Below, piece after piece: positions 1 through 52,555 of a stretch of 52,555 nt of DNA. The stretch is from Nitrospirota bacterium (GTDB lineage Bacteria; Nitrospirota; Nitrospiria; 2-01-FULL-66-17): the NCBI GenBank assembly GCA_040757335.1, contig JBFLXB010000025.1, positions 1-52,555 of the forward strand, given 5' to 3'. The stretch's first letter is position 1. Each line of letters opens with the position of its first letter. Under the pieces are notes generated by a model. The model had not been told where the DNA came from, made no database searches, and saw only the letters and a list, made by a program, of their open reading frames with translations. The position numbers and the translations under genes are program-made.

Positions 1-2
1 AC

Positions 3-2004
3 CTGCCGCACCGCACACCCAAGCCCCAAGAGCGCAAGCCGCGACTCAAAAAAGAGGAATTCGCCGAATTCCAGCCCCAGATTCGGCTGGCCTACAACGG
101 AGACCCAGCCAATCTGATGCTGGCGCAAGCGAACCCCGACGTACCCACACCCGCTGACTTGGCCGAAACGATCGAGGTACAATTCACGCCCGAGATTCAG
201 GCCCTGGCCATCGAGTTGGAGCATAACCCGGTGAAAATTTACAACTGGGTGCGAAATAGCATCGACTTTGTGCCGACGTACGGCAGTATCCAAGGTGCGC
301 ACATGTGCCTGCTGACCAAGCAGTGCAACGACATGGACACGGCGTCGCTGCTGATTGCGCTGCTGCGGGCCTCGGGCATTGCGGCCCGCTATGTGATGGG
401 CACGATCGAAGTCCCCATGGCCCAGGTGATGAACTGGGTGGGCGGATTTACCGATGAACGGGCGGCGCTGGACTTCATCGCGAGCGCGGGGACCCCGGTG
501 TCGATGGGGAGTTTCTCGGGAGGAAAAGTGTCCACGGTGTTCCTCGAACACGTGTGGGTCGAGGCGTATGTGGACTTTATCCCGTCCCGGGGGGCTCGGC
601 ATCAGCAGGGCGATACCTGGATTCCGTTGGATGCTAGCTTCAAACAATACACGTACCAGCAGGGGGTAAACCTTCAAACCGCGATGTTGTTTGATGCCCA
701 GGCGTTCATTGACCAGATTACGGCAACGGCCACCGTCAACGAAGCCGAGTCGTCCGCCACCAATATCGACGCCACGGCGATTCAAGCCGCGCTGCGTACC
801 CTCCGCGATCAGCTCACGACACACGTCACCGACACCATGCCGAACGCCACGGTCGGCGACGTAATTGGAGGTAGACACTTGGTCGTCCAGGCTCTCCCGC
901 GATTGCCTGCGACGCTGCCGTATCGTGTGGCGACCCAAGGAGCCACGCGCGCCGACCTGCCCGGGGCGACCCGGCACCTGATCACAATGGAAGTGTCTGG
1001 CGGTCCGCTCTCGATCGGCCCCAGTCTGTCCTACGCGATTGCCTTGCCGAGCATGGCGGGCCGGCGTGTGACGCTGAGCTACGCGCCGGCGACCTCGACC
1101 GATCAGGAGGTGATCGCTGCCCTCTTTCCAGCGCCGCATGCGGACGGGAGCCCCATCCTGCCTGAGGAACTACCCGCCGCCTTTCCGGCATATTTGATCA
1201 ACCTGACGCCGGAACTGCGCGTCAACGGTGTGGTCGTGGCGACGGGCGAGGCCATTCGCATGGGCACGTCACACGATTTAACTATCATGTTTGCTGATCC
1301 CGCTGGAGGCGGGATCAGCCGCGTCGCCCATGCCGTGACAGCGGGAGACTACCTTGCGGTGGTCCTGAATGCGGGTGGCGTCTCGATCAAGGCACTGACG
1401 GATCAGCAGGCTCGGTTGGAAGCTCTCAAGGCCAAGATTGAGGCACAGGACGTGGCCGGTATCGCAAAGGACGACCTGATCGGCGATCTCCTGAATAGCG
1501 TCATCGTCACGTATTTCTATGAAACAGATGTCCTCGACAAGCTCACGGCCCAGATAATGCGCGCTGTCCACCTGCGTTTGCCGTCTGAAGGCGCCTTTAT
1601 CTTGAGCCTGAAGACCAACTTTCTCTTCGGTGTTCCGAAATCTGTGAGCCCTGCCGGGATGACCATGGATGTGCCACGGCTGTTCTATACCGTCAAGGCC
1701 AGGGATGGAAATCCGAGCACAACCTGGCAATTCGGCCTGGTCGCAGGACCCATGGCCTCGGCGCTGGAGCACTCGGTGCCCGAACAGGTGCTCTCGACCT
1801 CGTCGGCGCCGGTCGAGGCTATCTCTGCCGTCAAGGCCTTATCGGTGGCCAACAGCCAAGGGATACCCATTTACACGATCACGCCGCTCAATGCGGCCAG
1901 CGTGCTGCCGAACTTGGCGATTCCGGCCCCATTCCTGAACGACATCAAAGATGCCGTCAATGCGGGGAATGTCGTGACCGTGTCGAAAACCATGGTGGTG
2001 TTTA
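3..2004 (+). pseudogene. Transglutaminase-like protein, 5' part (open at window edge, interrupted by IS630)
   Basis: The frame is open from the first bases of the window, so the true start lies upstream; ATG 117 is internal. A transglutaminase-like core is visible. Its Cys (codon 324-326, in KQCNDMDTASLL, followed by LLRASGIAARYV), His (549-551, in EHVWVEAYV) and Asp (630-632, in WIPLDASFK) form the expected triad. The rest is an extended beta-rich region with no recognised domain. The gene is cut at 2003-2004 by an IS630 element; the hybrid frame then runs 20 codons into the insertion and stops at 2066. The remainder of the gene is at 3110-3588 in the restored frame. Family members are predicted surface or periplasmic proteins; substrate unknown. 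Confidence 0.8.
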
Positions 2005-2030
2005 TTGACTGCTGTATAAGTAATACAATA
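2005..2030. repeat. Left terminal inverted repeat of IS630 element
   Basis: It begins TTGACTGCTGTATAAGTAAT and matches the reverse complement of 3082-3107 at 22 of 26 positions. It directly follows the TA at 2003-2004. Confidence 0.85.
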
Positions 2031-2031
2031 C

Positions 2032-3053
2032 TCAGCGCAAAAAAGGGGGCAACTCGGAGTGCGTGATACAGGCCCGGAGGTTCGCTGGGGACCGTCGCAA
2101 CGCATCCAGGGCGTCCAGCAGATGGGTGGCCAGTTCGACAACCTCATCGGGACGGCCGTTCGCGAGCGTGCGTTTGGTGGCCGTCCAGACGCCTTCGTCC
2201 GGATTGAGTTCTGGTGCGTAGGTGGGGAAGGCTTCCAGGCGCAGACGCGGGTACGCACGGCACAGGGCGCGGAGCGGCTCGCCCTTGTGGATCCGCCCGT
2301 TATCCCACAGCACGATCACCGGGCCCGGCAGCTGCCGCAGCAGGTGACGGAGAAACGCGCAGACCTCGGCGTGTTGGAGATTTTTCGGATGCACATCGAA
2401 GTACAAATTGAGGTGCTGGCGGCGCGGACTGACCGTGAGCGCCGAGATGACCGAGAGCTTGTCGCGACGGGCCCAGGCGCGCACGAGCGGCGTCTGCCCG
2501 CGCGGGGCCCAGGTCCGGCGCACGCTGGGCGTCAGCGCGAAGCCCGATTCGTCGAGGAACGCGAGGTGGGCCCCCAGCCGCGCGGCGTTTTTTTTACCTG
2601 CGGCCACCGCGTCTGCTTCCACCGCGCAATGGCCGCTTCGTCCCGTTCCAGGGCTCGGCGCTCCGGCTTCTGGGCACTCCACCCGAGGCGATGCAGCAGA
2701 CGGCCGACATGATCGCGATGATAGCGAATGCGAAAGACGCGGCCGATCAGGTCGGCGATGCGCTGCGTGGTCCACAGCTCCGTGCGAAAGCCGTGGGCCA
2801 TGGCCCCTTGCAGGAGCAGGCGGAGCAATCGGCGGTGCTGCGTGGGCGTGAGCCGCGGCGGACGTCCCGGGGTCGGGCGGACCTTGAGGGCCCGCCGGCC
2901 ACCGCGGCGCCGGGCATTGCGCCAATGCATGACCGAACTCGGGGCACACCCCAGTTTCCGACCCACTTCGTTGAGGGACAGCCCCTCATCCAACAGCTTG
3001 AGGGCCAGATGGCGGCGGGCTTCCAGTTGTGCGGCAGAACCTTTCGGACGCAT
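2032..3053 (-). CDS. IS630-family transposase, two frames joined by a -1 frameshift
   Basis: The first frame starts at ATG 3053 and encodes the helix-turn-helix DNA-binding part (GLSLNEVGRKLG, then a Pro/Arg-rich linker). At the A8 run (2595-2588) the product shifts -1: QVKK is followed by NAARLG in the second frame rather than TPRGW in the first, which stops at 2532. The second frame holds the DDE catalytic core: Asp in LAFLDESGF, Asp in VLWDNGRIHKG and Glu in YAPELNPDEGVW. The predicted fusion is about 340 residues, the usual IS630 length. Split IS630 transposases expressed by frameshifting or transcript slippage are known, so this is read as a functional gene and not a damaged one. Confidence 0.88.
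2588..2595 (-). other. A8 slippery site for -1 frameshifting in the transposase
   Basis: The minus strand reads GTA AAA AAA ACG in frame one, containing an A_AAA_AAA heptamer. A one-base slip gives AAA AAA AAC GCC and enters the catalytic-core frame exactly where family similarity continues. Transcript slippage adding one A would have the same effect. Confidence 0.75.
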
Positions 3054-3081
3054 GGGCGGCCTCCGGCTGGAGGCTCTATAC

Positions 3082-3107
3082 TATTGCATTACTTATGCAG
3101 TTGTCAA
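3082..3107. repeat. Right terminal inverted repeat of IS630 element
   Basis: On the minus strand it reads TTGACAACTGCATAAGTAAT and onward, the partner of 2005-2030. It is followed by the TA at 3108-3109. This end lies upstream of the transposase start. Confidence 0.85.
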
Positions 3108-3109
3108 TA

Positions 3110-3588
3110 AGGGCCGGGCGGTGCTGGGGTATGTGGCCATTGATCCTGAGACCGGAGCGGGAGCCTATATCATTGGAGGAAGTAATGGTGGGCTGGCGGA
3201 TGTAGCAGCAAATATACTCGTAGGTTTAGTCTGGGGGGCGTTTTTCTTTGCATCATTCACCGCCGGTCTTCTGGCGTTTCCTATCCTATCAGTTGTCCTC
3301 GGTATTGTTGGTACGCTTGCAATCGCTGGCCTAAAGCTTAGCCTGACCGGAGACAGCGGATTTAATGCTGGAGCGACGCTTCTGGCGTTGGTCTCTGGGA
3401 TGGTCACGGGATTCATATTGAATTTTTCGATAGAGCTTTTACCCCTCGGCCTTCTTGCCCCCGTTTCGTCTATAGCTTTCCCGCTTTTAGCGTTATTAGG
3501 AATAGTCGTCATAGCGGCGATTGTAGCTGATTATTTATTTGCCTTTTACGCTTGGAGATGGTGGGCAGAAAGAAGAAGATATGTCTAG
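3110..3588 (+). pseudogene. Transglutaminase-like protein, 3' part (membrane-anchored tail)
   Basis: After removal of the IS and one TA, frame 3..2004 continues here without a stop: MVVF is joined to KGRAVLGYVAIDPETGAGAY and IIGGSNGG. This is followed by about four hydrophobic segments (ILVGLVWGAFFFASFTAGLL, FPILSVVLGIVGTLAIAG, LLALVSGMVTGFILNF, FPLLALLGIVVIAAIVADYL) and a basic end, RRRYV. The DPETGAGAY..GG.NGG motif recurs in large transglutaminase-like surface proteins (from memory). The fragment has no start or ribosome site of its own and is probably not made. Base composition is clearly AT-richer than in the flanking genes. Confidence 0.75.
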
Positions 3589-4060
3589 TAGTTGGCAAAG
3601 ACAGTATAAGGCTTACCCAGGAGTGATCGGTTTCGCACTAATCTTCCCTTGGTTGATACCATCCCTGGTTGTAGTGTTTTTGGCCATAAGGCTTGTGCTA
3701 ATGGGAGAGATTAACCGGGTAGCGGTGATTTACACATTTGTGGGAGTTTTATTTGCGATGCCTTACTGTCTAACCTTCTGGTCCGTCGTAGTCCGCACAG
3801 TATTAGTGCTCAATGAGAACGGTATAGTTTATCGTGCTATCAAACTCCATCCCTGGATGATTTTCCGATCTGTTCCAATTGAAATTAAAAGTTCATGGAG
3901 CGACGTGCGTGAAGTGTCGTGGGTAGGGGCTCCGAATGCCGCAATGCATATCAAGACCGATCATGGCGTGATCAAGTTTTGGGTGATGTTTCATGATCGT
4001 GTGAATGCGGAAATCATGCGTGAGATTCTCTCACGCGTCCCACATCTCAAGCGATCTTGA
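3581..4060 (+). CDS. Small membrane protein with PH-like domain
   Basis: ATG 3581 is chosen because a purine-rich AGAAAGAAGAAG precedes it; it overlaps the stop of the upstream gene by 8 bp, indicating coupling to the transglutaminase-like gene. The 159-residue product has two N-terminal hydrophobic segments (VIGFALIFPWLIPSLVVVFL, and AVIYTFVGVLFAMPYCLTFW). A beta-rich C-terminal part (VLNENGIVYRAI, SWSDVREVSWVG, MHIKTDHGVIKFW) resembles a bacterial PH domain. Role unknown. Because the upstream gene is interrupted by an IS, expression may be reduced. The region shares the low GC of 3110-3588. Confidence 0.65.
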   Translation: MSSSWQRQYKAYPGVIGFALIFPWLIPSLVVVFLAIRLVLMGEINRVAVIYTFVGVLFAMPYCLTFWSVVVRTVLVLNENGIVYRAIKLHPWMIFRSVPIEIKSSWSDVREVSWVGAPNAAMHIKTDHGVIKFWVMFHDRVNAEIMREILSRVPHLKRS

Positions 4061-4114
4061 AGGCTGGAGCGGAAAGGCTTTAGTTGTGGGAGCCAGCGGA
4101 ATAGCGAGCTGAAT

Positions 4115-7100
4115 TTGGCACAGTTCTTCATCGCGTTCATGGTTTTTGCTGGATGGGCCATGAGTCCTGGCACGGCGCGCGCCCAGCAGCCCGCCATCGA
4201 CGCTGGTCTGGCCTACCTGCGCGCGGCGCAACTGCCAACTGGCGCATGGGTGGCTAGCGTGGAGGCGGAAACGCAGACCACTGCGGCGGCCGCCCGGGCC
4301 TTTCAGGTTTTAGGTGCGTCAGAGCCGGCGGTGACGAGCGCCGTCGCGTGGCTGACGGCGCAGTCCTTTGAATCGGTGGAAGACCGGGCAAACCAGGCCG
4401 AGGTGCTAGCGGCTTCCCAAGCCGATGTGTCGACTGCCGTTGCCACGCTGAAGGTCTTGCAGCAGGTCGAGGGTGGGTGGGGAGCAGACGTGACCAACGT
4501 GTTCCCTAATGAGGTTGTTGATACGCTGGCCGTGCTGCGCGCGCTGAGCGCGGCGGGTGCGGCGGATTCGGCCACCGTCGCACGGGCGTTGGGCTATTTG
4601 TTGGATGCCCAGAATGCCGACGGCGGCTGGGGCGCGGCGCGGGGGCGGGCCAGCGAGGTGTTCTATGCCGCGCAGGCGGTGCTCGTGCTCGCCGAGTTTC
4701 GCTCGACGTTCCAGCTCAACGGTTCGCTGCAATCGGCGAGTGCGTTTCTCGTTGCCCAGCAACATCCCGACGGCACCTTTGGCGAGCCGAGCGGCACGAC
4801 GTTTGAGACCGCGCTTGCGCTGCAGGCCTTGGCGCGGTCGATCGTGGACCCGGCCCCCAGCCAACGGGCCATCACAGCGCTCCTGGCGAGCCAGGCTGCC
4901 AATGGGAGCTGGGGCGACGATGCCTACTCTACGGCACTGGCCATTCGGGCGTTGGCCGATATCAAGCCCAACCTGCTCGTCGGCGCGGCGACGCTTTCGG
5001 CCATACCAGCGACCCCGCAAGACGGCCAGGCTGTGACCCTCACCATCCCGGTGCACAACACCGGGTTACAAGACGCCAGCAACGTGCTCGTCCGGTTCTT
5101 CCTCGGCGATCCCAACGCCGGCGGCGCGCAGATCGGGACGGATCAGATCATCGGATCGATCCCTTCAGGTGGTTCGGCGCCAGCATCCATCACCCACACG
5201 TTTACCGGCACGGGCGGCCGCACCATCTTCGTCCAAGTCGATCCGGCCAATGCCATCGCCGAAACGTCCGAAGGTGACAACCTCACCCCCAGCCGCCTCT
5301 GGGTGGCCACTCCGCCGGATCTCGTGCTCTTCACTGCGGACATCGTGCCTGCGACCTTCACCCCGGTACCCGGTACCGCCTTTGCTCTGGAATACACCGT
5401 GCGTAACCTGGGCGAGGCGGGCACTGGGCCATTGACCGTGGCCGTGTACGACGGCAATCCGAGTGCGGGTGGGGTATTGCTCACGACTCAAGAACTCTCA
5501 AGTGTCAGTGGGGCGGGGAGTCGGACTAGTACGGTGGGCATCACGCTGACTTCGGCGGTGGCGCACACGTTGTATGTTGTCGCGGACTCCACCAACCAGA
5601 TCACCGAGTCGTCCGAGACCAACAACCAGGCCTCGGTCACCGTGCAAGTCGGCGCCACGCCCATGGCCGCGGACCTCGCGGTCACGCCGATGGACATCAC
5701 CTTGAACCCGCCCAGGCCGCAGAGCGGTGAGAGCGTGCAAGTCACGGCGCGGTTCCGCAACGAAGGCACCGAAGTCGCGAGCACTGTCACGGTCGAACTG
5801 TTCGACGGCGCGCCGGAATCGGGCGGAACGCTGCTCACGAGCGAGACACGGACGCTGGTGCCGGGCGAAGAGCAGACCCTCACCGCGACCTGGACCGCCA
5901 CAGCCGGGATTCATGACCTCTACGTGGTGCTGGATCGGGCCAACCAACTCGTCGAGATCACGGAGACCAACAACCAGGCGGTCCTGCGTGTCATGCCCGA
6001 TTTGGTCGACCTCCTGGTCTCGGCCACGGACCTGGCCTTTACGCCAAGCCATCCCGTGATCGGCGATCTGGTGACTTTCACCGCCACGGTGCGCAACCTC
6101 GGCATCCGAGAGAGCGGCGCGTTCAGCGTGGCGCTCTACGACGGCGATCCGGCCAGCGGCGGCCTGCTCCTGCAGACGTATCCCGCGCCCAACCTGCTGG
6201 GCGACGCCAACACCACCGTGACGTACACCTTCACCGCCGAAGCCCGCACGTATCGCTTCTACGTAGTGGCAGACGCGGACGGCCAGGTCACCGAGCTGGA
6301 CGAGGGCAACAACCAGGCCATGCGCTCGCTGCGCATCAAAGCCCCGGGCGAAATTCTGGGACCGGATCTCATCGCGCTGAAGATCGATGTCGAAAACGCG
6401 ACCACTGACAACCAGACCCTGGCCATCAGCGGCAGTGTCTTGGTGACCGTGCAGAACACGGGCGACGCCAAGATCACCACGCCGTCCTCGGTTCTGATCT
6501 TCGACGACACGGACTTCGACAGCCGCTACACCGCGGGCGTGGATACGCTCCTCGGCACCGCGGGCGCGACCCAGACCCTCTGGCCCGAGGGCGCGACATT
6601 GGTAACCGTGCCGCTGGCCGGCGCGGTCCGCTTCCTGGACGCGCCGCTGCACGTCCTGGTGGACGCGAACGATGCCTTGGCCGAGACCGACGAGACCAAC
6701 AATGTGATGCGCTCGGGCACGGACTGCGACGTGCGACCGGCGCAGCCGATCCAGCCGGTGGTGGAGTGGAAGTGGCGGGGAGCGGTTGGAAACGATTTCA
6801 ATTCGACCGGGATCACCATGCCGCCAGCGATCGTGAACCTCACAGATGATAACGGCGATGGGCGGATCGATAACACGGACATTCCCGACCTGTCGTTCAT
6901 CGCCAGCACCGATCCTCAGGGACGCGGGACGCTCCGGGCATTGCGCGGCGACACCGGGGCGCAACTCTTTGCTGTGCGGGATCCAGATCATGCGCCGTAT
7001 TACATCGGGTCCCTGGCCTCCGGGGATTTAGATGGGGACGGGCTAGTCGAGTTGGTGACGTCCAAAGTAGGGGCGCCTGGGCTGCTTGCCTTTGAACACG

Positions 7101-10100
7101 ACGGGACCCTGAAATGGGACAATGCGGCTCTGGTCGCGGCCTGGAATCAATCGCATCTGTTCCAGCAGGTCACGACAAACACAAACGGCACGCCATTGCT
7201 GGCCGATGTCGACGCGGATGGCATCCCGGAGATCGTGATGGGCGGGAGCATCATCAACGCCGACGGCTCCATCCGATGCGTGCGCGACGCCCAGTCAGGC
7301 GGTGGCGTCGGATCTGCCGGTTGGTATGGGCCCAGTCTTGCGGATCTGGATGGCGATGGACGCCAGGAGATCGTGACCGGCAATACCGCGTATCGGCCCG
7401 ACTGTACGATCCTGTGGCGGAATACCAGCCTCCCGGACGGGCTGACCGCCATCGCCAATTTCGATGACGATGCCGCTCCGGAAGTCGTCATGGTTACGTA
7501 CGCAACGATCGTGGGACAACCTGCCGGGGGCAAAGTGTTTCAGTTGGAGCACGACGGCACGATCCGCTGGGGGCCGGTGACGCTCCGGGGCCTGGAACCC
7601 ACGGCCCAGGCTGCCGGACTGGGGGGAGTACCGGTCGTGGCGGATTTCAATGGAGACGGGCGACCCGATATCGGCGTAAGCGGTCACGATCGCTATTTTG
7701 CGCTCGATGCGGACGGCCTCGTGGTCGCAAGTTATCCGGCTCCGTATAACCAAGGATTCGGGGACGGATTCTACTCAGCGCCGACGGTGTTCGATCTCAA
7801 CGGGGACGGCCGGCCCGAGGTCCTGATGAACAAGAACGGCTATTTCCGGATCTTCGACGGCCCCAGCGGGACCCTGCTCTACGAAGAGCGCTTTGGGGCG
7901 GCGTTCAATAGCTATCAGAACGTGGTGATCGCGGACGTGGACGGCGATCAGCAGGCCGAGGCCGTGGCGTTCGGTTTCGGGTGGTCCTTCAGCGGCGACG
8001 GGCTGCGCGTCTACGGCGCCGCCGGGAACGATTGGGTGCCCACCCGCCGGATTCGCCATCAGCCCGACTATCACGTCACCAACGTCCACGACGACGGCAC
8101 CATCCCATCGTACGAAGCCCCGAGCTGGCTGGTGCACAACACCTACCGTGTCCAGGCGCCGGTCGGCGAGGTCACGAATCCGTACGTGGCCCCCAATCTG
8201 ACCGCCTCGTACCTGCGCGCAGTGCAAACCAGCACAGGCGTGACGCTGACCGTGCGTATCGGCAACGGCGGGGCCGTGTCTGCGGCCTCGGGCACGGTCG
8301 TCGCCTTCTACGACGGCGATCCCGAGGCGGGTGGCGTGCTCATCGGCACGGGCCAGACCACGCGGGCCTTGGCGCCTGGCGACTATCAGGACATCTTCTT
8401 CGCATGGACTGGGGCGAGCGTGGGGGAACGGACGCTCGTGGCGGTGGTGGATCCGAACGGCACGCGACCGGACTGCGACGTGACGGACAACCGCGCGAGC
8501 CTGAATACCACAATCGTTTCCATTCTGCCTGACCTGAGCATCACCGGGAGCGACGTGCAGGCGTTGGGGGCGCTCTCTGAGGGCCGCCTCATCCCGGTGC
8601 GCGTGACCGCGCACAACCCAGGCGGGGCGGATGCGCCGAGTACAGCGGTTCGCGTGACCCTGGGCGATCCCACGCAGGGCGGCTTGGAGCTAGGCCGAGC
8701 CACACTGCCGGCCCTGGCTGCTGGCGCGAGCGCCACGGTGGACGTCATGTGGGACAGCCTGGGCGCGACCGGCACGAACTACCTCTACGCCCAGGTGGAT
8801 CCCGATCAGACGGTCAGCGAAGCGACCACCGCCAACAACACGGCGCTCATTGCCGTGGACCTGGCTGCCCCGGCGCAGCCTGATCTGACCATCGCGCAGG
8901 TCGCGGTCTCTTTGCCCACCGTCCCTGAGGGTGAGGCCCTGACGGTCACGGCTCACGTGACGAACCGCGGCGCGGACGTGGGAGGCGCGCAGGTGGCGCT
9001 GTCCCTGGGCGATCCCGCCGCGGGCGGCGTCAGCCTGGGCATGGCGTCCATTCCCACCATCCTGGCGCATGGCCAGGCCACGACCGTGACCTGGTCGGTC
9101 GAGACGCTGGGCCGATCGGGTAGCCACGAACTGGTCGCTCTCGCTGACCCCGGCGCCACGATCCCGGAGCTCGATGAGAGCAACAACCAGGGCACGGCGA
9201 CCGTCACGGTCCTGCCCAGCGGGCTCGCTGCGGTCGTCAGCACCAACCAGCCGTCGTACACCGCAAACGAGACCGCAACGATTACCGTAACCCTGTACAA
9301 CTCAGGGCCCGCGCGCGCCGTGGATCTGGAGGTGATCGCCGAAGATACGTCGGGTGTCCTGGTGCAGACCGTGACCGATCAGGTCGGGCTGGCCCTGGGC
9401 GACGCTGAAACGCGGGTCATCACCGGCCTGACGTTTGGCACCGGCAACACGTTCGCGGGCCCCTACCGGGTCCGGGCGCGCGCGCGCGAGGCCGGCGCGG
9501 TGGTGGCCGAGGCGACGAGCGCCTTCACCATCCTTCCGGTGGTGCAGGCCGAGGCGCGGCTGGTCGCGGACAAACAAGCCTACTCCGCGCACGAACCCGT
9601 CACCCTCACTACGACCGTGACCAGCCAGAGCCCCAACCACGTGCTGACCGGCGTGACCGCGACCATCACTGTGACCGATCCCAGCAGTGCGGTCCTTTTC
9701 ACCGAGACACGATCAGTCCTGGATCTGCTGCCCGAGGCCCGTATCGAGCTCAAGAGCTCCGTCGACACCGGCACGCACCCCGCCGGGCTGTACACCGCCT
9801 CGCTCGCGGTCCAGGGCGCGGACGGCTTATCGGCTGCAAGCCAGGCCGCGTTTGAAATCCTCTCCAGCGTGGCCCAGGCCGCGGCCCTGGCGGGAACCCT
9901 CGACGTCACGCCGCACACGATCATCGAGACCGAGCACACGACCCTGACGTACTCCATCCAAAACATCGGCAATGAGATCGATCTGCCGCTGATCCAGACG
10001 GAGGTGCTGGTCGTGGATCCGGACACCGAAACGGCCGTACGCACCATCACCGGTGAGGCGTCCCTCAACGGCCGGGAAGTCTATGAGACCTCCATTGCGT

Positions 10101-10933
10101 TCGAGAGCGCGGGCCTACTGCCCAAGGCGTACCTGATCGTGCTGCGCGGCACCACCGCGGGGGTGACCCAGTCGCTGGCGAGCGCGGGACTCACGATCGA
10201 GCCCAGCCCCAACACCGCGCCCACCGCGGAGGCGGGACCGGATCAGGTCGGGTACGTGGGGCAGTCGATCGCCTTGGACGGGACCGGGAGCAGCGATCCG
10301 GACAATGATCCGCTAACCTACGCGTGGCGATTCGTTGCGATTCCGACGGCGAGCCAACTCACGGATGCGTCGCTGGCCGGCGCCGCCACGCCCACGCCGT
10401 CGTTCGTGCCGGATGCGGACGGCACGTATGAGCTCGGACTGATCGTGCATGACGGCACGGTGTCGAGTCCGGAGGACCGCGTCTTCGCGTTCGTCAATCC
10501 GCCGGTCGAGGTGGACCTGCATCCGGAGACCATCAACCTCAAGAGCCAGGGCGGATCGAAATCATTGACCGCGGAGTTGGAGTCCTATGTGCTGTCCGCG
10601 TTCGCGCCGTTGACCGCGCCCGACAGCGTCACGGTGACCGCCTCGTTCGAGTTGACCATCCAGTACGTGGACGCGGCGGGCCAGACCGTGGTCTTCACCA
10701 TTCCGAACGAAGAGTACCCCGGCGACGATCGGGTCGAGGCGGAGGACGAAGACCAAAACGGAATCGCGGACGAGTACGAACTGACGCTCAAGTTCCCGCG
10801 CAGCCTGTTTGTCGCGGGCTTCACCGATGCCCAGGGGGCGCTCCGGATCACCGAGCACACCGAGGTGACCGCCACCCTGATCGGGAACGGCCTGGTGATC
10901 GGCCGGGATACGGCTCGGGTGCTCCCTCCGTAG
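4115..10933 (+). CDS. Giant exported repeat protein: prenyltransferase-like + CARDB + FG-GAP/VCBS
   Basis: The 2272-residue product starts with a signal-like stretch ending in ARAQ-QPA. TTG 4115 gives the full signal; ATG 4139 is an alternative and neither has a strong ribosome site. Domains by residue: 26-290, alpha-toroid repeats like squalene cyclase/prenyltransferase (ADGGWG, PDGTFG, ANGSWG); 290-870, five CARDB adhesion repeats; 880-1340, FG-GAP/VCBS repeats with Ca-binding motifs (DLDGDGLVE, DVDADGIPE, DLDGDGRQE, DFNGDGRPD, DLNGDGRPE); 1360-1700, three more CARDB repeats; 1706-2030, Ig-like beta region; 2033-2128, PKD/cadherin-like (NTAPTAEAGPDQ, DPDNDPLTYAW); then a C-terminal beta domain. 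No sorting motif or transmembrane anchor is visible. Probably a secreted or surface adhesin-like protein; no enzyme activity can be assigned. Confidence 0.85.
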   Translation: MAQFFIAFMVFAGWAMSPGTARAQQPAIDAGLAYLRAAQLPTGAWVASVEAETQTTAAAARAFQVLGASEPAVTSAVAWLTAQSFESVEDRANQAEVLAASQADVSTAVATLKVLQQVEGGWGADVTNVFPNEVVDTLAVLRALSAAGAADSATVARALGYLLDAQNADGGWGAARGRASEVFYAAQAVLVLAEFRSTFQLNGSLQSASAFLVAQQHPDGTFGEPSGTTFETALALQALARSIVDPAPSQRAITALLASQAANGSWGDDAYSTALAIRALADIKPNLLVGAATLSAIPATPQDGQAVTLTIPVHNTGLQDASNVLVRFFLGDPNAGGAQIGTDQIIGSIPSGGSAPASITHTFTGTGGRTIFVQVDPANAIAETSEGDNLTPSRLWVATPPDLVLFTADIVPATFTPVPGTAFALEYTVRNLGEAGTGPLTVAVYDGNPSAGGVLLTTQELSSVSGAGSRTSTVGITLTSAVAHTLYVVADSTNQITESSETNNQASVTVQVGATPMAADLAVTPMDITLNPPRPQSGESVQVTARFRNEGTEVASTVTVELFDGAPESGGTLLTSETRTLVPGEEQTLTATWTATAGIHDLYVVLDRANQLVEITETNNQAVLRVMPDLVDLLVSATDLAFTPSHPVIGDLVTFTATVRNLGIRESGAFSVALYDGDPASGGLLLQTYPAPNLLGDANTTVTYTFTAEARTYRFYVVADADGQVTELDEGNNQAMRSLRIKAPGEILGPDLIALKIDVENATTDNQTLAISGSVLVTVQNTGDAKITTPSSVLIFDDTDFDSRYTAGVDTLLGTAGATQTLWPEGATLVTVPLAGAVRFLDAPLHVLVDANDALAETDETNNVMRSGTDCDVRPAQPIQPVVEWKWRGAVGNDFNSTGITMPPAIVNLTDDNGDGRIDNTDIPDLSFIASTDPQGRGTLRALRGDTGAQLFAVRDPDHAPYYIGSLASGDLDGDGLVELVTSKVGAPGLLAFEHDGTLKWDNAALVAAWNQSHLFQQVTTNTNGTPLLADVDADGIPEIVMGGSIINADGSIRCVRDAQSGGGVGSAGWYGPSLADLDGDGRQEIVTGNTAYRPDCTILWRNTSLPDGLTAIANFDDDAAPEVVMVTYATIVGQPAGGKVFQLEHDGTIRWGPVTLRGLEPTAQAAGLGGVPVVADFNGDGRPDIGVSGHDRYFALDADGLVVASYPAPYNQGFGDGFYSAPTVFDLNGDGRPEVLMNKNGYFRIFDGPSGTLLYEERFGAAFNSYQNVVIADVDGDQQAEAVAFGFGWSFSGDGLRVYGAAGNDWVPTRRIRHQPDYHVTNVHDDGTIPSYEAPSWLVHNTYRVQAPVGEVTNPYVAPNLTASYLRAVQTSTGVTLTVRIGNGGAVSAASGTVVAFYDGDPEAGGVLIGTGQTTRALAPGDYQDIFFAWTGASVGERTLVAVVDPNGTRPDCDVTDNRASLNTTIVSILPDLSITGSDVQALGALSEGRLIPVRVTAHNPGGADAPSTAVRVTLGDPTQGGLELGRATLPALAAGASATVDVMWDSLGATGTNYLYAQVDPDQTVSEATTANNTALIAVDLAAPAQPDLTIAQVAVSLPTVPEGEALTVTAHVTNRGADVGGAQVALSLGDPAAGGVSLGMASIPTILAHGQATTVTWSVETLGRSGSHELVALADPGATIPELDESNNQGTATVTVLPSGLAAVVSTNQPSYTANETATITVTLYNSGPARAVDLEVIAEDTSGVLVQTVTDQVGLALGDAETRVITGLTFGTGNTFAGPYRVRARAREAGAVVAEATSAFTILPVVQAEARLVADKQAYSAHEPVTLTTTVTSQSPNHVLTGVTATITVTDPSSAVLFTETRSVLDLLPEARIELKSSVDTGTHPAGLYTASLAVQGADGLSAASQAAFEILSSVAQAAALAGTLDVTPHTIIETEHTTLTYSIQNIGNEIDLPLIQTEVLVVDPDTETAVRTITGEASLNGREVYETSIAFESAGLLPKAYLIVLRGTTAGVTQSLASAGLTIEPSPNTAPTAEAGPDQVGYVGQSIALDGTGSSDPDNDPLTYAWRFVAIPTASQLTDASLAGAATPTPSFVPDADGTYELGLIVHDGTVSSPEDRVFAFVNPPVEVDLHPETINLKSQGGSKSLTAELESYVLSAFAPLTAPDSVTVTASFELTIQYVDAAGQTVVFTIPNEEYPGDDRVEAEDEDQNGIADEYELTLKFPRSLFVAGFTDAQGALRITEHTEVTATLIGNGLVIGRDTARVLPP

Positions 10934-10950
10934 GGCGTATCGGGCGCTGC

Positions 10951-10980
10951 TTGACACTCGTGTTTCGCGCGTGCTATAAG
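10951..10980 (+). promoter_or_regulatory. Housekeeping-type promoter of the glnA leader
   Basis: TTGACA (10951-10956), an 18-nt spacer and TATAAG (10975-10980). It lies just after the stop of the giant gene. Transcription should start near 10987, giving a leader of about 140 nt before the glnA start. Confidence 0.75.
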
Positions 10981-10986
10981 CGGCTC

Positions 10987-11070
10987 ATTTCCTAGCCCCA
11001 AGGGCTAGGCACCCGGAGGACAAAGACGTCCTTCAGGCGTTCAGGTGCGCCTGGGACGTCTTTTTTATTT
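10987..11070 (+). promoter_or_regulatory. Candidate attenuator or riboswitch leader upstream of glnA
   Basis: An 8-bp hairpin (CCTAGCCC 10991-10998 with GGGCTAGG 11002-11009, loop CAA) comes first. Next, GGAGGAC (11015-11021) can pair with GTCCTTC (11028-11034), 7 bp with one G-U. That pairing uses the same bases as the 5' arm of the intrinsic terminator at 11022-11070, so the two structures exclude each other, the layout of a transcription attenuator. No leader peptide is visible and the sequence does not match riboswitch classes I can recall. It could instead be a short terminated RNA. Confidence 0.55.
11022..11070 (+). terminator. Intrinsic terminator within the glnA leader
   Basis: AAAGACGTCC (11022-11031) and CAGGCG (11034-11039) pair with CGCCTG (11048-11053) and GGACGTCTTT (11054-11063): a 16-bp stem with a TT bulge, followed by TTTATTT. 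Confidence 0.85.
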
Positions 11071-11129
11071 GCTGTCGACGTGGGTCGAGTGAGGAACGAG
11101 GGTATGGTGCGGACCGAAAGGAGAGGGAG

Positions 11130-12539
11130 ATGACGGCGAAGGAAGTGTTGGAGTACGCGAAGAAGAACAAGGCAACCATGGTCGACTTGAAATTCGTCGA
11201 CTTCCCCGGAATCTGGCAGCATTTTTCCATCCCGATCGAAGAACTGACCGACGGCGTGTTCAAAGAGGGGCTCGGCTTCGATGGGTCGTCCATCCGCGGC
11301 TGGCAGGCGATCAACAACAGCGACATGCTGGTCGTGCCGGATCCGGGATCCGCGGTGATGGACCCGTTCATGAAACAGCCCACGCTGAGTCTGATCTGCA
11401 GCATCGTCGATCCGATCACGCGCGAACAATACGACCGCGACCCGCGCTACATCGCGCAGAAGGCCGAGAAGTATCTCAAGTCCACCAAAATCGGCGACAC
11501 GGCCTACTTCGGACCTGAAGCCGAATTCTTCATTTTCGACACCATCCGGTTCGATCAGAACAGCCACAGCGGCTACTACTTCATCGATTCCGATGAAGGG
11601 ATCTGGAACGCGGGGCGGGAGGGTGACAACAAGGGCTACAAGCCCCGCCACAAGGAAGGCTACTTCCCGGTGTCGCCCACCGACGCGCTCGACGATATCC
11701 GCACCGAGATGACGCTGGAGCTGCAGAAGATGGGCATCCCGGTCGAGCGGCAACACCACGAGGTGGCGACTGCGGGTCAGGCCGAAATCGACATCCGGTT
11801 CGACTCGCTGGTCAACATGGGCGACAAGATGATGACGTTCAAGTACGTCATCAAGAACGTGGCCAAGCGCCACAATAAGACCGTCACGTTCATGCCCAAG
11901 CCGCTCTTCGGGGACAACGGCTCCGGCATGCACACACACCAGTCGATCTGGAAGGACGGCAAACCGCTGTTCGCGGGCAAGGAGTACGCGGGCGTCTCGC
12001 AGATGTGCCTGTACTACATCGGCGGGATTCTCAAGCACGCCGGGGCGCTGGCGGCGATCACCAACCCGACCACCAACTCCTACAAGCGACTGACGCCCGG
12101 GTTCGAAGCGCCGGTCAACCTGGCGTACTCGAGCCGCAATCGTTCGGCGGGTGTCCGCATCCCGATGTATTCCCCCAGCCCCAAAGCCAAGCGGATCGAG
12201 GTGCGTTTCCCTGATCCCTCCTGCAACCCATACTTGGCGTTTGCCGCAATGCTGATGGCCGGGCTTGACGGCATCGAGAACAAGATCGATCCCGGCCCTG
12301 CGATCGAGAAGGATTTGTATGACCTGGAGGCGGAGGAGGCCGCCCGGATCAAGACCATGCCCGGCAGCCTCGACGAGGCGATGGAGAACCTGGCCCGTGA
12401 TCACGCGTTTCTGCTGAAGGGCGGGGTGTTCAGCAAAGATGCGCTCGAAACCTGGATGACCTACAAGCGGGAGAAAGAAGTCGATGCCATGCGGTTGCGT
12501 CCGCACCCGTACGAGTTTTTCCTCTACTTTGACATTTGA
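11130..12539 (+). CDS. glnA: Glutamine synthetase type I
   Basis: The 469-residue product is full length for GSI; it makes glutamine from glutamate, ammonia and ATP in the cytoplasm. Visible motifs: [12 protein letters not shown], the ATP/glutamate-site stretch [36 protein letters not shown], and the adenylylation loop EKDLYDLE. The Tyr of that loop is codon 12318, residue 397, the same number as the regulated Tyr of the E. coli enzyme, so this is the adenylylatable beta type. ATG 11130 follows AAAGGAGAGGGAG. The upstream promoter and leader hairpins suggest control by attenuation in addition to covalent control. A sigma-54 activator gene follows. Confidence 0.97.
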
Positions 12540-12541
12540 CC

Positions 12542-12583
12542 CCGCGGCTCAAGGCGGAGGGCTGTGCGCCTTGAGCGCCGCGG
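12542..12583 (+). terminator. Hairpin after glnA
   Basis: CCGCGGCTCAAGGCG (12542-12556) pairs with CGCCTTGAGCGCCGCGG (12567-12583), with a 2-base bulge. It starts right after the glnA stop. No U-tract follows, so it could act as a weak or factor-assisted terminator or an mRNA-end stabiliser. Confidence 0.6.
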
Positions 12584-12595
12584 ACCCGATCACAC

Positions 12596-12627
12596 ACGTC
12601 GGGGCGTTCACATGAACGCCCCGACGT
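12596..12627 (+). terminator. Second strong hairpin between glnA and the sigma-54 activator
   Basis: A perfect inverted repeat: ACGTCGGGGCGTTCA (12596-12610) and TGAACGCCCCGACGT (12613-12627). No T-run follows, so its role as terminator is inferred from position and strength. Confidence 0.5.
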
Positions 12628-12655
12628 GCCTAAGGACTCCTGACGCGGTTCCCCG

Positions 12656-14182
12656 ATGACCCCTCTTGAGCGCAAGGTTCAAGAACTCACCTGTTTGTAC
12701 GAGGTGGCGCGTGCGCTCGCCACCTCGCTCGATATCAGAGAAACGAGCAGCGAGGTGCTTCGAATCCTCGGCACCGTGCTCGGCACGACGCGGGGGGCGC
12801 TCGCCCTGCACGACCCGGGGACCGATGACCTCGTGATTACCGCCGCATACGGGCTGACGGATGAGGAGATGGCGCGTGGACGCTTCAAACCCACCGAAGG
12901 CGTGACCGGGGCGGTGTTTACCGCGGGTGAGCCCATGATCGTGCCCGACCTCGGAAAGGAACCATTGTTCCTCAACCGGACGCAATCGCGGGCTGATCTG
13001 TCTAAACTCGCGCTGGTGGCGGTGCCGGTCCAGGCGCAAGGAGAAACCCTCGGGGTGCTCAGCGTGGATCGGCCGGCCCCGGACCCCACGGTCAGCTTGG
13101 ACGAGGACGTGCGGGTCCTCACCGTGGTGGCATCGCTCATCGGGCAGGCCGCCAAACTCCAGCGCGTGGTTGACGACGAGCGCCGCAAACTCGAGGCGAT
13201 GAATCTCTCCCTGCAACACCAGTTGCAGGCCAAATACCGTTCGTCGCCCATTGTCGGGCGCAGCCCCGCCATGGTCGAGGTGTTCGAGGCGATCGAAAAG
13301 GTGGGCGGGAGCCGGGCCACGGTGCTGCTGCTCGGGGAGAGCGGAACTGGCAAGGAACTCATCGCCCGCGCCGTTCACTACAACAGCCCGCAAGCCGACG
13401 GCCCCTTTGTCACGCTCAACTGCGCGGCGTTGCCCGAGAACCTCATCGAGAGCGAGTTGTTCGGACACGAAAAAGGCGCGTTCACCGGCGCTACCGCGCT
13501 GCGCAAGGGACGGTTCGAGCTCGCGGACGGCGGGACACTGTTCTTGGACGAGATCGGCGAGCTGCCGCTGGCCATGCAGTCCAAGCTGCTGCGGGTGTTG
13601 CAGGAACGCACGTTCGAGCGGGTCGGCGGCAACCGACCGATGACGGTGCAGGTCCGCCTGATCGCCGCCACCAACCGGGACCTGGAACGCGCGGTGGCCG
13701 AGGGATCGTTCCGCGAGGACCTGTACTACCGGTTGAAGGTGGTGCCGATTCGCGTGCCTCCGTTGCGCGAACGCAAGGAAGATATCCCGCTGCTGGTCGA
13801 CCATTTCTTAAAGCGCCTGCGGCAGGAACACCAGAAACCCACCACGATCATGCCTGACGCGTTGGCGCGTCTGGTCGAACACCATTGGCCGGGGAACGTC
13901 CGCGAGTTGGAGAACACGTTGGAGCGGATGGTCATCATGGGGCGGCAACCGCAAATCACGCTGCAGGATGTGATAGCGGTGGTCGGGGAGCGAAGGCGGT
14001 CGTCATCCGCCGGCGCTGAGGGGGATGCCTCGCTGACCTCCTCGGTCGAAGAGTTGGAGCGACAACAAATCGTGAAAGCCATGGAAGAGGCCAAGGGCGT
14101 GCAGGCGAAAGCCGCGAAATCGCTCGGCATCACCCCGCGGCAATTGGGATATCGGCTCAGAAAGTACGGCCTGGCCTCATAG
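12656..14182 (+). CDS. Sigma-54-dependent transcriptional activator with GAF sensor
   Basis: The 508-residue product has three parts. Residues 1-165 form a GAF-type sensor domain. The AAA+ domain (about 195-425) has Walker A GESGTGKE, the sigma-54 contact loop GAFTGA, Walker [15 protein letters not shown] and the arginine-finger region [10 protein letters not shown]...[11 protein letters not shown] Fis-type helix-turn-helix lies at the end ([22 protein letters not shown]). The order GAF-AAA-HTH is that of NifA/FhlA-type activators and lacks a phospho-receiver. It follows glnA, which hints at nitrogen regulation, but no clear -24/-12 site was found nearby, so the target is unknown. Confidence 0.92.
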
Positions 14183-14306
14183 AGGCTGTCCGGGAATGGT
14201 CATCTGCTGCGTTGGCGCTGCGCTTCCGGTGCTCACATATACGAATCCAGTATGCTCCGCTCCGGTTCTCGCGCCGCCTTGCATCCGGCGCTTTCCTGAA
14301 CAGGCT
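14183..14306 (-). repeat. REP-like palindromic intergenic element, copy A
   Basis: It starts immediately after the activator stop. AGGCTGTCC at one end and the reverse complement of AACAGGCT at the other form an imperfect outer inverted repeat, with further arms inside. Read on the minus strand, it aligns along its length with 46185-46305: both have CAAGGC near the left arm, a centre of GAGC(A/G)TACTGG followed by a CGTA-containing stretch, and GCAGATG before the right arm. Confidence 0.65.
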
Positions 14307-14394
14307 CCGCTTTCGCGGTGAGTCGGATAAAGTCTTAGATCGGCAGACAATGACCACGTTTCTCAGTACAGCGTTTCTGCAACAGTGTTTCGCC

Positions 14395-14712
14395 ATGCAC
14401 CGATACGATCTGGTGGTCAAGCGGGTCACGTCGTCCGGAGTGGTGGTCAGCTGCAAGGCCTGCAAGATTCGGCACGCCGCGCGCCTCGGCCCATGGGACC
14501 CTACGGAAACAGAGGGGGCGACTCGTCCCGCCACGGAGGAAGCCATTGAGCTGATCACATGTGCGACGGATCACCTGGCGGCGGTCTCGGTGCAGACCGT
14601 TGACGTCCAGCGCGACTGTTTGGAGATCGCGTGTCGCCAGTGCCGCAACGCCCGACCGTTCCGCATCCTCGAATGTGTGACACGCTCGCTGAGCGGCGGG
14701 AGCGGCTTGTGA
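14395..14712 (+). CDS. Small protein with two CxxC motifs
   Basis: The 105-residue product has CKAC near residue 20 and CRQC near residue 84, a spacing that suggests one zinc site joined by a helical middle. Not a family I recognise. The start is uncertain: ATG 14395 gives a compact domain (MHRYDLVVKRV), while ATG 14350 adds 15 residues; neither has a good ribosome site. The stop overlaps the GTG start of the FmdE gene (GTGA, 14709-14712), so the two are translationally coupled and probably work together. Confidence 0.6.
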   Translation: MHRYDLVVKRVTSSGVVVSCKACKIRHAARLGPWDPTETEGATRPATEEAIELITCATDHLAAVSVQTVDVQRDCLEIACRQCRNARPFRILECVTRSLSGGSGL

Positions 14713-15320
14713 GCGAGGCGCCACCCGATTCCGAGTTCGACGCCGTGGTCGCGTTTCACGGCCACCTCTGTCTGGATATCGCGATGGGGTACCGCGTCGC
14801 CAAAGCCGCGCTCCGCGAGTTATCCTGTGAGCGGCCGCGCGACGAGGAACTGGTGGCCATCGTGGAAAACGATTCTTGCTCGGTGGACGCGGTCCAGGCC
14901 GTAACGGGCTGTACGTTCGGTAAGGGGAATCTCGTGTACCGTCCGTACGGCAAAGCGGCCTATACGTTCGTGGACCGCCGGTTCGGCCGCTCCGTTCGAA
15001 TCTATTGCCATTTTTGGGAAACCTTTGACCGCGGAGAAGGCGTAGCCTTTACCGCCTTGATGAACCGGGTACTGGCGGGTGGGGCGTCGCGAGCCGAACA
15101 GGAGCGCTTCGGGCGCGAGATGACCAACCTGTCCCACCAAGTCCTGGCTCTGCCGGAACGCGACCTGTTCTCGGTGTCTCCCGTCGCGGTGCCGCCTCCG
15201 CCCGGAGCCAGGATTTTCGCGTCTGCGGCGTGCGAGCGCTGCGGGGAATGGACGATGGAAACTCGTCTCGGCACGGTCGACGGAAAACGGCTGTGCCCGC
15301 CCTGCCGTGGCGACGCCTGA
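14709..15320 (+). CDS. FmdE-family protein with C-terminal zinc ribbon
   Basis: The 203-residue product begins at GTG 14709 (GGGAG 7 nt upstream; ATG 14673 is the alternative). The N-terminal two-thirds match the FmdE family linked to formylmethanofuran dehydrogenase: VVAFHGHLCLDIAMGYRV, ENDSCSVDAVQAVTGCTFGKGN and VYRPYGKAAYTF. The conserved His and Cys residues are present. The end is a zinc ribbon, CERC...CPPC. No methanofuran enzyme gene is nearby. In bacteria the family is of uncertain role, with suggested links to molybdenum/tungsten enzymes. Coupled to the upstream CxxC protein. Confidence 0.8.
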   Translation: MSEAPPDSEFDAVVAFHGHLCLDIAMGYRVAKAALRELSCERPRDEELVAIVENDSCSVDAVQAVTGCTFGKGNLVYRPYGKAAYTFVDRRFGRSVRIYCHFWETFDRGEGVAFTALMNRVLAGGASRAEQERFGREMTNLSHQVLALPERDLFSVSPVAVPPPPGARIFASAACERCGEWTMETRLGTVDGKRLCPPCRGDA

Positions 15321-15544
15321 GGCGATCCGCCAGCGGCTTAGTTGCCATCGCACAATTTTGAACGATCCCGTCCCGGAGTCCGGCGAACGGTCTAGCTGGC
15401 TCGGGCTCTGCCACACCGCCACCAGTGAGAAACGCCCCGCTTAATCTTGACGGACTCCGGAGGAAAGTGGGCCCTTCGGCGGTCTCTTTACTAACATTGG
15501 CGTCTGTGGCGACCGTGTGATAAAACTGCACTCACGCTAGGGTC

Positions 15545-18067
15545 ATGATGGGAGAGAAAAACATCGTTCATCGCAAGCGACCACGCGCTATGGTCTGGTA
15601 CGAGGCCGTCCCAAGTTTGGGATGGAGCCTGGTCGCCGGAGTGTTTGTTATCGCGGTCTTCCTTGTCCCGGTCGGCATGACAGTGTGGGGCGCGGACTCG
15701 ACGAGTCCGTCCGCCAGCGAGTTCTGGCGATCGGCATTGATGGGCGGTCCGGTGACGCTGCTCGACGTGGTGGTGTCTGGGGTGGCGTTAGCGGCCCTGC
15801 TGATCCTCGTGGCCCGGTATCGCGGACCATCACGGCTGCAATGGGTGATTGTCGCGATCAGCCTCGTCTTGAGCGTCCGCTATCTGGTCTGGCGTGGCCT
15901 CTATACGCTCAATACCGAGGAGCCGATTGGTCTCGGTTTAAGTCTCACGTTGTTCTTGGCCGAACTCTATGGATTCGGGGGGACCCTATTCTTCTATCTG
16001 CAGATTCTCAAACCCACTCAACGCACGATCCCTCCGGTCGACGTAGATCGCTGTCCTTCCGTGGACGTCTTCGTCACGATTTTTGATGAACCCGTTGAAG
16101 TGCTCAGACGTACGTTGGTCGCTTGCCTGGCCATGGAATACCCGGCCGACCGAAGGAAGATCTATGTCCTGGACGACGGCGGACGTCAAGAGACTCGCCT
16201 GCTGGCCGCATCGTTAGGGTGCGTCTATCTGAGTCGATCGACCCGCGTTCACGCCAAGGCCGGTAATTTGAACCACGCATTGGCACAGTCGGCCGGTGAA
16301 ATCGTGGTCACGTTCGATACCGACCACATTCCGGTCCGGACGTTCCTGAAAGAAACGTTGGGTGCGTTCGATGACCCCAAGGTCGCATTCGTCCAGACGC
16401 CGCATCACTTCTCCAACCCGGATATCTTCCAACGCAATCTTCGCCTGGAGGACAAACTCGTCAATGAGCAGGATCTGTTTTTCCGCGTGGTCCAGCCGGG
16501 ACGAGACGGCCGTAACTCTGCGTTTTACACGGGAAGCGGCGGGATATTTCGGCGGCGGTATCTAGAGGAGATCGGGGGATTTGCGACGGACTCGGTGACC
16601 GAGGACATCCATACGAGCCTCTTGCTTCACGCCAAAGGATACCGGTCGATCTATTTCAACAAGGTCCTGACGTCCGGTCTCGCTCCCGAAACATACACCA
16701 GTTTCCTGACACAACGTCAACGATGGGCTCGCGGAGCGTTTCAGATTTTCCTGTCGCGGCACAACCCGCTGCTGATTCGAGGACTCACGCTCGTCCAACG
16801 CATCGATTACTTCGCCTCGATGTACTACTTCCTGCATGGACCGGCTCGGTTGGTGTACATTGCGGCCCCTTTGGCGCTGCTCCTGTTCGGGCAGTACATC
16901 ATCTATGCCGATCCGCTCACGCTGCTGACCCTTTATCTGACTGCATACGTGGGAACTCTGGTGGCGTTCTCCGCCATGACGCGGGGTTTCTGCAACCCGT
17001 TCTGGGCCGACGTCTATGAAACCGTGATGTCGTTTTACTTGACAGGGACGCTGATTGGATCGGTTCTGTTCAGGCGCAGGTCGGTGTTCCACGTCACCCC
17101 CAAGGGGATCCGCTCGTCGCGATCGGTCTTTCGCTTTCTGCCGAGTCTCCCATACATCGTTCTAACCGGGGCGTTGGCCGCTGGTATCGGCTTTGGCCTG
17201 GTCGAGCTCTTCAAATGGCGTGCGGCTGACTCGGCGATCGTGGTCAGTCTATTGTGGGCCGGATACAATCTACTCGTGTGCGCCGCGGCTGCCGCCGTCG
17301 CTCGCGAGAGGCCGCAGCGCCGGACCGCACCCAGGTTGGAGCGAGAGTTTTCGTGTGAACTCCTAGCGGACAGCGTTGTTCTGCCGGCCCGGGTGGTCGA
17401 TCTGAGCGAAGCAGGAATCCGTCTCCTCCATAGTCAACCACGTTCTCTTCCTGAAGCGGTGGAAGTTAGATTAATCGACGCCGCCGGCGAGCGGACCGCG
17501 GTCAGCGGGCGTGTGGTTCGCAACGACTTGTTGGACAAGCAGCGGGCGATCGTGGGAATTGAGTTCCGAGAGCTCTCTGAATCACAATTGCGACACGTGA
17601 TTCTCCAGATGTACAGCGATCCAGGAATATGGGCAGGGCGCCCGCACGTCGACACGAGTGCGTGGAGATCGTTCCTCTGGCTCGGAACCTCGCTGTTCCA
17701 CGCCTTCGGCCGCGACATCCAATCGTTCCGTCGGCGAGATCCTCGAAGCCCAGTGGAGATTCCGTGTGAAGTGATATCACGAGACATGGTGCTCTCAGGA
17801 GCCACAGAGAATATCAGCGAAGCGGGGCTCCTCATTCGACTCCGAGATCTGACCGGGTCCGTTCCCGAGGTCTGTTCCGTCCGGTTGATCCCGGGCTCCG
17901 ACGTGCTGACGCTTCGAGGGCGAATCGTGTGGAAAGCTCCGAAGGGTCTGCCTGTGCGCGCAGGCGTCCAACTCGAAGAGCGGGTGAGTCCCTTTCTCTT
18001 GAGCTGGATCGAATTTGCCAAATCGTCCCGATCCGGGGTCGGCGGCGGGGGCGCGTTCGTAGGCTGA
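15545..18067 (+). CDS. bcsA: Cellulose-synthase-like glycosyltransferase with two PilZ domains
   Basis: The 840-residue inner-membrane protein has N-terminal membrane segments and then a family-2 glycosyltransferase domain with VFVTIFDEPVE, LDDGG, FDTDHIP, TEDIHTSLL (catalytic TED) and QRQRWARGAF (QxxRW). More membrane helices follow, then a PilZ domain (about 593-690, RTAPRLEREF...DLSEAGIRLL). A second PilZ-like domain lies at about 729-830 (RRRDPRSPVEIPCEV...NISEAGLLIRL). PilZ binds cyclic-di-GMP and switches on BcsA; a second copy is unusual. bcsB, bcsZ and bcsC are absent here, so the product may be a cellulose-like beta-glycan. Genes for an exported protein and a radical-copper oxidase follow. 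Confidence 0.9.
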   Translation: MMGEKNIVHRKRPRAMVWYEAVPSLGWSLVAGVFVIAVFLVPVGMTVWGADSTSPSASEFWRSALMGGPVTLLDVVVSGVALAALLILVARYRGPSRLQWVIVAISLVLSVRYLVWRGLYTLNTEEPIGLGLSLTLFLAELYGFGGTLFFYLQILKPTQRTIPPVDVDRCPSVDVFVTIFDEPVEVLRRTLVACLAMEYPADRRKIYVLDDGGRQETRLLAASLGCVYLSRSTRVHAKAGNLNHALAQSAGEIVVTFDTDHIPVRTFLKETLGAFDDPKVAFVQTPHHFSNPDIFQRNLRLEDKLVNEQDLFFRVVQPGRDGRNSAFYTGSGGIFRRRYLEEIGGFATDSVTEDIHTSLLLHAKGYRSIYFNKVLTSGLAPETYTSFLTQRQRWARGAFQIFLSRHNPLLIRGLTLVQRIDYFASMYYFLHGPARLVYIAAPLALLLFGQYIIYADPLTLLTLYLTAYVGTLVAFSAMTRGFCNPFWADVYETVMSFYLTGTLIGSVLFRRRSVFHVTPKGIRSSRSVFRFLPSLPYIVLTGALAAGIGFGLVELFKWRAADSAIVVSLLWAGYNLLVCAAAAAVARERPQRRTAPRLEREFSCELLADSVVLPARVVDLSEAGIRLLHSQPRSLPEAVEVRLIDAAGERTAVSGRVVRNDLLDKQRAIVGIEFRELSESQLRHVILQMYSDPGIWAGRPHVDTSAWRSFLWLGTSLFHAFGRDIQSFRRRDPRSPVEIPCEVISRDMVLSGATENISEAGLLIRLRDLTGSVPEVCSVRLIPGSDVLTLRGRIVWKAPKGLPVRAGVQLEERVSPFLLSWIEFAKSSRSGVGGGGAFVG

Positions 18068-18175
18068 TTGTGAAGCAGGGTGCTGGGGTGGGACGGGGCC
18101 TGTGCAATGGCGGTGAGCGTCGCGAACATGCGCAGGCTCGCGATGCCAACGGATGGACCATTTGGAGGTACACAC

Positions 18176-18604
18176 GTGATATGGCGTACCAGTATTAGAC
18201 CGCTCGTGGTCAGCTTGGTGGTTATTATGATGGGCACTGTTGCTGGTGGGATGAGGTCGGCATTCGGTTTCGAGGGCCTACCGGGTTCTACATGGGGCCA
18301 AGCCTCGTATGAAAAAGCCGACATTGCGGGACCCGGTATCATAGGCTACGTCAATCAAGGGATCGACTGGACCACGTTGCCTGGAGACTTGAAGGTGAAT
18401 ACGTTCGCGGAACTGCGGTACCGGTTTCGAGAAAACAACAAGGAGTTCTATAACGCCTACGGACCAGCACTCGGTGCGGAACTCCGTCGCTCGCCGTGGC
18501 ATCTTGGCGTGGACTACTATTGGGAGCAATATCCGGAATTGGAGGAACGTTCCAACAGGTTTCAATTTTATCTGAGGTGGTACCACGACTGGAATCTGAA
18601 GTGA
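18176..18604 (+). CDS. Exported small beta-rich protein of the glycan locus
   Basis: GTG 18176 is chosen because GGAGG lies 7 nt upstream (18164-18168). The 142-residue product begins with a signal peptide (IRPLVVSLVVIMMGTVAGG). The rest has alternating aromatic beta-strands (NTFAELRYRFREN, ALGAELRRSPWHLGVDYYW, RFQFYLRWYHDWNLK), which could be a small outer-membrane or periplasmic beta structure. Family not recognised. It sits between bcsA and the oxidase on the same strand, so a role in export or modification of the glycan is inferred from position alone. Confidence 0.7.
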   Translation: MIWRTSIRPLVVSLVVIMMGTVAGGMRSAFGFEGLPGSTWGQASYEKADIAGPGIIGYVNQGIDWTTLPGDLKVNTFAELRYRFRENNKEFYNAYGPALGAELRRSPWHLGVDYYWEQYPELEERSNRFQFYLRWYHDWNLK

Positions 18605-18688
18605 CGATGACTCCACCCGACTCATCCAGCCCCGCCTCTTGAACAGAACCGCGATCCATCCAACCAATTCAGTGACACAGAGACTCCC

Positions 18689-20158
18689 ATGAACAAAGCT
18701 TGCGTGCGCGCGGTTGTGTGTCTGATCGGCGTCCTCATGCATGCCTGTGCCGGCGATGGATCAGACGTGGACGCGGACCCGCGAGGGACCGTTGGCGAGT
18801 GGAGTCCGGTCCTTGATGCGCAGGTACTTCCTATCGACATGCACGCGCTTCCCACCGGGGAAGTCATGTATTGGCAGAGAGGCGACATCGGAGATCCCTA
18901 TCCACGCCTGTGGAATCCGACGACAGGAACAATCAGAACCGCGACTCCTCCAGGATACGATATCTTCTGCAGCGGCCATTCCTTCTTGGCCGATGGGAAC
19001 TTGCTTGTCACGGGCGGACACATTTCGGATTTGGTCGGTCTCCAAAAGGCTGGTATGTATAATCCGTTTACAGATTCGTGGATACCCCTTCCCGATATGA
19101 ATGCTGGTCGTTGGTATCCCACGAACACCACACTGGCAAACGGCGACGTGCTCGTGGTGTCAGGGGAAATTACCGATGTCCCGTCGCGAGTTGTGAACGA
19201 ATTGCCCCAGGTGTGGCAACCGGCGAGCGGTACATGGAGGGACCTCAGCACAGCCCAGTTGCCGCTCCCCTTGTATCCATTCATGTACCTAGCCTCGGTC
19301 GGATGGGTGTTCAACGCGGGTCCGAACCAGATCACCCAGTACCTCGATACCTCCGGGACTGGGCAATGGATTCCCGTTGCGGAGAACAACTACGGTGCGC
19401 GGTTTGAAGGATCGTCCGTGATGTACGACGACGGCAGGGTTCTCGTCGTCGGCGGCGATGACGACGAAGAAGGTCCGCATGCGCCGACAAGTACGGCCGA
19501 AATCATCGACCTCAATGTGCCGTCTCCCGCGTGGCGATACGTCGCTCCAATGGCGTACCCGCGGAAATATCATACGGCCACGATCCTTCCGGACGGTCGG
19601 GTGTTGGTAACGAGCGGGACGATGTCAGGAGATTTCAACAACGCGACCGGCGCGGTGCACGCCGCGGAGTTGTGGGATCCGCAGACTGAGACGTGGACCC
19701 TTCTCGCGGAGATGCAGGAGAGTCGGGTGTATCACTCGAACGCCTTGCTTCTGCCGGACGGACGGGTATTGGTCGGAGGGGGAGGGCAACCGACGTCGTC
19801 GGGAGAGGCGCATGCGCATCCCACCTTTGAAATATTTTCGCCACCCTATCTTTTTAAAGGGAAGCGGCCGACCATCGGCGCAACTCCCTCAGCCGTGACG
19901 TACGGTGAAAAGTTCTTCGTGGAGACCTCGGTTGCCGTTGAGATCGAGAACGTCCATTGGATACGACTCCCCTCGGTGACCCACGGGTTCGATCAGAATC
20001 AACGGATCAACCGCTTGTCATTTTCTCAGACAGCAGGGGGATTGCAGGTTGCCGTGCCCTCGAACAGGAACCTGGCGCCTCCGGGGCACTACATGTTATT
20101 CATTCTCACCAAGCAGGGGGTCCCATCGGAAGGGCGGATCATACAAATCACGGTGTAG
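18689..20158 (+). CDS. Galactose-oxidase-like radical-copper oxidase, lipoprotein
   Basis: The 489-residue product has a lipobox (VLMHAC) after a short signal, then kelch-type blades and a C-terminal early-set domain (DUF1929) from about residue 385. Residues matching the galactose oxidase copper site are all visible: the Cys that would form the Tyr-Cys cofactor (DIFCSGHS), its Tyr (RWYPTN), the adjacent Tyr-His (RVYHSNALLLPDGRV) and the late His (VTHGFDQNQR). It is therefore probably an active copper-radical oxidase of sugars or alcohols. In Streptomyces the related GlxA works with the cellulose-synthase-like CslA; the gene order here suggests an analogous partnership. Confidence 0.85.
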   Translation: MNKACVRAVVCLIGVLMHACAGDGSDVDADPRGTVGEWSPVLDAQVLPIDMHALPTGEVMYWQRGDIGDPYPRLWNPTTGTIRTATPPGYDIFCSGHSFLADGNLLVTGGHISDLVGLQKAGMYNPFTDSWIPLPDMNAGRWYPTNTTLANGDVLVVSGEITDVPSRVVNELPQVWQPASGTWRDLSTAQLPLPLYPFMYLASVGWVFNAGPNQITQYLDTSGTGQWIPVAENNYGARFEGSSVMYDDGRVLVVGGDDDEEGPHAPTSTAEIIDLNVPSPAWRYVAPMAYPRKYHTATILPDGRVLVTSGTMSGDFNNATGAVHAAELWDPQTETWTLLAEMQESRVYHSNALLLPDGRVLVGGGGQPTSSGEAHAHPTFEIFSPPYLFKGKRPTIGATPSAVTYGEKFFVETSVAVEIENVHWIRLPSVTHGFDQNQRINRLSFSQTAGGLQVAVPSNRNLAPPGHYMLFILTKQGVPSEGRIIQITV

Positions 20159-20278
20159 TCAATAGTTCCACATAGCGGACCAGCAGTCCACTGTGCTATC
20201 CTAGTCCCCTCACAAGCATCCGCAGCACCCCAGAGCCACGCCTTATGACGACATACCGGACTGGGACCTGAAACGGCG

Positions 20279-20698
20279 GTGACCGGCCCCGGCCCTTCCG
20301 ATCGCGTCCGACCGTCGTGGCTTGGCTACAAACCCGAGCCGACCGGAGCGGTGAGACGGGTGATTCGAGCCCTCGGTTTCTCAATCGATGGCCTCAAGGC
20401 GACGTGGAGGACCGAATGGGCCTTTCGCGTCGATCTGGTGGTGTTCGTCGCGTTTGCTCCACTCGCGCTGTGGCTGGGGCGCAGTGGCGTTGAGCGCGCG
20501 CTGCTCGTCGGCAGCTTATTTCTCGTTCTGATCGCCGAGTTGGTTAATTCGGGGATCGAAGCGGTGGTGGACCGCATCGGACCGGATCGCCACGAACTCT
20601 CCAAGAAAGCCAAAGACGTGGGGTCCGCCATTGTCTTGGTCGCGCTGGTCAACGCGGGACTCGTGTGGTTGCTGATCCTGGTTGAACGGTTTCTCTGA
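20279..20698 (+). CDS. dgkA: Diacylglycerol kinase
   Basis: The 139-residue membrane protein phosphorylates diacylglycerol, or undecaprenol in Gram-positives. It has three hydrophobic helices and the family motif AELVNSGIEAVVDRIG followed by LSKKAKDVGSAIVL. Relative to E. coli DgkA it has an extended polar N-terminus of about 25 residues. GTG 20279 is the only good upstream start, but its ribosome site is weak. Follows the glycan locus by 120 bp. Confidence 0.9.
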   Translation: MTGPGPSDRVRPSWLGYKPEPTGAVRRVIRALGFSIDGLKATWRTEWAFRVDLVVFVAFAPLALWLGRSGVERALLVGSLFLVLIAELVNSGIEAVVDRIGPDRHELSKKAKDVGSAIVLVALVNAGLVWLLILVERFL

Positions 20699-20776
20699 TT
20701 CACCATCCCGGGGTCGATCCATCTCCCAGCCGCGACTCGCCTACCCGTCAGATCAACTCAACCCAAGGAGGGGACG

Positions 20777-21220
20777 ATGCTGAAAGACTTCAGAGCCTTC
20801 GTGCTGCGTGGGAACGTCCTGGACATGGCGGTGGGAATCATCATCGGCGCGGCATTCGGGAAGATCGTATCGTCGCTCGTCAGCGACGTGCTGATGCCGC
20901 CGATCGGGTTGATCGTCGGGAAGGTCAATTTTTCTCACCTGTTCGTGAACCTCTCGGAGACCACGTATCCAACGCTCGAGGCCGCCAAGGCCGCAGGCGC
21001 TCCGACGCTGAACTACGGAATGTTCATCAACTCGGTGGTCGATTTCCTGATCGTCGCGGCGGTGATCTTTTTCTTGGTCAAACAGTTCGCCCGGTTGCAG
21101 CGACAAGAGGCTGGTCCGCCGCCCGCGCCGACGAATAAGACCTGTCCACACTGCATTTCGGCGGTGCCGATCAAGGCGACGCGCTGTCCGCAGTGCACCT
21201 CGGAACTGAAGGCGGCCTGA
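20777..21220 (+). CDS. mscL: Large-conductance mechanosensitive channel with C-terminal zinc ribbon
   Basis: The 147-residue product starts at ATG 20777 after AAGGAGGGG. The MscL core is clear: [28 protein letters not shown] (helix 1), a periplasmic loop, then [16 protein letters not shown] (helix 2). It is a homopentameric inner-membrane valve that opens on osmotic downshock. The usual C-terminal helical bundle is replaced or extended by two CxxC pairs, CPHC and CPQC, 11 residues apart, which looks like a cytoplasmic zinc ribbon. Its tail converges with mtnA 23 bp away. Confidence 0.95.
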
Positions 21221-21243
21221 GCAACGGTTCAAGATGTTGGGAA

Positions 21244-22329
21244 CTACGCGAGACGGTATGGCGCGAGGGCTGACTCCTCGCCGCCCAGGCGCCGAATGTC
21301 CTCCGGCCGGAAGGCGCCCTTTTCCGTGATGATCGCGGTGATCAATTCCGCGGGCGTGACGTCGAAGGCGGGGTTGTCGACCGCGACTCCCGCGGGCGCC
21401 ACGGAAGCTTGCCCATTGACGTGCGTGACCTCGCGGGGATTCCGGGACTCGATGGGGATATCTGCGCCCGAGCGCAAGGACAGATCGAGCGTGGAGGTGG
21501 GCGCTGCCACGTAGAACGGCAAGCCGTGGTGGCGGGCGAGCACCGCCACGCCATAGGTGCCGATCTTGTTCGCGACGTCGCCGTTGGAGGCGATGCGATC
21601 CGCGCCCACGATGCACGCCCGGATGCGCCCCTGCCGCATCAGCGCTCCCGCCATGTTGTCGGTAATCAGCGTCACCGGGATGCCGTCCTGCATCAATTCC
21701 CACGCGGTCAGCCGCGCGCCCTGCAACACCGGCCGCGTTTCATCGGCCACGACCCGAATACGCTTGCCGCTGCTCCACGCGGCGCGGATCACCCCGAGGG
21801 CAGTGCCGTACCCGCCGGTGGCCAGCGCGCCGGCGTTGCAGTGGGTGAGGACCGTATCCCCATCGTGAATGAACCCGGCGCCGATCGCCCCCATGGTGCG
21901 GTTCATCGCGACATCTTCTTCAAGGATGCTTTGAGCTTCTTCGGTCAGGCGACGAACCAGGGCGCCGTGGTCCAAGTGCCGGTGGCTGGCCGCCACCCGC
22001 TTCATCCGGTCCAGAGCCCAGAACAGGTTGACGGCCGTGGGCCGGGTTGCGGCGAGTTCGTCGGCGATCTTCGCCAGGCCGCTCTGGATCTCGTCGGGCG
22101 AGCCGGGGGAGAGCGTCTTCACCCCCAGGGCCAGACCCATGGCCGCCGCGATTCCGATCGCGGGCGCGCCGCGGACCGCAAGGGTGCGGATCGCGTCCGC
22201 GACCTCCGCGTGGTCGTCGCACTCGATGTACACCGTCTCCTCCGGGAGACGGCGCTGATCGAGCAGGCGAACGCGGCCGCTGTGCCATGCCACGGTTACA
22301 AAGGGGGTGGTGGGTCCTTCGGATTGCAT
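21244..22329 (-). CDS. mtnA: Methylthioribose-1-phosphate isomerase
   Basis: The 361-residue cytoplasmic enzyme converts 5-methylthioribose 1-phosphate to methylthioribulose 1-phosphate in the methionine salvage pathway. Motifs: [33 protein letters not shown] (catalytic Cys), [22 protein letters not shown] (catalytic Asp) and [11 protein letters not shown]. The length is typical. No other mtn gene is nearby. It is transcribed away from ald, from a promoter abutting the 70-bp repeat array. Confidence 0.93.
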
Positions 22330-22355
22330 TGCTCCGGCCTCTCAACGATTGAAGG

Positions 22356-22385
22356 ATTCTACGCCCCGAGTCGATGCACTGTCAA
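22356..22385 (-). promoter_or_regulatory. Promoter of mtnA
   Basis: On the minus strand TTGACA (22385-22380), an 18-nt spacer and TAGAAT (22361-22356). The -35 box touches the first copy of the 70-bp repeat array. Confidence 0.7.
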
Positions 22386-22600
22386 AACGCGCAGCGCGCC
22401 ACGATGTGGCGCGCCGTGACGATGGCGCCGCAGGCCACTGCTCGCGTGGCAACGCAACGCGCAGCGCGCCACGATGTGGCGCGCCGTGACGATAGCGCCG
22501 CAGGCCACTGCTCGCGTGGCGCAGCAACGTGCAGCGCGCTGCCCGGTGGCGGCCATGACCATAGGCCGCGGGCCACTTCTCACGTGGCGAAGCAACGCCG
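22386..22600. repeat. Tandem array of 70-bp palindromic repeats between mtnA and ald
   Basis: Copy 1 (22391-22450) and copy 2 (22461-22520) differ at one base in 60; the period is 70 bp. A third, diverged copy runs from 22531 to about 22600. Each unit holds inverted half-sites GCCAC/GTGGC: GCGCCAC-GAT-GTGGCGC and GCCAC-N7-GTGGC. The array fills the space between the divergent mtnA and ald promoters; this 347-bp gene-free stretch holds nothing else I can see. A single related copy lies at 43928-43995. Confidence 0.85.
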
Positions 22601-22608
22601 ACTTTCCG

Positions 22609-22638
22609 TTGACTTTTCGCGGGCCGACCTGGTACTTT
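22609..22638 (+). promoter_or_regulatory. Promoter of ald
   Basis: TTGACT (22609-22614), an 18-nt spacer and TACTTT (22633-22638), just downstream of the repeat array and 39 bp before the ald start. Confidence 0.6.
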
Positions 22639-22676
22639 AGCTCGATTCGGACAAGGACGTCCGTGTGGGGGGCGCG

Positions 22677-23780
22677 ATGAAAGTCGGCGTTCCGCGTGAG
22701 ATCATGGAGCACGAGTACCGGGTGGGGATGACGCCGGCGGGAGTTCGCGCGATCGCCCACCTTGGGGCTCAAGTGTTCGTGGAACGTGGGGCCGGGGAGG
22801 GAAGCGGGTTTTCCGATCGGGCCTACGAGGAGGCGGGAGCCATGCTGGTCGCCTCAACGGAAGCCGTGTACAAGATGTGCGACTTGATCGTGAAGGTCAA
22901 GGAGCCGCTCCCCAAAGAGTACCCGTGGATCCAGAAGGGGCAAACCCTCTTCACGTTTCTGCATCTGGCCGCTGATCGCGGGTTGACCGACGCGCTGTTG
23001 TCGGCGGGGGTCGTGGGGATCGCGTACGAGACGGTCACGCTGGCGGACGGCGTCCGGCCGCTCCTGCGGCCGATGAGCGATATCGCCGGACGCCTGGCAG
23101 TGCAGATCGGGGCGTCGTATCTCCAGAAGACCAACGGCGGCAGCGGGGTGTTGCTGTCCGGCATCCCCGGCGTGGAGCGCGGCCGGGTCACGATCCTGGG
23201 GGGCGGCGTGGTTGGGACCAGCGCGGCGAAGATGGCGGTTGGCATGGGCGCGCGGGTCACGGTGCTGGAGCAGGATCCCAATCGCCTGCGGTCGGTGGAC
23301 GATTTGTTCGGAGGCCGCATTACGACGCTCGTCGCGAGCCCTGAGACCATTCACAACGCCGTGGTCCAGGCCGATCTTGTGATCGGAGCGGTGCTGGTTT
23401 CCGGGGGGAGGACGCCGCATTTGGTGTCGGCGCAAACCGTGGGGCAGATGCGAAAGGGATCGGTGATCGTCGACGTGTCGATCGACCAGGGTGGTTGCGT
23501 CGAAACCGCGCGGAAAACCACGCAGGCCGACCCGGTGTATACGGCGCACGGCGTGATCCATTACGGCGTCGCCAACTTGCCCGGGACCGTCCCGAGGACG
23601 TCGACGCAGGCGTTGACCGCGATGACTCTGCCGTACGTGATGAAGTTGGTGGAACGCGGCATTGAGCCGGCGCTGACCCAGGATCCGACCCTGGGCGCCG
23701 GGCTGAACGTGTATCACGGCCGGGTGGTGCATTCCGGCGTCGCTGAAGCCCACGGAATGCGGCTGGAGTCGTGGCACTAA
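22677..23780 (+). CDS. ald: Alanine dehydrogenase
   Basis: The 367-residue enzyme interconverts alanine and pyruvate plus ammonia with NAD. ATG 22677 follows a GGGGGGCG stretch. Motifs: MKVGVPREIMEHEYRVGMTP, KVKEPLPKEY (substrate Lys), LFTFLHLAAD (catalytic His), the NAD-binding ILGGGVVGTSAAKMAVGMGA, and VDVSIDQGG with the catalytic Asp. Length is typical for Ald. Together with glnA it handles ammonia assimilation or release. Confidence 0.96.
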   Translation: MKVGVPREIMEHEYRVGMTPAGVRAIAHLGAQVFVERGAGEGSGFSDRAYEEAGAMLVASTEAVYKMCDLIVKVKEPLPKEYPWIQKGQTLFTFLHLAADRGLTDALLSAGVVGIAYETVTLADGVRPLLRPMSDIAGRLAVQIGASYLQKTNGGSGVLLSGIPGVERGRVTILGGGVVGTSAAKMAVGMGARVTVLEQDPNRLRSVDDLFGGRITTLVASPETIHNAVVQADLVIGAVLVSGGRTPHLVSAQTVGQMRKGSVIVDVSIDQGGCVETARKTTQADPVYTAHGVIHYGVANLPGTVPRTSTQALTAMTLPYVMKLVERGIEPALTQDPTLGAGLNVYHGRVVHSGVAEAHGMRLESWH

Positions 23781-23791
23781 CCGAACGAGGA

Positions 23792-23865
23792 CGGGGTGTG
23801 GCGCAGCCTGGTAGCGCACCAGCTTCGGGAGCTGGGTGTCGGAGGTTCAAATCCTCTCACCCCGA
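23792..23865 (+). tRNA. tRNA-Pro (anticodon CGG)
   Basis: The acceptor stem CGGGGTG (23792-23798) pairs with CACCCCG (23858-23864), discriminator A 23865. The anticodon stem is CCAGC/GCTGG with loop TTCGGGA, anticodon CGG at 23826-23828. The T arm reads GGAGG-TTCAAAT-CCTCT. CCA is not encoded. Confidence 0.95.
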
Positions 23866-23880
23866 TTTGCCCGTGACGAG

Positions 23881-24165
23881 ATGAGCGACACCAAGGTCTA
23901 CCAAGCCACTGTCCACGTCACCGGGCGGGTCCAGGGAGTCGGCTACCGGAACTTCGCCGCGGCGGAGGCGAATCGATTGGGCCTCAGCGGTCACGCCAAG
24001 AACCTCCGTGACGGGCGGGTCGAGGTGCGACTGGAGGGCTCCCGCGAAGTAATCGAAACGGTCATCGGACGGCTGCGGATCGGCCCCAGCGCGGCGCGCG
24101 TCGAGTCGGTCGATGTCAGGTGGCAGACGGGTTCGTCAGGGGCGAGAGGGTTCAGCGTTGCCTAA
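23881..24165 (+). CDS. acyP: Acylphosphatase
   Basis: The 94-residue enzyme hydrolyses acyl phosphates such as acetyl phosphate and carbamoyl phosphate. It has the family signature GRVQGVGYRNFA with the phosphate-binding Arg, and KNLRDGRVEV with the catalytic Asn. It starts 15 bp after the tRNA. Its last codons overlap the TTG start of the sigma-factor gene, so the two are probably translated together. Confidence 0.93.
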   Translation: MSDTKVYQATVHVTGRVQGVGYRNFAAAEANRLGLSGHAKNLRDGRVEVRLEGSREVIETVIGRLRIGPSAARVESVDVRWQTGSSGARGFSVA

Positions 24166-25216
24166 TCCCAAATCTCGAAAGGCGGTTCTTCCCAAGCGGC
24201 CACGCAAAGCTAAAGACGTTACGCTCGACGACGAACCCGTCGAAGCGCCGGAGGCGGCGACCGACGAGACGTTTCCTCTCAAAGCCGAACTCGACGAAGA
24301 CGACGGCGAGCGGAGCGGAAACGACGACGTCGAGTTCGAAGCCCATGAGACCGTTATTGAGAACGAGGCCGAGTCCGAGCCCAGCGGCGGCATGGACGCG
24401 GTCAAGAGTTACCTCAAGGAAATCCGCCGCTCCACGCTGCTCACCTTCGCCGACGAGCAACGCCTCGCCAAACTGATCGAGCAGGGTGACGCCAAAGCCC
24501 GCGAGCAGATGATCGAGTCCAATTTGCGGCTCGTCGTCAGCATCGGGAAACGCTACATCAACCGAGGCCTCCCGTTCTCCGATATCCTGGAAGAAGGGAA
24601 CATCGGTCTGATCAAAGCGGTCGAGAAGTTCAACTATCGGCGCGGTTTCAAGTTTTCCACCTACGCGTCATGGTGGATCAGGCAGTCGATCGAGCGCGCC
24701 ATCATCAACCAGAGCAAGTTGATTCGTCTGCCGGTCCACGTGGTCGAAAAAGTGAACCATTTCCTGCAGGCCGTGGATGCGCTCATGCAGGAGTACGATC
24801 GGGATCCCGACGCCAAGGAGATCTCCCGGCGCCTGCGGATTCCGGTCGATGAAGTCGTCCAACTCCAGCAGTTGATCCGCAAGACCTACTCGTTGGAGAG
24901 CCCGATCGGGACCGCGCAGGAGACGACGCTCAAAGACATCATCGAAGATACGTCTCAAGTGTCGCCGGCCACGACCGCGGAAGGGATCAGGCGACGCGAG
25001 GACATCATTCGGTGGATGAAGGTCCTGAAGCCCAACGAGCAGAAAGTGCTGGTCATGCGGTTCGGCCTCGACGGCGACGAACCCCACACCTTGGAAGAAA
25101 TCGGCAAGGTCTTTGGTCTCACCCGAGAGCGGGTTCGCCAGATCGAGGCCGGTGCGCTCGCCAAGCTTCGCGGCGTGATCGGGAAAAAGAGCATCACGGC
25201 CGACGAAATCATTTAA
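24158..25216 (+). CDS. rpoS: RpoS-like group 2 sigma-70 factor
   Basis: The 352-residue sigma factor starts at TTG 24158, favoured by GCGAGAGGG 7-8 nt upstream; the start lies inside the end of acyP. After a basic then very acidic linker (residues 1-85) come regions 1.2 (MDAVKSYLKEI), 2 (NLRLVVSIGKRYINRGLPF, EEGNIGLIKAVEKF, KFSTYASWWIRQSIERAIIN), 3, and 4 (VLVMRFGLDGDEPHTLEEIG, GLTRERVRQIEAGAL). Region 1.1 of the primary factor is missing and SIERAIINQ resembles RpoS rather than RpoD, so it is called an alternative general-stress-type factor. It could also be a short RpoD. Confidence 0.8.
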   Translation: MPNPKSRKAVLPKRPRKAKDVTLDDEPVEAPEAATDETFPLKAELDEDDGERSGNDDVEFEAHETVIENEAESEPSGGMDAVKSYLKEIRRSTLLTFADEQRLAKLIEQGDAKAREQMIESNLRLVVSIGKRYINRGLPFSDILEEGNIGLIKAVEKFNYRRGFKFSTYASWWIRQSIERAIINQSKLIRLPVHVVEKVNHFLQAVDALMQEYDRDPDAKEISRRLRIPVDEVVQLQQLIRKTYSLESPIGTAQETTLKDIIEDTSQVSPATTAEGIRRREDIIRWMKVLKPNEQKVLVMRFGLDGDEPHTLEEIGKVFGLTRERVRQIEAGALAKLRGVIGKKSITADEII

Positions 25217-25238
25217 CCGTCCCCTCCCAGAGCGGTGC

Positions 25239-25751
25239 ATGGACCTCAAGGCTAAAATTCGGGAAGTCCCGAACTTTCCCAAACCGGGCATCTTGTTTTA
25301 CGATGTGACCACCCTGTTGCGTGATGCGCAGGCGTTTGCCCGCGTGATCAACAGGCTTTCGGAGTTTTACCGCGGGGAAGGCATTCAGAAGGTCGTCGGG
25401 ATCGAATCGCGAGGGTTTATCCTGGGCGCTCCGCTGGCGCTGCAATTGGGCGTGGGGTTCGTCCCGGTTCGCAAGCCCGGCAAACTGCCGGCCGAGGTCT
25501 ATGAAAAGACCTATGAGCTGGAATACGGGTCCAGTTCCTTGGCCATCCACCGGGACGCGATCGACCGCGGCGAGCGAGTCCTTGTCGTCGACGATCTCTT
25601 GGCCACTGGCGGTACCATGGCCGCCACGGTCCACCTGGTGGGCGAACTGGGCGGCGTGGTCGTTGGCGTCGCCGTCCTGATCGAGCTGGTGGAACTCCGT
25701 GGACGTGACAAGCTCAAAGACCAGCACGTCGTCTCCCTCCTCAGTTACTGA
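25239..25751 (+). CDS. apt: Adenine phosphoribosyltransferase
   Basis: The 170-residue enzyme salvages adenine to AMP using PRPP. Motifs: NFPKPGILFYDVTTLL at the N-terminus, GIESRGFILGAPLA, PVRKPGKLPAEV, and the PRPP-binding loop VLVVDDLLATGGTMAA. Length and order are those of the family. It lies 22 bp after the sigma-factor gene and 6 bp before the next gene. Confidence 0.96.
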   Translation: MDLKAKIREVPNFPKPGILFYDVTTLLRDAQAFARVINRLSEFYRGEGIQKVVGIESRGFILGAPLALQLGVGFVPVRKPGKLPAEVYEKTYELEYGSSSLAIHRDAIDRGERVLVVDDLLATGGTMAATVHLVGELGGVVVGVAVLIELVELRGRDKLKDQHVVSLLSY

Positions 25752-25757
25752 GGCATC

Positions 25758-27554
25758 ATGTCGGCCCTGGGGTTGACCCGTCGCATCATTCGACCGGCGG
25801 CTTTCGTCTTCTGCCTGGCGTTTGCGCTCCCGGCAACGCACAGCTTCGGGGAGACCTTCCAGGTGCCAGGCGAAGACGCAAGAACAATTGGCCAAGCCAT
25901 CACACTGGCTGAAAACAACGACGACTCGAGTAATGTCATCGAGGTGTCTACGGGAACCTACACGGAAAACCTGGTGATCTCAAAGTCGCTGACCATCCGA
26001 GGCGACGACGGGGCCAAAGTGTTTATCCAGGCGGCGTCCTCCAGCAACCCCTTGGTTGATATCGGCGGGGCCTCCACCACTGTCACCCTGGAGGGACTCA
26101 TCCTGAGGACGGCGGGGACCGGGGTGCGGATCAATAACTCCGCCAACATAGTCCTCAGAAACCTTGTGATCACGTTTGCCTCAACCGCGATTCGCTGTGA
26201 TGTCCAAACAACAACGGCTTCCGTCGACCATGTCACGTTTTTTCGGGTGACCAATGGCATTGATTGTCCGACGTCGACAATCCCTATCAGGAACAACATT
26301 TTCTCAATTGTATCGGGAATCGGCATTTCGTTCTTTACGGTGCCCGGAGCCACCCTGCCTCAGTTTAACCTCTTCGACCCGAGCGGAATCAGCGGCGAGC
26401 ATGGAGAGAATGAGGTAGACACTGAGGGTGGTAGCACCGACCCGAGGTTCGTCGACAGCGACAACAACGACTTTCACCTCCAAGAAGGATCGCCTGCCAT
26501 TGAGCCGTTCGATCCGGATATTGACCTGGGGGCTTATGGAGGGTTGACCTCACAGACGGACGTACCATTTCCGCCGGGGAAGCCCTCCGTCACCTGTGTC
26601 AGTTCTCCGGCGGCTGAATGCACGGTCTCGTGGACAAGGAATCTTGATTATCAGGTGCAGGGATATCTTGTGCTGTCATCCGCTCCGTCTGCTCCGAATC
26701 CTGATTACGCCGTGACCACGCCGGTCACCAATGCTGCCGGGCAATGCGCGGTCTCCTCGGACCCGCCTCCGGTGTGTTCAGTGGTGGTGGGCTCGTTGGT
26801 GGATACTGGAACGGCGCCTGCTGACCCCTCAGCACCCACCGCACGTTTTGGAGACTCGAAGGTGCAACTTGATTGGCCGGCCGTATCGGGAGCCACGAGG
26901 TATGAAGTATATGTGGCGACGACGCCAGGTTCCATTGTGCCTGGAACACCCAATTTCAACCCTTCAGAGCCCACCCAGACCGTCGAGAACCTCAGCAATG
27001 GCACACCGTATTACTTCGCCGTGCGTGCGGTGAACCAGCCGACATTTTATACGGCGGTCAGATCAGTGTACGGGGACGTGTCGGGCACGGTTACGGTGGG
27101 TGTGAGCGAGCTCTCAGAAGCCGCCGATCCGGTCGTGTACGGCACGCCCGCCTTCAGCGGTCTTTCCCCGGAGGTATCGAGTACTCCGCAGCCAGTGGTG
27201 GCGTTCCCACCGCTGGAAGACAAGGGCGGGTGTTTCATCGCCACGGCGGCGTACGGGTCGCCGTTGGCGCCCCAGGTGAACATCCTGCGGGCGTTCCGAG
27301 AACACTACCTCCGTCCCTATGCGTCGGGTCGTGTTGTGATCCGTTTGTATGAGACTTGGAGCCCGCCGTTCGCAGATGTGATTCGATCGTCGGAAGGCTT
27401 GCGCCTCGTGGTCAGGGTCCTGCTTTGGCCTCTTGTCGGCCTGGCTTGGATGGTGGTGTACGGACCGTGGTGGCTGATCTTGTTGGTAGTTGGGCTGGCT
27501 GCTTTCTCGGTGCGGTTTGTCCTGGTGAAGCTGCGCGGAGCCGCGAGTGTGTAG
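25758..27554 (+). CDS. Secreted beta-helix / fibronectin protein with CFI-box C-terminus
   Basis: The 598-residue product begins with a signal peptide (FVFCLAFALPATHSFG). Residues 35-260 form a right-handed parallel beta-helix of the pectate-lyase-fold type (NLVISKSLTIRGDDG, VTLEGLILRTAG, NIVLRNLVI). Two fibronectin-III-like modules follow (about 275-450; LDWPAVSGATRYEVYVAT). The end has the CFI-box signature GGCFIATAAYGSPL..QVNILRAFRE, SPPFADVIRSSEGLRLVVR, then two hydrophobic helices and a basic tail. This is a C-terminal membrane-anchor or sorting module. Substrate unknown. The stop overlaps the GTG of the next gene. Confidence 0.8.
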   Translation: MSALGLTRRIIRPAAFVFCLAFALPATHSFGETFQVPGEDARTIGQAITLAENNDDSSNVIEVSTGTYTENLVISKSLTIRGDDGAKVFIQAASSSNPLVDIGGASTTVTLEGLILRTAGTGVRINNSANIVLRNLVITFASTAIRCDVQTTTASVDHVTFFRVTNGIDCPTSTIPIRNNIFSIVSGIGISFFTVPGATLPQFNLFDPSGISGEHGENEVDTEGGSTDPRFVDSDNNDFHLQEGSPAIEPFDPDIDLGAYGGLTSQTDVPFPPGKPSVTCVSSPAAECTVSWTRNLDYQVQGYLVLSSAPSAPNPDYAVTTPVTNAAGQCAVSSDPPPVCSVVVGSLVDTGTAPADPSAPTARFGDSKVQLDWPAVSGATRYEVYVATTPGSIVPGTPNFNPSEPTQTVENLSNGTPYYFAVRAVNQPTFYTAVRSVYGDVSGTVTVGVSELSEAADPVVYGTPAFSGLSPEVSSTPQPVVAFPPLEDKGGCFIATAAYGSPLAPQVNILRAFREHYLRPYASGRVVIRLYETWSPPFADVIRSSEGLRLVVRVLLWPLVGLAWMVVYGPWWLILLVVGLAAFSVRFVLVKLRGAASV

Positions 27555-28203
27555 GCTCGGCTGGCTGCGCTGGGCTGTGTTAGCGGCCGGTGTTGTTTGC
27601 GGATTACCCGGCCAGGCGACAGCGGTGGAAGACCCCTGGACCGTCGGCCTCTCAGTGGGGTACTTCCTTCCGGCCACCGAGGATTGGGAGGACAACTACG
27701 ATGATCGTGGGGGCCTGGTGCCGGACCTCTCCGCCGGATACGCCCTGTCGCTGCGGTGGTCAGTCGCTGCAGAGGTCAGCTACTTCCGAGCCAGCAGCTT
27801 TGCGAAGGGAGCGATTACCGGCCAACCGAGCATCGAGGAGCAGGAGCTGACGCTCATACCAACGACCGTCGGCCTTGAGTACCGCCTGCGGTTCGATCCG
27901 GCGCAGTTGTTCGTCCCGTTCGTCGGCGCCGGCTACCGCCACGTCTCATACCGCCTGGAAGTCGGTGACAACGACACCATCAGCGGCGGGGCCAACGGCT
28001 GGGTCGGGCGGGGAGGGTTCGACATTCTGTTGAACGCTCTGGACCCGTCTTCGGCGACGGGCCTGAGAGAAGACTACGGCGTCGTGCGGTCGTACCTCCG
28101 TCTCGAAGCCCAGTGGGCCAAGGCCGAGGCGCCGGGAACCGGCGGCAGCGACATCGACCTCGGCGGGGTTACGTATCTCGCGGGATTGCGCTTCGAGTTC
28201 TAG
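27547..28203 (+). CDS. Outer-membrane beta-barrel protein
   Basis: The 218-residue product starts at GTG 27547, overlapping the stop of the CFI-box gene by 8 bp. A signal peptide (WAVLAAGVVCGLPGQATA) precedes repeated amphipathic strands, including WTVGLSVGYFLP, SLRWSVAAEVSYF, LIPTTVGLEYRLRF, FVPFVGAGYRHVSYRLEV and SYLRLEAQWAKA. It ends in LAGLRFEF with a C-terminal Phe, the usual Bam recognition pattern. It resembles OmpW/OmpA-like 8-stranded barrels. Overlap suggests a functional link with the secreted beta-helix protein. Confidence 0.8.
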   Translation: MCRLGWLRWAVLAAGVVCGLPGQATAVEDPWTVGLSVGYFLPATEDWEDNYDDRGGLVPDLSAGYALSLRWSVAAEVSYFRASSFAKGAITGQPSIEEQELTLIPTTVGLEYRLRFDPAQLFVPFVGAGYRHVSYRLEVGDNDTISGGANGWVGRGGFDILLNALDPSSATGLREDYGVVRSYLRLEAQWAKAEAPGTGGSDIDLGGVTYLAGLRFEF

Positions 28204-28228
28204 GGGAGAAAAGCAAATCCCCCCGTGC

Positions 28229-28246
28229 CCCCCTTTTCAAAGGGGG
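28229..28246. terminator. CCCCCTTT/AAAGGGGG hairpin between convergent genes
   Basis: A perfect short inverted repeat lying between the barrel gene (+) and xerD (-). It may work as a terminator in both directions. Similar C-rich/G-rich hairpins are common dispersed repeats in bacteria. Confidence 0.5.
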
Positions 28247-28250
28247 AGAG

Positions 28251-29138
28251 TCATCCCCGCGGGTGGAGTTTTTCGTGGAGAGCTTTGAGGCGCTCACGCG
28301 TCACGTGCGTGTAGATCTGCGTGGTGGTGACCTGCGCATGCCCGAGCATGGCCTGGACCGAGCGGAGGTCGGCGCCGCGCGTGAGCAAATGGGTCGCGAA
28401 CGAGTGGCGCAGCGTATGGGGTGAGAACTTCACCGTGACGCCCGCGGCGCGCGCATACTCCCGCAGGATCTGCCAGAACCGCTGCCGCGTCATGGCCTCG
28501 CCGCGATTGCTGATGAACACGTGCGGTGAGTCGCGGCCGGCCAGCAGCACCCCGCGCGGGCCGTTCAGATAACGAGTCAACTTCTCGCGCCCGGCGTCGC
28601 CGATCGGCACGATCCGGACCTTGGAACCCTTCCCCAACGGCGTCACGTACCCCACCTCGAGGTTGATGTCCCGCAGGGTCAGCGAGACGAGTTCGGAGAC
28701 CCGCATGCCCGTGGCGTAGAGCAACTCGATCATCGCTTCATCTCGGAGGTGCGGGGGCGCGGTGCCCCTGGAGTGCATCAGCAATCGTTCCACGTCGCCC
28801 GTGGGCAGCGACCTAGGCAACCGCAGCGCGCCGCGGGGGGACTCGATCGAGGCCGTGGGGTCGGCCGCAACCCGTCCTTCGTCGAGCAGAAACCGATAGA
28901 GACCGCGCAGCACCGTGACGGTCCGCGCGATGGTCCGGGGGGAGAGTCCGTCGCGGTGGAGCGCGGTCAGGCAGACGCGAAGATGCTGTCGTTCAACCCC
29001 GCTCCACGCCGTGACGCCTTGGTCACCAAGCAATCCAATGAGTCGTCCCAGGTCGCGGCCGTAGGCTTCCAGCGTGAGCGGCGCCAGGCCCTTTTCAACC
29101 GAGAGGTATTGAAGAAAGCGGCGGACGGATTCGTCCAT
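28251..29138 (-). CDS. xerD: Tyrosine recombinase XerC/XerD
   Basis: The 295-residue product has an N-terminal SAM-like DNA-binding domain (FLQYLSVEKGLAPLTLEAYGRDL) and a catalytic domain with the full set: Arg in ATGMRVSELVSL, Lys in LGKGSKVRIVPI, His-Arg in HTLRHSFATHLL, His in LGHAQVTTTQ, and Tyr in IYTHV. It resolves chromosome dimers at dif with a partner. It lies at the end of the minus-strand run, right after the response regulator, with no sign of an adjacent prophage or integron. Confidence 0.93.
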   Translation of the reverse strand: MDESVRRFLQYLSVEKGLAPLTLEAYGRDLGRLIGLLGDQGVTAWSGVERQHLRVCLTALHRDGLSPRTIARTVTVLRGLYRFLLDEGRVAADPTASIESPRGALRLPRSLPTGDVERLLMHSRGTAPPHLRDEAMIELLYATGMRVSELVSLTLRDINLEVGYVTPLGKGSKVRIVPIGDAGREKLTRYLNGPRGVLLAGRDSPHVFISNRGEAMTRQRFWQILREYARAAGVTVKFSPHTLRHSFATHLLTRGADLRSVQAMLGHAQVTTTQIYTHVTRERLKALHEKLHPRG

Positions 29139-29144
29139 GAACCT

Positions 29145-29819
29145 CTATTTCGGCATGTCGATGCGAATGATCCCTCGGCGGATCGCCTGGATCGCGGCTT
29201 GGGTGCGATCGTACACGTCGAGTTTGTGGAAGATATTGCGGACGTGGTTCTTGACCGTCTTTTCGCTGATGGAGAGCGCGTTGGCGATCTCCTTGTTGGT
29301 CTTGCCCTCGGCGATGTATTGGAGCACGCCCTGTTCGCGTTCGGTCAGGTCGTTCTTCCCTTTGGCCGTCTTCCGACCGCGTCCTTCGGCCAGTTGGGAG
29401 AACTCGGTGAGGATCTTGCCGGCGATGGTGGGGTGTAAAAAAGACTCCCCTTTGGCTGCGGCGCGAATCGCCTTCACGATCTGCGCGGAGTCCGAATTCT
29501 TCAAGAGGTAGCCGGCGACTCCGGTCTTCACGAGGTCGAAGATATACTCATCTTCCTCGTACATGGTGAGCACCACCACGCGGACGGCTGGGCACTGCTC
29601 CTTGATCCGCCGGGTGGCTTCGACGCCGTTCATCCGCGGCATGCTGATGTCCATCAGCACGACATCGGGTTGAAGTTGGCGCGTCTTCTCGACAGCCTCG
29701 ACGCCGTCTTTGGCTTCTCCCACGACCACGATGTCGTCTTTGGTCTGGAGGATGGCCGAGAGACCGTCGCGCACCACCTGGTGGTCGTCCGCGATCAACA
29801 CCCGGATTTTTTTCGCCAC
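29145..29819 (-). CDS. NarL/FixJ-family response regulator
   Basis: The 224-residue product starts at GTG 29819, preceded by AAGGAGG 9 nt upstream; longer in-frame starts fall inside the kinase gene. The receiver domain has the acidic pair IADDH, phospho-Asp in DVVLMDISMPRMNG, Thr in VVLTMYEED and Lys in GYLLKNS. The LuxR-type helix-turn-helix is LTEREQGVLQYIAEGKTNKEIANALSISEKTVKNHV. It is probably phosphorylated by the kinase 14 bp upstream. Targets unknown. Confidence 0.93.
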   Translation of the reverse strand: MAKKIRVLIADDHQVVRDGLSAILQTKDDIVVVGEAKDGVEAVEKTRQLQPDVVLMDISMPRMNGVEATRRIKEQCPAVRVVVLTMYEEDEYIFDLVKTGVAGYLLKNSDSAQIVKAIRAAAKGESFLHPTIAGKILTEFSQLAEGRGRKTAKGKNDLTEREQGVLQYIAEGKTNKEIANALSISEKTVKNHVRNIFHKLDVYDRTQAAIQAIRRGIIRIDMPK

Positions 29820-29833
29820 GGGCAAGGACCTCC

Positions 29834-30865
29834 TTACTCCTGAGCCTTCATCGGGATTTCGACCGAGATCGTCGTCCCCTGTCCCGGCTTGGTTTCGATG
29901 CGCGCGCGCCCGCCGAGAAACCTGGCGCGCTCGGTCATGCCTTTGAGGCCCATCGATGCCCACTTCTCCGGATTGGCCGAGACCTCCTGCAGATCGAACC
30001 CCCGGCCGTCGTCTTGGACCGTGGCGGTGAGTCGGGACGATTCGATCGCGACGCGAACGTGGACCCGGGATGCGCCCGCGTGTTTTTGGACGTTGGAGAG
30101 AGCTTCTTGAATGATCCGGAACAGAAAGATTTTGGTCTTGGCCGACAAGGCCCGTTCGCTTCCGCGCAAGCTGAAGGAGGTGAGGATCTGGTACTGCTTG
30201 GAGTAGGTTTTCACGTAATGTTTGAGCGCCGTATGGAGGTCGAGCCGCTCGAAGTGCAGCGGCTTCAGATTGAACACGACCTGTCGGGCTTCCTCGATCG
30301 CGCTCTTGAGCACCTCCTGGGTCTCACGGAGCGTGTGCTCGCAACGAGCCGGATCAAGGGAGAGGAACTCGCGGCATAGGTCGAGCTTGTAACTCAAGCC
30401 GGCAAGCGTCTGCACGAGTCCGTCGTGAATGTCGAGCGCGATCCTGGTCCGTTCTTCGCTGATCGCGTGGCGGACCTCTTTCATATACAGGCGATAGAGG
30501 GACTGGTACTCGTGCAGATGCCGCTCGAGCTCGTGTTTGCTCCGAATCCGCTCTTCGATCAACTGCCACATGAACTTGGCGCCGGGACCGCCGACCACCG
30601 CGACTTCCGGCCGATCGAGTTCGAGCAGGGCCTCGGCGACCTCGTCGCTGCCGCTCACGTCGATGATGGTGTCCACGGAAGGGAGCTTGAGCAGGCGACG
30701 GTAGCCGGAGGTCGTGGGGATCTTGAGCCGACGGGCCAGTTGCATTCCCGGCGCCTGAGCGTCCAAGTCGGCCACGCCGACGATGGTCACGAGCGGATCG
30801 TCGTGGAGCATACGGATCAGGGATGTGCCGCCCCGCCCGGCTCCGATGATCGCGACGCGGATCAT
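29834..30865 (-). CDS. NarX-type histidine kinase with N-terminal Rossmann-like domain
   Basis: With ATG 30865 the product is 343 residues; longer frames run into nrdR. Residues 1-110 look like an NAD(P)-binding Rossmann fold: MIRVAIIGAGRGGTSLIRML, VTIVGVADLDAQAPG and VDTIIDVSG. A coiled linker leads to a HisKA_3 dimer domain (RTRIALDIHDGLVQTLAGL, phospho-His) and an HATPase domain (FRIIQEALSNVQKHAGAS, DDGRGFD, GLKGMTERARFLGG). There are no membrane segments, so it is a cytoplasmic sensor. The N-terminal fold suggests sensing of a dinucleotide or redox state; this is inference. The start is uncertain. Confidence 0.85.
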   Translation of the reverse strand: MIRVAIIGAGRGGTSLIRMLHDDPLVTIVGVADLDAQAPGMQLARRLKIPTTSGYRRLLKLPSVDTIIDVSGSDEVAEALLELDRPEVAVVGGPGAKFMWQLIEERIRSKHELERHLHEYQSLYRLYMKEVRHAISEERTRIALDIHDGLVQTLAGLSYKLDLCREFLSLDPARCEHTLRETQEVLKSAIEEARQVVFNLKPLHFERLDLHTALKHYVKTYSKQYQILTSFSLRGSERALSAKTKIFLFRIIQEALSNVQKHAGASRVHVRVAIESSRLTATVQDDGRGFDLQEVSANPEKWASMGLKGMTERARFLGGRARIETKPGQGTTISVEIPMKAQE

Positions 30866-30984
30866 CTGATCGGCGGGGATCCGCCGGGTCTTGGGCTTGG
30901 GCACGCGAGGGCGCGTCGGCGGGGTGACGCGGGGCTCGACGGCCAGCCGTGCGCGGATCGGACCGGTGGAGCGCGCTCGCCGCT

Positions 30985-31467
30985 TCAGGAAGGCAACCTC
31001 TCGTTGGGATGACGTTCGTGTTTGAGCAGGGTCGCGAGTTCGTCCATGAACTGGGTGACGTCTTTGAATTCCCGGTATACCGAGGCGAATCGCACGTAGG
31101 CCACTTGGTCGACCCGATGCAGCTGGGCCATGACGTCTTCCCCGATCACGCGGCTCGAAACTTCGGGCTCGCCGGATTCTTGGACGCGTTTCTCCACCCG
31201 GTCGGCGATCTCTTCGAGAACCGCCACCGGCACCGGGCGCTTTTCGCACGCTTTCTTGAGTCCCTGGAGAATCTTGCCGCGATCAAAAGGCTCCCGGCGC
31301 CCGTCTTTCTTGACCACGACCGGCAGCACGTCTTCGACGCGCTCGTACGTCGTGAACCTCCGGTGGCAGCCGAGGCATTCCCGGCGACGTCGAATGAGGA
31401 TTCCATCCCGGCTGACGCGGGAATCCACGACCTTGTCTTCTTGCTCGGCGCAGTAGGGGCACCGCAT
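30985..31467 (-). CDS. nrdR: Transcriptional repressor NrdR
   Basis: The 160-residue product starts at ATG 31467 (MRCPYC, the typical family start; GTG 31476 is an alternative). It has a zinc ribbon, CPYC...CLGC, followed by the ATP-cone ([30 protein letters not shown]). The family represses ribonucleotide reductase genes in response to dATP/ATP. No nrd gene is in the window. It follows the rpiB-glyA gene by about 110 bp, a neighbourhood common in several phyla. Confidence 0.96.
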
Positions 31468-31578
31468 CAGTGACACCGAGAAAGGAAACGGAGAATGGGA
31501 GAGGGGGTGAACCGGAGAATGGGCGCTTCGCGGTAACTCCGATTCACCCGTTCACCGATTCGCCGGTTCGGCCCAGGA

Positions 31579-33285
31579 TTAGCGCCCTCGGTAAACGGGA
31601 AAGCGCTCGCACAGGCTTTGGACCGCAGCCTTGGTTTCGGCGATCACCGCGGGATCGGATTTATGGGTCAGCACGCGATCGATCATGGCCGCGATCTGGT
31701 CCATCTCCGCGACACCCATGCCGCGCGTGGTCACGCTGGGGGTTCCGATCCGGATTCCGCTGGTGATGGCTGGCGGCTTGTCGTCGAACGGAACCGCGTT
31801 CTTGTTGAGGGTGATGCCGGCCGCATCGAGCAACGCTTCCGCGTCTTTGCCGGTCAGCCCCTTCGACCGCAGATCCACCAGGAAGAGATGAGTGTCGGTG
31901 CCGCCGGTCACGATGTCATACCCCCGAGACTTGAGGGCGCGGCAGAGCGTTCGCGCATTTTCCAGCACCGCGCGCTGATAGGTCGAGAAGTCCGGCGACA
32001 TGGCTTCCTTGAGCGCCACCGCTTTCGCGGCGATGACGTGCATGAGCGGGCCGCCCTGGATGCCGGGAAACATGACCTTGTCGATGGCCTTGGCGTGTGC
32101 CGCTTTGCACAGGATCATGCCTCCCCGGGGACCGCGGAGGGTCTTGTGCGTGGTGGTGGTCACGAAATCGGCGTAGGGCACGGGGTTGGGGTGCAGTCCG
32201 GCGGCGATGAGGCCGGCCGGATGCGCGATGTCGGCCATGAGCCACGCGCCGACCTTGTCCGCGGTCGCGCGAAAACGTTTGAAGTCCGGAATACGGGCGT
32301 AGGCGCTTCCTCCGACGATGATCAACTTCGGACGGTGTTCCGTGGCGAGCCGTTCGACGTCATCGTCGTCGATGAGCCCGGTGTCCTTGCCGACGCCGTA
32401 CGAGACGATCCGAAAGAGCAATCCCGAGAAGTTGACGGGGCTGCCGTGGGTCAAGTGCCCGCCGTGGGCGAGGTTCATGCCCATGACCGTGTCGCCGGGT
32501 TTGAGCATCGCGAGGTAGACGGCCATGTTGGCTTGGGAGCCCGAGTGCGGCTGCACGTTGGCGTGGTCGGCGCCAAAGAGGGCTTTGGCCCGTTCGATGG
32601 CCAACGATTCGGCCCGGTCGACGAATTCGCACCCGCCGTAGTACCGCTTGGCGGGATACCCCTCGGCGTATTTGTTGGTCAGCACCGAGCCCTGTGCCTC
32701 CAGCACGGCGCGGCTGACGTAGTTTTCCGACGCGATGAGGATGATCTTGTCCTCCTCGCGGCGGGCTTCGGACTGGATCGCCTCGTGGACCTCGGGATCA
32801 ACGGTCTTCAATACGGACATGGATTCGCTCTCGGGGCGAGGGTGAAAGCGGCGTTCGAGTTCTTCGATCTTCTGCAGGCGTCGAGCGTGGCGGCCGCCGT
32901 CGAACGGCGTGTCCAGCCAGGCCTTGACGATTTCAAGGCCGCCGTCCGCGTCGAGCACGCGCTCTCCGAGGACCAACACATTGGCATCGTTGTGTGCGCG
33001 GCTGCTGCGCGCGATCTGGGTGTCGGAGCACAGGGCGGCGCGCACCCCCGGAAACTTGTTGGCCACGATCGACATGCCGACCCCGGAGCCGCACACCAGA
33101 ATGCCGCGGTCGACTGCACCGGTGGACACGGCCTCGGCGACTTTGGCGCCGAAAACGGGGTAGTCCACCGGCTCGATGCCGTTGGTGCCCAGGTCCTGGA
33201 CGGATTGGCCGAGTTGGGCCAAGAGAGCGCCGATCCGGTCCTTGAGCCCGACACCCGCGTGATCGCTGCCGATCGCAATTTTCAT
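31579..33285 (-). CDS. rpiB-glyA: Fused ribose-5-phosphate isomerase B / serine hydroxymethyltransferase
   Basis: One uninterrupted frame encodes two enzymes. ATG 33285 opens RpiB (residues 1-150: [33 protein letters not shown] with the active Cys, [14 protein letters not shown] with the His). GlyA begins at residue 156 ([11 protein letters not shown]) and has [23 protein letters not shown] and the PLP Lys in [14 protein letters not shown], complete to the end. RpiB interconverts ribose- and ribulose-5-phosphate; GlyA makes glycine and methylene-THF from serine. The GlyA ATG (32820) has a GAGAG 8-12 nt upstream, so separate GlyA may also be made. A sequencing error removing a stop is possible. 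Confidence 0.88.
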
Positions 33286-33326
33286 AGACAATCCATGATA
33301 AACAATCGTCGGTGGGGAATCAAACC

Positions 33327-35276
<1,950 letters not shown>

Positions 35277-35361
35277 CGCAGGGGTCTCCTTAACGTTCAG
35301 AGGTCCGAATGTGGAGAGAAGGCGGCTACCCCTGTCGGGTGGCCGCAGCGCCGAGTGGAGC

Positions 35362-35391
35362 ATTGTAGGGAAGGGCTTACGCGCTTGTCAA
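35362..35391 (-). promoter_or_regulatory. Promoter of acs
   Basis: On the minus strand TTGACA (35391-35386), an 18-nt spacer and TACAAT (35367-35362), with transcription expected near 35355. Confidence 0.7.
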
Positions 35392-35452
35392 TCGACAGAA
35401 TTGACCGCCTGCGACGGGCGCGTGCGTAGAGGGGAGGGGGATCAGGCCCCGT

Positions 35453-36343
35453 TCAGAGCGAGGAGCCGGTGGTCGCGCGGCCGCCGACCGGGCGCGGCAG
35501 CGCGCTCAAGATGTCGGCGGCGACCTCCTCCACCGCTCGGGTGGTGACGTCGAGCACCCGCCACCCACGGTTGGCCGTGAAGAGCGAGCGACAATACTCC
35601 AGTTCTTGCGCGATGCCCTCGTCCGTCGCGTAGGCCAGATCGTGGTGTCCGAATTTTCTCGCGCGCGCGGATCGGACCATGAGGAGCTTATCCGGGGAGA
35701 TGGTCAGTCCCACCACTTTGGCGGGGTCGATGGCGAACAGTTCCTTGGGCGGCGGAACGCCGAACACGATCGGGACGTTCGCGACTTTCCAGCCGTACTG
35801 CGCCATGTAGATGGAAAGCGGCGTTTTGCCGGTCCGGGAAACGCCCACCAGGACGATGTCGCTCTGGTGGATGGTCTGGATATTCCGACCATCGTCGTGC
35901 TGGACCGTGAATTGCACGGCTTCGATGCGCTTGAGGTACTCCTCGTCCATACGATGGAGCAGGCCGGGTTTGGCCTTGGGGCGCGAGCCGAAAAACGATT
36001 CCAGGTGCGCCAGGAGCGGACCGATCAAGTCGATCGCCGGCACCCCGTGCAGCTGGGTGAGCTCCACCATGCGGGCGCGCGTCGCCGAGGAGACCAGCGT
36101 GTGAAGGATGGTTCCATGGACCGACTGCGCCTCGCGGACCACGGCCTTGATGTGCTCCTCGCTGCGAACGTGGGGGCGACGGATCACGACCACGTTGCGG
36201 CCGTCGAACTGGGAGAGCGCGGCGTCCGCGATGCGAGCGGCCGTTTCGCCGGTGGCGTCGGAAATCAGGAACACATGGAAGGCTGCGCCGGCCGGCGCGT
36301 CGGGTCGCTCGTCGGGCTCGACGCGGTCCGTTATTTTGGCCAC
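35453..36343 (-). CDS. ppsR: PEP synthase / pyruvate phosphate dikinase regulatory protein
   Basis: The 296-residue product belongs to the bifunctional kinase/pyrophosphorylase (DUF299) family, which inactivates and reactivates PEP synthase or PPDK by phosphorylation. Motifs: FHVFLISDATGETA, the P-loop VGVSRTGKTPLSIYMA, and DKLLMVRSARARKFG. ATG 36343 overlaps the end of the ChaN-PDZ gene by 13 bp. No ppsA or ppdK is in the window. Its position beside acs fits control of the acetate/pyruvate to PEP branch. Confidence 0.93.
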   Translation of the reverse strand: MAKITDRVEPDERPDAPAGAAFHVFLISDATGETAARIADAALSQFDGRNVVVIRRPHVRSEEHIKAVVREAQSVHGTILHTLVSSATRARMVELTQLHGVPAIDLIGPLLAHLESFFGSRPKAKPGLLHRMDEEYLKRIEAVQFTVQHDDGRNIQTIHQSDIVLVGVSRTGKTPLSIYMAQYGWKVANVPIVFGVPPPKELFAIDPAKVVGLTISPDKLLMVRSARARKFGHHDLAYATDEGIAQELEYCRSLFTANRGWRVLDVTTRAVEEVAADILSALPRPVGGRATTGSSL

Positions 36344-37593
36344 GACACGTCCACGGTGAGCGTCTCCTGCCCGCGACTGACCGTGAGGCGGGCCTGATCG
36401 CCCGGCGCGTGCGAGCGCACCAGTCGCACCACGTCCATCGGCAGGCGCACGGACTCGCCGTCGAACGACTGGATGACGTCGCCCTCGCGAAGGCCCGCAC
36501 GCGCCGCCGCGGAGTCCGGCTGGACGGTCGTGACCACCACGCCGCCCTCGTGAGGCTCAACGCGCACCCCCAGTCGAACTCCGGGAGGCAGCGTCTCGTA
36601 TCCGACCGTCCAGACCACGTCCGCAACCGGCAAGGGCATCTCGATCGACTCCACGTTCATCACCGCGTCGGGCCGGTCGAGGGGCGCCAAGGCGACGTCC
36701 GTTTCAGGAAGGACCGTCAGGTAGGGAACAGGCGCTCGTCGGAACGCGCGCCGGGGGATTCCAAAGCCGTAGGCCACATGGCCTCCCCCCGCGAACACGA
36801 CCAGCCGCTTGTCGCGGCCCTGCGGGCTCGTGACGAACTCGGCCACGGTTTGGGCCATCGTTTCATCCCACAGGAGCATGGTCCGGTAAAACGGGTCGAA
36901 CCCCGCGCCGTGGGCGTGTGCGCCGAAGACCGCCTCCATCTGCCGCCGGTGGTAGGGATCTTCGGTGTCGATATCCGGCAAGGCGGCCCGGTCCTCGGGC
37001 GACAGCGCCCCGGGGCCCCCCGCGGAGAGCGCGTGGGCGGTGCGCTGGGAGGCATTGAGCGCCACCAGCGGGACGTGGTGGTCCCGGATAAATTCCACGA
37101 TCTCCCGATAATACCCGTAGTCCTCGGTCCAGTTGTCGTACCAGAGCGACACCATCTCCTTCTCACTCAGTTCGCCCCGAGTCCACCGGTCGAGCGCCGG
37201 CTGCGCGGGACGTTGGAACATTTCCATCCCGACCGCGACCTGGCCGGGGAACCGTTCGCTCAGTTCGTGCAGAATGTCGAGTTGAATTCGGTGGTGCCGC
37301 AGGTTGTCGTGCGATTCGCCGACGTACACGACGCGGGCGCCGGCGAGCAGGTCGAAGAGTTGGGGCCGGGTCAACTCGACCCCGGTCGGTACATGGAGAA
37401 TCGTGCCCTCGGGCAAGCCTTCGATCGGGCGGTAGGGCGACTCGGCCGAGGCGTTCTGCGGTGAGGGGCTTGGAGTCCGAGGGACCTGCCCCGGGGTCGG
37501 TGCGGTCACGCCCGCACAAGCGACTGCGCTCAGCGTGGCCGCGACCATGCACAGGCCAACCACGAGGCGGGTGGCGGGCACTCGGTCAGTCAT
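36331..37593 (-). CDS. ChaN-like lipoprotein with C-terminal PDZ domain
   Basis: The 420-residue product starts at ATG 37593 and has a lipobox (ATLSAVAC) and a Pro/Ser linker. Residues 65-300 match the ChaN/haem-binding uptake family (VVYVGESHDNLRHHRIQLDIL, VAVGMEMFQRPAQPALDRW, GGGHVAYGFGIPRR). The last 84 residues form a PDZ domain (GGVVVTTVQPDSAAARAGLREGDVIQSFDG). ChaN of Campylobacter binds haem and is linked to iron uptake; PDZ domains bind exposed C-termini. The combination suggests an anchored periplasmic factor; no iron-uptake gene is adjacent. Confidence 0.85.
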   Translation of the reverse strand: MTDRVPATRLVVGLCMVAATLSAVACAGVTAPTPGQVPRTPSPSPQNASAESPYRPIEGLPEGTILHVPTGVELTRPQLFDLLAGARVVYVGESHDNLRHHRIQLDILHELSERFPGQVAVGMEMFQRPAQPALDRWTRGELSEKEMVSLWYDNWTEDYGYYREIVEFIRDHHVPLVALNASQRTAHALSAGGPGALSPEDRAALPDIDTEDPYHRRQMEAVFGAHAHGAGFDPFYRTMLLWDETMAQTVAEFVTSPQGRDKRLVVFAGGGHVAYGFGIPRRAFRRAPVPYLTVLPETDVALAPLDRPDAVMNVESIEMPLPVADVVWTVGYETLPPGVRLGVRVEPHEGGVVVTTVQPDSAAARAGLREGDVIQSFDGESVRLPMDVVRLVRSHAPGDQARLTVSRGQETLTVDVSWPK

Positions 37594-37650
37594 GGGTCCA
37601 CACGGCTGTCGGGCCAGCGCAGGCACCCTGGCTTGGCGACGTCGGAGGGG

Positions 37651-37887
37651 TCAATCAGCTTCCGGCTCGGCGTCCCCGTGTTGGTGTGTGACGCGATCTT
37701 CGTCGAAGATGTCGGCCATTTCTTCTTCCATCTCGCGCGCCGCCCGCCATTTGGCAAGGGGATCTGGCTCTGGAGGGTGAGGCGGCTGGTCCGCCTCACC
37801 CTCGACCTTCGACGGGGCCAGGGGTAGTTCGGTCCCGTGGCGAGCCTCGGGGTCTGGAGTCGACTTTGATGCTTTGGACTTAGTCAT
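37651..37887 (-). CDS. Small charged hypothetical protein
   Basis: A 78-residue frame from ATG 37887 (MTKSKASK) has a basic start, a Pro/Glu-rich middle and an acidic helical end (WRAAREMEEEMADIFDED). Not recognised, no membrane segment, no clear ribosome site. Kept because no other gene covers the stretch and it is co-oriented with its neighbours. Confidence 0.45.
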   Translation of the reverse strand: MTKSKASKSTPDPEARHGTELPLAPSKVEGEADQPPHPPEPDPLAKWRAAREMEEEMADIFDEDRVTHQHGDAEPEAD

Positions 37888-37960
37888 TGACAGGACCCTG
37901 ACGATTGCTGTTAACACGATGAAGCATACACCAACGGCTTCACGGATAGCTAGACGCGGC

Positions 37961-38146
37961 TCAGAAGCGGAACCGGAACAGCCACCGGAGTAATTGGGCC
38001 AGCATCGTGATGACGGCCCATTCCTGACGGGTCGGGGGTCGGGTCAACCGGACCCGAAGATTCACGCGCCGGGCCCACAACCAGAGACCGACCGCGGCCA
38101 ACACCAGCAGCCCGAGCACCAACGGGTGAAAGAGAATGCGAATCAT
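37961..38146 (-). CDS. Small single-span membrane protein
   Basis: The 61-residue product is one N-terminal hydrophobic helix (FHPLVLGLLVLAAVGLWLWA), then a very basic amphipathic part (RRVNLRVRLTRPP) and a second weak aromatic helix (LLRWLFRFRF). Family not recognised; ribosome site weak. Confidence 0.5.
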   Translation of the reverse strand: MIRILFHPLVLGLLVLAAVGLWLWARRVNLRVRLTRPPTRQEWAVITMLAQLLRWLFRFRF

Positions 38147-38191
38147 GGCAGCGATGTCACCGCATCTCGGTACCTCACAATAATGAAGTGA

Positions 38192-38758
38192 CTAGGCTTT
38201 GAGCAGGTCCTCGACCGTGAACAGACATTCCACGGTATAGCCGGCGGCCGTCAAGCGGTCGCGGCCGCCTTCCTTGCGGTCCACGAGGGCCAGGACTTTC
38301 ACGATCCGGCATCCGGCGTCCTTGAGGATTCCGATCGTGCGCTCGGTCGAAGAGCCGCTGGTGAGCACGTCGTCCACCACCACGATCCGCGCCCCTCGCG
38401 GCAGATTCCCTTCGATGAAGGCGGTGGTGCCGTGGCTTTTGGGCTCCTTGCGGACCACGAACGCGGAGATGGGGCGGTCGTACTGGTAGCTGACTACGGC
38501 GGTGGCGACCGCGATGGGGTCGGCCCCCAGCGTCATCCCGCCGATGGCGTCCACCTCGTCTTCACTGATGGCGTCGAGGACCAGCCGCGCGATGAGGAAG
38601 GCGCCCTCGGGGTCGAGCGTGACCTTTTTGCAATCGATATAGTAACGGCTCTTCCGGCCGGACGAAAGGGTGAACGCCTGCTCGCTGCTGTAGAGGAACG
38701 AGTCGCGAAGTTTCTTGAGCAACTGATGCCGGACGCCGATGCGTTCGTGTCGCTCCAC
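38192..38758 (-). CDS. pyrE: Orotate phosphoribosyltransferase
   Basis: The 188-residue enzyme makes orotidine 5'-phosphate from orotate and PRPP in pyrimidine synthesis. Motifs: FTLSSGRKSRYYIDCKKVTL, IGGMTLGADPIAVA, FVVRKEPKSHGT and the PRPP loop IVVVDDVLTSGSST. GTG 38758 is supported by GGGAGG 7 nt upstream, located in the last codons of the Yip1-like gene, so the two are closely coupled. Confidence 0.95.
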   Translation of the reverse strand: MERHERIGVRHQLLKKLRDSFLYSSEQAFTLSSGRKSRYYIDCKKVTLDPEGAFLIARLVLDAISEDEVDAIGGMTLGADPIAVATAVVSYQYDRPISAFVVRKEPKSHGTTAFIEGNLPRGARIVVVDDVLTSGSSTERTIGILKDAGCRIVKVLALVDRKEGGRDRLTAAGYTVECLFTVEDLLKA

Positions 38759-38762
38759 GTCG

Positions 38763-39314
38763 TCAGCCTCCCAATTGACCGAGCGATCGGGGGTCGATGC
38801 CCTGGGATCGCAACAGCAGCAGGAACGCGGTGGCTTGAACCAGCCAACCCAGCACGCAGACGCCGACCGCGCGCGAGGTGCTCCGGTAGTCCAAGGCCTG
38901 ACGTACCGCCACGACCATGGCCGCGAGCATCCACACCGCCGCGATCACGAACACCCCATCGGTCAATCCGGGAATCACGCCCGCGGCGCGCACCACGCCC
39001 GGAGAACTGGCGAACCCGATGGTTCGCAGCATTTCCCCCAGATCCGTCTTGGTGTCCGAGTCGGGAAACAGCTTCGCGCCGATGACATACGCCAGAAACG
39101 CCCAGACGAGCCAGCCTGAAATCGCGCCGCCGGTTCCCAGCACCAACGACACGGGTCCGGCTTTGCCCAGTCCGCCGATCCCGGCCGCAAGCCCCGAGAG
39201 CAGGACGGCGGCAAGCGCCTGCGTCATGGCGCGACGATCGGCCTCCACTTCTTCGTAGAGCGCGGCGTCGAGGCGTGCCGCGCGGATCATGCGAGTGATC
39301 AGCGTCTGGGCCAT
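38763..39314 (-). CDS. Yip1-domain membrane protein
   Basis: The 183-residue product starts at ATG 39314 (MAQTLITRMI). A cytoplasmic N-terminus is followed by about five membrane helices (LAAVLLSGLAAGIGGLG, AISGWLVWAFLAYVIGAKLF, GVFVIAAVWMLAAMVVAVRQAL, AVGVCVLGWLVQATAFLLLL), typical of bacterial YIP1-domain proteins of unknown function. It lies 4 bp before pyrE. Confidence 0.75.
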   Translation of the reverse strand: MAQTLITRMIRAARLDAALYEEVEADRRAMTQALAAVLLSGLAAGIGGLGKAGPVSLVLGTGGAISGWLVWAFLAYVIGAKLFPDSDTKTDLGEMLRTIGFASSPGVVRAAGVIPGLTDGVFVIAAVWMLAAMVVAVRQALDYRSTSRAVGVCVLGWLVQATAFLLLLRSQGIDPRSLGQLGG

Positions 39315-39376
39315 TGCGTCGCGTGTGGGCCGGGTGATCTTAACAGAGCGGTCCGCAGAGTACAACAAATCCCGCG

Positions 39377-42331
39377 TCAGGGTGTTGGGCCGGGCGCGAA
39401 GCCGCGGCGGGTCGTGTTTTCGGAATAGCTCCTCGGGATCACGAACTGCGGCAGATAGTCCGGCCCGCCGGCCTTGGAGCCCGCGCCGGAGAGGCGAAAT
39501 CCCCCGAAGGGCTGCCTGCCCACGAGTGCGCCGGTGATGGGCCGGTTGACGTAGAGGTTGCCCACCTCGAACGTGTCTGCGGCTTTGCGAATGTTGGCGG
39601 GGCTTCGGGAGTACACGCCGCCGGTCAGGGCGTACTGGGCGTCGTTCGCGAGCGCGAGCGCGTGGTCGAAGTCCCTGGCAACGAGGATCGAGAGCACGGG
39701 ACCGAAAATTTCTTCGCGGGCCAGCGGGTGGCTCGGCGGGACCGGACCGAACAATGCGGGCGCGACGTAGTACCCCGGCAAGCCTTGCGCGGTTCCGACG
39801 TACAAGGCGAGTCCATCGCCGACGCCCTGCGCGATCGTCTGCTGGATGCGGTCGCGCGCCGCGGCGTCGATGACCGGGCCGATGCGGTTGGCAGGGTCTT
39901 CCGGCGGCCCGATGGTCAGGCTTTGGATCGCGGCCTTGAGCCGTGCGGTCAGCGCGTCGGCCGCGATCGCCTCGACGATGACGCGGGAACACGCCGAGCA
40001 CTTCTGGCCCTGGTACCCGAACGCAGACCCCAGGATGCCGGGGACGGCCTCATCCGGGTCCGCGGTACGGTCCACGATGATCGCGTTTTTCCCGCCCATC
40101 TCCGCGATCACGCGCTTGACGGTCCGCTGCCCGGGGTGTGGTCGTCCCGCGCGCTCGATGATGCGCAATCCCACGTCCTTCGAACCCGTAAACGTGATGA
40201 AGTCGGTTTGCGGGTGCTCCACCAGATAGTCGCCGATCTCGCTCCCGGCTCCCGGGACGAACTGCAGGGCGCCTGCGGGACAACCGGCCTTGCTGAACAG
40301 GTCGACCAAGTCTGCTCCCAGCACCGACGAGAGACCGGACGGTTTGAACACCACGGTGTTGCCGGAAACGAGCGCGGCCGCGATCATCCCGGCGGGGATG
40401 GCCAGCGGAAAATTCCAGGGGGCGATGACCACGCCCACGCCGCGCGGCGCGTACCAGTAGCGGTTGTCTTCACCCGGATGGTCGCCCATCCGCTGCACCC
40501 CGGCGAGGCGGATCATCTCGCGGCCGTAGTATTCCAGGAAATCGACCGCCTCGCACACGTCCGCGTCGGCTTCGCGCCAGCTCTTACCCACCTCGATGAC
40601 TTCGAGCGCCGCCAGGTCGAACCGGTGCTCGCGCAACAGGCGCGCGGTGTCTTGCAGCAGCCGGGCGCGGTCAGCCACTGGGACCCGTCGCCATTCCGAG
40701 AAGGCGGCCGCCGCGCCGGCCACGGCTGCCTCGACCTCGTCGCAGCCGGCCTGCGCCACGCGACCCACGATTTCCGACGGCTGGGCGGGATTCAGCGAGG
40801 AGATCTGTCGGTCGGTGTGGAGTGCGCGGCCGTTGATCACCAGCGGGTGGAAGTCGCCCAGACGTTGCCGCACGCGTGCCAGCGCCTGCCGCATGGCCTC
40901 TCTGGCATCGGCGCGAGAAAAGTCGGTGGGAGGTTCGTTGGCAAAGGCTTCGGGGCCGGTGATTGTCGTCGTGCGGGCGACCGGAGCGGGAGACCCTGCC
41001 GGAGGCGCGAGCAGGACCAGGGGATCCTGGTGCTCTTGGAATCGTCGCCGCAGGAACGATTCGTTCGCGCTGTTTTCCAGCAGCCGGCGCACCAGGTACG
41101 CCATGCCGGGAATCAGGTCGCCCACCGGGGTGTAGATTCGGACCCCGTACCCCATGTCGGTCAATGCCGCGGCGATCGGGTCACCCATCCCATAAAGGAG
41201 TTGCAGCTCGTATGCGGACCTGGGAAGGCCGCGGCGCTCCGCATACGCGATCGCGGCGGCGAGGCTTCGCACGTTGTGCGACCCGACGGCCGGCCGGATC
41301 GCCGGCGCGTGGTCGAACACCAGGCGCACGAGCCGCTCGAACTGCTCGTCGGTGGCGGCCTTATCCGTGAGCACCGGGACGGGCCAGCCCCGTTGCCCGG
41401 CCGTGATCAGCTCCGCGTCCCAGTACGCACCCTTGACCAGGCGGATCGTCAGCGGCGGCCGCCGATCCGCAGCCCAGCGGATTACGGAGCGCACATCAGG
41501 TTCCGCGTCGCGAAGATACGCCTGGATCACGAGCCCGGCGTGCGCGTGGGCCCCTTCGCCGTGTTCGAACAGTCTTTGGCAGAGCGCCAACAGCAGGTCC
41601 TTGAGGCCGTACTGCTCCATGTCGATGTGAACGTGCGCGCCCACCGCGTGCGCCTGGGTCAGGATGGGACCAAGGCGCGCCGCCAACCGGTTGAGGCTAC
41701 CGTCCCAGTCCGCGGGATCGATTTGTGAATCGAGCGAAGACGCTTTGACCGACACGTCCACCGCGGGTACGCCGGCCAGCGGATGGGAGCCGGCGTGAGG
41801 AGGCCCCTTGCGCGCGGTCTCGGCGGCTTCCGCGATCAAGCGGCCGTATTGTTCCCGATAGGCATCGGCTTCGGGTTCGCTGACGCTGGCTTCGCCCAGC
41901 AAGGCAATGGTTGCGCCCTGTCCGCGACGCCAGATGGCCGACAAAGCCTTCCCGGTGTGGTCGATCGAATCCGCCGCGATGAAGAGCGAGGCCAGGGCTT
42001 TGACCTGACGCTGGAGCGTGCGGCCCGCGACGCGACCGGCCACGGAGGAGGAATCGAGGTGCTTGACCCCCCACTCAAAGACCGGGGGAAGACGAATGCC
42101 TTCAACGTACTCGCCAAACAGCGCGGCCGCGTCGCCGGCGTTGGTGAGGGTGGGCAGCACGTCGACGAACCGAAACAAGGCGACCTTAAACGCCTCGTCG
42201 TGAATCGCCCACTCCATGACGCGCCCGGCCCAGCGCGCGGTGTCGAACAGCGAGGCCCGTTGCTCGCCGACCCGATCAAGGATCTCGCGACCGATCCGTT
42301 GGATGTCGGGTTCGAGATCCGGGGGTGTCAT
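39377..42331 (-). CDS. putA: Bifunctional proline dehydrogenase / pyrroline-5-carboxylate dehydrogenase
   Basis: The 984-residue protein oxidises proline to glutamate. The proline dehydrogenase half (about 60-460) has DVSVKASSLDSQID, IDMEQYGLKDLLL, RLVKGAYWDAELI, GSHNVRSLA and LLENSANESF. The aldehyde dehydrogenase half (about 510-980) has APWNFPLAIPAGMIAAAL, EMGGKNAIIVD (Glu) and GYQGQKCSACSRVIV (catalytic Cys). It lacks the N-terminal ribbon-helix-helix of autorepressing PutA, so it is the short, enzyme-only class, expected to be membrane-associated through FAD reduction. Confidence 0.95.
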   Translation of the reverse strand: MTPPDLEPDIQRIGREILDRVGEQRASLFDTARWAGRVMEWAIHDEAFKVALFRFVDVLPTLTNAGDAAALFGEYVEGIRLPPVFEWGVKHLDSSSVAGRVAGRTLQRQVKALASLFIAADSIDHTGKALSAIWRRGQGATIALLGEASVSEPEADAYREQYGRLIAEAAETARKGPPHAGSHPLAGVPAVDVSVKASSLDSQIDPADWDGSLNRLAARLGPILTQAHAVGAHVHIDMEQYGLKDLLLALCQRLFEHGEGAHAHAGLVIQAYLRDAEPDVRSVIRWAADRRPPLTIRLVKGAYWDAELITAGQRGWPVPVLTDKAATDEQFERLVRLVFDHAPAIRPAVGSHNVRSLAAAIAYAERRGLPRSAYELQLLYGMGDPIAAALTDMGYGVRIYTPVGDLIPGMAYLVRRLLENSANESFLRRRFQEHQDPLVLLAPPAGSPAPVARTTTITGPEAFANEPPTDFSRADAREAMRQALARVRQRLGDFHPLVINGRALHTDRQISSLNPAQPSEIVGRVAQAGCDEVEAAVAGAAAAFSEWRRVPVADRARLLQDTARLLREHRFDLAALEVIEVGKSWREADADVCEAVDFLEYYGREMIRLAGVQRMGDHPGEDNRYWYAPRGVGVVIAPWNFPLAIPAGMIAAALVSGNTVVFKPSGLSSVLGADLVDLFSKAGCPAGALQFVPGAGSEIGDYLVEHPQTDFITFTGSKDVGLRIIERAGRPHPGQRTVKRVIAEMGGKNAIIVDRTADPDEAVPGILGSAFGYQGQKCSACSRVIVEAIAADALTARLKAAIQSLTIGPPEDPANRIGPVIDAAARDRIQQTIAQGVGDGLALYVGTAQGLPGYYVAPALFGPVPPSHPLAREEIFGPVLSILVARDFDHALALANDAQYALTGGVYSRSPANIRKAADTFEVGNLYVNRPITGALVGRQPFGGFRLSGAGSKAGGPDYLPQFVIPRSYSENTTRRGFAPGPTP

Positions 42332-42350
42332 GGGATCAGGGGTCCCGGGA

Positions 42351-42902
42351 TCAGCGATCCTGCGCCAGGAACGTGCGGTACCACAGGGTGGCGAGCAGGG
42401 TCTTGCTGTCCACGATCTCGCCGCGGCGGACCCGATCGAGCAATTCGACGAACGGCATGGTGACGACTTCGAGAAACTCGGTGCCGTCCGGGTGTTCGTG
42501 GGGGGCGGGCTGCAGGTCGCGCCCCAGGAAAACCTCGATGCGTCCGGTCGAGAATCCCACGGAGTGATAGTACCCGAAGAGCGGGTCGAGGCGACCCGGC
42601 GCCAGGCCGATCTCTTCCGCGCATTCCCGACGCGCGGTCTGCGCCGGGTCCTCCCCCGGTTCGAGAATCCCCGCGGGAATTTCGAGGATCGGGCGCTCGA
42701 TGGCGGTCCGGTATTGCCGGACCAGATACACGGTTCCGGTGTCGGTCACGGGGAGCACGCCCACCGCGTTCGGCGGAACCACGACCTCGCGCTTCGCCTC
42801 GCGCCCGTCGGGGAGGCGCACCGTGCGTTCCTCGGCGCGGAGGTAGTGACCTTGGTACACCGGGCGTGTGGCGATGAGGGTTTCGTGCAGCTCCACGCTC
42901 AT
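42351..42902 (-). CDS. NUDIX hydrolase (ADP-ribose pyrophosphatase type)
   Basis: The 183-residue product has the complete Nudix box GILEPGEDPAQTARRECAEE followed by IGL, with LRAEERTVRLPDG and YLVRQYRTAIERPILEIPAG upstream, the pattern of ADP-ribose pyrophosphatases. ATG 42902 overlaps the stop of the EamA gene (ATGA), so they are translated together. Substrate inferred from family. Confidence 0.9.
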   Translation of the reverse strand: MSVELHETLIATRPVYQGHYLRAEERTVRLPDGREAKREVVVPPNAVGVLPVTDTGTVYLVRQYRTAIERPILEIPAGILEPGEDPAQTARRECAEEIGLAPGRLDPLFGYYHSVGFSTGRIEVFLGRDLQPAPHEHPDGTEFLEVVTMPFVELLDRVRRGEIVDSKTLLATLWYRTFLAQDR

Positions 42903-43882
42903 CCTCGCTCCGCGGGCATACTCGACGATCGCGAAACCATCGCCCGAGGCGTCCGCCGGGTTCGATCGGCCGTCAGGAGGTGGAGCGCCAAGCCGAGGCC
43001 GATGAGCGGCAAGGCGATCCAAACGCGGGGACCGACCGTCTCGTGACCGAGCCACGCGCCCAACCCCACCGCGACGATCGGATTGACCAGCGCGTAACTC
43101 GCGACGCGGTGAGCGGGTTCCACGGTCAACAGCCACGCGAACGCGGTGAACGCCACGGTGGATCCGAACACGGTGAGGTACCACATCGCCCACCACGAAC
43201 GCGCTCCGACCGACGTGACGGTCGACGGCGTGATCTCGCCCATCACCGCGCCGAGGATCAAGAACGCGGCTCCGCCCGCGAGCATCTGGATGGAGGATGT
43301 GAGCAACACGTCGCGCGGGAGGTCGACCACGTGCGAGGCGCTGCTCGCTCCCGACCAGCAACACGCGGCCAAGAGCAGCAGCGCGATCCCGACGCCCGAC
43401 GACCCGGAGGAGTCGCCGGCTGTTCCGGTGAGCACGGCGATGCCGACCACCCCGAGCATCATGCCGGTGATCTGCGGCCACGAGGCGGATCGACGGCGGA
43501 CAAAGCGTTGATCCCACGCCGCGACCCACAGCGGCGTGGAAGAGATGATCAAGGCCGCCAGATGGGAATCGACCGTTTGCTCCGCCCACCCGACCAGCCC
43601 GGTGCCCCCGACCAGGAGCAAACACCCGATGAGGGCGGCGTTTCGTACTTGGACCCGGGTCGGAGCGAGCGGCGACTGACCGCGCCAGGCGGTCACGGCG
43701 CGGTAGAGCGCAAAGTTCAGGACTCCAGCCAACAGGAAGCGCTCGGCAAAGAGCAGCGACGGGGGCATGGTCTCGATTCCGAACCGGATGGCGAGATAGG
43801 TAGATCCCCAGATCAGGTACACGGTCAGGTAGGCGAGCAGGATCAACCAGGCGGGCGCGGGCATCGCGGGTCGGGATGTCAT
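42899..43882 (-). CDS. EamA-family transporter (DMT superfamily)
   Basis: The 327-residue membrane protein has ten hydrophobic helices and the EamA internal duplication (LTVYLIWGSTYLAIRFGIETMPP in the first half, AWLLTVEPAHRVASYALVNPIVAVGLGAWLGHE in the second). Substrate unknown; many relatives export amino acids or metabolites. ATG 43882 is preferred (MTSRPAMPAPAW); an upstream ATG at 43897 is possible. Confidence 0.9.
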   Translation of the reverse strand: MTSRPAMPAPAWLILLAYLTVYLIWGSTYLAIRFGIETMPPSLLFAERFLLAGVLNFALYRAVTAWRGQSPLAPTRVQVRNAALIGCLLLVGGTGLVGWAEQTVDSHLAALIISSTPLWVAAWDQRFVRRRSASWPQITGMMLGVVGIAVLTGTAGDSSGSSGVGIALLLLAACCWSGASSASHVVDLPRDVLLTSSIQMLAGGAAFLILGAVMGEITPSTVTSVGARSWWAMWYLTVFGSTVAFTAFAWLLTVEPAHRVASYALVNPIVAVGLGAWLGHETVGPRVWIALPLIGLGLALHLLTADRTRRTPRAMVSRSSSMPAERG

Positions 43883-43927
43883 CGGAAACGGCCCCATCGT
43901 ACCACAGCGCTTTGCCGCGCCGCCAAC

Positions 43928-43995
43928 ATGCAGCGCGCCACGACGTGACGCGCAATCCCATGCGCCGTCAGGCCGCCGCTCATGTGGCGCAGCAA
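43928..43995. repeat. Single copy of the 70-bp palindromic repeat between divergent genes
   Basis: It reads CATGCAGCGCGCCACGACGT and onward, ending in CATGTGGCGCAGCAA. It aligns with the units at 22386-22600, though more diverged. It lies between the divergent EamA and YqhA genes and touches the -35 box of the latter, as the array touches that of mtnA. Confidence 0.7.
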
Positions 43996-44024
43996 TCGAC
44001 AACCCGGGCAGCCTTCCGTATAAT
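43996..44024 (+). promoter_or_regulatory. Promoter of the yqhA-kelch-DJ-1 operon
   Basis: TCGACA (43996-44001), a 17-nt spacer and a perfect TATAAT (44019-44024), 30 bp before the start codon. Confidence 0.7.
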
Positions 44025-44053
44025 GCCACCTTCGCGAGCCAAGGAGTCGCGTG

Positions 44054-44617
44054 ATGACGGAAGAACGAACGGAGTTGAAGTCCTGGGAACGAGTGTTCGA
44101 GGCCGCGTTGTGGCGAAGCCGATTTATCGTCATACTCGCGGTGGTGGCGAGCCTCGTATCGGCCGTGATCCTATTCCTTTGGGCCAGCGCAGATGTCGCG
44201 AGGCTTGCATACAAGGCCGTGGCCTACGTGGCCGCGGCTCCTCACTCGATCGAAGAATACGACGAGTTCCACAGCGTGGTGGTGGGACACGTGATCAGCG
44301 CGGTGGACGATTACCTGTTGGCGACCGTTCTTCTCATCTTCTCGTTGGGCCTCTATGAGCTGTTCATCAGCAAAATCGACGTGGCGGAGGAAGACGTGCG
44401 GCACAGCTCCAAGATCCTCCTGATCCAGACGCTGGACGATCTGAAGGACCGTTTGGCGAAGGTGGTCTTGATGATCTTGATCGTGACGTTTTTCAAGAAC
44501 GTGATTCACACGGAGTTTCACGAGCCGCTGGGGATCCTGTATCTGGGCATCGGGATCCTGTTCGTGGCGCTCGCACTGTACTTCACCGCAAAATCCGGGC
44601 ACGGAGCCGAGAAGTGA
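44054..44617 (+). CDS. YqhA/UPF0114-family membrane protein
   Basis: The 187-residue product starts at ATG 44054 after AAGGAG (44041-44046). Three to four helices (FIVILAVVASLVSAVILFLW, LLATVLLIFSLGLYELFI, VVLMILIVTFFKNVIH, GILYLGIGILFVALALYF) and the central LYELFISKID...IQTLDDLKDRLAKV match UPF0114, of unknown function. Its TGA overlaps the GTG of the kelch gene. Confidence 0.88.
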   Translation: MTEERTELKSWERVFEAALWRSRFIVILAVVASLVSAVILFLWASADVARLAYKAVAYVAAAPHSIEEYDEFHSVVVGHVISAVDDYLLATVLLIFSLGLYELFISKIDVAEEDVRHSSKILLIQTLDDLKDRLAKVVLMILIVTFFKNVIHTEFHEPLGILYLGIGILFVALALYFTAKSGHGAEK

Positions 44618-45537
44618 GCTGGGAGCGGTTGCCGGATCTGGCGGTGGCGCGGTCGCATCCCGCGGTGGCGGTCCACGGGGACCGTCTCTATGCGATCGGA
44701 GGCGGAGGGCCGGGGTTTGCGAGCCTCGACGCGGTCGAAGTCTTTGATCCCAAGACCGAACGCTGGCTGGCGGTACGGCCGATGCCGACGCGACGGTCAG
44801 GCGCCATGGCAGTGACGCTCGATGACCGGATCGCCGTGATCGGCGGGGGCTTCAAGAAGCCCGACGGCAAGTTCCGATTTCTGCCCACCGTGGAGTTCTA
44901 CGAGCCGGTCACGGATCGCTGGTCGGCCGGTCCAGATATGCTGCAACCGCATGATTATCCCGCGTGTGCCCTGCTCGATGGCCGCGTGTACATCGCGACC
45001 GGCCATCACCCCGCTGCGACCGAAGGGGGACCGCAAACCGATCCGGGGTTCTCGTTTGCCCAGCGATGGCGCCCGGGCGATGGAACGTGGGAGGAACTGC
45101 CGCCTGTTCCCACCCCGCGGTTCGCGGCCGCGGCCGTGGTCCTCGGCGGCCGGTTGGAGGTGGCGGGAGGCGTGGCATTCACGCCCTCCGGTTTCATGGA
45201 GTTCGACCGTGTGGAATCTTACGAGCCCGCGCGCAACGCGTGGGAGCGAGCCTCCTGGTCGCTCCCATGGACCGCGGCGGCTCACGCACTGGCCGTGCTG
45301 GGACGGCGGTTGGTGGTGTGCGGCGGGTTCTCGGGGGATGCGGGCATCGCGGCTGGGGCGGCGATCTGCGACCTGGATTCGAGGGATCAACCGGGACCGT
45401 GGAGCAACCTTCCCTCGCTTCCGGAACCGCGCGCCGCCATGGGAAGCGCCGTCATCAGCGGCCGCCTGGTACTCGTCGGCGGCTGGGCGGCCGATCGGTC
45501 GGTGATGGCGAGTGTTCGAGCCTGGCGTGACGGCTGA
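44614..45537 (+). CDS. Kelch-repeat beta-propeller protein
   Basis: The 307-residue product begins at GTG 44614, overlapping the previous stop (GTGA). Six kelch blades are visible, each with a GG followed by aromatic and Trp positions (YAIGGGG...FDPKTERW, AVIGGGF...YEPVTDRW, EVAGGVA...YEPARNAW, VVCGGFS, VLVGGWA). No signal peptide, so it is probably cytoplasmic. A protein-binding or lyase-like propeller; substrate unknown. Confidence 0.82.
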   Translation: MSWERLPDLAVARSHPAVAVHGDRLYAIGGGGPGFASLDAVEVFDPKTERWLAVRPMPTRRSGAMAVTLDDRIAVIGGGFKKPDGKFRFLPTVEFYEPVTDRWSAGPDMLQPHDYPACALLDGRVYIATGHHPAATEGGPQTDPGFSFAQRWRPGDGTWEELPPVPTPRFAAAAVVLGGRLEVAGGVAFTPSGFMEFDRVESYEPARNAWERASWSLPWTAAAHALAVLGRRLVVCGGFSGDAGIAAGAAICDLDSRDQPGPWSNLPSLPEPRAAMGSAVISGRLVLVGGWAADRSVMASVRAWRDG

Positions 45538-46159
45538 AACCTCCCCCCCGACCTGCGTAGCGGGCATTGTTCTCTTCCACGGCGTGGACGAACTGGACTT
45601 CGCGGCCCCATACGCGGTGTTCGCGGCCATGCGCCGGCTGCAAATCCAGACCAACGATCCGACGTTTCCCGAGACCCACGTGTTGGCGATTACCAGAACA
45701 CCGGGGATCGTTCACGGCGCGAACGGTCTCCGGTTCTTGCCCGACTACGATCTGGCCATGTGCCCTGATCTGGACGTGCTGATCGTGCCGGGCTCCAGCG
45801 AGATCGGAGAACCCACTGTGCCCGAAATGGAAGAGGGTGGACTGTGGGAATTCGTTCATGAACGGGCTGGACAGGTTCGCTGTTTGGGAGCGCTCGGCAC
45901 CGGGTCGTTTGTGTTGGCCAAAGCCGGAGTCCTCTCGGGCAAAACCGCCACCACGCATCTGAAATATCTGGATCGGCTGGCTCGGTTCAGCGGAGTCACC
46001 ACGCGCGAGACGGCCGTGGTGGAGGATGGCGTGCTCTGCACCGCCAGAAGTGGTAGCTGGGGCGTCATGCTGGGGCTCACCGTGATCGGCAACCTGTGGG
46101 GCGAAGCGGTCGCCCGCCGCGTTGCCGCGGAACTCGGGGAACAAGACCCCTCGCCTTAG
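45527..46159 (+). CDS. DJ-1/PfpI-like protein lacking the nucleophile Cys
   Basis: The 210-residue product (GTG 45527; GTG 45512 also possible) overlaps the end of the kelch gene. It has the DJ-1/PfpI/AraC-N fold (AGIVLFHGVDELDFAAPYAVF, DVLIVPGSSEIG, AKAGVLSGKTATTHLKYLDRL). The nucleophile-elbow position, usually Cys in a VCTG-type motif, reads LGTGSFVLA here, with Gly in place of Cys. The protein is thus probably not a standard glyoxalase/protease-type enzyme and may bind a ligand only. Confidence 0.8.
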   Translation: MTAETSPPTCVAGIVLFHGVDELDFAAPYAVFAAMRRLQIQTNDPTFPETHVLAITRTPGIVHGANGLRFLPDYDLAMCPDLDVLIVPGSSEIGEPTVPEMEEGGLWEFVHERAGQVRCLGALGTGSFVLAKAGVLSGKTATTHLKYLDRLARFSGVTTRETAVVEDGVLCTARSGSWGVMLGLTVIGNLWGEAVARRVAAELGEQDPSP

Positions 46160-46184
46160 CAGTAGCTAGAAATACTCCAAAGTG

Positions 46185-46305
46185 CAGGCTGCTCAAAAAG
46201 CTCCAGCTGCAAGGCCGCAGGTCGGAGGAAACCGGAGCGTACTGGGTCGTACGTGAGGATTTCCGACGACCGAGAACGCCGCAGATGGACTTTTTCAGCG
46301 GCCTG
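46185..46305 (+). repeat. REP-like palindromic intergenic element, copy B
   Basis: CAGGCTGCTCAAAAAG (from 46185) matches the reverse complement of the end (CTTTTTCAGCGGCCTG, to 46305) as long imperfect outer arms. An inner pair is GTCGGAGGAAA/TTTCCGAC. The centre reads GAGCGTACTGGGTCGTACGT. It aligns with copy A (14183-14306, opposite strand). It lies between the DJ-1 gene and mpl. Confidence 0.7.
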
Positions 46306-46316
46306 TTGACGGCACC

Positions 46317-46345
46317 GTGACAACCGCCAGGCGGCGACCTATAAT
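46317..46345 (+). promoter_or_regulatory. Promoter of mpl
   Basis: GTGACA (46317-46322), a 17-nt spacer and a perfect TATAAT (46340-46345). Transcription should start near 46352, only a few bases before ATG 46356. Confidence 0.6.
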
Positions 46346-46355
46346 AGCTGCGCCG

Positions 46356-47792
46356 ATGCCCTCCGTGAAACACATCCATTTCATCGCGATCTGCGGAACC
46401 GGGATGGGGTCTCTGGCGGGAATGCTCAAGGCGTCGGGCTACCACGTCACGGGATCGGACCAGAACGTCTACCCGCCGATGAGCACGTGGCTGGCGGAAC
46501 AGGGCATCGTCCCTTACTCCGGATTCGCGCCCGAGCATCTGGACGGTGCGGATCTCGTCATCGTCGGCAACGCGGTCTCCAAAACCAACCTCGAAGTCTC
46601 GGCGATGCTGGAGCGGGGGCTTCCGTACCGGTCGTTTCCCCAGGCGCTCGCCGAATTCTTTATTCGTGACCGGCATTCGATGGTGGTGGCCGGGACCCAC
46701 GGCAAAACCACGACCACCGCGTTGCTCGCCTGGGTGTTGACCTCCGCCGGTCGCGACCCCGGGGCCATGATCGGGGGGGCTGCCAATAATTTCGGCGGCA
46801 ATTTCCGAGTAGGGGGCGGACGTGTCGTGGTGGTGGAGGGGGATGAGTACGACACCGCGTTTTTCGACAAGGGCCCGAAGTTCCTTCATTACCGTCCCCG
46901 GACCGCGATCCTGACCAGCATCGAGTTCGACCACGCCGACATCTACCGTGATCTCCCGCACGTGGTTGCGGCGTTCGAACGGTTCGTGGCGCTGATTCCG
47001 CGCGACGGGTTGCTGGTCGCCGCGGCTGGCGACGAGCGCATGTCCGCCGTGGCGGACCGAACGGCGAGCCGGGTCGAGCGGTACGGGTTCGAGGCGGGGA
47101 GCGATTGGACGGCGGAGGGACTTCGCGCCGAGAACGGCGGGGTCTTGTTCGACGTGCGGCGGGCCGGGACCCTGTTTGGCCGGTTTCACCTTCCGCTGAT
47201 CGGACGCCACAACGTGATGAACGCGCTGGCGGTGATCGCCGCTGCGCACGGCGTCGGCCTGACGTCAACGGAGATCGCCGACGGATTCAAAACCTTCCGC
47301 GGCATCAAACGAAGGCAAGAGATCGTGGGCACCGCGCGAGACGTGATCGTGATGGACGACTTTGCCCACCACCCCACTGCGATTCGCGAGACCCTCGCCG
47401 CGGTCAAGATGGGGTACCCCGCCCGCCGCCTATGGGCGATCTTCGAGCCGCGTTCGGCCACAAGCCGTCGAGCCGTGTTTCAGCAGGAATTCGCGGAGGC
47501 CTTCGATCTGGCTGATGAAGTCGTCATTGCCAAGCCGTTCGCCTCGGACAAGCTCCCGCCCGACCAACGGTTGGACGCCAAGCGGTTGGTGTCCGATCTG
47601 GGCCGTCGGGGCGTGCACGCGGCCTACGTGCCGACGTCCGACGACATGGTCCGCACCATTACCCCCCAACTCGCGCCCGGAGATTTGGTGTGCGTGATGT
47701 CCAGCGGGGGGTTCGACGGCATCCACGCCAAACTGCTCGCCGCCTTGCGCGAGACCGAGTTCCGGTCCGCGCCGACCGCCAAATCGGCATGA
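46356..47792 (+). CDS. mpl: UDP-MurNAc:L-Ala-gamma-D-Glu-meso-DAP ligase
   Basis: The 478-residue enzyme re-attaches the recycled murein tripeptide to UDP-MurNAc. It has the Mur-ligase N-domain (IHFIAICGTGMGSLAGMLK), the P-loop VVAGTHGKTTTTALLAW, the Mpl pattern VEGDEYDTAFFDKGPKFLHY and the C-domain MDDFAHHPTAIRETL. ATG 46356 (MPSVKHIHF) is chosen by family length; longer frames run into the repeat element. No ribosome site is seen, consistent with a near-leaderless mRNA. The stop overlaps ldcA (ATGA). Confidence 0.95.
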   Translation: MPSVKHIHFIAICGTGMGSLAGMLKASGYHVTGSDQNVYPPMSTWLAEQGIVPYSGFAPEHLDGADLVIVGNAVSKTNLEVSAMLERGLPYRSFPQALAEFFIRDRHSMVVAGTHGKTTTTALLAWVLTSAGRDPGAMIGGAANNFGGNFRVGGGRVVVVEGDEYDTAFFDKGPKFLHYRPRTAILTSIEFDHADIYRDLPHVVAAFERFVALIPRDGLLVAAAGDERMSAVADRTASRVERYGFEAGSDWTAEGLRAENGGVLFDVRRAGTLFGRFHLPLIGRHNVMNALAVIAAAHGVGLTSTEIADGFKTFRGIKRRQEIVGTARDVIVMDDFAHHPTAIRETLAAVKMGYPARRLWAIFEPRSATSRRAVFQQEFAEAFDLADEVVIAKPFASDKLPPDQRLDAKRLVSDLGRRGVHAAYVPTSDDMVRTITPQLAPGDLVCVMSSGGFDGIHAKLLAALRETEFRSAPTAKSA

Positions 47793-48709
47793 CGCCGCTT
47801 CGTAAGCCGCCGGCGCTTCGCAAGGGCGATCTCATCGGGGTGGTGGCGCCGGCCGGCGCGGTCAAAGCCGACGACCTCGGCGCCGGGATCAAACGGCTGG
47901 AAGAACTCGGGTTTCGGGTTCTACTCGGTCGTTCGGTGTACCAGCGAGTGCGTTATCTCGCGGGGCGAGACTGCGATCGCGCCGCGGATCTGAGCGAGAT
48001 GTTCGCCAACCCCGAGGTCCGGGCCGTGGTGGCGGCTCGGGGCGGTTACGGCACGTCGCGCGTGATCCCGTTACTGGATCTCAAGGCCATCGCGCGCACG
48101 CCCAAGATCGTGGTCGGCAGCAGCGATGTCACGCTGTTGCTGCACTGTCTCCAGACGCACTGCCGGTTCGTGGCGTTCCACGGGCCGATGGTCAGCCCGA
48201 ACTTCGGGAAGTATTCCTCGCCCGCGACCAGCGACGCGTTCGCACGGATCCTCGGCGCGACCACACCGCCGGGACCGTTCGAGGTGCAGGGCGTCAAGGC
48301 GCTCAAGTCCGGCAGCGCGGAGGGTGTGCTGACCGGCGGGTGCCTCTCGTTGGTGTGCCAGACGATCGGCACGTCGTACGAGATCTCGACCGACGGCGCG
48401 ATCCTCTTCCTGGAAGACATCAACGAGCCGCCCTACCGCATCGACCGGATGTTGACGTATCTCAAGCAGATCGGAAAGTTCGACAAGGTGCGGGCGGTCA
48501 TCTTCGGCCTGATGCCGGATTGCCATCCGTCGCCCCACGAGCTGTACACGCTGGAAGACGTGGTCCGCGACGCGCTCGGCGACCTGCCGTGTCCGATCCT
48601 TCTTGATTTCCCGTCCGGGCACGGGGGCACCAACCTCACGCTGCCGTTCGGCGTGCGGGCGGCGGTGGACGGGACGACGTTGAGCGTGTTGGAAGCGCCG
48701 GTCAGCTAG
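47789..48709 (+). CDS. ldcA: LD-carboxypeptidase
   Basis: The 306-residue S66-family peptidase removes the terminal D-Ala from murein tetrapeptides in the cytoplasm, which makes the tripeptide used by Mpl. Motifs: GDLIGVVAPAGAV, AARGGYGTSRVIPLLD, the nucleophile Ser in VVGSSDVTLLLHC, Glu in LFLEDINEPPYRIDRML, and His in DFPSGHGGTN. ATG 47789 overlaps the mpl stop, a two-gene recycling operon. Its end overlaps the end of the convergent lipoprotein gene by 4 bp. Confidence 0.94.
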   Translation: MTPLRKPPALRKGDLIGVVAPAGAVKADDLGAGIKRLEELGFRVLLGRSVYQRVRYLAGRDCDRAADLSEMFANPEVRAVVAARGGYGTSRVIPLLDLKAIARTPKIVVGSSDVTLLLHCLQTHCRFVAFHGPMVSPNFGKYSSPATSDAFARILGATTPPGPFEVQGVKALKSGSAEGVLTGGCLSLVCQTIGTSYEISTDGAILFLEDINEPPYRIDRMLTYLKQIGKFDKVRAVIFGLMPDCHPSPHELYTLEDVVRDALGDLPCPILLDFPSGHGGTNLTLPFGVRAAVDGTTLSVLEAPVS

Positions 48710-50457
48710 GAACAGCCGGCGGGAAGAGGGTCGGCGAGATCGACCAGGACTGGATCGGAGCTGTTCCCCGCCGCATCTTTCGCGATCAATTCGAAGGTCT
48801 GACCCTCCACCTCGATGACCCCTGACCACGTGGTGCCGACGGTTGCGCCGACGATCTGTTGATCCGGGTCGTTCGGCTCCAGGTGTCGGAACACGGCGCT
48901 TCCCGAGTCTTTGTCGCCGGACAGCGTGACTTCTCGGGGCGATGTCGTGATTGGATCGCACGAGACGATCTGAAAAGCCGGCGCGTTCGGCGGGTCCATG
49001 TCGCGGGTCACCTGGTACACGGTCTCGGTGCTCGCCAGGCCGGTCTCGTCGATCGCAACGAGCCGGAAGACGAATGTGCCATTCGACGCGAGGGGTACCG
49101 TGGCGGTCCAGCCCGTCTCACGGTCGAACGGGACCGTCTCAATGACCAAGCCGGCAGCGTCCTTGATCTCGACACGCGATCCCGACGGCTTGACCCCTGC
49201 CAGGATGACATAGGGCGTGTTGGTGACCAATGGCGGCACTGGACGCAGATCAACCGGGAGCGCCTCGGTCACCGGGGCGATTTCGCTGGACGACGAAGCG
49301 CGGACAAGATACACGTAGGGTTGACAGGCGGGTCCGAACGTTGAGCACATTCGAAGCTCGGAGTGCCGGAACAGGGGTTGGTCCACCGTCACTGATCCGA
49401 AGTCGCTCTGCCCGTCTTCGTAAACGACCGACCAGGTGACGTCGTAGCTCGACGCGTTGGTCACAGGCGTCCACGATAGCGTGTTCACGCCCCGTCCAGC
49501 CGTGAGTGTCACGGTCTGCGGGATGTCGGACGCAGAAGCTTTGGGCGTGGCGTACACCGTGGTCGACGCGGGGCCCGCGCCTCCGGTAAAGACGGGCCGC
49601 ACGCGGAACGCGTACCGAGTTCCGTTTCTCAGGTCGCCAACGTGGATCGGGACCGGCTCGCCATCCTGGAGTGGAAACGGAAGGAACGGCACGTCGAACG
49701 TGCGAGACGTGGACACCTCGACCGAGCCGCTCACGTTGCTCGGCATGGTCAGGTCCACGCGGCCGTCGGACGCCGTGGCCGTGATCGCCGCGGTTTGTCC
49801 GGGTCGCGCTCCCACTTCAGCCGACACCACGCCCTGTGTTCCGTCCGACAGGATCGCGGTCACCACGTAGTAGTAGTGGGTTTCGGGATCGAGGCCGCTG
49901 TGCGTGTACGCGGTTTGGCTGCCGTCGACGTCGATGCGCGCGCCGGTGGATGGCGAAACGTTCGGCTCATAACTCCAGTACATCCGGTAGGCGGTCGCCC
50001 CCGCCACCGCCGACCAGGAGACCGTGGTGTCTCTCAGGCCGGCCGAAATGGACACCTGCGACGGCGCGGTCGAGTCAGCGGCCACCGGAGCGGCTGAGAG
50101 CACGCTCTCTTGCACGCCGGTCGCGACGGTGTAGACGTACCGAAGGCCGTTCGTGAGCGTGTCGTGGCTGACCGTTCCGCTGGCAGCGCCCGCCAGAAGT
50201 TCCGGGTCCGAGAACCAGTCGAGCCGGTAGGACTGGGCGCCGTTAACGAGATCCCACAACAGATCCGCGGCCCCGTCGCTTGCCGTCACCGAGAGGTTCG
50301 ACGGCATGGCCACGAGCACGGGCGCGGCAACGATTTGGACGGGCGGTGGCGGGGGAGCTGCCGGAGGCGCGGGTGACGGCGGCGCCGGGGGCGCGGGAAG
50401 CTCGATCGGACTCCCGCAGCCGGCGAGGAGCATCACCAGCGTGGTGAGAATCGCCAG
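48706..50457 (-). CDS. Fibronectin-type-III lipoprotein (start uncertain)
   Basis: From about CTG 50457 the product is 583 residues: a short hydrophobic signal with lipobox (VMLLAGC), a Pro-rich stretch, then four to five fibronectin-III-like modules (ADLLWDLVNGAQSYRLDWF, TTVSWSAVAGATAYRMYWSY, NTLSWTPVTNASSYDVTWSV) and Ig-like ends (VPLASNGTFVFRLVAIDETG, FELIAKDAAGNSSDPV). No ATG/GTG/TTG lies where the signal should begin; the nearest are GTG/ATG just before the lipobox, and upstream starts fall inside hisS. Translation is probably coupled to hisS termination (stop 50462). Surface binding role inferred. Confidence 0.72.
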   Translation of the reverse strand: MAILTTLVMLLAGCGSPIELPAPPAPPSPAPPAAPPPPPVQIVAAPVLVAMPSNLSVTASDGAADLLWDLVNGAQSYRLDWFSDPELLAGAASGTVSHDTLTNGLRYVYTVATGVQESVLSAAPVAADSTAPSQVSISAGLRDTTVSWSAVAGATAYRMYWSYEPNVSPSTGARIDVDGSQTAYTHSGLDPETHYYYVVTAILSDGTQGVVSAEVGARPGQTAAITATASDGRVDLTMPSNVSGSVEVSTSRTFDVPFLPFPLQDGEPVPIHVGDLRNGTRYAFRVRPVFTGGAGPASTTVYATPKASASDIPQTVTLTAGRGVNTLSWTPVTNASSYDVTWSVVYEDGQSDFGSVTVDQPLFRHSELRMCSTFGPACQPYVYLVRASSSSEIAPVTEALPVDLRPVPPLVTNTPYVILAGVKPSGSRVEIKDAAGLVIETVPFDRETGWTATVPLASNGTFVFRLVAIDETGLASTETVYQVTRDMDPPNAPAFQIVSCDPITTSPREVTLSGDKDSGSAVFRHLEPNDPDQQIVGATVGTTWSGVIEVEGQTFELIAKDAAGNSSDPVLVDLADPLPAGCS

Positions 50458-50461
50458 ATAA

Positions 50462-51730
50462 TCAGCGAGACAAGACCCGTGCGGTGAGGTACGCGAGCAG
50501 ATCGCGGAACGGGATCTGTTGCTGCGCCTTGGTCTCCATGTCTCGAACAACGGCTGTTTCCCCGGCGATCTCGTCGTCGCCCAGGATGACGACGTGACGG
50601 GCGCCGAGCTTGTCCGCTTTGCGTAGTTGGCTCTTGAGGCTGCCCCGGTCATAGTCGGTTTCGGTCCGGATCCCCGCATCGCGTAGCGCCGTCAACAACG
50701 GCGCGAGCCGACGACCGGCGGCCTCGCCCAGGGTGGCGATGAAGACGCCGGGAGGGCGGGGGGCTGCGCTCCCCTGTTTTAACAGCGCGACCACGCGTTC
50801 TATTCCCAACGCGACCCCAACCCCAGGCGTAGGCGGGCCGCCCAAAGCCTCGACGAGGCCGTCGTAGCGCCCGCCAGCCGCAATCGTGTTCTGGGCGCCG
50901 AGCCCCTCGGCCGTGAACTCGAACGCGGTCTTGGTGTAATAGTCCAGGCCGCGGACCAGGCGTGGCTCGATACGAAACGCGACGCCGACGTCGGTGAGCG
51001 CGGCTTTCACCGCGTCGAAGTGCGACACACACTCCGGGCCGAGGTAGTCGGTGATGGCGGGCGCGCCCTGGGTGGCGGCGCGGCACTCCTCGCGTTTACA
51101 GTCCAGGATTCGCAGCGGGTTGGTCTCGAACCGGCGTTGACAAGCGTCGCAGAGACGGCTGACCCGCGGCGCAAGGAACGCTTTGAGCGCTTCCCGATAC
51201 CGCGGGCGACAGAGCGGGCAGCCAAGACTGTTGAGCAGCAGCGTGGTGGGCGTAACGCCCAGCGCGCGAAACAACCGGTCCAACACGATCACTTGCTCGG
51301 CGTCGAGCAACGGGCTGGACGACCCCACTGCCTCGGCCCCGATCTGGTGGAACTGGCGGAACCGGCCGGCTTGCGGCCGCTCGTGACGGAACATGGGCCC
51401 AACGTAGTAAAGTTTGGTCAGCGGGGACTCGGCCCACATGTGGTGCTCGATGTACGCGCGCATCACGGACGCCGTGCCTTCCGGCCGAAGCGCGAGCGAT
51501 TTGCCGTCGCGATCCGGAAAGGTGTACATCTCCTTCTCCACGATATCGGTGGCGGCCCCGATGCTCCGGGCAAACAATTCGGTGGCCTCAAACACGGGGA
51601 TTTTGATCTCCGCGTAGCCCGACGTTTCCAGAAGCCGCCTGGTGGTCGTTTCCAGGAGATGCCACAATGGAATCTCGCCGGGCAGGATGTCCTTGACACC
51701 GCGGATGGATTGGATTTTGGGAGTGCTCAC
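50462..51730 (-). CDS. hisS: Histidyl-tRNA synthetase
   Basis: The 422-residue class II enzyme charges tRNA-His. GTG 51730 (STPKIQSIRGVKDILP) gives the family length; TTG 51760 would add 10 residues. Motif 1 region IKIPVFEATELFARSIG, motif 2 VGPMFRHERPQAGRFRQFHQIG, HisA box RGLDYYTKTAFEF and motif 3 GVGVALGIERVVAL are present, with an anticodon-binding C-domain. An inserted Cys-rich stretch near residues 170-215 (CPLC, CDAC, CKREEC) is known in some HisS proteins. Confidence 0.95.
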   Translation of the reverse strand: MSTPKIQSIRGVKDILPGEIPLWHLLETTTRRLLETSGYAEIKIPVFEATELFARSIGAATDIVEKEMYTFPDRDGKSLALRPEGTASVMRAYIEHHMWAESPLTKLYYVGPMFRHERPQAGRFRQFHQIGAEAVGSSSPLLDAEQVIVLDRLFRALGVTPTTLLLNSLGCPLCRPRYREALKAFLAPRVSRLCDACQRRFETNPLRILDCKREECRAATQGAPAITDYLGPECVSHFDAVKAALTDVGVAFRIEPRLVRGLDYYTKTAFEFTAEGLGAQNTIAAGGRYDGLVEALGGPPTPGVGVALGIERVVALLKQGSAAPRPPGVFIATLGEAAGRRLAPLLTALRDAGIRTETDYDRGSLKSQLRKADKLGARHVVILGDDEIAGETAVVRDMETKAQQQIPFRDLLAYLTARVLSR

Positions 51731-51790
51731 CTCGACCGGGCCCGTCCTGCAGGATGCCAATCCTACCGTTCAGTTGTGCGGGAAGTCAAT

Positions 51791-51820
51791 TTGACACGAT
51801 TTTCCGCTCTCTGTTATAAG
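51791..51820 (+). promoter_or_regulatory. Promoter of tRNA-Cys
   Basis: TTGACA (51791-51796), an 18-nt spacer and TATAAG (51815-51820), the same boxes and spacer length as the glnA promoter. The tRNA starts 11 nt downstream. Confidence 0.8.
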
Positions 51821-51830
51821 GAACGTCCGC

Positions 51831-51905
51831 GGCGGCGTACCCAAGTGGTAAGGGAGCAGTCTGCAAAACTGCGATGCAGCGGTTCGAACCCGCTCGCCGC
51901 CTCCA
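51831..51905 (+). tRNA. tRNA-Cys (anticodon GCA)
   Basis: The acceptor GGCGGCG (51831-51837) pairs with CGCCGCC (51895-51901), discriminator T, and CCA is encoded (51903-51905). The anticodon stem is GCAGT/ACTGC with loop CTGCAAA, anticodon GCA at 51863-51865. The T arm contains GGTTCGAACCC. Confidence 0.95.
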
Positions 51906-51949
51906 TTTGAATTCCTTACATCTCCGATCGAGTCCTCGGAAGCTGAACA

Positions 51950-52240
51950 ATGGGCGTTGACGACCTCCTGAAGGCGAAGCGGCAAGACATCCTGCGGATT
52001 GCCGCGAAACACGGGGTGCGTAGCATCCGGGTGTTTGGGTCCGTGGCGCGCGGTGAGGCCGATGAACAGAGCGACGTGGACTTTCTTGTCGAGATGGAGC
52101 CGGGACGGACCCTGTTCGATATGGGGGGGCTACTCATGGACCTCCGCGACTTGCTCGGCCGCAACGTGAACGTTGTCTCGGTGCGTGGTTTGAAGCCGCG
52201 CATCCGGGAACGGATTCTTCGAGAGGCCGTCGGTCTGTGA
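51950..52240 (+). CDS. mntA: MntA-type nucleotidyltransferase antitoxin
   Basis: The 96-residue product has the minimal nucleotidyltransferase signature RVFGSVARGEADEQSDVDFLVE (GSX10DXD). It is the MntA partner of HepT; in characterised pairs MntA AMPylates a Tyr of HepT and so neutralises it. The TGA stop overlaps the GTG of the hepT remnant (GTGA). It lies just after tRNA-Cys, a common insertion region. Confidence 0.88.
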   Translation: MGVDDLLKAKRQDILRIAAKHGVRSIRVFGSVARGEADEQSDVDFLVEMEPGRTLFDMGGLLMDLRDLLGRNVNVVSVRGLKPRIRERILREAVGL

Positions 52241-52371
52241 GAGATCCCCGAGAACGCCTTCGCGACATTTTGGGAGCGATCGAGTATATCGAACGCTACG
52301 CGAAACGTGGGCGAGACGCCTTTGGACAAGACGAACTGATTCTGTCCATCACGACAACAGGGGCTGACTGA
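52237..52371 (+). pseudogene. hepT: Truncated hepT toxin
   Basis: GTG 52237 begins RDPRERLRDILGAIEYIERY and AKRGRDAFGQDELIL, the standard HepT N-terminus. The frame then diverges (SITTTGAD) and stops after 44 codons, whereas HepT is about 110 residues. The C-terminal RX4-6HXY active site is missing. A second IS630-like element starts 60 bp further on, suggesting the deletion and the IS are related. Confidence 0.75.
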
Positions 52372-52431
52372 AGAACGAGAGGGAAGACGTGTCGAAGTCG
52401 GAACTATGGGAGTTGTACAAACGGTTTCTTA

Positions 52432-52555
52432 TTGAGTTTTGCGTAAGTAATAGAACGGTGGTATTATGAGGCATGCGCCCCCTCGGATCAGCCGCGAGCT
52501 TGGAAAGGCGTCGTCGTCGTGCCGTGGAGTTGTCGAAGGCCGGGAAAGGCATTCG
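52432..52555 (+). mobile_element. Left end of a second, related IS630-family element (runs off window)
   Basis: After a TA (52430-52431) the sequence TTGAGTTTTGCGTAAGTAAT resembles the terminal repeat of the first element (TTGACAACTGCATAAGTAAT). A transposase frame starts 41 bp inside. The element is related, not identical. Confidence 0.75.
52473..52555 (+). CDS. IS630-family transposase, N-terminal fragment
   Basis: From ATG 52473 the frame reads MRPLGSAASLERRRRRAVEL and SKAGKGI and leaves the window. It matches the start of the first transposase (MRPKGSAAQLEARRHLALKL). Partial only because of the window edge. Confidence 0.8.
   Translation, partial: MRPLGSAASLERRRRRAVELSKAGKGI

Follow-up and report, generated by a model that had tools for sequence, protein, structure and literature searches.

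The locus examined here raises the question of what a BcsA-type synthase makes, and how its product leaves a diderm cell, when its gene is followed by those for a small exported protein and a copper radical oxidase. It lies in a contig of 52,555 nt (the window) from a groundwater-type Nitrospirota bacterium, labeled G000. The original prediction had proposed three consecutive genes encoding a synthase, an exported beta-rich protein (here called mid) and an oxidase, and all three are real (Table 1). No convincing promoter or terminator separated the genes of the locus, no Rfam elements were found in 14100-20800, and a literature search returned no description of a bcsA-mid-oxidase locus.

Table 1. 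Features of the synthase-oxidase locus, in coordinates of the window.
Feature	Position	Strand	Basis
BcsA-type glucan synthase (GT2), two C-terminal PilZ domains, 840 aa	15545..18067	+	TIGR03030, PF07238 (2 stretches), 7lby, motifs
108-bp gap, site of bcsG (about 1.5 kb) in relatives	18068..18175	+	synteny
mid, small exported protein of beta-barrel type (six strands); predicted component of the exit route across the outer membrane	18176..18604	+	AlphaFold2, bcs-locus conservation
AA5-like copper radical oxidase of 489 aa, secreted, with a kelch propeller and a GO-like E-set	18689..20158	+	PF07250, PF09118
DgkA-type diacylglycerol kinase	20279..20698	+	PF01219 118 bits, G001 synteny

The synthase and its missing partners

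The synthase scored 582.5 bits against TIGR03030 in a profile search, under the equivalog line because the cut-off is 699.1, and its best PDB match was E. coli BcsA (7lby, E 9e-119). All of the expected motifs are there (DDG, FDTDH, VTED, QRQRW and the gating loop FHVTPKG), and each of the two PilZ domains retains both RxxxR and [D/N]xSxxG, in agreement with the BcsA-like, doubly PilZ-tagged enzyme that had been proposed. It shares 71% identity with the BcsA of the sister genome G001, and the two are sisters in the tree with support of 100/100. The FFCGS motif position reads FYTGS in G000, FFTGS in G001 and FFAGS in most bcsG-linked relatives. Together, the sequence data support a c-di-GMP-type glycan synthase in a diderm (Nitrospirota) locus that has a radical copper oxidase and lacks bcsB.

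The predicted absence of bcsB, bcsC and bcsZ homologues holds for the cluster, and for BcsB it extends to the whole genome; the one BcsB candidate in G000 (on C2, 19 bits) was rejected as an M1-peptidase-like reading frame with an HEILHNWWG motif. G000 also has a second synthase locus (L081), in which the gene for a GH8-BcsA fusion precedes that for a TPR/BCSC_C-type protein.

The bcsA-bcsG-mid arrangement in related genomes

Comparison with other Nitrospirota (396 sampled genomes) placed the locus in a conserved setting. The gene for mid adjoins bcsA in 18 of the 22 genomes that carry it, and mid is likewise associated with bcs genes in named MAGs and in members of a second phylum. In G001, G007, G011, G012, G015 (as a fragment) and G022, bcsG (PF11658) lies exactly between bcsA and mid; the three of these BcsG proteins that were scored exceeded the TIGR03368 cut-off and are thus true BcsG. 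The resulting bcsA-bcsG-mid order without bcsB is kept in other genera. In the sister genome it continues as bcsA-bcsG-mid-dgkA, and G000 and G001 share the flanking genes (glutamine synthetase, a sigma-54 activator, dgkA and an mtnA-type gene). No bcsG was found anywhere in G000, where the oxidase gene sits between mid and dgkA. The bcsA-bcsG-mid core, and the predicted role of mid as an outer-membrane channel, had escaped the original prediction.

We therefore consider the G000 locus to be a derived bcs (cellulose-type) operon, whose ancestor in this lineage would have been bcsA (with two PilZ domains)-bcsG-mid-dgkA without bcsB. G000 would then have lost bcsG and gained a secreted copper radical oxidase between mid and dgkA. 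The gene dgkA (PF01219, 118 bits in G000 and 109 bits in G001) directly follows mid in G001, and lipid kinase genes also come after bcsG in L118 and L183. Diacylglycerol is set free when BcsG moves phosphoethanolamine onto the glucose C6 hydroxyl (PMC11379886), and mcr-3, another phosphoethanolamine transferase, is known to be accompanied by dgkA (PMC7559476); for these reasons the dgkA of G000 is probably a relic of a phosphoethanolamine-transferase locus. Docking of BcsG at the BcsA N-terminus was also considered, but this region is too variable everywhere to allow any deduction.

The E. coli type II system (BcsA, B, Z, C and G; phosphoethanolamine cellulose) is the nearest familiar reference. 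It shares with this locus a BcsA with PilZ and, through the relatives of G000, a true BcsG with decoration expected at C6. It differs in that G000 has no BcsB, BcsC or BcsZ at the locus, has lost BcsG, and has the predicted mid barrel in place of BcsC.

These comparisons also bear on the product, which had been suggested to be a new beta-glycan. That suggestion was not supported: the mid family goes together with bcsG and, in further genomes, with complete bcsA-B-Z-G loci, which makes a cellulose-type glucan with altered decoration likelier. The same two associations, together with QxxRW, TED and a gating loop as in BcsA, make it unlikely that the synthase produces some other glucan (e.g., mixed-linkage or 1,3-linked) for the oxidase to modify, even though BcsB is missing, FYTGS replaces FFCGS, and the second locus, L081, could be the cellulose maker of this genome.

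The mid protein family

The longest open reading frame for mid, from 18080, is probably over-long; the start used here is a GTG with GGAGG upstream. As had been anticipated, the product is exported and beta-rich, with a signal peptide and an all-beta composition. Searches of Pfam, NCBIfam, PHROGs and the PDB identified no relatives by sequence, and a weak match to GH8 (E 0.006) was discarded. Mid apparently represents an undescribed family that recurs, as one copy or two tandem copies, in the cellulose loci of several phyla.

AlphaFold2 modeled single-copy mid with high confidence (pLDDT 90) as six mostly amphipathic strands, for which Foldseek returned no significant match. A two-copy homologue was modeled as a 12-stranded outer-membrane barrel, with six strands from each copy. 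In a structure search of the PDB this model gave 54 matches at E <= 0.001; the matches listed are outer-membrane barrels, including porins, PgaA (PgaA-type 4y25) and BcsC (6tzk), with moderate TM-scores of about 0.3-0.56. According to these models, single-copy mid, with only six strands, would have to pair to close a barrel.

Genomic context points in the same direction. In L160 and L183 the place of bcsC is taken by proteins of the form TPR+mid+mid, and the fusion of TPRs to mid was seen only in these two and in L118/L184; the mid of G000 matched neither TPR nor BCSC_C. Mid is thus predicted to be the outer-membrane exit component for the glycan. It resembles BcsC and PgaA in its predicted barrel, in the use of the bcsC slot by its TPR-fused forms, and in the structural matches, whereas it has no sequence similarity to them, is built from one or two 6-strand units (12 strands with two) where they have 16 strands, and usually lacks TPRs. 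If this prediction is right, a single-copy half-barrel with natural tandem and TPR-fused forms would provide a clear test case for the origin of outer-membrane pores by duplication.

The copper radical oxidase and its role in the locus

Both PF07250 and PF09118 matched the oxidase above cut-off, and it aligned with galactose oxidase 9g8h at E 6e-61. Cys94, Tyr143, Tyr348, His349 and His432 align with C228, Y272, Y495, H496 and H581 of that enzyme, giving the Cys94-Tyr143 cofactor pair, the axial Tyr348 and the two histidine ligands; the claim that all copper ligands are present is thereby upheld. Relative to AA5 galactose/glyoxal oxidases, the protein has the propeller and E-set domains by sequence and all five cofactor and ligand residues; it differs in having no N-terminal CBM32-like domain and an Ile at the position of Trp290. 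Its assignment as a lipoprotein was not confirmed. The N-terminal stretch LMHAC has a His at -2, which we take to fail the lipobox pattern, and a signal-peptidase-I site between ACA and GDG is as plausible.

The locus had been likened to the CslA-GlxA pair of Streptomyces, whose in vitro product is cellulose (PMC11022532). The likeness is real at the level of gene content, in that a GT2 synthase and a radical copper oxidase share one cluster without BcsB, here in a diderm; as a system, it did not stand. The oxidase scored 251 bits against the GlxA family (NF052501, cut-off 800) over a best stretch that covered only profile positions 260-645. Because the alignment begins at position 260, GlxA domain 2, which is part of the CslA-binding segment (PMC11022532), is absent; nor is there a clear membrane anchor. 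The G000 system further differs in its two full PilZ domains, its predicted outer-membrane barrel and its lack of a linked cslZ. As a pairing of bcsA with the oxidase was found in no other genome searched, the parallel is one of analogy.

CslA requires GlxA for activity in vitro (PMC11022532), and with BcsB missing from G000 the oxidase could in principle take the place of BcsB, as a partner in both structure and catalysis without which the synthase would be inactive. We consider this improbable given the divergence from GlxA. Moreover, no oxidase was found in the bcsB-less related bcsA-bcsG-mid loci, and thus it is not an obligatory partner as GlxA is.

The original prediction staked its case on BcsA-oxidase pairs recurring in related genomes, and here it fared poorly. 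Oxidase genes are present in 18 of the 396 Nitrospirota genomes, and only one of the 18, G000 itself, pairs the gene with bcsA (for G023, G024, G069 and G359 the neighborhoods comprised about 1.5 kb of flank each). Plasmid-borne homologues in Sinorhizobium, Cupriavidus and Burkholderia had no adjoining bcsA that we could find. Among all searched genomes, the bcsA-mid-oxidase order occurs in G000 alone, in a genus represented by G000 alone and with a sister genome that is 88% complete.

This single occurrence, the 84- and 120-bp gaps around the gene, and the location of the closest homologues (G375, 56%; G268, 49%) away from bcsA make it possible, if less probable than a joint function, that the gene of an unrelated secreted enzyme with a function of its own landed between mid and dgkA and that bcsA and mid work alone. 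Against such a bystander role, the oxidase gene shares the strand of the conserved bcsA-mid-dgkA block and lies within it, in a genome that lost its usual tailoring gene. Its composition matches that of bcsA (GC3 of 0.68 and 0.69, respectively), and its homologues in G268 and G227 sit in polysaccharide gene clusters.

The reading that we favor, at roughly even confidence, is a BcsB-less, c-di-GMP-controlled beta-glucan synthase with export through a mid barrel, in which C6 phosphoethanolamine has been exchanged for a putative C6 oxidation. Binding of c-di-GMP to the PilZ domains would open BcsA, which would convert UDP-glucose to a beta-1,4-glucan and, with no help from BcsB, move it across the inner membrane. 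The chain would leave through an outer-membrane barrel of mid subunits (two 6-stranded halves forming 12 strands) that substitutes for BcsC. The oxidase would act on the exported chain, most simply by converting the C6 hydroxyl, the site of BcsG decoration, to an aldehyde. If this is correct, neither BcsB nor BcsC is indispensable to a cellulose machine, given a small barrel protein that replaces the latter, and exchanging one gene is enough to change whether a given carbon of the chain receives phosphoethanolamine or is oxidized. C6-oxidized bacterial cellulose, if made, would be chemically reactive through aldehyde cross-links and of practical interest.

A broader proposal is more tentative. 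Mid proteins may be outer-membrane channels for glycan exit, a new family whose building block is a 6-stranded half-barrel, with single copies forming homodimeric 12-stranded pores, tandem copies forming one-chain pores, and TPR fusions re-creating BcsC. A slot in these bcs loci may exchange tailoring enzymes: BcsG, a PMT/ArnT-like transferase, a DSP-like phosphatase or, here, a copper radical oxidase making C6-aldehyde cellulose.

Other kelch-type matches to the oxidase query in G000 (on C3, C24 and C13) were partial kelch-repeat matches, mostly in very long proteins, and were set aside.

Three consecutive genes in the window

In the 3.56-Mb, 99% complete genome G000, the bcsA, mid and oxidase genes are consecutive and all on one strand, and all three are real (see table). 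The BcsA-like synthase with two PilZ domains is as originally predicted. It scores 582 bits against a TIGR03030 equivalog cut-off of 699 and carries DDG, FDTDH, VTED, QRQRW and the gating loop FHVTPKG, with FYTGS for FFCGS; both PilZ domains retain the c-di-GMP motifs RxxxR and [D/N]xSxxG. The expected exported beta-rich protein follows as mid, predicted to be all-beta and exported; the longest mid ORF (start 18080) is probably over-long because GGAGG precedes the GTG start. The oxidase has the copper-ligand set ascribed to it, but its description as a lipoprotein fared less well: the signal peptide ends in LMHACAGDG, with His at -2 making a poor lipobox, and an ordinary Sec site is as likely.

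Features of the window and of related neighbourhood stretches (L)
Feature	Stretch	Coordinates	Strand	Remarks
2272-aa repeat protein	window	4115-10933		apparent signal sequence; upstream of glutamine synthetase gene
FmdE-family protein, C-terminal DksA-type zinc finger	window	14631-15320		just upstream of bcsA; missing there in sister genome G001
BcsA-type synthase	window	15545-18067	+	TIGR03030; E. coli BcsA 9e-119
mid, small exported all-beta protein	window	18176-18604	+	GTG start, GGAGG upstream
AA5-type oxidase	window	18689-20158	+	Cys94, Tyr143, Tyr348, His349, His432
dgkA	window	20279-20698		diacylglycerol kinase
TPR-rich protein ending in two mid copies	L160	6587-9775		bcsC position of bcsA-B-Z-(x)-bcsG operon
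TPR-rich protein ending in two mid copies	L183	5871-8744		bcsC position of bcsA-B-Z-(x)-bcsG operon
TPR-rich protein ending in two mid copies	L118	3-1361		contig start, before bcsG
Lipid kinase (DAGK_cat/YegS_C)	L118	3009-4010		after bcsG
Lipid kinase (DAGK_cat/YegS_C)	L183	10357-11253		after bcsG
PMT/ArnT-like polyprenyl-sugar transferase	L162	7168-8580		by mid; between bcsA and mid
PMT/ArnT-like polyprenyl-sugar transferase	L164	5995-7413		by mid
PMT/ArnT-like polyprenyl-sugar transferase	L072	6278-7891		by mid; between bcsA and mid
GH8 (BcsZ-like)-BcsA-PilZ fusion	L081 (G000:C22)	10064-13534		1156 aa
TPR protein, marginal BCSC_C match	L081 (G000:C22)	8471-10048		after the fusion
Free-standing copper radical oxidase	L105 (G268)	9107-10540		46-49% identical; O-antigen/exopolysaccharide-type cluster

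The bcsA-bcsG-mid unit and probable loss of bcsG

A neighbourhood search for the predicted BcsA-oxidase pairing found the adjacency in G000 alone and in no other genome among 78 relatives; it rests on one genome, in a comparison of incomplete MAGs with the relatives' ORFs called by a simple script. When 396 Nitrospirota genomes were sampled evenly, 18 had an oxidase (E <= 1e-25), and in their opened neighbourhoods (four viewed with only ~1.5 kb of flank) none was adjacent to bcsA, the closest approach being 20 kb in G045. Across 345 genomes of a second phylum, that of the Geobacter-titled record G410, two carried the oxidase, with bcsA near neither.

The conserved unit is bcsA-bcsG-mid, not bcsA-oxidase. 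BcsG (PF11658) lies between a two-PilZ BcsA and mid in G001, G007, G011, G012, G015 and G022; all three BcsG proteins scored exceeded the TIGR03368 cut-off, and BcsB passed its family cut-off in none of 16 genomes checked. The order in G001, a genome of the same family whose BcsA is 71% identical to that of the window and its tree sister at 100/100, is glutamine synthetase, sigma-54 activator, small hypothetical, bcsA, bcsG, mid, dgkA and an mtnA-type gene. The window keeps this order except that 108 bp stand in place of bcsG, the oxidase lies between mid and dgkA, and there are a few extra genes, FmdE-type before bcsA and mscL after dgkA. BcsG was not found anywhere in the whole G000 genome. 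Because bcsG-mid loci span families and phyla, its loss in G000 is simpler than repeated gain elsewhere.

Diacylglycerol is set free when BcsG places phosphoethanolamine on the C6 hydroxyl of glucose (PMC11379886). A dgkA gene is known to accompany mcr-3, which encodes another phosphoethanolamine transferase (PMC7559476), and in L118 and L183 a lipid kinase gene comes after bcsG. On these grounds the dgkA next to the oxidase is probably a remnant of earlier phosphoethanolamine chemistry. YegS-type or DgkA kinases at these three loci would fit recycling of the released diacylglycerol.

The mid family

No family in Pfam, NCBIfam or PHROGs matches mid, and a sequence search of the PDB gave no match either. 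Profile searches placed it in 22 of the 396 Nitrospirota genomes and 3/345 of the second phylum; it also occurs in records whose titles name Deltaproteobacteria, Geobacter, Nitrospinota and Elusimicrobia. Over the fetched neighbourhoods, bcsA stood beside mid in 18 of the 22; two weak members had a different GT2 gene as neighbour, a further mid lay at the end of a contig next to a PMT-like gene, and that of G133 had no recognised glycan gene in reach. Gene orders included bcsA-B-Z-G-mid (L155, L182 and L163, with bcsZ and bcsG reading disrupted in L163), bcsA-x-B-Z-[TPR+mid+mid]-G, the fusion taking the place of bcsC (L160, L183), bcsA-PMT-like-mid-bcsG (L157, L162, L166; PMT_2 match passing in L162 only), bcsA-mid-DSP-like phosphatase (L066, L067) and mid-BcsB-GH10 (L120). 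The TPR fusions would represent an alternative BcsC, and the PMT/ArnT-like genes suggest a further tailoring option.

Mid matches are single in G000, G001, G004, G008, G009, G016, G085 and G121, and elsewhere two in tandem. AlphaFold2 modelled window mid as six strands (pLDDT 90), amphipathic for the most part, and a two-copy homologue (L068) as twelve (pLDDT 85). For the latter, Foldseek returned 54 PDB matches at E <= 0.001; the matches listed are outer-membrane barrels and comprise autotransporter domains, NanC, the oligogalacturonate porin VhGalP, the polysaccharide secretin 4y25 and BcsC 6tzk. TM-scores were moderate (about 0.3-0.56), as expected between barrels with different strand numbers. 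A single mid has too few strands for a normal barrel of such size, and a homodimer is therefore the obvious proposal. This barrel family and the bcsA/bcsG/mid module, of which a limited open-access literature search and Pfam, NCBIfam and PHROGs returned no description, are the more interesting object.

The oxidase and its glycan context

The motifs of the GT2 synthase support c-di-GMP-gated synthesis, the product of which would be a beta-1,4-glucan; the chain may exit through the modelled mid barrel, as gene context also suggests, and the oxidase would act on it, most simply at C6. The proposed parallel with CslA-GlxA is weak. Three points disfavour a GlxA-type structural role: bcsB-less relatives carry no oxidase in the locus, the oxidase falls outside the GlxA family (251 bits against a cut-off of 800), and it has no counterpart of GlxA domain 2, which belongs to the stretch that suffices to bind CslA (PMC11022532). 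Nor does an oxidase partner imply the new beta-glycan once envisaged, since CslA-GlxA itself makes cellulose in vitro (PMC11022532).

A glycan role for the oxidase is supported by homologues in polysaccharide clusters, which contain two glycosyltransferases, a MurJ-type flippase and an O-antigen-ligase-type protein in G268, another Nitrospirota genome, and AlgX-like, RmlD-type and nucleotidyltransferase genes in G227.

G000 has a second synthase locus, in L081, and BcsA matches in similarly long frames (1130-1180 aa) occur in several other relatives.
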